Shown here in pieces: positions 1 through 30,227 of a stretch of DNA of 30,227 nucleotides. The position numbers and the translations under genes were made by a program. The notes beneath the pieces were generated by a model. That model did not search any database. It saw only the letters and a list, made by a program, of their open reading frames with translations, and had not been told where the DNA came from. Numbering within the stretch: position 1 is the first letter of the stretch; each line of letters starts with the position of its first letter. Origin of the DNA: a virus; the IMG/VR virus record IMGVR_UViG_3300033551_000028, positions 1-30,227 of that record; one strand, written 5' to 3'.

Positions 1-1123
1 GCGGTGTTGCTCTCAGCCGTCGCACGATCGCCACCAGGTCGGTGTCCGGGACAAGCGTCAGATCCGCCGTGCCGGCGACTTCCATTGCGATGGTATCGAC
101 AGCGATCGGGCTGAGGTTCCGAGCGACCGCCACATCCACGATGTCCTGATAGAGCTTCTGTCGCGCTGGGCTCAGCGGCGGCGCTGGCGGTTCGGCCTCC
201 GGGGGCGCGGGCTCCGGCACGGGCGCTGGCTCCGGCGCAGGCGGCGGCGCTGGCGGCGGCGCTGGCGGCGGAGGGGTCGGCTGCGGCGCCGGGGGCCGCT
301 CGGCCTCAAGCCGGCTCGACAGCGCCTCGAGTTTCGACGCTGGCGGCGACGGCGACGCGCCGTCCTCCCCCGGGAGGTCGAAGATCGCGCCTAGCTCCTG
401 CGGCAGCCCCGCCTCGACCGTCTCGTCCAGACTCGCAGCCTGTTGGAGCTCGACCGACGACGGGAGGAACTTCACCATCAAGCGGATGCAGGTCTTGAGC
501 GCCATCGCATCGAAGTCAGTCTGCCACGGCGAATCCCCGCGCTCCGCTGCGCGCGAGAACTTATCTCGGTGCTCTTCCATCTGCTGATGCGACATCACGA
601 TGAACTGCCCGCCGCCGCTCTTGAATGTCGCCACGGCGTAGTACGCGATCACCTCGCCCGGGTCGTGCAGTGTCGGGCTGTGGTAAAGGTCGGGTTTCAA
701 GCCGTAGTTGTAGCTGAACTTGTCGCGCTCGGCCACGGGGTGCGCGTCGATGGTTGCGATCTCGCCACTGTTACGCGCGAGCTTCATCAGGCCCTTGTAG
801 CCCGGGATGACCACAACCTCGAACACGCCGCGTCGCGTGTTCCGAAACGGGATCAGGTACGCCTGCCCGAGCAGCGGATCGGGCTCCAGCCCAAGCTGTG
901 AACAGGTGACGATCGCGCCAGCGAGACTCGTCGGATCACAGTCCAGCAGCTTCGGGGTGCGAAGGATCGCCGTCATCGCCACTCGCGACATGCGATCCGG
1001 TGTCATGTGTCGCGGCAACGCCAGCGCGATTTGCGGCTTGAGCTTCTCGAGCATCGCGCGCACGTTGGCGACCTTCTGCTGCGGAGCGAGCTGCTGCGGA
1101 GGTTTCACCTGCTCGGCGCTCAT
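1..1123 (-). CDS. recT: RecT-family single-strand annealing protein, 3' end cut by window edge
   Basis: RecT-type recombinases coat single-stranded DNA and anneal it to a complementary strand, working with an exonuclease partner in phage recombination. Reading from the ATG at 1123-1121, 374 codons are open to the left edge with no stop seen. Residues about 65-105 carry the RecT signature: LGLEPDPLLGQAYLIPF, then VVIPGYKGLMKLARNSG. The conserved core spans about residues 1-225. A long Pro/Ala/Glu-rich linker follows (about residues 272-316, encoded at roughly 173-305), then a helical segment that continues beyond the window. RecT proteins are usually about 270 residues, so this one has an unusual C-terminal extension. 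A purine-rich ribosome site (GAGGGGG) precedes the start. The gene lies 25 bases after the exonuclease stop, so the two are very likely co-transcribed and act together. Confidence 0.93.
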   Translation of the reverse strand, partial: MSAEQVKPPQQLAPQQKVANVRAMLEKLKPQIALALPRHMTPDRMSRVAMTAILRTPKLLDCDPTSLAGAIVTCSQLGLEPDPLLGQAYLIPFRNTRRGVFEVVVIPGYKGLMKLARNSGEIATIDAHPVAERDKFSYNYGLKPDLYHSPTLHDPGEVIAYYAVATFKSGGGQFIVMSHQQMEEHRDKFSRAAERGDSPWQTDFDAMALKTCIRLMVKFLPSSVELQQAASLDETVEAGLPQELGAIFDLPGEDGASPSPPASKLEALSSRLEAERPPAPQPTPPPPAPPPAPPPAPEPAPVPEPAPPEAEPPAPPLSPARQKLYQDIVDVAVARNLSPIAVDTIAMEVAGTADLTLVPDTDLVAIVRRLRATP

Positions 1124-1148
1124 TGGACGGCCCCCTCACTATCTCAGG

Positions 1149-2033
1149 CTATTTGACTCGTCGCAACACGCGACCGCTCCACTCAGCCACACTGTAGGCG
1201 GGGCGTCGCTCGGTCGCCCAGCGATAGCGCCCGGCGCCGCCTGGGAGCGTCCCCACCACCGCCTCCTTGAGGCAGGCCTTGAGACGCGCCTCGGCCTCCT
1301 CCTTCACTAGAGTCGCCTCATCAATCCGTGTCATCGCCTCCCGGCGCGCCCGATCCCAGTCCAGCGCCTCCTGCGGCAGTGCAACGGCGGTGCCGGGCGC
1401 CTCTTGTCTATAGATAGCACTCAGCAGCGCGTGGTCGGCCGGGAGCACGGCTGGCGGCTCAAGCCGTTGCAAGCGCTCCCAGAACAGCGCCTCACGCTCG
1501 ATCAGGAGGGCGATGAAGCGGTCATCTCGCGGCACGTCGTACCAGAAGAAGCGCTGGCCGCCGATCAGCACGGCGATTGACCCCCAGCTGAGCCCCGTCA
1601 CCGCCAGCTGATGCTGAAACTGAATCAGCACGTACAGCGGCGGCTCGTCACCCCACTCGCCGGTGACGCCGGTCGTCTTGACCTCAAGCAGGCCGTCCGG
1701 CGACGGCGCCACCACCTGACGATCCGGGGTCGCGAGCAGGAAGGCGATGGTTGCGTGTCGAAACACCGCAAACGGGACGTACGGCGCGAGCGTGCGCTCG
1801 GTCACCTCGCTGTACTTCTCGGCGACCACGGGCTCGAGGCGCCGCCCCCACTCCAGCCGCTCGTTATCGGGCATCTCCTCGCTGAGGCCGAGCTTGTCGG
1901 CATAGACAGCAAGCGGGGTCACGAATGGCGAGAGGCCGAGGATCGCCGCCGCGTCACTGGAGCCCAGACCGCTACGTCGCGCGAGGAGCCAACTGGCTCG
2001 GTCGGGGTACACAGTACGAGTGTCGTCAGCCAT
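1149..2033 (-). CDS. YqaJ / lambda-exonuclease family recombination nuclease
   Basis: The product is a 294-residue nuclease of the PD-(D/E)XK YqaJ class. These enzymes resect double-stranded DNA 5' to 3' and feed single strands to a RecT or Bet partner. Visible family motifs are SSDAAAILGLSPF (residues 25-37), EWGRRLEP (61-68, conserved Glu67), the metal-binding set Asp104 (ATPD), Glu117 and Lys119 (LLEVKT), and the helix IQFQHQL (137-143) typical of YqaJ. The start ATG (2033-2031) is preceded by GAGGG at 9 bases. It is the first gene leftward from the divergent control region and is followed at once by recT, giving a standard two-component annealing system. All key residues are present and the length is normal for the family. 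Confidence 0.92.
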   Translation of the reverse strand: MADDTRTVYPDRASWLLARRSGLGSSDAAAILGLSPFVTPLAVYADKLGLSEEMPDNERLEWGRRLEPVVAEKYSEVTERTLAPYVPFAVFRHATIAFLLATPDRQVVAPSPDGLLEVKTTGVTGEWGDEPPLYVLIQFQHQLAVTGLSWGSIAVLIGGQRFFWYDVPRDDRFIALLIEREALFWERLQRLEPPAVLPADHALLSAIYRQEAPGTAVALPQEALDWDRARREAMTRIDEATLVKEEAEARLKACLKEAVVGTLPGGAGRYRWATERRPAYSVAEWSGRVLRRVK

Positions 2034-2070
2034 GAACCGGGACCCTCAAGTTGTCAAATCGCGCCTGACG

Positions 2071-2101
2071 CTACCTATATCATAAGGTAGGCCCATAGGT
2101 A
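2071..2101. promoter_or_regulatory. Candidate operator, nested inverted repeats
   Basis: Two overlapping inverted repeats share one left arm: CTACCT (2071-2076) with AGGTAG (2085-2090), and TACCTAT (2072-2078) with ATAGGTA (2095-2101). The leftward -10-like element falls between the arms, so a bound protein would block leftward transcription of the exonuclease and recT. Binding is inferred from symmetry alone. Confidence 0.45.
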
Positions 2102-2179
2102 AACTCTTTTTTCCTCACAGGCCTACTCATAGTAAGGTGTCTCTATTAAAAGATGCTATATGTAGCGCAAAACAAATGC

Positions 2180-2209
2180 TGGACATTTACTCATGGGTTA
2201 ACCTATACT
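2180..2209 (+). promoter_or_regulatory. Rightward early promoter with overlapping operator-like palindrome
   Basis: TGGACA (2180-2185) and TATACT (2204-2209) are separated by 18 bases, a good sigma70-type arrangement that would start transcription near 2216, upstream of the DUF932 gene at 2270. The half-sites ATGGGT (2193-2198) and ACCTAT (2201-2206) form a near-symmetric site around a GGTTAACC palindrome (2196-2203). This overlaps the -10 and uses the same ACCTAT hexamer as the 2071-2101 repeats. A copy of TACTCAT lies in the spacer and another just downstream. Confidence 0.6.
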
Positions 2210-2269
2210 CCTACTCATGGCGCAGTCACAGACCGACGGCGTGAACCTCTCACATGGAAGGGATCGGAG

Positions 2270-3391
2270 ATGAAAAGCGGACGAACCCTAGTCGAGCTGG
2301 CAAACGAACTGGAGCGGCAGCGTGAGTCACGGCGCGATTTCATTGCGCCCATGGATCGCCTCACGGCGGTCGTCGAGGAGCGGGAGGCCGGGAAGCCGCA
2401 GGTGGCGCTGGCCGGGCTCGGCGACACGGCGCTACCCGTGACGGCGCTCGGGCACGAGCAGCTCGCCAGCGAGCTGGAAATCCCCAAGCGCTACTACGAC
2501 CGCATGGCGACCGAGGCGCCCGCCCTCCTGGCCGAGAACATGAACCACTGGCTCCTCCGCGCGGCCCCCAAGCGGCGGCTCGTGCGAACCCTCGACGGCC
2601 GGGTGCGCGCCTTCCTGAGTGACGCGTACCGCCCGCTCGACAACGTCGAGCTGGCCGAGGCCGTCCTCCCCGTCCTGACCGACATCGGCGCGCGCGTCGA
2701 CAGCTGTGAGCTGACCGAGCGCCGCCTGTTCCTCAAGATCATCCTCCCGTCCCTCAGCTGGGACATGGCCGTGGCGCGCCGTGAGGCGATTCAGCGCGCC
2801 GGCGGGAGCCTCGACGTCTTCATCAAGGAGGACGTCGTGCAGGCCGCGCTGACCATCTCCAACTCCGAAGTCGGCGACGGCTCGCTTCGTGTCGAGGAGT
2901 CACTGAACCGGCTCGTCTGCCTCAACCTCGCCACGGTCTCCAAGACGATCCGCAAGTACCACGTCGGGCGCCGGCACGACGGCTTCGACGAGAGTGTGAA
3001 CGAGCTGCTGTCGACGGAGGCGCGGCAGGCGGACGACCGGGCGTTCTGGCTCAAGGTGCGCGATGTCGTCCGGGGCGCCTTTGACCAGGCGCGGTTCGAG
3101 CGGACGGCGCGGCGGTTTGCCGAAGCCTCTGGCGACCTCATCACGGTGCCAGTCGAGCAGCTGGTCGACGTGACGGCGGTGAAGTTCGGCTTTACCGATA
3201 CGACGCGCAAGAATGTGCTTCAGCACCTCGCGGCCGGCGGCGAGCTGTCGCGGTTCGGCCTGATCAACGCGGTGACCCGCGCGGCCGCTGACGAGCCCAG
3301 CTACGACGTGGCGAGTGAGCTCGAACGAGTGGGCGGCCGGATCATCGAGCTGCCGAAGACCGAGTGGGCGCAGCTGACGAAGGCTGCCTGA
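2270..3391 (+). CDS. DUF932-like phage protein, first gene of early operon
   Basis: The product is a 373-residue protein resembling the DUF932 family found in phages and plasmids, whose biochemical role is not established. Family-like segments are LEIPKRYYDRM (about residues 72-82), the LDGRVRAFLSDAYRPLDN region and the LNLATVSKTIRKYHVGRRHDG region. The start ATG at 2270 is chosen because GGAAGGG (2256-2262) lies 7 bases upstream and because it follows the predicted promoter. The longer frame from 2153 would cross the promoter. It heads the rightward early operon opposite the recombination genes, so a link with early DNA metabolism is plausible but only inferred. Confidence 0.85.
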   Translation: MKSGRTLVELANELERQRESRRDFIAPMDRLTAVVEEREAGKPQVALAGLGDTALPVTALGHEQLASELEIPKRYYDRMATEAPALLAENMNHWLLRAAPKRRLVRTLDGRVRAFLSDAYRPLDNVELAEAVLPVLTDIGARVDSCELTERRLFLKIILPSLSWDMAVARREAIQRAGGSLDVFIKEDVVQAALTISNSEVGDGSLRVEESLNRLVCLNLATVSKTIRKYHVGRRHDGFDESVNELLSTEARQADDRAFWLKVRDVVRGAFDQARFERTARRFAEASGDLITVPVEQLVDVTAVKFGFTDTTRKNVLQHLAAGGELSRFGLINAVTRAAADEPSYDVASELERVGGRIIELPKTEWAQLTKAA

Positions 3392-3404
3392 CCATAGACC
3401 CGGC

Positions 3405-3434
3405 GCAGGGCTCGGGGAACACCCCGGGCCCTGC
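3405..3434 (+). other. Strong GC-rich intercistronic stem-loop
   Basis: GCAGGGCTCGGGG (3405-3417) pairs with CCCCGGGCCCTGC (3422-3434) over 13 positions, with one U-G wobble and an AACA tetraloop. It lies just after the DUF932 stop and before the ribosome site of the next gene. No U-tract follows, so it is not a classical terminator. It may stabilise or process the transcript, or act as a partial terminator. Confidence 0.65.
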
Positions 3435-3459
3435 CGCCTCTCAGACGGAGGGACGTGTT

Positions 3460-3708
3460 ATGAGCCAGAAGAAGCCGCGCGACGGCGAGAAGCAGCAGCT
3501 TGTCACCATGGCGCGTCAGCTGGAGCGGCTGCTGGGGCGCCGTCGGCGGTCGGTGAAACGCCTGACCGAGATCGATGCTGAGATTCGCGACATCAAGAAG
3601 CTGCTGCGCGACATGACCGAGGTGACCACCAGCGACATCTATGGTGACTACAGCCTCGAGCCGAAGGACGAGACGGCCAAGCCCCTGGAAGGAGGGCGAA
3701 CATCATGA
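3460..3708 (+). CDS. Small charged coiled-coil protein, unknown function
   Basis: The product is an 82-residue, highly charged protein not recognised as a known family. Residues about 10-50 form a predicted amphipathic helix rich in Leu, Arg and Glu (LERLLGRRRRSVKRLTEID and onward), consistent with a short coiled coil. The acidic C-terminus follows. The ATG at 3460 is preceded by GGAGGG at 3448-3453, 6 bases upstream. The open frame extends back to 3364 inside the DUF932 gene and across the stem-loop, which argues against a longer start. Its stop overlaps the start of the next gene in an ATGA, so the two are translationally coupled. Confidence 0.75.
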   Translation: MSQKKPRDGEKQQLVTMARQLERLLGRRRRSVKRLTEIDAEIRDIKKLLRDMTEVTTSDIYGDYSLEPKDETAKPLEGGRTS

Positions 3709-4217
3709 AACAGATCGTGCAGATCGACCTGGCTGACGCGGTGGCGCTCCGCACCGGCAGCGCAAATGCCATCGCCTGTCGCATCGCGGACCAGGAGACA
3801 CTCATCACGCTGTCCCCGGAACTGCTCGCCGCGATTCATCTTAACGGGGCGGGGCCGCGGAGCGCCTCACGCGCTGGGCGGCCGCGACGAGTATTTACTC
3901 AGACGTTCAGGGACAAGGTGGTCACGGCAATCAAGAATCGTGACGACGGTGAATCGGTCGCCGCCATCGCGAAACGTCACGGGATTCATCGGACTCTCGC
4001 CCAGACGTGGTTTACTCAGCGCGAGGGGCGGCCGAGTAGCGATCGCGCGAGGCCGGCGACAACCGACGAGCGACGTCGCTATTCAGCCAAATTCAAGGCG
4101 AAGGCGGTCGAGGCGGCGCGAGAGCGTGATGCGGAGTCGGTGGGCGCGGTCGCGAAGCGCCTCGGAATCCCTGACGCGAACCTGCTGCGCTGGATGAAGA
4201 AAGCGGGGGTGAAGTAG
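3705..4217 (+). CDS. Protein with two tandem transposase-type helix-turn-helix domains
   Basis: The product is a 170-residue protein with an N-terminal segment (1-50) of unknown fold and two successive copies of a helix-turn-helix like that of IS3/IS630-type OrfA proteins. Copy 1 is about residues 61-108 (FRDKVVTAI, then VAAIAKRHGI). Copy 2 is about residues 123-168 (FKAKAVEAA, then VGAVAKRLGI and LLRWMKKAG). No catalytic transposase domain or insertion-sequence ends are present, so it is more likely a DNA-binding regulator than part of a mobile element. It is coupled to the upstream gene by ATGA. The duplicated units could contact two half-sites within one polypeptide; its target is unknown. 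Confidence 0.8.
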   Translation: MKQIVQIDLADAVALRTGSANAIACRIADQETLITLSPELLAAIHLNGAGPRSASRAGRPRRVFTQTFRDKVVTAIKNRDDGESVAAIAKRHGIHRTLAQTWFTQREGRPSSDRARPATTDERRRYSAKFKAKAVEAARERDAESVGAVAKRLGIPDANLLRWMKKAGVK

Positions 4218-4219
4218 CC

Positions 4220-4561
4220 ATGGCCGTCACGCGCACCTATAAGGAGCGGAGGCACCGCCCACGGCAGTGCGACATCTGCGGCGAGTCGTATCACCGGCGG
4301 AACCTGATCGAGGGCTGGACGAGCCAGAACGCCGGGCACCGCGCCGGCTGGGGCAAGGCGCTACTGAGGATCTGCACCCGCTGCCAGGGCCCGACGGCGA
4401 CCGTGCGGACGTTCATCATGGCTGAGACGAGTCTCGTGAAGCGCGCAGCTGCGGAGACAAGCCCGGCCAAGCGAGCAGCGGCAGAGACAAGTCCGGCTAA
4501 GCGCGCGGCGGCGACAACCAATCGCGCGGGCGGAGTAGGGCGTGATGCCGTCTCGGGATGA
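4220..4561 (+). CDS. Four-Cys zinc-finger protein with repetitive basic tail
   Basis: The product is a 113-residue basic protein not matched to a named family. Cys17-x2-Cys20 and Cys52-x2-Cys55 form a likely zinc site around a short domain (residues about 12-60). The C-terminal part is three near-perfect copies of AETSPAKRAA followed by a degenerate fourth. This is a Ser/Pro/Lys-rich tail of the kind that binds nucleic acid non-specifically in histone-H1-like proteins; that comparison is an inference from composition. It starts two bases after the stop of the helix-turn-helix gene. An internal ATG at 4418 could give the repeat tail alone. It overlaps the next gene by 17 bases. Confidence 0.75.
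   Translation: MAVTRTYKERRHRPRQCDICGESYHRRNLIEGWTSQNAGHRAGWGKALLRICTRCQGPTATVRTFIMAETSLVKRAAAETSPAKRAAAETSPAKRAAATTNRAGGVGRDAVSG
4421..4510 (+). repeat. Three tandem 30-bp coding repeats
   Basis: Units at 4421-4450, 4451-4480 and 4481-4510 each encode Ala-Glu-Thr-Ser-(Leu/Pro)-(Val/Ala)-Lys-Arg-Ala-Ala. Units 2 and 3 encode identical peptides while differing at several silent positions, which suggests selection on the peptide. Confidence 0.85.
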
Positions 4562-4802
4562 GTGCACCGGCTGCGGGGCGACAGAAGTCGAGCGCCACCT
4601 GGCGGTGGGGCCAGCGCTACTGAGCCTCTGCCCACGCTGCCGTCACGAGCTCCACCGGCTCACGGCCCCACGGGCACCGCGGTCGAGTGACTCCGAGCGG
4701 TGGCTACGACGAGCGGTCGAGGTGGCGATTGAAAAGATGGGGGCCCGAGCTGTGACACCCGGGCCCCCTTGGCGCGATGACCGACGCGGACCAGAGGACT
4801 AA
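4545..4802 (+). CDS. Small four-Cys zinc-ribbon-like protein
   Basis: The product is an 85-residue protein with Cys7-x2-Cys10 and Cys29-x2-Cys32, a compact zinc-ribbon arrangement. A charged helix follows (SERWLRRAVEVAIEKM, about residues 49-64). The start could be the GTG at 4542 or the ATG at 4545; GGAG at 4532-4535 suits either. It overlaps the preceding gene by 17 bases. No family is recognised. The last codons include a strong GC-rich stem-loop, so the C-terminal sequence may be shaped by RNA structure rather than protein function. Confidence 0.65.
   Translation: MPSRDECTGCGATEVERHLAVGPALLSLCPRCRHELHRLTAPRAPRSSDSERWLRRAVEVAIEKMGARAVTPGPPWRDDRRGPED
4739..4768 (+). other. GC-rich stem-loop at 3' end of gene
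   Basis: GGGGGCCCG (4739-4747) and CGGGCCCCC (4760-4768) form a perfect 9-bp stem with a 12-base loop, inside the last part of the 4545-4802 coding region. Only two T residues follow, so intrinsic termination would be weak. It shares the GGGCCC core with the stem-loops at 3405-3434 and 4979-5001. Confidence 0.6.
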
Positions 4803-4839
4803 AGTATAGCCCATGTCCGCTCGAAAGGAAACGAAAAAA

Positions 4840-4995
4840 ATGGGGCAGCCTATGCCGGTTGACACGGAGATGGTGCTGACGCGCCTGCGATGTAAGCGGT
4901 GCGGCCACCGGTGGATCCCGCGGATCGAGATCGTCCGAATCTGCCCGCGCTGTAAATCGGCGCGATGGGATACCCCGCGGGGCCCCCGGCGCTAG
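4840..4995 (+). CDS. Small zinc-ribbon protein
   Basis: The product is a 51-residue protein with Cys18-x2-Cys21 and Cys35-x2-Cys38, and a CPRCKSARWDTPR ending typical of small phage and bacterial zinc-ribbon proteins that are thought to bind nucleic acid. The ATG at 4840 is preferred because AAGGAA (4825-4830) lies 9 bases upstream. An alternative in-frame ATG at 4813 would add nine residues (MSARKETKK) but has a poorer ribosome site. Its stop codon lies within the 4979-5001 stem-loop. Confidence 0.75.
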   Translation: MGQPMPVDTEMVLTRLRCKRCGHRWIPRIEIVRICPRCKSARWDTPRGPRR

Positions 4996-5001
4996 GGCCC
5001 C
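4979..5001 (+). other. GC-rich stem-loop over a stop codon
   Basis: GGGGCCC (4979-4985) pairs with GGGCCCC (4995-5001) around a 9-base loop. The structure includes the TAG stop (4993-4995) of the zinc-ribbon gene and ends just before the next ATG (5008). No U-tract follows. Confidence 0.5.
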
Positions 5002-5007
5002 CACCCG

Positions 5008-5280
5008 ATGATCCTATGGAGCGTCGGTTGCATCGTCGCCACAGCCTGGCTAACCGCCGTCTGGCGACAGGACGGGCCAGCGGCTTTCCTGGTCTATGTG
5101 GTGGGCTATCCCATCGCCGTCTGGCTCTGGCTCGCCATGACGGCGACAGAACAGACACAAGTGAGGAGGAAGCACAAATGCCGAGACATGATACCGAGGT
5201 CGTCCGACTCACAGGCGAACGGCTCGAATGCTCCTGCGGCCACCGGCATGAGGTCGCCGAGTACGCGCCGTCCTTCATGA
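5008..5280 (+). CDS. Small two-helix membrane protein, unknown
   Basis: The frame encodes 90 residues. The first 45 are strongly hydrophobic and aromatic, giving two likely membrane segments (about residues 2-19 and 25-44) with a short polar turn (RQDGP). The remainder is hydrophilic, Ser/Arg-rich and overlaps the next gene by 103 bases in another frame, so it may be a little-constrained tail. The ribosome site is weak (TAGGG upstream of ATG 5008). The competing frame through 4965-5177 is Arg-rich with no clear domain and looks non-coding. No family is recognised. Confidence 0.5.
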   Translation: MILWSVGCIVATAWLTAVWRQDGPAAFLVYVVGYPIAVWLWLAMTATEQTQVRRKHKCRDMIPRSSDSQANGSNAPAATGMRSPSTRRPS

Positions 5281-5372
5281 CCATGGTGGGGATCATGCTC
5301 CTGTGCGAGTGCCCGGACCATGATGTTGACCTCCGGGTGACCAACCGGTCACACGTCACTCGAAGCGAATGA
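5178..5372 (+). CDS. Small Cys/His-rich protein, last gene of early operon
   Basis: The product is a 64-residue protein with a possible metal site made of Cys18-x-Cys20-Gly-His22-x-His24 and Cys43-x-Cys45-x2-His48. The start ATG at 5178 is set by an excellent ribosome site, AGGAGGA (5164-5170), 7 bases upstream. The family is not recognised. It ends inside the 3' end of the convergent late operon, overlapping the last late gene by 17 bases tail to tail. Confidence 0.7.
   Translation: MPRHDTEVVRLTGERLECSCGHRHEVAEYAPSFMTMVGIMLLCECPDHDVDLRVTNRSHVTRSE
5337..5352 (-). terminator. Possible weak terminator hairpin after the late operon
   Basis: GTGACC (5337-5342) and GGTCAC (5347-5352) form a 6-bp stem with a 4-base loop, directly downstream of the stop at 5356 of the last late gene on the minus strand. 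It lacks a T-run, so this is a weak candidate that also lies inside the opposing gene. Confidence 0.3.
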
Positions 5373-5721
5373 TCACCGTCGGCTTGCCACCCTGCCCTGG
5401 CACCACAAGCGGCACCTGGGGGTCGGAGGCGAGGCTCGCCACCCCGGCGCCAGCGGCGTTCGCCCAGACACAGCGGTAGCTCACCGACTGCCCGCTGGTG
5501 ACGGTCCGGTCCACGTAAGGCCACGTCACCGGCAGCGGGATCGCCGGCCCCACCTGCACAAACGGCCCATCGGTGCCCGGCCCTCGCTCGATGCGGACCT
5601 CAGTCGCCACACCCCCCGTGGTCGGCGCCGAGCCGCAATTGACATCGAAGACCGGTTTCGGCTGCGCAGCAGTGAGCGTCGGTACTGCCAGGATCGCGAT
5701 AGTCAACAGAACACGTCGCAT
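5356..5721 (-). CDS. Sec-exported FN3-like protein A
   Basis: The product is a 121-residue protein with an N-terminal Sec signal peptide (MRRVLLTIAILAVPTLTAAQ, likely cut near residue 19-20) and one beta-rich domain with a fibronectin-III-like pattern (VRIERGPGTDGPFVQVG, then VSYRCVWANAAGAG). The start ATG at 5721 has GAGGGGG 7 bases upstream; a longer start at 5742 has none. It follows the next gene by 13 bases as the final gene of the late operon. Its C-terminus (PGQGGKPTVIIRFE) closely matches that of the neighbour (PGQGAKPVVQFRYE), which points to duplication. The role is unknown. Export is unusual for a virion component, so it may act in the host envelope. Confidence 0.75.
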   Translation of the reverse strand: MRRVLLTIAILAVPTLTAAQPKPVFDVNCGSAPTTGGVATEVRIERGPGTDGPFVQVGPAIPLPVTWPYVDRTVTSGQSVSYRCVWANAAGAGVASLASDPQVPLVVPGQGGKPTVIIRFE

Positions 5722-5734
5722 GGTCCATCCCCCT

Positions 5735-6379
5735 CTATTCATATCGGAACTGCACGACAGGCTTGGCCCCCTGCCCAGGCACGCCAGCTTGAATCACGAA
5801 TGTGACCGAGGGCGATCGAATGCTCTCCAGCCCCTCGGTATCGAGGGCGCTTACGGTGAGCGCCAGTGTCCCACGGTCCACCGGTATGGTCACACGGCGG
5901 CTCACGACTGTACCGCCAGTCGGGCGTGAGGCTGGGAAGTTGAAAACCGTCTCGCTCCCCCCATCGACACGAACGTAGAGACGAACGAACGCGAGATCGG
6001 TGAGCGCGGTTGAACAGGGCGGCGACGGCTGCCCGGCGCAATTGGAGGTTGTCGGCTCAAGGTAGCTCACATTCACCGTGGTCTGCGCCGTCTGCTTGGC
6101 CGGTACAACAAGGGGATTACACATCCCGCCGACGCAGACCCACGCGCCCGTCGGGGCCGCGGCGTGATACGGCAGCGTGAACAGCAGCGGCGGGGTCTGC
6201 GTGCCGGTCTGAAACGAGGTCCCGTCATTGTAGCCCCCGGCCCACGCTACACGCGCCCCGCTTGCCCATGTTACTGTGAACGTGGCGCCTGTGGCGCTGA
6301 GCGTCGGCCCGGTGACGACATTCTGAGCCTCCGCGAGCGCAGGGAGTAGCAAGCAGAGCACGACCAGCCAGCGAGTCAT
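5735..6379 (-). CDS. Sec-exported FN3-like protein B
   Basis: The product is a 214-residue protein with a clear signal peptide (MTRWLVVLCLLLPALAEA, then Gln). Two beta-sandwich-like regions follow, about residues 20-100 and 105-205; the second has fibronectin-III-like spacing ending VTFVIQ. Cys residues occur in pairs (VCVGGMC; NCAG with PPC), consistent with disulfides outside the cytoplasm. The start ATG at 6379 directly follows the lysozyme stop (TAGATG). The C-terminal PGQGAKPVVQFRYE motif is shared with the protein encoded at 5356-5721. No known enzyme motif is seen. Confidence 0.75.
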   Translation of the reverse strand: MTRWLVVLCLLLPALAEAQNVVTGPTLSATGATFTVTWASGARVAWAGGYNDGTSFQTGTQTPPLLFTLPYHAAAPTGAWVCVGGMCNPLVVPAKQTAQTTVNVSYLEPTTSNCAGQPSPPCSTALTDLAFVRLYVRVDGGSETVFNFPASRPTGGTVVSRRVTIPVDRGTLALTVSALDTEGLESIRSPSVTFVIQAGVPGQGAKPVVQFRYE

Positions 6380-6790
6380 CTATACCCACTCCCCCTGCGC
6401 CATTTGCTGCGCAAGCCGCTTCGCGCGGTCGCCGACCTGACCGGCCCAGCGCGAGTCGAGCATCTCGGCCGCCGCCGCGTCCCAGTGCTGCCCCTCGCAC
6501 GCGGCGAGCATCCGCTTGAAGCCCATGAGCCCGCCAGGCCCCATATTGAACGCCATGGCGATGAGCACCGAGCGCCGCGGTTCGGCGATGGTGTCACTCC
6601 ACGGCGCACGCACGTGTACGGCGTGCGCTGCCCGCTTGATGTCATGATCAAGCATGAGGTCAATCTCGTCATCGGAAATCCCCACCGCGTCGAGGTTGCG
6701 GCCGACACCGATGGTCAGCCACCCGTAGAGGTCACGATAGGGCAGGTGTCGGCGGTCTTCATCCCGAGTGAGTTGCTCACGGAGTGTCAT
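6380..6790 (-). CDS. T4-type lysozyme (GH24 endolysin)
   Basis: The product is a 136-residue muramidase that cleaves peptidoglycan for lysis. With the ATG at 6790 the catalytic triad falls at Glu11 (TRDED), Asp20 (PYRDLYG) and Thr26 (WLTIGVGRN), the same numbers as in T4 lysozyme. The family segment RRSVLIAMAFNMGPGGLMGF follows. GGAG sits 9 bases before this start; in-frame starts at 6805 and 6811 are less good. No signal peptide or membrane anchor is present, so it needs a holin to reach the wall. It lies far from the holin candidates at 22.6-23.3 kb, near the end of the late operon. Confidence 0.92.
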   Translation of the reverse strand: MTLREQLTRDEDRRHLPYRDLYGWLTIGVGRNLDAVGISDDEIDLMLDHDIKRAAHAVHVRAPWSDTIAEPRRSVLIAMAFNMGPGGLMGFKRMLAACEGQHWDAAAAEMLDSRWAGQVGDRAKRLAQQMAQGEWV

Positions 6791-6812
6791 AATGATCGTC
6801 TCCATTTCCACG

Positions 6813-7139
6813 TTACAGCACAGGCTTCGTGATGATATCGGTCACCACCATACGTCGTTCAGCCTCAAACACACGCCCGCTGTTATCGACCGCCTGGAGC
6901 TCAAGCATATAGGTCTGCCCAGGCACGCCGCCTTCTATCAGCTGCGTGACGACCGATGTGCCGACGATTGAGAGCGCCGTGAAGGTGAGGTCAGTCGTCA
7001 CATCTGTGTTGTCCGCCTCAAGCACCGCAAGGAAGGTGGCGGTCGCGAGGTACTGCCCCGTCGCCAGCTCGTGTTTGAAATCCACTGCCCAGTCAATCAC
7101 CTCCGTTGACTGTTTTGTCATCGGCGGTCCGACGATCAT
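6813..7139 (-). CDS. Small Ig-like phage structural protein, adaptor-like
   Basis: The product is a 108-residue beta-rich protein: DWAVDFKHELATGQYL, then TQLIEGGVPGQTYMLELQAVDNSGRVFEAERRMVV. This pattern (declared span, then a 'GG-GQ-Y-L-(4)-D-SGR' strand pair) recurs in small phage proteins encoded beside fibre genes and thought to be tail-fibre adaptors or Ig-like decoration. It begins in an ATGA overlap with the fibre gene at 7136-9130. No signal peptide is present, unlike the genes downstream. Assignment is by pattern only. Confidence 0.6.
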   Translation of the reverse strand: MIVGPPMTKQSTEVIDWAVDFKHELATGQYLATATFLAVLEADNTDVTTDLTFTALSIVGTSVVTQLIEGGVPGQTYMLELQAVDNSGRVFEAERRMVVTDIITKPVL

Positions 7140-9130
7140 GACGCACCCCCTCGTCTGGGTCGAATGTTGGCGGCCGACCGGCTGTACGTATTGCGACGGG
7201 CTGGCGCGGTGTAGGTGTTGCTCCGATCTCGCGCCGGGTACTGATTAATCCCCATACTAATGAACGGCACCTCGGTCCCAGTTGTGAGGGTCGCCACGGC
7301 GACAAGACTCAGGCTGCTGGACCCGATCAGCGCGATGGCCGTCTCAAGCGTGGCCGCGGTCGCGAGACTAAGGTCGGAGGCCCCGACAAGCGCAATGGCG
7401 GTGTCAAGCGTTGCGGTCGCGATGACCAGGCTGAGGCTGGAGGATCCGATAAGTGGGATCGCGGTCTCAAGCGTTGCGGCCGTGACGACCAGGCTGAGGC
7501 TGCTGGCCCCGACCAGCGAAATCGCGGTCTCGAGCGTCGTCGCTGTGACGACCAGGCTCAGGTTGGAGGACCCGACGAGCGGGATTGCCGTCTCAAGCGT
7601 GGTGGCGGTGGCGGTGATGACGAGTGCGAGTGGCGGCGCGTCAAGCGTGAGGTCGGCGCCGTCGCCACCGGCTGCATTAACGACGGCCGCGCCCACGGCC
7701 TCTGCCGTGGTCAGGGCGAAGGCGCCGCTCGTGCTCTGGACGGTAGCGAGGCCCGTGCTCTCCGCGGCGACGCCTGCCACGGCCGAGCTGGTGGCCCCCG
7801 TGGTGGCATCTCCGAGGGCGGCAGCATCGGCCCCGATGATCGCGGCAGCGGCACCAGCCACCACCGTGTCAGCGGTGGACGCGGCGCCTGTGGTCGCGAT
7901 CGCCGCGCCGGTCGCATCGACCACGGCCAAGCCGAAGGACTGGCCATCGGCCTCGATAACGGCGCCCGCGGCAGCGTCCTCGCCAGCGGCGTCGACAACC
8001 GCCGCCCCCACGGAACTACCGTCAGCCGCGATAACGGTGGCGGGCACGGCGTCGACAACGGCCGCCCCCGTCGCGCTGCCGTCAGCCGGGATGACGCTCG
8101 CGGCCATGGAGTAGACGGCCGCGGCCGTGCTGAAGTAGTTGACGTGCCAGTAGTCAACGTGAAAGTAGCCGTTGACGTAGGCGCCCGCGGTGGCCGCCCC
8201 CTGCCCGGCCTGGCCGATCGCCAGCGCTTGCGTTGTGGCGATGGTGCTGGTGGCCACCCCGACGATGCTGTCGCCCTGGGCGAGCGCCAGGGCTTCAATG
8301 CGCGGGCCCGCCGCTTGGCCATCGGCGGCGACCACTGCGGCCCCCATTGAGGCGCCGCTCGAGGCTAGGACCCATGCCGCCGCGCCATCGACTGTCGCCG
8401 CTCCCGTGGAGGCACCACTGGCGAACCAGAGCGCGACGCCCGCAGCGCTGACGACGGCCGCCCCGGTTGACGATCCATCAGCCTCAACGACGTTCGCCGG
8501 CAGGGTGATCGTGTCGCTGAACTCGATCCAGGGCCGGAAGGTGGTCCCGGCCTCCGTCTCGTTCTCGGCGAGGTCGCCGCCGGTGGCCGTGCCACCCCAG
8601 CGTAGCGAACCGTTGTGCCGATTGGTGCCACCGCCTGAGGTCGGCAGGCCGCCCAACCCCACCTCGACGACGATCCGATCGTTCACTTCAATATCAACTG
8701 TGGCAATGGCGATGCTGGCGAAGCTGGTGTTGCGCATCGCCGTCGTCGCCTCAGTACCCCGGCGCGTGATGGCAAGCAGGGTTTCCTTCTGAGTCGTCCC
8801 GGCCTGATCGACAACGTAAATCTTGATTGTGAGCTGCAGGTTGTTACTGACGTGCAGCTCGGAGGCTTGCAGTTGAGCCTTGACGGTCCCGGAAAGCTGC
8901 TGTGCCCCGAGGGGATCGCTGACGTACTGGCGATGCAACGAGTTGACGTCGGCGATGTGATCCGCTGAGTCGGGGGCGTTGGCCACATCCGTAAGCGTCG
9001 AGGCGTCCGGCGTGGTGATCAGGAGGCGACACCTAATCGGCGTCGCCTCGATATGCCCCCAGTCCGTGCCCGAGATCGTCGGCGAGACCGCCGCCGCCTC
9101 GGTCAGCGGGAAATAGAACCGTGTCGCCAT
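7136..9130 (-). CDS. Repetitive tail fibre or surface protein 2 (module A)
   Basis: The product is a 664-residue protein. Residues 1-215 are a jelly-roll-like domain of a type seen in phage structural proteins (SLHRQYVSDPL, DRIVVEVGLGG, NETEAGTTFRPWIEFSD). Residues about 216-480 are degenerate repeats of a 14-residue DGSSTGAAVVDAAG-like unit, interrupted near 312-332 by an aromatic pentapeptide repeat. Residues about 490-625 are six copies of a roughly 20-residue LETAIPLVGSSSLSLVV unit. The C-terminus is Arg/Tyr/Asn-rich. It is the last large gene of tail module A and shares two repeat types with the 9574-11811 fibre, so both probably build one fibre or surface assembly. Receptor binding is inferred. 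Confidence 0.72.
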   Translation of the reverse strand: MATRFYFPLTEAAAVSPTISGTDWGHIEATPIRCRLLITTPDASTLTDVANAPDSADHIADVNSLHRQYVSDPLGAQQLSGTVKAQLQASELHVSNNLQLTIKIYVVDQAGTTQKETLLAITRRGTEATTAMRNTSFASIAIATVDIEVNDRIVVEVGLGGLPTSGGGTNRHNGSLRWGGTATGGDLAENETEAGTTFRPWIEFSDTITLPANVVEADGSSTGAAVVSAAGVALWFASGASTGAATVDGAAAWVLASSGASMGAAVVAADGQAAGPRIEALALAQGDSIVGVATSTIATTQALAIGQAGQGAATAGAYVNGYFHVDYWHVNYFSTAAAVYSMAASVIPADGSATGAAVVDAVPATVIAADGSSVGAAVVDAAGEDAAAGAVIEADGQSFGLAVVDATGAAIATTGAASTADTVVAGAAAAIIGADAAALGDATTGATSSAVAGVAAESTGLATVQSTSGAFALTTAEAVGAAVVNAAGGDGADLTLDAPPLALVITATATTLETAIPLVGSSNLSLVVTATTLETAISLVGASSLSLVVTAATLETAIPLIGSSSLSLVIATATLDTAIALVGASDLSLATAATLETAIALIGSSSLSLVAVATLTTGTEVPFISMGINQYPARDRSNTYTAPARRNTYSRSAANIRPRRGGAS
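7260..7650 (-). repeat. About six tandem 57-60 bp coding repeats
   Basis: Each unit encodes a variant of T-L-E-T-A-I-P-L-(V/I)-G-(S/A)-S-x-L-S-L-V. The units differ by scattered substitutions, and the pitch varies between about 19 and 21 residues. The same motif (LTTAIPL) recurs in degenerate form in the 9574-11811 gene. Confidence 0.75.
8126..8190 (-). repeat. Aromatic pentapeptide repeat, copy in fibre 2
   Basis: On the minus strand this encodes AYVNG-YFHVD-YWHVN-YFSTA, an aromatic pair every five residues. The 15-mer GACGTGCCAGTAGTC at 8141-8155 recurs exactly at 10855-10869 in the other fibre gene. Confidence 0.75.
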
Positions 9131-9131
9131 C

Positions 9132-9560
9132 TTACCCTTCGGTGACGATCGCGGTGGTCGTCTTCAGCCTCGGGATCACGCCTGTGGCCATCGTGATGTT
9201 GGGCGTGACCGTCCCCGACCACAGCATCTTGTTCGTCACACCAGTGCCGATTGAAAAATGCGTGATCGCCGCTCCCGGTGTGGCCCCGCACTCCGGGAAA
9301 TCCAGGTTGGCCACGAGGAAGACGGTGTCGTTGGTCACCGTGAAGCCGCCCGAGGTGCGCGCCACCGTCTGCCGGGCGTAGTTGGTGTACGCGGTCTCGT
9401 TCGTCGCCTGCGTCCCGGCCTCGCCCGGGTCGCTGGTGTGCAGGGCGAAGGTGAGCGTGGTGGCAGGCGTCGAGCCATCGTCCTGCGCCAGGTCGGCGAT
9501 GGCCACGGCTTGGAAGATGAGCTTCAGGAAATCGTTACCGAAGGCTGTGGGCTTGCTCAT
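9132..9560 (-). CDS. 'LHTSDPG' phage tail accessory protein, module A copy
   Basis: The product is a 142-residue protein of a common phage structural family, often annotated as tail fibre or hypothetical. It is recognised by TLTFALHTSDPGEAGT followed by TAYTNYARQTV and ITHFSIG. The start ATG at 9560 has GGAGG 5 bases upstream; the in-frame start at 9632 would lie deep in the preceding gene. A diverged paralogue (LHTADP, SYARVARAPL, VTHFGIWDAATAGN) is encoded at 16529-16939. In both cases the gene follows one whose product ends in the same C-terminal domain. It probably sits at the tail tip or at the base of the side fibres, but this is inferred. Confidence 0.75.
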   Translation of the reverse strand: MSKPTAFGNDFLKLIFQAVAIADLAQDDGSTPATTLTFALHTSDPGEAGTQATNETAYTNYARQTVARTSGGFTVTNDTVFLVANLDFPECGATPGAAITHFSIGTGVTNKMLWSGTVTPNITMATGVIPRLKTTTAIVTEG

Positions 9561-9573
9561 GTCGTCCTCCTCA

Positions 9574-11811
9574 TCAGGCCAGCACCGCCCAGCTGACCTC
9601 AGCATCGGCGGGGGCGGCATCGGCGAACTCAACGGTGAACTGCGTGGTCGACTGTGCAGCCACGCGGTACGTGGTGAGCCACGTCGGCGTGACGAGCACG
9701 CGATAGGTGATCGGGAAGATGCCGGTCACGACCTGGGTGGTCGCCGCCGCCGTGACCGTCGCCCGTCCGCGGCGCTGCACCCCGCTGGCGAGCTGCGGAT
9801 CGAGGATGCGCAGCGCGAGCGTGTACACGTCCCGGATGTCCACGTCCCGCGCGAACAACTCCGGCAGGCTCAGGAGATCCGTGAAGTTCCGCTGGACGCA
9901 GTACGCGCTCGGGATGCCTTGCGGCACGATGCCGTTGTAGTTGGAGACGAGCTCGATGACGACGGGCGGCGTGATCGAGAGGACCGCGTTGACGCGATAC
10001 CAGAGCATCGACTCGCCCTGGAACTTGAAGAACTGGCCGGCCTCGAGGAGCACGACCTCCTCGGAGGTGATGCCGTCGAGCTGCACGTGGCTCGGCTCCC
10101 CCTCGACGACCATCGCGGTGCCGCTGCGGATCTGCCCATCGGGGGGCGGGATGAGATCGGTGAGCGTGGCCGTGACGACCAGCGCGAGGGTGAGGCTTCC
10201 TACCAGCGGGATCTCGGTGGTGAGCGTGCCGGTGGCCGTGGCCCGCAGCGTCGCCGAGGCGAGGAGCGGGACGGTGCCGCCCGTGAGACTGGCCGTCGCC
10301 GAGAGCGTCATGGTGCTGGGCGTGGCGGCCAGTCGTATCGCCGTCGTGAGCGGCGCGGCGGCCGTCAGGGTCAGACTCGGCGCTGCCGCCAGCGGGATGG
10401 CGGTGTCAAGTGACGCCGTGGCCGTCAGGACCAGGGCACTGGATCCGACGAGTGGGATCTCGGTGGTCAGGTCACCCGTGGCGGTAACGGCCAGCGTGAT
10501 GGCCGCCATGAGCGGCCCCTCGCCGCCGGTCAGATCCGCGGTCGCGGTGAGGGCCAGGGTCGCGGCGGCCTCGAGGGCGATCTCCGTGGTCAGCTCGGCC
10601 GTGGAGAGGAGCCGCAGCGTGCTAGCCGGGGCCACCAGGGGGATGCCGGTGGTGAGGGTCGCCACGGCATTGATCTCGAGCCGCGCCGAGGCTGTCGGCA
10701 GAATGCCCGTGGTGAGGTCACCGGTGGCCGTGACGGTCAGGGTCGCGTTCGCCGCCAGCACGCCGACCGGAGCGGCGGCCCCGCCGAGCCAGAAGGCAAG
10801 GAGGCTGCGGCCGCCGCCCGTGGCCGCGGGGGTGCCCGCGATGCCCCAGTAGTCGACGTGCCAGTAGTCAGTGTGGAAGTAGCCGGAGCGGAAGTAGCCA
10901 GCCTCATAGGCTTCATCGAAGAAGCCCGGCGCCGAGGCGAGGACCTCGAGAACGACTGAGGACTCGAGGGCGATGGCCGTCGTGAGGTCTGCCGTCGCCG
11001 TCAGCGTGGCCGCGGCGGCGCCATCCAGCGGGATCTCCGTCGTGAGCGTGCCAGCCGCCGTGAGGCTGAGCGTGGCGCTGCCGTCGAGCACGGCGCCGAG
11101 GCTGACCAGGGAGGCGATAGAGATGGCGACGAAGGCCGTGTCGTCCGACCCGGCCGTGTAGCCGATCGTCGGGTCACTGGTGCTCGAGGCGGTCTGCCGA
11201 TCGACGCGGAACACGAAGGCCCCGGCGTCGACGGCGAGCACTGACGTCATCCCGGCCAGCGGGGTGAGGTCCGTCGTGTTGGGCCGGCCGGAATAGATGG
11301 CGCAGACGGCGATGGCCTCGCGGCCGCCGACCTGGAGCGTGCGCTGGGGGTCGGCGACATTCTGCTCGAGGCTGTCGGTGTCGAGCACCTCGGTGTTGCC
11401 GGGTCCGGTGAAGGACAACGAGACGAACTGGATGTCGTCGGTGGTGCTGCCGCACGTGGCGCTGACGGTCTGGGGGCCGGTGGGGGGAGTCCCGAGGAAC
11501 CACCACTCGGCAGCGCCGGGCTCGGTGGCGGTGTCGGTGGCGCGCACCATGCGGGCCATAGGCGTGCCGCCGTAGGTGATGGCCGTGACGTGATCGGTGA
11601 CGGTCGTGCCGTGGATGACGGCGACGAGGATGCCGCGCGGTGAGCCGACCGGGGTATGCGTCCACGTGTGCGGCGAGGCGGTCCCCGTGCGCAGTGAGGC
11701 CACCGCCGCGTCGAACGCCAGCGGGACGGTGGCCCCCGCTGGCGCCCAGTAGGCATCATGCCAGTAATCTGGATGCCAGTACCGAGCCTGCCAGTATTGT
11801 TGCGTCGCCAC
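9574..11811 (-). CDS. Repetitive tail fibre protein 1 with tail-module C-terminal domain (module A)
   Basis: The product is a 745-residue mosaic. Residues 1-24 are an aromatic pentapeptide repeat (QYWQARYWHPDYWHDAYW). Residues about 28-245 form a jelly-roll-like domain (LVAVIHG, ATEPGAAEWWFLG, IQFVSLSF). Residues 295-325 hold a second aromatic repeat, flanked on both sides by degenerate 18-residue LTTAIPL repeats. Residues about 556-745 are a globular C-terminal domain clearly homologous to the whole protein at 16954-17535 (shared IRSGxAMV, PELxxxDxDIRDxYTxAxRI, PTWLTT and EVSWAVLA-like end). The start is GTG at 11811 with TTGAGG 7 bases upstream. The fusion of repeats onto a domain that stands alone elsewhere suggests a fibre that grew by fusion. 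Confidence 0.78.
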   Translation of the reverse strand: MATQQYWQARYWHPDYWHDAYWAPAGATVPLAFDAAVASLRTGTASPHTWTHTPVGSPRGILVAVIHGTTVTDHVTAITYGGTPMARMVRATDTATEPGAAEWWFLGTPPTGPQTVSATCGSTTDDIQFVSLSFTGPGNTEVLDTDSLEQNVADPQRTLQVGGREAIAVCAIYSGRPNTTDLTPLAGMTSVLAVDAGAFVFRVDRQTASSTSDPTIGYTAGSDDTAFVAISIASLVSLGAVLDGSATLSLTAAGTLTTEIPLDGAAAATLTATADLTTAIALESSVVLEVLASAPGFFDEAYEAGYFRSGYFHTDYWHVDYWGIAGTPAATGGGRSLLAFWLGGAAAPVGVLAANATLTVTATGDLTTGILPTASARLEINAVATLTTGIPLVAPASTLRLLSTAELTTEIALEAAATLALTATADLTGGEGPLMAAITLAVTATGDLTTEIPLVGSSALVLTATASLDTAIPLAAAPSLTLTAAAPLTTAIRLAATPSTMTLSATASLTGGTVPLLASATLRATATGTLTTEIPLVGSLTLALVVTATLTDLIPPPDGQIRSGTAMVVEGEPSHVQLDGITSEEVVLLEAGQFFKFQGESMLWYRVNAVLSITPPVVIELVSNYNGIVPQGIPSAYCVQRNFTDLLSLPELFARDVDIRDVYTLALRILDPQLASGVQRRGRATVTAAATTQVVTGIFPITYRVLVTPTWLTTYRVAAQSTTQFTVEFADAAPADAEVSWAVLA
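10150..10770 (-). repeat. Degenerate 18-residue LTTAIPL coding repeats in fibre 1
   Basis: About eleven diverged units of the form A-x-L-T-T-x-I-P-L-x(5)-L-x-L-x-A-T run through this part of the gene, with two or three more at about 10935-11095. The related array at 7260-7650 in fibre 2 is more regular. Confidence 0.65.
10845..10920 (-). repeat. Aromatic pentapeptide repeat, internal copy in fibre 1
   Basis: The minus strand encodes AYEAG-YFRSG-YFHTD-YWHVD-YWGIA. The unit length is 15 bp, and GACGTGCCAGTAGTC (10855-10869) is identical to 8141-8155. Confidence 0.75.
11742..11811 (-). repeat. Aromatic pentapeptide repeat at fibre 1 N-terminus
   Basis: Four 15-bp units encode Tyr-Trp at residues 6-7, 11-12, 16-17 and 21-22, each followed by a polar triplet (QAR, HPD, HDA, APA). 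Confidence 0.75.
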
Positions 11812-11834
11812 ATCAGAGCCTCAAGGCGGTCCCT

Positions 11835-12422
11835 TTAGGCGCTCGGCGTAATCGTCATGGCCGAGCGGTTGTTGCTCCCGTCGATCGTGGCCGCGATCCG
11901 TGTGCTGACGCCGTTCGGCGTGGCGAGGGTGGCGCCGCCGTTGCTCGTGACGCCCGCCAGGGCCGCCAGCATGACCGACAGGGCTTGCTGGATCGTGTAG
12001 CTCCCCTGCGTCTCGATCACCTTGGTGGCGACGCCGGCCGCGATATCCGCCGGGGCCGTGCCAGCGGCAGCGGTGGCCTCGACCTGGAGGAGATCGGCCC
12101 CAAAGAGGGAGTCCCAGACGTTGGCCGGCACGACGAGGAAGTCCTCCCAGACCGGTAGGGAGCCCGTCTCATGCACCGCGAGCCGCATTAGGCCGAGGGT
12201 ATTCGTGTCCGTCGCATCGAGGAGGACTTCGTAATAGCCGTTTTCCTCGTGCGTCAGCGTCTGGGCCGCGGCTTTCTGGGCCCAGTCGCCGCCATTCTTT
12301 TTGAGCCGGATGTCCGGCTGGGTGATGGTGAGGGCCCCCTCGACGGTGTTGCCATCCGTGCTGTCGAGAAACGGCCCGATCGGGACGGACACCGAGGTGG
12401 ACTGCTTGAGCCATCGCGCCAT
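11835..12422 (-). CDS. Phage structural accessory protein, 'TDTNTLG' type (module A)
   Basis: The product is a 195-residue protein. Its N-terminal beta domain (SVSVPIGPFLDSTDGNTVEG, then ITQPDIRLKKNGGDW, GYYEVLLDATDTNTLG, SLPVWEDFLVVPANVWDSLFG) is a pattern frequent in phage structural proteins of unknown exact role. The C-terminal half is Ala-rich, then ends in a short polar segment. The start ATG at 12422 has AAGGAG 6 bases upstream and lies two bases after the preceding stop. It has the same general layout as the protein at 15934-16515 (a span of variable value, then a strand ending in a 'YYEV/YRFDVPDA' turn), so a distant relationship is possible. It is probably a minor virion or baseplate component. 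Confidence 0.65.
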   Translation of the reverse strand: MARWLKQSTSVSVPIGPFLDSTDGNTVEGALTITQPDIRLKKNGGDWAQKAAAQTLTHEENGYYEVLLDATDTNTLGLMRLAVHETGSLPVWEDFLVVPANVWDSLFGADLLQVEATAAAGTAPADIAAGVATKVIETQGSYTIQQALSVMLAALAGVTSNGGATLATPNGVSTRIAATIDGSNNRSAMTITPSA

Positions 12423-12424
12423 CG

Positions 12425-13141
12425 TTATCTCCTTCTCCGTAGATACATCGTCCGACGCGCCTGAGCGGGCAGTAACGGCTTGAGCGCCACCATGGCGATG
12501 AGCCACTCTCCAGCAGCCGCGCCGCTATGTGTCCACGTTGCGGCGACCGCACCGGCACTCGCTAGCACGCGGTCTTCTGTTGCAATCACCGGGTCGTAGG
12601 GGCTGGTGTTGGGCGGGAGGCGGCCAGTGAAACTGGTTCCTGCCACTTCATCCGCGTTGGTTATGACGGGGCCCGTTTCCGCGAGAACCCCAAAAATATA
12701 GGTGTTGTTGACGGTAGTAGTGTCCGTACCGCTTGTGAGGGCATTCGCGCCAGTGCCGGGCGCCGTTAATGGCTGAATTGCGCTGGCATCGACCACATCG
12801 GAGGTGGCGCAGCCCGAGACCTCGTGGTAGGCCAACACTCGACCCGCCGTGGCCGACGAGAACGTAACGGTTGGATGATAGTTCGCGCCTCCGGTGATGT
12901 TCGCCACCACCCACACCGCGAGGCGGAAGGCCCCTGCGTTGTCGGTGCCGATCACGACAGGAGATCCATAGGTGTTGCTAAACGTGTCGGCGACCGTCGC
13001 CGTGATCGCTGCGCCATTCCACCGTGCGGCGAAGACGAGGCATCGACCGCTCGTGAGCGTGTTCGACGACGCATAGGTGATCGTCGTGCTGCTCCCGGCC
13101 CCGTTGTTCCAGTTGCCTAAGACGAAGGCTGGATCGGCCAT
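12425..13141 (-). CDS. Jelly-roll-like virion surface protein
   Basis: The product is a 238-residue beta-rich protein without a signal peptide. Its pattern (SSNTLTSGRCLVFAARWNG, VADTFSNTYG, RLAVWVVANITGGANYHPTVTF, VLAYHEVSGC, then WTHSGAAAGEWLIAMVALKP) resembles the N-terminal domains of the fibres at 9574-11811 and 18137-21661. These share a hydrophobic 'C-L-V' strand, a W-x-x-A/S strand and a late 'T-H-x-x-F/W-x-x-A' strand. It therefore looks like a free-standing copy of a fibre domain, and its position next to module A supports a surface role. The C-terminus is Arg-rich. Confidence 0.6.
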   Translation of the reverse strand: MADPAFVLGNWNNGAGSSTTITYASSNTLTSGRCLVFAARWNGAAITATVADTFSNTYGSPVVIGTDNAGAFRLAVWVVANITGGANYHPTVTFSSATAGRVLAYHEVSGCATSDVVDASAIQPLTAPGTGANALTSGTDTTTVNNTYIFGVLAETGPVITNADEVAGTSFTGRLPPNTSPYDPVIATEDRVLASAGAVAATWTHSGAAAGEWLIAMVALKPLLPAQARRTMYLRRRR

Positions 13142-13153
13142 TCTTCCCGTCCC

Positions 13154-14344
13154 CTATCTCGGCGTCACGGTGAGGCCCGTCGGGGGCGCTGGGGCCGCCC
13201 CGGCGGCCGGCGTGTTGGCCCAGGTCGCGCTGAAGGTGCTGTTGAGCACGCCCTGCGCTGTGCTCACGGCCCGAACCGCACACGTGACGATGGGCAATGG
13301 CGCGGTGACATAGGAGGCCGTCGTAACGTTGGCGGCCACGGTCGTTACCAGCACCCCGTTTCCGGGCGTGCACCCGCTCCCCTCGCAACACCAGAGCTCG
13401 GTGCCTTGCTCGGCCGGCGAGACGTTCGTGTCGGTCCACGCGAGGTTCGCGTTCTGCGTGCCCAGCGTCGTTGCGGACGCCTCGTTGCTGTAGCCGCTCT
13501 GGGCCACGCCGTTGGTGCTCTGCACGCGAAAGAACCGAGTGGTGGAGGCCGAGAAGCCGGAGACCGTGAAGGACGTCCCGGAGGCCGAGCCGATGCTGCT
13601 GAACCCGGTGCCACCACCCGAAGACGACTGCTCGATCAGATACGCCGTCGCCCTCGCCCCAGCAGTCCATGCCAACTGAATCTGCGACGTGCTGAGGGCG
13701 CTCGCCGTCAGACCAGTCGGCGGGTCCGGCGGAGTCAGGTCGACATCCCCGCCCTCCCACGAGGCGAAGGACATCGTGTCCCGGAACATCACCATCCCGG
13801 GCGCCCCGCTCGTCCATGGCGACGAGGCGTCCGTCAAGGAGCCTGACGTGACGGTCCCCGCCACCCCGTTCCGGGTCACCGAGAGCACGGTGGTCGAGGT
13901 GCCGACGGCGCTGAGTTCATACACGGCGCCGGTCGCAGGCACGCCCGGGAATGTACCGCTGGCGATGTAGGCGCCGCCCGAGGCCCCGTTCCCCTTCACG
14001 AGATCCCAGTTGTTCGCGGCGCTATACACCTTGAGGTTGTAGCCGCTGCGCACCGACGCCGAGCCACGCACCATCGGTCCCGCATCCGCGTCACCGGGGT
14101 TGCCCATGGTGACGCGCGAGAACTGTGCCGCCCCGAACGACGACGCGGTATAGACGGCGATGTGATCCAGACTGGACGACGTCCCGACTGCGTCCGTGCC
14201 ATTGGCTCGGAACGGCGCGTAGAGCGCATGATTCGTCCACCCCGACGCCAGTGGATTCTCGGTGCGCGCGAACGTGTCCTGCACCGTGAGCGCCCAAGCC
14301 GGCGATGCCATGAGGAGGATGGCGAGGATTAGCCAACCAGCCAT
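13154..14344 (-). CDS. Sec-exported LamG-like / FN3 protein
   Basis: The product is a 396-residue exported protein with signal peptide MAGWLILAILLMASPAWA. Residues about 20-205 look like a concanavalin/LamG-type beta sandwich (DTFARTENPLASGWTNH, DADAGPMVRGSASV, YNLKVYS, GAVYELSAVG, GAPGMVMFRD). A fibronectin-III domain follows (PPDPPTGLTASALSTSQIQL, about 207-295), then a second FN3-like region with a Cys pair. The end has another PPTGLTVTP start of an FN3 unit cut short by the stop. The start at 14344 is preferred because GAGAGGG sits 7 bases upstream; 14350 is also possible. It overlaps the preceding gene by 16 bases. Carbohydrate binding is plausible for such folds but unproven here. Confidence 0.72.
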   Translation of the reverse strand: MAGWLILAILLMASPAWALTVQDTFARTENPLASGWTNHALYAPFRANGTDAVGTSSSLDHIAVYTASSFGAAQFSRVTMGNPGDADAGPMVRGSASVRSGYNLKVYSAANNWDLVKGNGASGGAYIASGTFPGVPATGAVYELSAVGTSTTVLSVTRNGVAGTVTSGSLTDASSPWTSGAPGMVMFRDTMSFASWEGGDVDLTPPDPPTGLTASALSTSQIQLAWTAGARATAYLIEQSSSGGGTGFSSIGSASGTSFTVSGFSASTTRFFRVQSTNGVAQSGYSNEASATTLGTQNANLAWTDTNVSPAEQGTELWCCEGSGCTPGNGVLVTTVAANVTTASYVTAPLPIVTCAVRAVSTAQGVLNSTFSATWANTPAAGAAPAPPTGLTVTPR

Positions 14345-15336
14345 TGCCATACCCTCTCGACGTAAGCCCACGTCGGCAGTCGGAGACTCGCCGGTGTGCA
14401 GCCCACGCCACGACATCCGCGCAGATTCGTCGGCGCGTTCAGTGGAACGGCGGGGGTGCCGCCCTCAAACTCGGTGGCGATCGGAATACGCTCGCTCGAG
14501 CCGAGATTGTGACCAAAGAGCAGGTGCGAGAGTCGGATGGTGCACGTCCCGGTCACGGGTGTCCCATCAGGCCACGTGCGGGGGTCGCGGTACTCATGGT
14601 GCACATCATGTTCGCCACTGAAGGGAGTGCCATCGCCATTCAGGGGTGGGCCGTTCGGCCAGAGCCAGGTGTTGGCCGTGGAGCTGTACGACACCCCCGT
14701 CGAGAGGCGCGTGAGGATGATCGTGGCCGAGCTGACGCCAGTCCAGTACGCCCCGTTGTAGTACACCTCCCAGCGCCACCACTCGTTCTCAAACATCCTG
14801 AGCGTCATCCCTTGCACCCCGAAGAGATTGCCGCCCCACGTCACCGTCGAGGCATCGGGGAATCCGCCGCTGGAACTCCAGTAGATCTTGAGCTGCACCC
14901 ACTTGTGCTGGGCGCACCGGTCATTCGCCGAGTTCCACCGGTAGAAGCGCCACCCGAACCGACCATTCAGCAGGGGGCTGGCTTGAGTGCCGATCATTGG
15001 ACGGAAGCTGACGGTCATTGCCATATTCTCGGTCGCGGGAAGCTGCATCACGGGCAGCCCGTTCGGACCCGTCGCTACAACCGGAGGGCCGGCGTTGGTA
15101 TACACAAGCTTGAACCCACCAGATGATTCTCCGCAGAGCAACGTGTCGCTTGGGTCCTGGTCCGTCTCTCGATAGAGCTGTGAAGAGATCGTCGTCCAGC
15201 CGGTGGCCCGCCACGTGCGATGACAGAACAACTTGCCCTGGGATGCGAGCGTATTCGCCGCCGCCTCACGCGGGGGCGCCGCCTCAGCAAGAGCCGGAAC
15301 GAGACACAGCAGGATAGATCCAATGAGACGCCTCAT
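14329..15336 (-). CDS. Sec-exported Trp-rich protein, possible glycan-binding fold
   Basis: The product is a 335-residue protein with signal peptide MRRLIGSILLCLVPALAEA. The mature part is rich in Trp and Tyr (WRFYRWNSANDRCAQHKWVQLKIYW, FENEWWRWEVYYNGAYW), a pattern of beta-sandwich carbohydrate-active or carbohydrate-binding proteins such as alginate-lyase/LamG-like folds, but no catalytic signature is certain. Cys residues (LFCHRTW, LLCGES, GCRGVGC) suggest disulfides. The ATG at 15336 forms an ATGA overlap with the upstream stop, which fixes the start. It lies in a run of three exported genes between tail modules B and A. Confidence 0.7.
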   Translation of the reverse strand: MRRLIGSILLCLVPALAEAAPPREAAANTLASQGKLFCHRTWRATGWTTISSQLYRETDQDPSDTLLCGESSGGFKLVYTNAGPPVVATGPNGLPVMQLPATENMAMTVSFRPMIGTQASPLLNGRFGWRFYRWNSANDRCAQHKWVQLKIYWSSSGGFPDASTVTWGGNLFGVQGMTLRMFENEWWRWEVYYNGAYWTGVSSATIILTRLSTGVSYSSTANTWLWPNGPPLNGDGTPFSGEHDVHHEYRDPRTWPDGTPVTGTCTIRLSHLLFGHNLGSSERIPIATEFEGGTPAVPLNAPTNLRGCRGVGCTPASLRLPTWAYVERVWQWLVG

Positions 15337-15974
15337 GGCCAGCACCCCGTGTCAGTCGTGTATGTGCTATCGGGCGACCCCGTAGCCTGCGCCTTGGCGC
15401 GGTAGCACGAGGGCCCAGGGTTGACGTCCAAGAAGCTGATCAGCGTCCCGGTCCCCGTCACCCCCGGGATCGAAGTCAGCAGCGCGAAGTTGGAGCAGGA
15501 CGACGCCGGGGCGATGATCGAGCAGCGCTCGATGATGAAGTTCGTCTCGGCGGTCCCGCCCGACGTAGGGGAGGCATCGGTGAATTGGATCTCAAGGTTC
15601 GGGCCGGTGAAGGTCGCCGTGACCGCGTGCGTCTGACTCATCGTGACGACGCAGGTCCCGATGCCACCGCATCCGGCGCTGCCACTCCAGCCGGTGAAGG
15701 TCGAAGGCGCTGTCGGGGTCGCCGTGAGCGTGACCGGCAGTCCTCGATTGTAGGAGTGCGAGCAATCGCCGCCGCAGTCGATCCCGACTCCGCTCACGGT
15801 GCCGAAGCCGGTGCCCACCTTCTGGACCGTCAACGGCATCAGGAGCACCGGGGGCGTGAACGGGTCAGGGAACGGCTCCGGCTGCGCCAGCACCGGCGCA
15901 GTCCAGAGCGTCGCCATGGCCAGCACGGCCAGACTAACCCGGGTCCACACCGATGACAGGCTCGGCGGCCGCAT
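15333..15974 (-). CDS. Sec-exported InlB-type B-repeat protein
   Basis: The product is a protein of about 213 residues with an N-terminal export signal (hydrophobic VSLAVLAMATLWTAPVLA, then Gln). One bacterial surface repeat of the InlB B-repeat type follows (about residues 52-125), with VGTGFGTVSG, CGGDCSHSYNRGLPVTLTATP, FTGWSG and VTATF. A final FN3-like segment has Cys pairs (IERCS, SSCS, SCYR, GCWP). The start is uncertain: ATG 15974, ATG 16013 and a GTG near 15945 all allow the signal, and 15974 overlaps the upstream gene by 41 bases. B-repeats are known from bacterial surface proteins and are unusual in phage late operons. Confidence 0.7.
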   Translation of the reverse strand: MRPPSLSSVWTRVSLAVLAMATLWTAPVLAQPEPFPDPFTPPVLLMPLTVQKVGTGFGTVSGVGIDCGGDCSHSYNRGLPVTLTATPTAPSTFTGWSGSAGCGGIGTCVVTMSQTHAVTATFTGPNLEIQFTDASPTSGGTAETNFIIERCSIIAPASSCSNFALLTSIPGVTGTGTLISFLDVNPGPSCYRAKAQATGSPDSTYTTDTGCWP

Positions 15975-16515
15975 TCGTTGTGATCGTCCCCGTCCAGGCT
16001 TCAGTGAAGTCATCTTCCTTCTTAACGCTCAGTGTGGTCGCGGTGAGCGCCCAGCGGTTGCGCAAGAACCGCAGCGCGTTGAGCATCGAGCGTGCCGGGA
16101 CGCTGGCGGTGATCGCCGTCCAGTCCCGGAGCAGCGTCTGATCAGCCCACCACCCGGCCGTGAGCAGTCGATAGCCGACATCGAAGGGCAACGCGCCCGT
16201 GACACGGATCTGCAGCCCGACCCAGTCCGCGCCGGCCGCGAACATGGCGTCGGGGACATCGAAGCGGTAGCGCCCCTGATAGTTCGTTGAGGAGATCTGA
16301 AACCAACCACCCAAAGCCCAGGCGCTATTGCCCGAGCCCAGGGCGAGCGTGCTGATCTGCACCGGGCTGGCCGCACCCTGGCGGTAGTAATAGGCCGTCA
16401 CGCTGCCGAAGGCGACGCCGGTGACCGGGCTATTGTCCACCGCGCTGCGCAGCAATACCTCGATGCTCAGCTCCGTCGCGCCCGTGACGACATCGCCGTA
16501 GAACTTGTCAGCCAT
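15934..16515 (-). CDS. Phage tail accessory protein (module B)
   Basis: The product is a 193-residue protein. It begins MADKFYGDVVTGATELSIEV, then VTAYYYRQGAASPVQIS and GRYRFDVPDAMFAAGADWVGLQIRV, a beta domain seen in many phage virion proteins near fibre genes. It ends with a helix and a beta pair (MLNALRFLRNRWALTATTLSVKKEDDFTEAWTGTI), a common C-terminal motif of the same group. It is the third gene of tail module B, after the domain protein at 16954 and the LHTADP protein at 16529. The exact structural position is unknown; a distal tail or fibre-attachment role is inferred from neighbours. Confidence 0.7.
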   Translation of the reverse strand: MADKFYGDVVTGATELSIEVLLRSAVDNSPVTGVAFGSVTAYYYRQGAASPVQISTLALGSGNSAWALGGWFQISSTNYQGRYRFDVPDAMFAAGADWVGLQIRVTGALPFDVGYRLLTAGWWADQTLLRDWTAITASVPARSMLNALRFLRNRWALTATTLSVKKEDDFTEAWTGTITTNAAAEPVIGVDPG

Positions 16516-16528
16516 CGTCGTTACCCAA

Positions 16529-16939
16529 CTAGGCCCAGGTCACAGATATGGCTCCGATAGCAAAACTGGGAGCCGGGTCGAGGTTGTTGATCGTCTTCGG
16601 CGTGGCCAGCGCGCCGTGGCAGATGAGGTTGCCGGCCGTGGCGGCATCCCAGATGCCGAAGTGCGTGACGACGCCCCAGTTGGCCGTGGGCGCCGGGAAG
16701 GTCACGGCCGCGGCATTGGTGGTCACGCCGTCCGTGGCACTCGCCGCCGTCCAGTTCGCATCGAGCGGCGCCCGGGCGACACGGGCATAGCTGCCGCCCG
16801 TGACCTCGGTGCCGGTGCCGGCATCCGTGGGATCCGCCGTGTGCAGGGAGATCCACAGGCCCGTTGGCTTCGTGAAGCTGGCGGTGCGAAACACGTGCGC
16901 GCGGAGCTGCACTTCCAGGTAATCGCTCATGTTGGCCAT
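16529..16939 (-). CDS. 'LHTADP' phage tail accessory protein, module B copy
   Basis: The product is a 136-residue protein of the same family as that encoded at 9132-9560, with LWISLHTADPTDAGTGTEVTGGSYARVARAPL followed by VVTHFGIWDAATAGNLICHGALATPKTIN; this copy is closer to the family consensus. The start ATG at 16939 has GAGGAGGGG 7 bases upstream. It lies between the module B domain protein and the 15934-16515 gene, matching the order found in module A. A virion role is supported by the family and position; the exact function is not known. Confidence 0.78.
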   Translation of the reverse strand: MANMSDYLEVQLRAHVFRTASFTKPTGLWISLHTADPTDAGTGTEVTGGSYARVARAPLDANWTAASATDGVTTNAAAVTFPAPTANWGVVTHFGIWDAATAGNLICHGALATPKTINNLDPAPSFAIGAISVTWA

Positions 16940-16953
16940 GATCTAGCCCCTCC

Positions 16954-17535
16954 TCATGCGGCTAAGACAGCCCAGGTCACGGCCGCCCCCGCGGGCGCCG
17001 CCGTGCCAAAGTCCAGGACGAACTGCGTGGTGGTCTTGCTCGTATCCGCCCGGACACATACCGTCGTCAGCCAGCTCGGCGTAGCCAGCACGCCGTAGGG
17101 CGGGGTGGGAAAGGTGCCGTTGACCGTGTGCGAGGTCGCCGAGGTCGTCACCGATGCCAGGCCGGATGAGAGGATGGCTCGCAGCAGCGTGGTGTCGATG
17201 ATCCGCATCGCGTGGGTGTAGATGTCCCGGATGTCCGCATCGCCCGGGGAGAGCTCCGGCAGGCCGTGCAGCGGCGTGAAGTCCCGCGCGATGATGTAGC
17301 CCGAGAGCACCCCCGCCTCGATGCTCCCGGAGTAGTCGTCGGTCAGATCGACTACCACCGTAGGAGTAACCGAGACCACAGAGGCGATCGTGAAGAGGCC
17401 CGTGGTCGTCTCCCCGGCGAACTTGAAGAGCTGGCCTGCCGCCACGAGGGCCGCGTCGCTGGGCGCCATCCCGCTGAACGTGATGCGGTTGGGCGCGCCC
17501 GCCGTGACCATCGCCTGTCCCGATCGAATCTGCAT
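16954..17535 (-). CDS. Stand-alone tail-module domain protein (module B)
   Basis: The product is a 193-residue protein homologous along nearly its whole length to the C-terminal 190 residues of the fibre at 9574-11811. Shared landmarks are IRSGQAMV near the start, AGQLFKFAGE, PELSPGDADIRDIYTHAMRI, ATPSWLTT, TTQFVLDFGTAAPAGAAVTWAVLA at the end. The start ATG at 17535 directly follows the preceding stop (TGAATG) with GAGGG 5 bases upstream. Here the domain carries no repeats or aromatic ladder, so it may be the ancestral form. It is likely a tail-tip or fibre-base component. Confidence 0.75.
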   Translation of the reverse strand: MQIRSGQAMVTAGAPNRITFSGMAPSDAALVAAGQLFKFAGETTTGLFTIASVVSVTPTVVVDLTDDYSGSIEAGVLSGYIIARDFTPLHGLPELSPGDADIRDIYTHAMRIIDTTLLRAILSSGLASVTTSATSHTVNGTFPTPPYGVLATPSWLTTVCVRADTSKTTTQFVLDFGTAAPAGAAVTWAVLAA

Positions 17536-17769
17536 TCATGCCCTCGCCCGATGTACCATGTCGCACCACTCGCGATTGCCGTCGCCACCCGCTTCGGTGG
17601 ACCCGCTCAGGTAGCAATGGGGCCGGACCAGCGCGTCGTCCGCGCCCTCCATCCCAGGCTGATGCGACGCGCACGGCTGCGGAACGTAGGTCCCCCACTC
17701 GCGACCCGCCCAGCAGTCCGGGCAGAGCGACGGCAGCACGACCTCTGTATCCTCGAGATGGTCTGTCAT
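17536..17769 (-). CDS. Small Cys/His-rich protein, unknown
   Basis: The product is a 77-residue protein with Cys-Pro-Asp-Cys near residue 16 and later Cys/His residues (QPCASHQPG, VRPHCYLSG, EWCDMVH), suggesting a zinc-binding fold. The ATG at 17769 overlaps the preceding stop as ATGA, and the stop abuts the next start, so its place in the operon is well supported. No family is recognised. A longer frame in phase reaches back to 18105, but that part competes with the better supported gene at 17766-18137. Confidence 0.65.
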   Translation of the reverse strand: MTDHLEDTEVVLPSLCPDCWAGREWGTYVPQPCASHQPGMEGADDALVRPHCYLSGSTEAGGDGNREWCDMVHRARA

Positions 17770-18137
17770 GGTCGCCTCAGCCGGTCGCGGACGGCGGCCG
17801 GCGCTGCGGGCAACAGGGCCTGCGCTCGTGTCCTCAACGCCTGCCGCTCCTTGAGGGGCACGTCGGGGAGTTGCCCCAGCGGCCGGGCCATCGCCCGCTC
17901 CATGGCTGACTCCGCGCTGTAGCCCATCTCCCGATAGCGAAGCCACGCCGCGTCGTCGTCGTGGGGCGTGGTCAGGTGGCCGTCCGCCGTGAGGAAGAGG
18001 AGCGGCAGCTCGATCTCCGGCCGCGCGGCGATCACCGCACCGTAGGGCTCGGCGGGCGGCTGCCAGCCCTTGGGCGCGTCCTGCTCGATGAGGGTATGCA
18101 CCCACCCGTCGGGCCCGGCGATCACGCGCATGAGCAT
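17766..18137 (-). CDS. Conserved-looking phage protein, unknown
   Basis: The product is a 123-residue protein: a beta-like N-terminal half (VIAGPDGWVHTLIEQDAPKG, PEIELPLLFLTADGHLTTP) and a helical Arg/Ala-rich C-terminal half (WLRYREMGYSAESAMERAM, KERQALRTRAQALL). The start ATG at 18137 overlaps the stop of the large fibre gene by one base (TGATG), and its stop overlaps the next start as ATGA. No family is recognised. Its place directly after a fibre gene would suit a fibre chaperone or assembly factor, but nothing in the sequence proves this. Confidence 0.6.
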   Translation of the reverse strand: MLMRVIAGPDGWVHTLIEQDAPKGWQPPAEPYGAVIAARPEIELPLLFLTADGHLTTPHDDDAAWLRYREMGYSAESAMERAMARPLGQLPDVPLKERQALRTRAQALLPAAPAAVRDRLRRP

Positions 18138-21100
18138 CAGGCGCTCCTCGAGAGCAGCATCAGCCGCGAGTTGACGACGGTGAGCCGCATCGTGTAGCCG
18201 GAGGCCCCGCCGATGAGTCCGGTCAGGCAGAAGTGGTGCGTGCGCGCGGCCCCGGGGGCGAGGTTGAAGAAGAAGATGTCGGTATCGCCCTCGGCCGGGT
18301 CGAGCGCTGGGAGTACCACGCTGAACTGCTGCAGGATCGGACTCGTCACCAGCGTGCCGTAGCGGAACCGCACCGTCGCCGTGTGCTCATTGATGTTGCT
18401 GCCGCCCGTACACTCCGCGCGGAGAAAGATCTTCCACCACAGGCCGATGGTGTCGGTGTTGCGCAGCGTGGTCACGGCTGACGCGTACGTGGCCAGCACC
18501 ACCTCGGCCGGGGCCGTGTTATCTGGATTCGTCCGCTGGAGGTTCAGGGACGTGAACGACACCATGCGAATGATGTTCAGGTCCTGGATGTGATCGGCCA
18601 CGAGCTGCTGCACGTCGCCGCTGCTCGAGACCTCGAGGGGTGGCACGGAGCCGCCTTGGCGGCCGATGCGGACGAAGGGCGCCCCGGCCTGCGCGCGGAA
18701 CACGGACTGCCCAGCCCCGTCGAAGACGTCCAGGGCGTCCTGCCGGAGCTCGACACGCGCCCCGGTGTCGGCCGTGGCGATCTTCCCGGTGCCGACGAGG
18801 ATCTGGGCGGCGAGGCTCCCGGCCGTCATCTTGCTGACCGACAGGTCGGTGATGTGGGCGTTGCCCACGACCGCGTTGGCGATCTGGGCGGCCCCCGTGA
18901 TCACGGCTTGGTCGGCGATGAGTTGGGACGCCCCGATGGTGCCGGCCAGGATGTCCGAGCCATGCGTCAGGGCCTTGCCCCAGTTGACGATGAGGCCGGT
19001 GCCCCCGACGTAGACCGCCATCACCGCCCTGTCGCTGCCGAGGGCCTCCGCGATGTCGGTGGTCGATCGGAACTGCGTCTCGCCCAGCACGTAGTAGATG
19101 AACACCACGCCGCCGCCGACCGGGAACGGGGCGGCGAGCGTCTGCATCGTGATCTCGCCGGAGTTCATGAAGCCGGATGGCGTGGTCGCGACGAGCCGGT
19201 AGAAGTATTGCGTCTCCGGCTCGAGGCCCGTGTCGACGTAGGTCGCCGGCACGGTGGCGCCGAACGAGGCCACGAGGAGGCCCGCACCGCCGGTGGCGAG
19301 TGACACTTCCCCCGACGCCGTGGTGCCGGCCGCGTTGGTGGCGACAAGGCGGTAGTAGTAGGTCGTGCTGGGCAGCAGGCCGGTGTCGATGTAGAGGGTC
19401 GGGACGGTCGGCCCGTAGGCGGCGATCTCCGTCAGGGCGCTGATCGGGAAGTTCGGCGTGGTCCCGCGGTAGAGCGCATGGGAGGTCGCGCCACTCCCGG
19501 CCGTCATGCCGATCGTCACGGAGCTCGCCGAGTTGACGCTGACGGCCGTGATCACTGGCGCGGTCGGCGGCGTGGGGGTACCACCCAGGTACAGGCGATA
19601 GATATGCCCCTGGTTGGAGGCGCCCTGCCGGAGCGAGGAGGCCCCGCCGAAGGTGTCCATCCAGGTGGCGCCGTCGGTGACCGTGATGTCTCGACTCTCG
19701 CCGACGACCTCCACCCGGGTCAGGCTCGCGTGCCAGGTGAAGGTCACGTTCGCCCGCTCGTTCGGGTGCAGGTTGTAGGCGAAGACATAGCCGAGGCCGC
19801 CGTACTCCCAGCAGCGCGTGCGCACGTCGCTGGACTGGTCGAGGATGTGCAGCGACTCGGCTGTATTCGCTGGCACCTCATTCAGCGCCGCCAGCTCGGT
19901 GACGAACGTCGACCGCACGCCCTCAAACCACGTCGGGCCGCCGGAGACCGTCAGGAGGGCCAGGAGGTCCTTCCGCCACTGGATCGCGTTCCCGGTGACC
20001 GTGCTGTTCGCCGTCAGGAGCGAGGGATTGGACGGGTTGAGCAGCACCGGCTCGAGCGTGGCCAGCAGGCCCGACATGGTTTCGATCTGGGCCAGCACGC
20101 GCTCCCGCTCGCTGGTCGTCCAGGCGCTCGTGTGCAGGGCGCCCTGCTGCACGCCCAGAGCCCACCACCAGACGCCGACGCAGCCCTCGGCGACGGCGGC
20201 CACCATGTGCGACCACAGCTCGGCGTTCGTGATGAACCGGGAGTTCGTGCCGAACTTGAACGCCTGCAGGACCATCATCGGGCACTTGTCATTCGCCAGC
20301 GCGTGGTAGCGCACGGCCGCGGCGGTGTGCCCGACGTCGTAGTTGGAGTAGCCGTAGGTGTTGGTGGTGCCGCCCGGCGCGGTCTCGACAGCCGCCCCGA
20401 TCGTGTACGGGTCGGCCCCGAGCCAGGTGCCCACCGTGGACTCGGCGTAGGCAATGATCGGGTCGATGAACGTGTGCCAGGACACGCCGAAGGTGGCGAG
20501 GTTCGGCATGGCCGTCGTGTACGTGGTCTGCCACGTGGCCAGGTCGGTGAGCGCGTCCTCGCGCGTCTCGTCGAAGAGGTAGACGGCGGCGGCCCGAGCC
20601 TTGCCGGCGAAGTTGAACCGGAAGTTATTGGAGTTGTCGACGACGTCGAACGGGCCGTTCGCGTCCGAGTTCGCCTGGACCGTGCCCGAGGCGCCAGCCG
20701 TCCAGTCATAGGAGGCGTTCCCAATGGCCAGCGTGTACATGTGCAGCGGGTCCAGGGCGTCGGCCAGCCGCAGCCCGTTGTCGAACGTGCCGGTGTAGAG
20801 GTTGATATAGAAGTTCAGCTTGTCCGTGAAGCGCGCGAGGTTGCGCACCACCACGTGCCCGGCCATGTCTTGACTGCCGCCAGCGCCCTCGAGGCCGCTG
20901 TCATAGATGCCGCGCACGAAGATCGGGCTGCCGTCGATGGTGACGAAGCCGGCGGCGTTGCGGCTGACCGTGACGCCCGGCGTGGGCACCGTCGGCGCCG
21001 CGGCCGGGATGATCGCCAGTTGCTTGTAGGCCACGGCGAAGGAGGCATGGGTAACGGCGGTGGTGCCCGTCGACCCCGCCGCGGCCTTGCCGCCCTTGGC

Positions 21101-21661
21101 GACGCCGAACGAGCCGCCGCTGCCGGTGGCCGTCGAGTCATCGACGATCTCGGTGAGGCTGGCGAGGTTGGCGTTCGTCCACCCGCTGAAGACGGCGGTG
21201 CCGTCGGCGTCCGGGGCCGAGCCCGCGAGGACGCTGAGCACGAGGCAGTCGGCCACGGTCGTGGTGATCGACGTCAGGGCCGAGTCCGTCTCCGCGAAGG
21301 TCGGGGCCTCGCCCGCGTCAGTATTGATGGGGTTGCCGGTGGGGATGGCCCCGCGCACGGCCAGGATCCGGGCCATCTGGTGGTTGTTGGTGGCGTTGGT
21401 GGTCGGCGCCCCCTGCGAGCCGTTGTAGCGGCTCCACCAGATCGTCAGGCGCACGTTGTTATTGGCGTGGGAGAAGCCGACCTGGGTCCACGTCCCGCCG
21501 TTCTGGTTCGTCAGGCTCAGGGCTATGTCCGGGACGCTGACCGCGCACCGGGCGATCAGAACGAGGACGTCGTCGACAAGGAGATCCGCCGGCAGATCCG
21601 GCGTGATCGCCGTGGTGCCAACGGCCAGCGCCCCTATCGACGGGACGGTCGGGACGGCCAT
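18137..21661 (-). CDS. Large tail fibre with glycoside-hydrolase-like and FN3 domains
   Basis: The product is a 1174-residue mosaic. Residues 1-220 are a jelly-roll-like domain similar to those of other fibres here. Residues about 229-690 look like a TIM-barrel glycoside hydrolase with accessory beta domain: the opening GFVTIDGSPIFVRGIYDSGL is typical of such enzymes, followed by GVWWWALGVQQGAL and a closing VTFTWHASLTRVEVVGESRDITV sandwich. Catalytic acids were not assigned. Residues about 695-860 hold two fibronectin-III-like units (TPNFPISALTEIAAYG, TTYYYRLVATNAAG). Residues about 899-1174 form a J-type fibre tail (LAGTIGASQLIADQAVITGAAQIA; KMTAGSLAAQ). It probably binds and trims a host surface glycan. 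The start at 21661 lies one base after the preceding stop. Confidence 0.78.
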   Translation of the reverse strand: MAVPTVPSIGALAVGTTAITPDLPADLLVDDVLVLIARCAVSVPDIALSLTNQNGGTWTQVGFSHANNNVRLTIWWSRYNGSQGAPTTNATNNHQMARILAVRGAIPTGNPINTDAGEAPTFAETDSALTSITTTVADCLVLSVLAGSAPDADGTAVFSGWTNANLASLTEIVDDSTATGSGGSFGVAKGGKAAAGSTGTTAVTHASFAVAYKQLAIIPAAAPTVPTPGVTVSRNAAGFVTIDGSPIFVRGIYDSGLEGAGGSQDMAGHVVVRNLARFTDKLNFYINLYTGTFDNGLRLADALDPLHMYTLAIGNASYDWTAGASGTVQANSDANGPFDVVDNSNNFRFNFAGKARAAAVYLFDETREDALTDLATWQTTYTTAMPNLATFGVSWHTFIDPIIAYAESTVGTWLGADPYTIGAAVETAPGGTTNTYGYSNYDVGHTAAAVRYHALANDKCPMMVLQAFKFGTNSRFITNAELWSHMVAAVAEGCVGVWWWALGVQQGALHTSAWTTSERERVLAQIETMSGLLATLEPVLLNPSNPSLLTANSTVTGNAIQWRKDLLALLTVSGGPTWFEGVRSTFVTELAALNEVPANTAESLHILDQSSDVRTRCWEYGGLGYVFAYNLHPNERANVTFTWHASLTRVEVVGESRDITVTDGATWMDTFGGASSLRQGASNQGHIYRLYLGGTPTPPTAPVITAVSVNSASSVTIGMTAGSGATSHALYRGTTPNFPISALTEIAAYGPTVPTLYIDTGLLPSTTYYYRLVATNAAGTTASGEVSLATGGAGLLVASFGATVPATYVDTGLEPETQYFYRLVATTPSGFMNSGEITMQTLAAPFPVGGGVVFIYYVLGETQFRSTTDIAEALGSDRAVMAVYVGGTGLIVNWGKALTHGSDILAGTIGASQLIADQAVITGAAQIANAVVGNAHITDLSVSKMTAGSLAAQILVGTGKIATADTGARVELRQDALDVFDGAGQSVFRAQAGAPFVRIGRQGGSVPPLEVSSSGDVQQLVADHIQDLNIIRMVSFTSLNLQRTNPDNTAPAEVVLATYASAVTTLRNTDTIGLWWKIFLRAECTGGSNINEHTATVRFRYGTLVTSPILQQFSVVLPALDPAEGDTDIFFFNLAPGAARTHHFCLTGLIGGASGYTMRLTVVNSRLMLLSRSA

Positions 21662-21662
21662 C

Positions 21663-21983
21663 TTAGGGCGACGACCTCACGCTCATGCCTTCTTGGTCAC
21701 ACTTCACCGTCGCGTTGGGGGCGGCGGTCCGGTAGCTCTTGACCGTGCCGTAGATCGAGGTGACGGTGATGCACACCGTGGCGGGATCCTTGGCCATGGC
21801 CTCAACGAGCTTGCTGATATTCGTGGTCGAGCAGCCCGTCAGGGCCAGCGCCAGTGCTAGAATGGCCACGGCTCGCTGGCTCGTCGCGCTGACGACGACT
21901 GCGATGGGTTTGCACCCACAGTTATGGAGTCGTGGGGTCGGTTCGAGTCCGAGCGTCTTGAGTGCGGAGCGCCAGCGAGTCAT
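21663..21983 (-). CDS. Lipoprotein with long N-terminal leader
   Basis: The frame encodes 106 residues with a lipobox (LALALTGC) that would put the lipidated Cys near residue 51. The short mature part is CSTTNISKLVEAMAKDPATVCITVTS and a Cys-containing end. It would be anchored in the inner leaflet of the outer membrane or in the inner membrane. The ATG at 21983 makes an ATGA overlap with the peptidase gene, but then the leader before the hydrophobic core is about 35 residues (MTRWRSALKTLGLEPTPRLH and onward), long for a signal peptide. A later non-ATG start is possible. It could be a spanin subunit or an exclusion lipoprotein; no family is certain. Confidence 0.65.
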   Translation of the reverse strand: MTRWRSALKTLGLEPTPRLHNCGCKPIAVVVSATSQRAVAILALALALTGCSTTNISKLVEAMAKDPATVCITVTSIYGTVKSYRTAAPNATVKCDQEGMSVRSSP

Positions 21984-22633
21984 TGCCGCACCTCCACCGC
22001 GATACAGGCTTCGCCGTCCTCGCTCAGCAGCCTCGCCATGTCATCGAAGGTGATCAGCGCGGATCCCCCGCTCCCCCATGACCGGCCCCAGGAGTTCTTG
22101 AGGCGCACCACGGCGGCCTTGGTATTGACCCCGTTGAGCACGTAGGCGTGGCCACCGACGATGGCGCCCCCGATCTGCACAAAGCCGGCCGGATCAGGCG
22201 TCAGCATCCGCACGTAGAAGTTGGTCCCGACGACGACCGGGCCACGATCCAGCAGGCACTGCACGACCTCCTCGAGCGTGAAGCCCCAGTAGTAGTTCTG
22301 GATGAAGCCGAGGCCCTGGAGCACCTTGGCGCCGGCGCGGACCGAGGTGCCCTCGTAGTCGATGCCCGGCCATTCGTCCACGTCCTGGGCGCCGTGATAG
22401 ATGCGCTCTGGCGCCACGATCGGCGCGGTCCCGCGCTGCGTGGTCGGCCCGTCTTCGAGCCAATGGGCCCAGGCATAGCCCACGCATTGCGGCGTCGGCC
22501 CCTGGTCGCCATACCACTGCGACTGGTTCCAGTAGCGGAACGTGCGTACGCTCGCCTCAATCGGCAGAAGCGTCCGCATCGGATAGTTCTGGTCGCGCGC
22601 ATCGGGCGCCTGGAGTCGGCCGAACGCCGGCAC
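21980..22633 (-). CDS. Papain-like (C1-type) cysteine peptidase
   Basis: The product is a 217-residue protein with a complete papain-type active site: Gln44 and Cys50 (DQGPTPQCVGYAWAH, six residues apart as Gln19 and Cys25 in papain), His162 (VGGHAYVLNGV) and Asn180 (LKNSWGRSWGSGG). Family landmarks YEGTSVRAGAKVLQGLG and CLLDRGPVVVG also fit. There is no signal peptide or propeptide, so it would act in the cytoplasm, on virions, or after release through a holin. The start is GTG 22633 in a TAGTG overlap with the membrane gene, with GAGGGC upstream; ATG 22579 is a less likely alternative. C1 peptidases are uncommon in tailed phages. The substrate could be cell-wall peptide, a tail protein or a host protein. 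Confidence 0.85.
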   Translation of the reverse strand: MPAFGRLQAPDARDQNYPMRTLLPIEASVRTFRYWNQSQWYGDQGPTPQCVGYAWAHWLEDGPTTQRGTAPIVAPERIYHGAQDVDEWPGIDYEGTSVRAGAKVLQGLGFIQNYYWGFTLEEVVQCLLDRGPVVVGTNFYVRMLTPDPAGFVQIGGAIVGGHAYVLNGVNTKAAVVRLKNSWGRSWGSGGSALITFDDMARLLSEDGEACIAVEVRQ

Positions 22634-22836
22634 TACTTCGCCCTCGGCAGTGTGACGTTGCCGATGTAGCCCAGGACGCCGAAGACGTTGAGGAGCCAGA
22701 GCACCACCGCAATCACCACCACGATGTTGATGATGGTGAGGATCTTCGGGTCGATGTAGGGCCCGAGGTACGTGTTCGCCAGCCAGAGCAAGACCCCGAC
22801 CACGACCAGCGTGATGACCAGAGCGATCAGATTCAT
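22633..22836 (-). CDS. Small two-helix membrane protein (Thivi_2564-like), holin candidate
   Basis: The product is 67 residues, almost all hydrophobic: segments about 3-27 (LIALVITLVVVGVLLWLANTYL) and 33-56 (ILTIINIVVVIAVVLWLLN), joined by a short PYIDPK turn. It closely resembles small membrane proteins common in Gram-negative bacteria (Thivi_2564-type), whose function is unknown. In this setting, beside a peptidase and another membrane protein, a holin-like role is plausible. AGGAGG lies 10 bases upstream of the ATG at 22836. Confidence 0.7.
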   Translation of the reverse strand: MNLIALVITLVVVGVLLWLANTYLGPYIDPKILTIINIVVVIAVVLWLLNVFGVLGYIGNVTLPRAK

Positions 22837-22860
22837 GGTGTCAGGTCCTCCTGCGGGCGA

Positions 22861-23325
22861 TCAGCGCCCCTCTGACTCACGACCCCCTCCAATGCCACCG
22901 ACACGTTGATGATTGGTTCGGCCGAAGTAAAACCCGATGACGAGATTCGCGACGCCCGTCATGAAGACGAACGCCGCGACTCGTTCTCCCCCGTCGCCTT
23001 TGACCGAGAGCACCGCCGACACGGCGAGGACCGTGGTCACGACGGTGGCAGCGATGAACGCCTGCGTGTACTCCCAGATGACATTGATGCGCCGCTGCCC
23101 GGCCGAGCGCATCGCCACTTCACTGACTTCGCTCTCGACGCGGGTGGAACGCTCCTGTAACTCGCCACCCGTGCGGCGTGACCGCTCATCACGGTCGCCC
23201 CCTGGCTGCATCGGCCGGGCCGGGTCGTCTCGCATCTCGGCACTGCCTGGAGTGCTCACGACGAGCGGCACCGGGGCCATGACAGGCGTCAGCTCCGGCG
23301 GCTTGGGCTGTTGTGGGTTGCTCAT
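22861..23325 (-). CDS. Phage membrane protein with C-terminal helices, holin-like
   Basis: The product is a 154-residue protein. The N-terminal half is Pro-rich then Arg/Glu-rich and probably soluble (residues 1-85). Two membrane segments follow at about 90-112 (WEYTQAFIAATVVTTVLAVSAVLSV) and 121-140 (VAAFVFMTGVANLVIGFYFG), with the ending GRTNHQRVGG often seen in phage membrane proteins beside tail or lysis genes. The ATG at 23325 overlaps the J-like stop in an ATGA; earlier in-frame codons lie inside the J-like gene. A holin or injection-related role is possible. Confidence 0.65.
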   Translation of the reverse strand: MSNPQQPKPPELTPVMAPVPLVVSTPGSAEMRDDPARPMQPGGDRDERSRRTGGELQERSTRVESEVSEVAMRSAGQRRINVIWEYTQAFIAATVVTTVLAVSAVLSVKGDGGERVAAFVFMTGVANLVIGFYFGRTNHQRVGGIGGGRESEGR

Positions 23326-26300
23326 GGCGGCGGCAGGACCGCGGACCCCGCCTGGAGGTCGTGCGTCTCCACGGTCGTCCCGTCCAGCGTGTATTGCAGC
23401 GTGCCGGCCGTCCACGTCACCGAGCGCGTCACCGGGTCGAAGCCGAAGACGATCCCCTGCGGCGTGAACGAGCGCGTGAACATGTCGATATTGGCCGTGG
23501 CCATCGGTGTGGCGGTGACGATCTGACTGCCGATCCCGGCCCCAAAGGCGTCGTGCGGCATCACCTGGACAAAGAGTGGCGTGCCGGCCGTCAGGCCCGG
23601 GATGATGGCCTCCCGCTGGCTCGGCGCGCGTGTCGCGACCACCGTTGAGGGCGGTGAGGCTGCGGCCACCAGCATCTCAAACTTGTTCAGGTCGTAGTCG
23701 CTGGACTGGTACGCCTTCCAGTCAACGATGAGCGCCTCGAATGTGGCCATCACCTGGGGAGCCACCTGGCTCATGTCCGGCGGCGGGTTCTGAACCGTGA
23801 GCTCAGCGGCGAACAGTGAGCGTTGGCCGTCCTGCCCGCGCGCCCAGACACGAATCATCAGTACTCGCGCCGGGACACCGGCGTGATCCTCAAGGTTCTG
23901 CTCATACGTGTAGACGTAGCTCGGCGAGGCGGTGCTCGTGCTGTGCCGTGTGAGGCCATTCGTGACAATCTCGACCAGGTAGTCACGAATCTCGTTATCC
24001 TCGGTGAGGTTATCCTCGCTATCACCGTTCCCGGTATAGAGCGCGGTGGCGTTCCACGCGAACTTCGCCTCGGTGCCGGCGAACGTCGTGTCGTTGGGCG
24101 AACCGCTGATGCTATTCACCAGCCGAAGGCCCGTCACACGATGCGGCGCAGGCGGCCCCATCGTCTGCCCGACGCGCGCCAGGTACCCACCGGCAATCGC
24201 CGTCAGCGTATAGGTGACCGAGACCGGCGGGTTCGGCAGCTCGATCAGGGTGATGACGACCCACGCGCTCGGGGTGCCATAGCGCGAGATTGACCGCAGG
24301 CGTACGTCGATCGTGTCGCCCGGGATCATCGGGCTGATCTCGATCACATTGGCTTCCGCCTGCACGTCCGAGATCGCCCTGATCCAGGGCGCGTCTGTGC
24401 TCGCGCCCGAGACACGCCACGCGGCCTGCACGAGCGCCCCGTCGAGGATGTCCGTCGATGGGTAGGTGCCGGAGAACACCCATCGGACGATGATGCGGGA
24501 GCCCAGCGCACCACCGCCGGCGCGGCTCACCATCGTCCCGTCCGAGGTCAGCGCAAACACCTGCGGGAGCGGAGGCTTCCTCAGGGTCGGCGGGATCGTG
24601 ATCTGCGGGTCGTGCGCCGGGATCGGGCCGCCGTCCGCGCTGTGGATCGCCGGCGCCGCATCGACACAGGTGATCCGGGCGCCCATGTCCTTCAGCATCT
24701 CGACCTTCGTCACCAACGCCTCGACGCTCGACTCACCCACGGCGCCGAACCCGAAGAGGTCGCCCGGGGACGGCAGCGGAAACGCCTCAACCGGGGTGAC
24801 CAACGTAAACACCGTCTGAGCGCCCTGGCTCGCCGTCACCGCGGCGAGGAGTGAGCTCCCGTCGGCGCGGCGGATACGAATCTCGTAGTTCACGCCCGTC
24901 TCGATCAGCATCGGCTCGTCGCTAGTGACACCCGTGAGGATGCCGCTAGTCACTGCCACAGCCTTCAGGCGCCCGAAGCCCACACCCCACAGAGGCACGT
25001 CGTGGGTCACGCGAATCAGGTCACCGCGTGTGCAGACCAGGTGCTCCACGTCAGTCACAAACTCGTAGAGTTCAGGTCGAAGCGTCGCTTGAGCGAGGTG
25101 GTAGCGCGCCTCCTTGAAGGCCTGTTCCGGGTCTGTGATCCCGAAAAACTGCATCGCCTCGAACTTCGAGGCGTTGGCCGCCGAGTAGCCGTCGGCGTAG
25201 ACGATCCGCTCGTCAACATCCCACCCAGCGTCCGGATTGATGAAGCGAACACGGAGCGCGTGGGGAATCTCCCGGAACAGCTTTGAGCCCTTGAACTCGC
25301 GCGAATTCCGTGGGGTGAAATGCTGCACGGGCACGCTCTGGAGCACCTCACGCACCACGCCGAACCGGCCGTCAGGGCTCCCCAGGCTCGCGCGCCCGAC
25401 CGCCGCCACCTGCCGCAGGAGCTCAGCGACAGTTGTCTGCTGCTCGACTACGAAATTAAAGGTGCGCCCGGTGGCGACGCACTCGGTGTGCCACGCCGCC
25501 AACGAGTCGATATCAACCCGCACGTCTGCCACAGGGCGCGCGTTCGCGGAGCCCTGCAGGACATCACGGAAGATCGACGCCGGGTTCGCCGTCACGCGCC
25601 ACGGCCAGGTGTTCGAGCTGGCCTCGTAATCTGGCAGGACGCTCTCCGCGATACAGTTGAACTGGTCAACCACCCCATTCAGCTGATCAGTCGCCTGAAT
25701 GCGGATGGCGACCTTGCACAGGCCGGGCAGCGTGATCGGGTCCTCATTAAGAACAGAGCGCAGGACGCGCCACGTGGCGGCGTTCTGTTTTTGCCCCGGC
25801 GCGGTCGCTTGCACACGCCCGCCGATCTGCTGCATCCGGACGTCATAGATCGCGCGGGTCTCGACCACCTTCCGGAACGTGCGCCGAAGCGGCTGCGCCG
25901 TGCCGTTATTGTCGCTATAGACCGTGTCAGACAGGAGCGTCCAGTCCACATCGCCCACCTTGCGCTGCCAGATGAGGATGCGCGCAGTGGCGCCGGCGAT
26001 CCGCCCGTCCGGGTCCAGGTGGAAGAGGCCGCCCTCAAACACAAAGTCCGTGGACCACTCGTCCACCTCACCGTTTGTCCTGCGCACGACCATCGTCCCG
26101 ACCGGCGCATCGGCGAGCAGCACCGACTGAGGATCCTCGATAACGCTCCCCGGGAAGAGCGTCACCGGCTCGTCATCCAGGTACCCCTCGCGCACCTCGA
26201 CCTCCACCTCGTCGTACTCGGTCAGCGGCGTCTCGCCGATCTTCATCTCGCTCAGCTGAAGCGGCCCGTAGCCGAGCACGAACAGCATGCGCACGTACTG

Positions 26301-26921
26301 TGTGTTACCGGCAATCTCGGTGTACGGCAGCGCGCCGTAGTTCGGAAAGATCCGATGCCGGCCGTAGACCCTTGTCACCGCGCCGTACGGATTCGCGACG
26401 TTGCGCGAGCCGGTGATCGAGAAGACCGGCTGATCGTTACTTGACGTGTCCTTGAGTTTCGGGAGCGTGGGCGGCGGGAAGATCAGCGTCATCGCGCCGC
26501 TGAGGAGCAGCCCGACACCCATCGTGATCACATACGGGGCGAACGGCGCACCCCAGAGTGTGCACGCGAGGATGATGCCGACCACGATCAGCACAACGCC
26601 AGCGGCGATCTGAATCCACCCCTTGGTGCCGCTGTCGCCACCGCCGCGCGGAACCACACGCACCGTCACGAGGTGCTCGGCGCGCGGACGGACGCGGGAC
26701 CACCACTGACGCGGAATCATGTGGCCGTCAATCGCAACAAGCGCGCTTTGCCAGTCACGCAGGCCGAGCCCTTGGAGCAGCACGCTCAGCGTTGCGCCTT
26801 CCGCCACCCACGTCGTGCTCCGCTCAAGCGTGAAGGGGTTGTGGAGCACGAGCACACGGACGCGCCCGGCCGGCTCATCAACCAGCTCACCCGCGAGCGT
26901 CCTCGTCGCGATGCTACTCAT
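23322..26921 (-). CDS. Tail tip hub protein, J-like, with N-terminal I-like domain
   Basis: The product is a 1199-residue central tail-tip protein of the lambda J/TipJ group, which forms the hub below the tail tube and links it to receptor-binding parts. Residues about 20-90 look like a beta-grasp domain. Two hydrophobic segments follow (103-120 and 128-148), as in lambda I-type tail assembly proteins. The J landmark FSITGSRNVANPYGAVTRVYG is at about 166-186, and LFVLGYGPLQLSEMKIGETPL follows. FN3-like units fill the C-terminal third (PNPPVSVTYTLTAIAGGYLARV and onward). The start ATG at 26921 overlaps the NlpC/P60 stop (ATGA). There is no separate I gene, so the I-like part appears fused to J. 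Confidence 0.9.
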   Translation of the reverse strand: MSSIATRTLAGELVDEPAGRVRVLVLHNPFTLERSTTWVAEGATLSVLLQGLGLRDWQSALVAIDGHMIPRQWWSRVRPRAEHLVTVRVVPRGGGDSGTKGWIQIAAGVVLIVVGIILACTLWGAPFAPYVITMGVGLLLSGAMTLIFPPPTLPKLKDTSSNDQPVFSITGSRNVANPYGAVTRVYGRHRIFPNYGALPYTEIAGNTQYVRMLFVLGYGPLQLSEMKIGETPLTEYDEVEVEVREGYLDDEPVTLFPGSVIEDPQSVLLADAPVGTMVVRRTNGEVDEWSTDFVFEGGLFHLDPDGRIAGATARILIWQRKVGDVDWTLLSDTVYSDNNGTAQPLRRTFRKVVETRAIYDVRMQQIGGRVQATAPGQKQNAATWRVLRSVLNEDPITLPGLCKVAIRIQATDQLNGVVDQFNCIAESVLPDYEASSNTWPWRVTANPASIFRDVLQGSANARPVADVRVDIDSLAAWHTECVATGRTFNFVVEQQTTVAELLRQVAAVGRASLGSPDGRFGVVREVLQSVPVQHFTPRNSREFKGSKLFREIPHALRVRFINPDAGWDVDERIVYADGYSAANASKFEAMQFFGITDPEQAFKEARYHLAQATLRPELYEFVTDVEHLVCTRGDLIRVTHDVPLWGVGFGRLKAVAVTSGILTGVTSDEPMLIETGVNYEIRIRRADGSSLLAAVTASQGAQTVFTLVTPVEAFPLPSPGDLFGFGAVGESSVEALVTKVEMLKDMGARITCVDAAPAIHSADGGPIPAHDPQITIPPTLRKPPLPQVFALTSDGTMVSRAGGGALGSRIIVRWVFSGTYPSTDILDGALVQAAWRVSGASTDAPWIRAISDVQAEANVIEISPMIPGDTIDVRLRSISRYGTPSAWVVITLIELPNPPVSVTYTLTAIAGGYLARVGQTMGPPAPHRVTGLRLVNSISGSPNDTTFAGTEAKFAWNATALYTGNGDSEDNLTEDNEIRDYLVEIVTNGLTRHSTSTASPSYVYTYEQNLEDHAGVPARVLMIRVWARGQDGQRSLFAAELTVQNPPPDMSQVAPQVMATFEALIVDWKAYQSSDYDLNKFEMLVAAASPPSTVVATRAPSQREAIIPGLTAGTPLFVQVMPHDAFGAGIGSQIVTATPMATANIDMFTRSFTPQGIVFGFDPVTRSVTWTAGTLQYTLDGTTVETHDLQAGSAVLPPP

Positions 26922-27352
26922 GAGAGCGTCGTGTGCCTGTAGGCCGCTTCGATGCGGCGGGCCCAGATCGGGTGGAGGCGCTCGATACAGGTCTCGCGCC
27001 CGGCCAGCACATGCAGCATCCGCCCCGGCGCCACCACCAGCCCGACATGATGCCGGCCAGCCAGCGCAAGCTCAAGCACATCGAACACCTGCGCGGTGTC
27101 AAGCGGCACCTGCCGCCAAGACGACGACGTCGCCTCCTCGAAGAACAGCTGCGCGATCCTCACGAGGTCACGCTCCCCGCGATAGCCGTCGACATAGCTC
27201 TCGACCGTGACACCGGCCTGCTCGGCCAGCACCAGCCTGATCAACCCCCAGCAGTCAAGCCCGTCACGCGTCCGGCCCCGCTCCCGGTATGGGAGGCCGA
27301 TGTATTCCGCACACCACGCGGGCAGCGTCGCCGTGACGGTGGGTGATGTCAT
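26918..27352 (-). CDS. NlpC/P60 tail-tip peptidase, lambda K-like
   Basis: The product is a 144-residue cysteine hydrolase of the NlpC/P60 class, which cuts peptidoglycan stem peptides. In tails of this type it is a tip component or assembly factor thought to help wall passage. The active site is visible: Cys34 in GLDCWGLIRLV, His102 in HHVGLVV and a third polar residue at His114 (RMLHVL). The length is that of the catalytic domain alone. Start and stop both lie in ATGA overlaps with the L-like and J-like genes, matching the classical L-K-J order. Confidence 0.9.
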   Translation of the reverse strand: MTSPTVTATLPAWCAEYIGLPYRERGRTRDGLDCWGLIRLVLAEQAGVTVESYVDGYRGERDLVRIAQLFFEEATSSSWRQVPLDTAQVFDVLELALAGRHHVGLVVAPGRMLHVLAGRETCIERLHPIWARRIEAAYRHTTLS

Positions 27353-27822
27353 GCGAACAACCCCCGGAAGTTCGCCGGCGTGTAGTCGTGCTGAGGGAAC
27401 CGCTCGCTCATCACATCCTCATACGGCCACAGGTCGCCGCTAACAGTGAGCGAGGTGTAGCTGACGTTGCGAAGCGTACAGCTGAAGGGCCCGGCGACCG
27501 CGACGTTCGGCTCAGCCGCCCGGATGAGCGTCAGAGTGAACTCAGCCGGGGTGTCGATCGAGCGAACCGCCTGAACCACACGCTGATCGATGTTGTCGAT
27601 CATCAGCTGAATCCGCGGGATTTCATCAACCGTATCGTCCGGCAGCGCCAGATCGAAGTGGTACGGCGTATAGACCTCGCCGTTCGAGACGATGGGGACC
27701 GGGTTGTTCACGAAATACATCGTGGGCATCGATGGGTGCGAGAGCGTGAGGATGAACAGGAACACCTCGCCTGTCTCCTCAGCCATGAGCGCCTGTCTGG
27801 TTGCGAGGCTGAGCGCTCTCAC
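27349..27822 (-). CDS. Minor tail protein L-like (DUF1833)
   Basis: The product is a 157-residue tail-tip protein of the DUF1833 group, which takes the place of lambda L near the J hub. Recognisable parts are LFILTLSHPSMPTMYFVNNPVPIVSNGEVYTPYHFDLALPDD, IQLMIDNIDQ and the C-terminal PYEDVMSERFPQHDYTPANFRGLF. The start is GTG 27822, set by a GTGA overlap with the upstream stop and GGAG 8 bases before it. No Cys cluster for an iron-sulfur site, as in lambda L, is seen in this short form. Confidence 0.85.
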   Translation of the reverse strand: MRALSLATRQALMAEETGEVFLFILTLSHPSMPTMYFVNNPVPIVSNGEVYTPYHFDLALPDDTVDEIPRIQLMIDNIDQRVVQAVRSIDTPAEFTLTLIRAAEPNVAVAGPFSCTLRNVSYTSLTVSGDLWPYEDVMSERFPQHDYTPANFRGLFA

Positions 27823-28178
27823 GGCATGATCTCCAGTTGGAGGTGTGCCAGCCAGCGCTCCGGGTCAAGCGGCTCCCACCGCAGCGCGTCGGGGCCGACG
27901 ATGAACCGGTAGACACACGGCGCGCCGTTCCGGTCAACCCAGTCGAACGACAGTGACCCGCCACTCAGCGTCGTGGTGAAGAACGTGTAGAGCGTGTCGA
28001 GGTCGGCCTTCGACGGCAGCGTGACAGCGCCAGTCACCCGCCGCGGTGTCGCGGTGTAGCGCTGCCGCTGTTTTGCGATACCGGTGTCCATCTCTGTGCG
28101 GATCGCCGTGACGGGCGCCGACTCCTGGTAGCCGGTCACCAGAGGATACGGCATGAGCGAGGCCGGCCACGTCGGCAT
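27819..28178 (-). CDS. Minor tail protein M-like
   Basis: The product is a 119-residue tail-tip protein. The pattern MDTGIAKQRQRYTATPRRVTGAVTL, then LDTLYTFFTTTLSGGSLSFDWVD and CVYRFIVGPDALRWEPL with a terminal LQLEIMP, is that of phage M-like minor tail proteins, which form a ring between the tail tube and hub. Its start overlaps the tape-measure stop by one base (TGATG) and its stop overlaps the L-like start. Position directly after the tape measure supports the assignment. Confidence 0.8.
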   Translation of the reverse strand: MPTWPASLMPYPLVTGYQESAPVTAIRTEMDTGIAKQRQRYTATPRRVTGAVTLPSKADLDTLYTFFTTTLSGGSLSFDWVDRNGAPCVYRFIVGPDALRWEPLDPERWLAHLQLEIMP

Positions 28179-30227
28179 CAGCGGGCGATCCCGCGCCGGC
28201 GCAGCCCGTAGCTCGCCCCGAGCGCCTTGTCGAGCGAGCCATCGCCCACCATGCTTGCCACCTGTTGGCGGAGAAAGACGTTCAGCATCTTCTGCCCTCC
28301 CGGGCCAGTCATCTGCTGCGTGTCACTCGCGATCGGGGTGCCGGTCTGGTTGTAGATGTTGACGACCATGTCCGACTCACCACCGGCATGGACCATCTGC
28401 CCGATGCGATCCAGCGGCACGATGGCCTCGTCTTGACCGCCCTCGCCGACGAGCATGAGCCGCCCGCCGGGCCGCGCTTTGACGATTGCGCCGTGCTGGG
28501 CCGTGCCGAAGCCCTGCGCCGCCTGCCCGTATGTGCCGTAGCTACCGCCGCCGTAGCCGCCGCCGTAGTAGCTCATGACGATCTGGGAAATCAACCGGAT
28601 GGCGGCCTTGATGGCCTCCTGAACGAGCATCTCGGTTGCCCACTTGATCAGCGCGTCCGCGATGTTGTTCAGCATGTCCTGGAACGCCTGCTCGATCGTC
28701 TTCGTGCCGTTCTTCACCTCGACGATCGCGTTCCCCAGCTCACTGCCGAGCACCTGGCCGAACACCTTGAAGGCCTTAATCGCATTCTCGATCATGCTGA
28801 GCTTGGCGTACTCCTCCTTCATCAGCCGAAAGGCCTCGGTGTTCATCTGCCCGGCGATGATCATGGCCATCATCTCCTCGCGGAGCTGGGCCATCCTCAC
28901 GGCGACCACATCAATCCCCTCGCCGAACGCCGCATTCGCTGCGAGCGCAATGTTCGTGGCGGCCGCTACACGCTCCCAGGCCGCCACCACACGATCCACG
29001 TCAAGTTGTTGCCTCAGCGCGTTAGCCCAATCTCGGAGCGCCGGCGGGATCCCGCCAGGCAGTGACGCCAGCCGACGGAGCGCCTCAGTCAGCGCATCGA
29101 CACGCTCCTGGGTCTTGTGAAACGCCTCGCCAGTCGCCGCCGCGGCCTGCATGCGCCGGCCGAACTCAGCCAGCGGCTCGGTGGCGTCGGTGATGATCCC
29201 CTGCAATTTCTTGGACTCGTTAATCTCATCGTTCATGCGCTGTAGACGCGCGGTCGCGTCAGTGAGATAGCGCGTGAACAACGCAATCGCGTCAGCGGTC
29301 GCCTGGACATTCCCCTTCGCATCCACCAGGCGCTGCCGCAGGAGGTTCACCTCTTCCTGCATCGCCCCGATCTCGTCGCCGGTGATCTCAGCGCGGTCGC
29401 GAATCGCCGCGAGCGCCTCGATAAACCCCTCGAAGCCAGCCGAGACAGCGGTGATCCCCGACTCCTGCTCGGCTTCAGCCGCGGCGGCGACGGCCATGGA
29501 CGCGCTAAAGTCATCCAGCGCCCGGCGGGCGTCCGCGACGTGCTTGGTCGCGAGCGCCACGTCCTCGGCCGTGGCGTTCACATTGGCCTGGACCGAGAGG
29601 TACCGCTCCTCGGTGTTCTTGAGAATGTCCTGCAGCAGCTTGAGCGTGTCACCAGTCAGCGCCCACTCATCCCGCGCCTTCGACTCACCCGCGATGAACC
29701 CACCCCAGACAGACTCAAGCGCCTCGATCGACGCCTGGAGCTGCTTCACCTCCACGTCGTCAAACTCCGGCATCCCCTCACGCGAGAGCGCTTGCGCACG
29801 CTGTAGCCCCTGCGCCTGCGCGAGCGCGATCGTCTGATTCAGCTCCGTCTGGATTCGCGCGAGCTCGGCCGCCTGCCCCTTCACGTCGGCTGCCCACGGT
29901 GACGTCTTCGCAGTGACAGCTGCCCGAGCGGCTGCGGCGGTCGCCTCCGCGCGATTGATCTCGGCTTGTGTCAGCGCGTCTGACACCCGGCGCTGCTCAT
30001 CGAGCAATCGTGTATACGCGTCGAGGTCGCCGCTCGCGCGCGCCTGCGCCGCCTCGGCGCCGAGCGTCGCCTGGCGAATATTGAGCAGGCTCACGACAAA
30101 GCCGTGTGTGCCGATGGCCGTCTGCGCCAGCACCGCATTGAACTTGGAGAGGTAGTCTGGCAGCTCGCGGAACTGGTTTTTCAGGTCGCCGAGCTTGTTC
30201 GCGCCGACAGCGGCCTGATCGCCCGTC
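28178..30227 (-). CDS. Tape measure protein, C-terminal part, 5' end beyond window
   Basis: About 683 residues are visible and the frame stays open to the right edge, so the N-terminus is missing. The tape measure sets tail length and enters the tail tube. Visible parts are long Ala/Glu/Arg-rich helices with repeated 'LLQDILKNTEERY/NVNATAEDVALATKHV' and 'VNLLRQRL/GNVQATADAIALFTRYL' pairs; an amphipathic segment (MLNNIADALIKWATEML, about 510 residues in); a Gly/Tyr-rich stretch (YYGGGYGGGSYG); and the typical end GRLMLVGEGGQDEAIVPLDR followed by an LNVFLRQQV helix. It is the first visible gene of the late operon; its promoter lies outside the window. Confidence 0.92.
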   Translation of the reverse strand, partial: TGDQAAVGANKLGDLKNQFRELPDYLSKFNAVLAQTAIGTHGFVVSLLNIRQATLGAEAAQARASGDLDAYTRLLDEQRRVSDALTQAEINRAEATAAAARAAVTAKTSPWAADVKGQAAELARIQTELNQTIALAQAQGLQRAQALSREGMPEFDDVEVKQLQASIEALESVWGGFIAGESKARDEWALTGDTLKLLQDILKNTEERYLSVQANVNATAEDVALATKHVADARRALDDFSASMAVAAAAEAEQESGITAVSAGFEGFIEALAAIRDRAEITGDEIGAMQEEVNLLRQRLVDAKGNVQATADAIALFTRYLTDATARLQRMNDEINESKKLQGIITDATEPLAEFGRRMQAAAATGEAFHKTQERVDALTEALRRLASLPGGIPPALRDWANALRQQLDVDRVVAAWERVAAATNIALAANAAFGEGIDVVAVRMAQLREEMMAMIIAGQMNTEAFRLMKEEYAKLSMIENAIKAFKVFGQVLGSELGNAIVEVKNGTKTIEQAFQDMLNNIADALIKWATEMLVQEAIKAAIRLISQIVMSYYGGGYGGGSYGTYGQAAQGFGTAQHGAIVKARPGGRLMLVGEGGQDEAIVPLDRIGQMVHAGGESDMVVNIYNQTGTPIASDTQQMTGPGGQKMLNVFLRQQVASMVGDGSLDKALGASYGLRRRGIAR

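Follow-up and report, generated by a model that had tools for sequence, protein, structure and literature searches.

The 30,227-nt stretch analysed here (the window; positions 1 to 30,227 of IMG/VR virus record IMGVR_UViG_3300033551_000028) carries two gene modules that, with a probability of about two in three, encode bead-and-rope side appendages of the GP4 type, the modules being two cassettes of different origin with a common tip domain. In the proposed appendage, the Gp80-family proteins LHT_A and LHT_B would form beads, probably as dimers, and fibA and repA would be the ropes on which the beads are strung, with the 20-residue repeats as the presumed bead-binding elements. A Gp77-type protein would fix the rope to the virion. 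The domain that is present twice is the putative fibre tip, fused to the rope end in fibA and encoded by a separate gene in module B. We infer that the tip attaches to the cell surface, and we likewise infer the position of the fibre on the virion.

Organization of the two modules

The coordinates and landmarks given for both modules in an initial annotation of this DNA hold, and the features are as follows.

6813-7139, minus strand: Gp77-type fibre-tail adaptor, 108 aa (PF23148, 46.4 bits, cut-off 27; 8jou_D, E 0.0056)
7136-9130, minus strand: repA, candidate rope protein, 664 aa, with an N-terminal domain, two kinds of ~20-residue repeat and a basic C-terminal tail (period-20 z 7.4)
7271-8488, minus strand: repA repeat region, ADGSSxGAAVV and LSLVVTATTLETAI types (repeat analysis)
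9132-9560, minus strand: LHT_A, Gp80-family protein and putative bead, branch A, 142 aa (PF23140, 45.9 bits, cut-off 27; AlphaFold fold match)
9574-11811, minus strand: fibA, 745 aa, with an N-terminal aromatic YWHxDYWH motif and domain, 20-residue repeats and a C-terminal tip domain (period-20 z 6.4)
9577-10140, minus strand: tip domain copy A, the fibA C-terminus, residues ~558-745 (BLASTP, shared landmarks)
10141-11082, minus strand: fibA 20-residue repeats of the putative rope, residues ~244-557 (period scan; 10 consensus units)
15934-16515, minus strand: accB, 193-aa accessory protein, third gene of module B (no relation to repA)
16529-16939, minus strand: LHT_B, Gp80-family protein and putative bead, branch B, 136 aa (PF23140, 159.7 bits, cut-off 27; phmmer to 8jou_a, E 1.8e-10)
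16954-17535, minus strand: domB, stand-alone tip domain (copy B) in its own ORF, 193 aa (47% identical to the fibA C-terminus)

The ATG at 9560 is a likelier start for LHT_A than the TTG at 9632. In module A the bead, rope-candidate and adaptor genes stand in a row (9132-9560, 7136-9130 and 6813-7139), with repA as the putative rope; in module B no adaptor adjoins LHT_B, and repeat proteins are encoded 7 and 9 genes downstream. The gap between the end of the tip domain copy and the bead gene is ~14 bases in both modules. Window positions 13459-27535, which include module B but not module A, recur in a second contig (L003/L098) at 99.99% identity; assembly error in module B is disfavoured because this near-identical contig spans it.

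The same gene order had been proposed to occur twice, and the succession of tip domain and LHTxDP gene does so. The third genes correspond in position only, since accB and repA are unrelated and their alignment scores no better than shuffled sequence. Homologues of accB lie near branch-A bead genes in loci L034-L036, L038 and L039, and locus L147 has B and A beads in the order seen here, with a repeat protein in between. The genes between the modules, previously described as exported, have signal-peptide-like N-terminal stretches as judged by eye.

Bead proteins

The LHTxDP motif reads LHTSDP in LHT_A and LHTADP in LHT_B. Both proteins exceed the curated cut-off (27 bits) of Pfam PF23140, with 45.9 and 159.7 bits, respectively; this family is Gp80, fibre I of podophage GP4. 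In a search among the window's own proteins they are 30% identical over 99 aa (E 8e-4), and their alignment score of 83 exceeds the highest value, 64, of 300 shuffles. The initial annotation called them clear paralogues; they are distant members of one family that fall into separate branches (see below). Among PDB entries, the AlphaFold model of LHT_A (pLDDT 91.5) is closest to 8jou_a (‘Fiber I and fiber-tail-adaptor of phage GP4’), with Z 10.6 and 4.2 Å over 119 residues, and a Foldseek E of 6.4e-5 at probability 1.00. A fibre or appendage, as originally suggested, is supported as the kind of function.

The next structural matches of LHT_A are neck chains of Sf14 (9c39) and Bas63 (9mt4), which have the same fold and raise another reading, in which the LHTxDP proteins decorate the head or neck and the repeat proteins function as adhesins in their own right, encoded nearby by chance. 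Annotation points the same way: the PHROG 240 label of the gene is ‘head protein’, and many records either use that term for LHTxDP-type genes or place them shortly after the capsid gene. We nevertheless regard this reading as improbable, given that LHT_A matches a fibre protein (8jou_a) most closely in structure and that the period-specific downstream link to repeat proteins described below is hard to explain if the two are independent.

Rope candidates

A period scan assigns a 20-residue repeat to both fibA (z 6.4) and repA (z 7.4). The YWHxDYWH motif was found only in these two proteins among the examined loci and was rejected as a general bead-binding signal because it occurs in this window only. 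A C-terminal R-x-aromatic tail, present in 18 of 93 versus 104 of 1618 cases, was likewise dropped as a rope mark. In L018, the bead gene is immediately followed by a gene for a homologue of the repA N-terminal domain; the repA search found relatives in one contig only, confined to the N-terminal domain, and the search with whole fibA as query found none. PDB searches with the rope candidates of BcepIL02, BcepMigl and Itty13 gave no credible match. A literature search retrieved no paper on such 20-residue repeats, although they may have been described before.

A tip domain present twice

The C-terminus of fibA (residues ~558-745) had been recognized as a domain closing a 745-residue repeat fibre, and this assignment and its homology to domB are both borne out. 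The two copies align by BLASTP with 89 of 191 residues identical (47%) and 121 of 191 positive (E 2e-47), and they score 422 in alignment, where shuffled sequences average 34 (SD 5.5). Landmarks common to both are QIRSG.AMV, PEL....DIRD.YT, TP.WLTT and V.WAVLA. At the DNA level, 66% identity is retained over ~330 bases (E 8e-15). Fourfold-degenerate sites agree at 18 of 47 positions, where 19.6 are expected by chance; synonymous sites are saturated, and there is therefore no sign of recent duplication.

The AlphaFold model of domB (pLDDT 62.5) comprises a small β-barrel, a helical linker and a C-terminal β-sandwich. The C half of this model may resemble the C-terminal domain of the cyanophage Pam1 tailspike (7EEA): the match has Z 7.4, 2.2 Å over 67 residues and 24% identity, and a Foldseek probability of 1.00 with E 0.034, for a low-confidence model and a Z of 7.4 that lies within the range of chance matches. 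The possible likeness is limited to this half.

The tip domain had no relatives in the phage database, where one sub-threshold match (E 0.2) was to a Klebsiella phage tail fibre, in genome_contigs or among the fetched loci; viral_contigs yielded the overlapping contig only. A search of 50 whole records also found none, which is little informative given the weak one- or two-sequence search. Since no relative was found elsewhere, an ancient duplication and two separate acquisitions are both possible for this domain. By sequence comparison, the tip domain appears to be the only component that the two modules have in common as a matching closest pair.

Origin of the bead genes

Each bead is far closer to proteins of other phages than to its counterpart in the window. 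The nearest relatives of the two beads are 76% (L018) and 74% (L099) identical, compared with ~24% identity to the other bead, and the beads represent two old branches. Since A and B themselves served as seeds for retrieving relatives, dense sampling of both groups is built into the data set. The tree was tested twice. In the first test, with 124 sequences and a quick tree, forcing the beads together gave a p-AU of 0.065, which is not significant; in the second, with 28 hand-picked close relatives and a careful tree, the same constraint cost 164.6 log units (p-AU 1.3e-47).

These results do not fit the model of the initial annotation, in which the whole module was duplicated in tandem and the copies then diverged and specialized. 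The order of genes occurs twice, the tip domain and LHTxDP proteins are homologous between modules, and the 124-sequence tree leaves sister beads formally possible (p 0.065). Set against this, the beads lie in separate branches, each near the beads of other phages, and the third genes accB and repA are unrelated, such that only the tip pair fits; we judge whole-module duplication very improbable. Because the beads sit in separate branches, the bead genes probably entered independently from different phages, the finding that the initial annotation had itself named as evidence against duplication.

A different history, in which an ancient duplication of tip plus bead in this lineage was followed by replacement of one bead gene by a distant homologue, would make the tips paralogues and the beads not. 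It would account for a tip domain that is found only here, and twice, for tip copies that each end ~14 bases before a bead gene and for the 66% DNA identity kept in part of the domain. The saturated synonymous sites provide no signal of recency, however, and the lack of relatives may reflect only the weak one- or two-sequence searches. This history is a distinct possibility that we place below even odds, and it differs from our preferred reading in history only, the function being the same. Rather than copies of a single module, the two are most likely cassettes of different origin with a common tip domain.

Period-20 repeat proteins encoded near Gp80 genes

Genes for period-20 proteins are found downstream of many Gp80 genes across phages. 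Among representatives below 85% identity, 46 of 79 Gp80 genes are followed, no more than six genes downstream, by a gene for a period-20 protein (z>5), and 4 of 93 have one upstream, for a period that was chosen by scanning periods 8-60 on the very loci later counted. Seven control periods gave 0-3 of 79 downstream and shuffled sequences gave 0 of 79. The link is present in both bead branches (A, 25/41; B, 21/38). Gene calls at these loci came from a home-made tiling; among named records, for which the deposited annotation was used, 11 of 18 have a period-20 neighbour at the laxer z>3.5. No such neighbour accompanies 33 of the 79 Gp80 genes and 7 of the 18 named records, including Lacusarx and Itty13 despite their conserved gene order.

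The link was counted in five ways that varied the threshold (z>6, z>5, z>3.5), the window (1-3, 1-4, 1-6 genes) and the repeat detection. The first motif searches, with two regular expressions, gave p values of 0.11 and 0.012. A scan of all periods (8-60) at z>6 gave 35 of 189 within three genes downstream versus 23 of 584 far away, and a per-gene version at z>5 with distant anchors as control gave 52 of 97 versus 5 of 564. A recognizable Gp77 lies near only 24 of 178 Gp80 loci, a count whose seed contained one unrelated protein (L013).

Fibre genes cluster, and the distant control anchors are mostly non-fibre genes that are not mutually independent. The repeat proteins might accordingly be ordinary fibre shafts, the 20-residue period being a common β-structure of phage fibres that occurs near any tail-fibre gene. 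The asymmetry between downstream and upstream genes within the same structural neighbourhoods (46/79 versus 4/93) argues against this, and we think it unlikely. Under the bead-and-rope reading, we tentatively suggest that the 20-residue repeats act as a general bead-binding ruler in which repeat number sets bead count, and that phages swap tips and beads on a common rope; this extension is itself doubtful.

Relationship to known appendages

Fibre I of the Ralstonia podophage GP4 (PDB 8JOU), a structure said to be the work of Zheng et al. 2023, reportedly consists of Gp80 bead dimers on a rope, and the GP4 Gp77 fibre-tail adaptor is said to form a 15-fold ring on the virion. The window resembles this system in its Gp80 bead and Gp77 adaptor families, both above the Pfam cut-off, and in the LHT_A fold (Z 10.6). 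It differs in having two bead branches, a tip domain on one repeat protein, a lambda-J-type tail tip, and a bead gene with a repeat-protein gene on either side, an arrangement with two candidate ropes that was seen at no locus other than module A. A search with the GP4 adaptor sequence returned relatives only, not the GP4 record.

In BcepIL02, Lacusarx, Mae-JY04 and DSL-LC06, too, a Gp80 gene is followed by one for a larger protein and then by a Gp77 gene. In Burkholderia phage BcepIL02, gp55-gp56-gp57 encode a Gp80 homologue, a protein of 20-residue period (z 7.3) and a Gp77 homologue in the same order, and from its gene position gp56 may be the counterpart of the GP4 rope. Unlike the window, BcepIL02 has a single bead gene, and its 285-aa rope candidate lacks both the tip and the N-terminal domains of the proteins described here.

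Chains with the LHT_A fold (Z ~10) also occur in the Shigella phage Sf14 whiskers gp30/gp31 (PDB 9C39), where the matching chain is gp30 or gp31, and in the Bas63 connector (9MT4), at only 15-18% identity to LHT_A in structural alignment. The Sf14 neck whiskers are dimers of two proteins (gp30/gp31), one of which threads both whiskers (PMC11821841); a literature search on Bas63 found no paper. Alishewanella phage LSH1 gp34-gp36 likewise form a three-gene appendage module, in which the fibril protein matches 8JOU_g and an Ig-fold protein is the proposed anchor (PMC13243795). The payload of the LSH1 module is a β-helix protein, and a domB-like tip domain is absent from its description (PMC13243795).

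Implications

For the two modules, the duplication story would give way to one of mosaic assembly, with only the tip domain in common. Should Gp80 beads and 20-residue repeat proteins indeed belong together, many genes that public phage records annotate as ‘head protein’ or ‘hypothetical’ beside alanine-rich repeat genes could be recognized as parts of a single appendage type, and it would become directly testable whether fibre length is set by repeat number.

Organization of the probable appendage region

The virus record spans 30227 bases, and a second contig matches positions 13459-27535 at 99.99%. On the minus strand, tape measure, minor tail and J-like genes are followed by a 1174-aa fibre, module B, several further genes, module A and a lysozyme gene. 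The genes concerned are:

18137-21661, minus: 1174-aa fibre; its matches to tail-fibre profiles are weak
16954-17535, minus: domB, stand-alone tip domain (module B)
16529-16939, minus: LHT_B, LHTxDP protein (module B)
15934-16515, minus: accB, third gene (module B)
9574-11811, minus: fibA, fibre ending in the second tip domain (module A)
9132-9560, minus: LHT_A, LHTxDP protein (module A)
7136-9130, minus: repA, repeat protein (module A)
6813-7139, minus: 108-aa protein of the Gp77 adaptor type, last gene ahead of the lysozyme (module A)
6380-6811: phage lysozyme (PF00959), immediately following the adaptor gene

Elsewhere on the minus strand, a 294-aa ORF (1149-2033) has, by eye, the look of a YqaJ-type exonuclease.

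The initial annotation noted that a shared domain followed by an LHTxDP protein occurs twice, and this observation stands: the tip copies are 47% identical and both LHTxDP proteins belong to the Gp80 family.

Putative tip domain pair

The alignment of domB with the fibA C-terminus covers 191 aa (E 2e-47) and scores far above shuffled sequence. At fourfold sites, the third codon positions match in 18 of 47 cases, against 19.6 expected from composition, which indicates that the two copies are old. Searches each based on just one or two sequences found no further relatives of the domain. In the low-confidence model of domB (pLDDT 62.5), the C-terminal half resembles the Pam1 tailspike C-terminal domain, with a Foldseek probability of 1.00 but an E of 0.034, and Z 7.4. 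The N-terminal half forms a small barrel of a kind that many unrelated proteins match. The C-terminal position in the fibre, together with the weak Pam1 match, suggests a tip or receptor-binding role.

Gp80-family proteins as proposed beads

Both LHT_A and LHT_B exceed the Pfam cut-off for Gp80 (PF23140), a family named from fibre I of podophage GP4. The LHT_A model (pLDDT 91.5, 46 sequences) best matches 8jou_a, ‘Fiber I and fiber-tail-adaptor of phage GP4’ (Z 10.6); next, at Z about 10, come chains from the necks of Sf14 and Bas63, and no remaining match exceeds 7. GP4 fibre I reportedly consists of gp80 dimers on a rope protein that is fixed to a 15-fold gp77 ring. The neck whiskers of Sf14 contain dimers of two proteins, with a single chain threading both (PMC11821841), and in the LSH1 paper (PMC13243795) the 8JOU_g fibril and an Ig-fold anchor are presented along the lines of GP4 fibre I.

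LHT_A and LHT_B share about 24% identity, and each has viral-contig relatives at 74-76%. They fall in two fully supported branches, A and B, in trees of 124 and 28 sequences. Forcing them together changes the log-likelihood by -90.7 in the large quick tree (p-AU 0.065) and by -164.6 with 28 sequences (p 1.3e-47), the latter set being close relatives picked after the 124-sequence test with long branches left out. Because both proteins served as seeds when relatives were fetched, the design itself leads one to expect two dense groups; the informative point is that each bead protein sits inside its own group. Their separation is argued mainly from branch structure and identities, with both p-values given.

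accB and repA, third in their modules, are unrelated, and accB homologues lie near branch-A beads in five fetched loci (L034-L036, L038, L039); neighbours have therefore been shuffled between cassettes. Tandem duplication of a whole module, as initially proposed, does not hold up well, and we do not adopt it in view of the unrelated third genes, this shuffling and the bead tree.

Gp80–Gp77 cassettes and 20-residue repeats

Module A has the same order of Gp80, a larger protein and Gp77 (PF23148) as BcepIL02, Lacusarx, Mae-JY04 and DSL-LC06, where Gp77 was confirmed by Pfam. Neither a rope nor an adaptor adjoins LHT_B in module B. Our own profile search placed a Gp77 match near 24 of 178 Gp80 genes, a rough figure because the profile included one wrong seed (L013), unsupported by Pfam. 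The Gp80 model has more than one match in five of 50 records, the second match falling below the cut-off in one of these. Another phage contig (L147:10001-16326) carries a B then an A bead, as in the window, the A bead being preceded by a period-20 protein of 1006 aa. Among the loci examined, only in the window is a single bead gene flanked on either side by repeat proteins.

These proteins, fibA and repA, contain 20-residue repeats (z 6.4 and 7.4), and BcepIL02 gp56, sited between Gp80 and Gp77 homologues, shows period 20 (z 7.3). A first attempt to link repeats to Gp80 with two regular expressions was weak (p 0.11 and 0.012). A scan of every period from 8 to 60 across genes of the fetched loci then made period 20 prominent downstream of Gp80. 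A count in the same loci, at a threshold lower than in the scan, gave 52/97 for Gp80 genes versus 5/564 for distant anchors; the final count, restricted to representatives under 85% identity, gave 46/79 downstream and 4/93 upstream. Period 20 was selected on the data that yielded these counts, and support comes from the specificity controls, with 0-3/79 for seven other periods and 0/79 for shuffled sequences. Among 18 named records with deposited gene calls, which are only partly independent since most lie within the scanned loci, 11 have a period-20 protein at a threshold lowered to z 3.5; Lacusarx and Itty13 are among those with none, though a larger protein follows the bead gene in both. 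fibA holds two copies of the aromatic motif YWHxDYWH and repA a single one; the motif is absent from all other genes of the fetched loci.

Signal-peptide-like genes and probable composition of the appendage

Signal-peptide-like N-termini are found within the tail operon at 15333-15926, 14329-15345, 13154-14344 and 5735-6379; one of these genes has an InlB B-repeat-like domain (PF18998) and one an fn3 domain. The genes between the modules had been described as exported cargo. Some do have signal-like starts. Because homologues of the fn3 protein adjoin Gp80 genes (L034, L023, L101), the signal-peptide-like genes may encode appendage parts and not cargo. The L034 homologue also bears period-20 repeats. 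The best account of the region is a bead-and-rope appendage in which parts of separate origin were brought together and a tip domain is shared.
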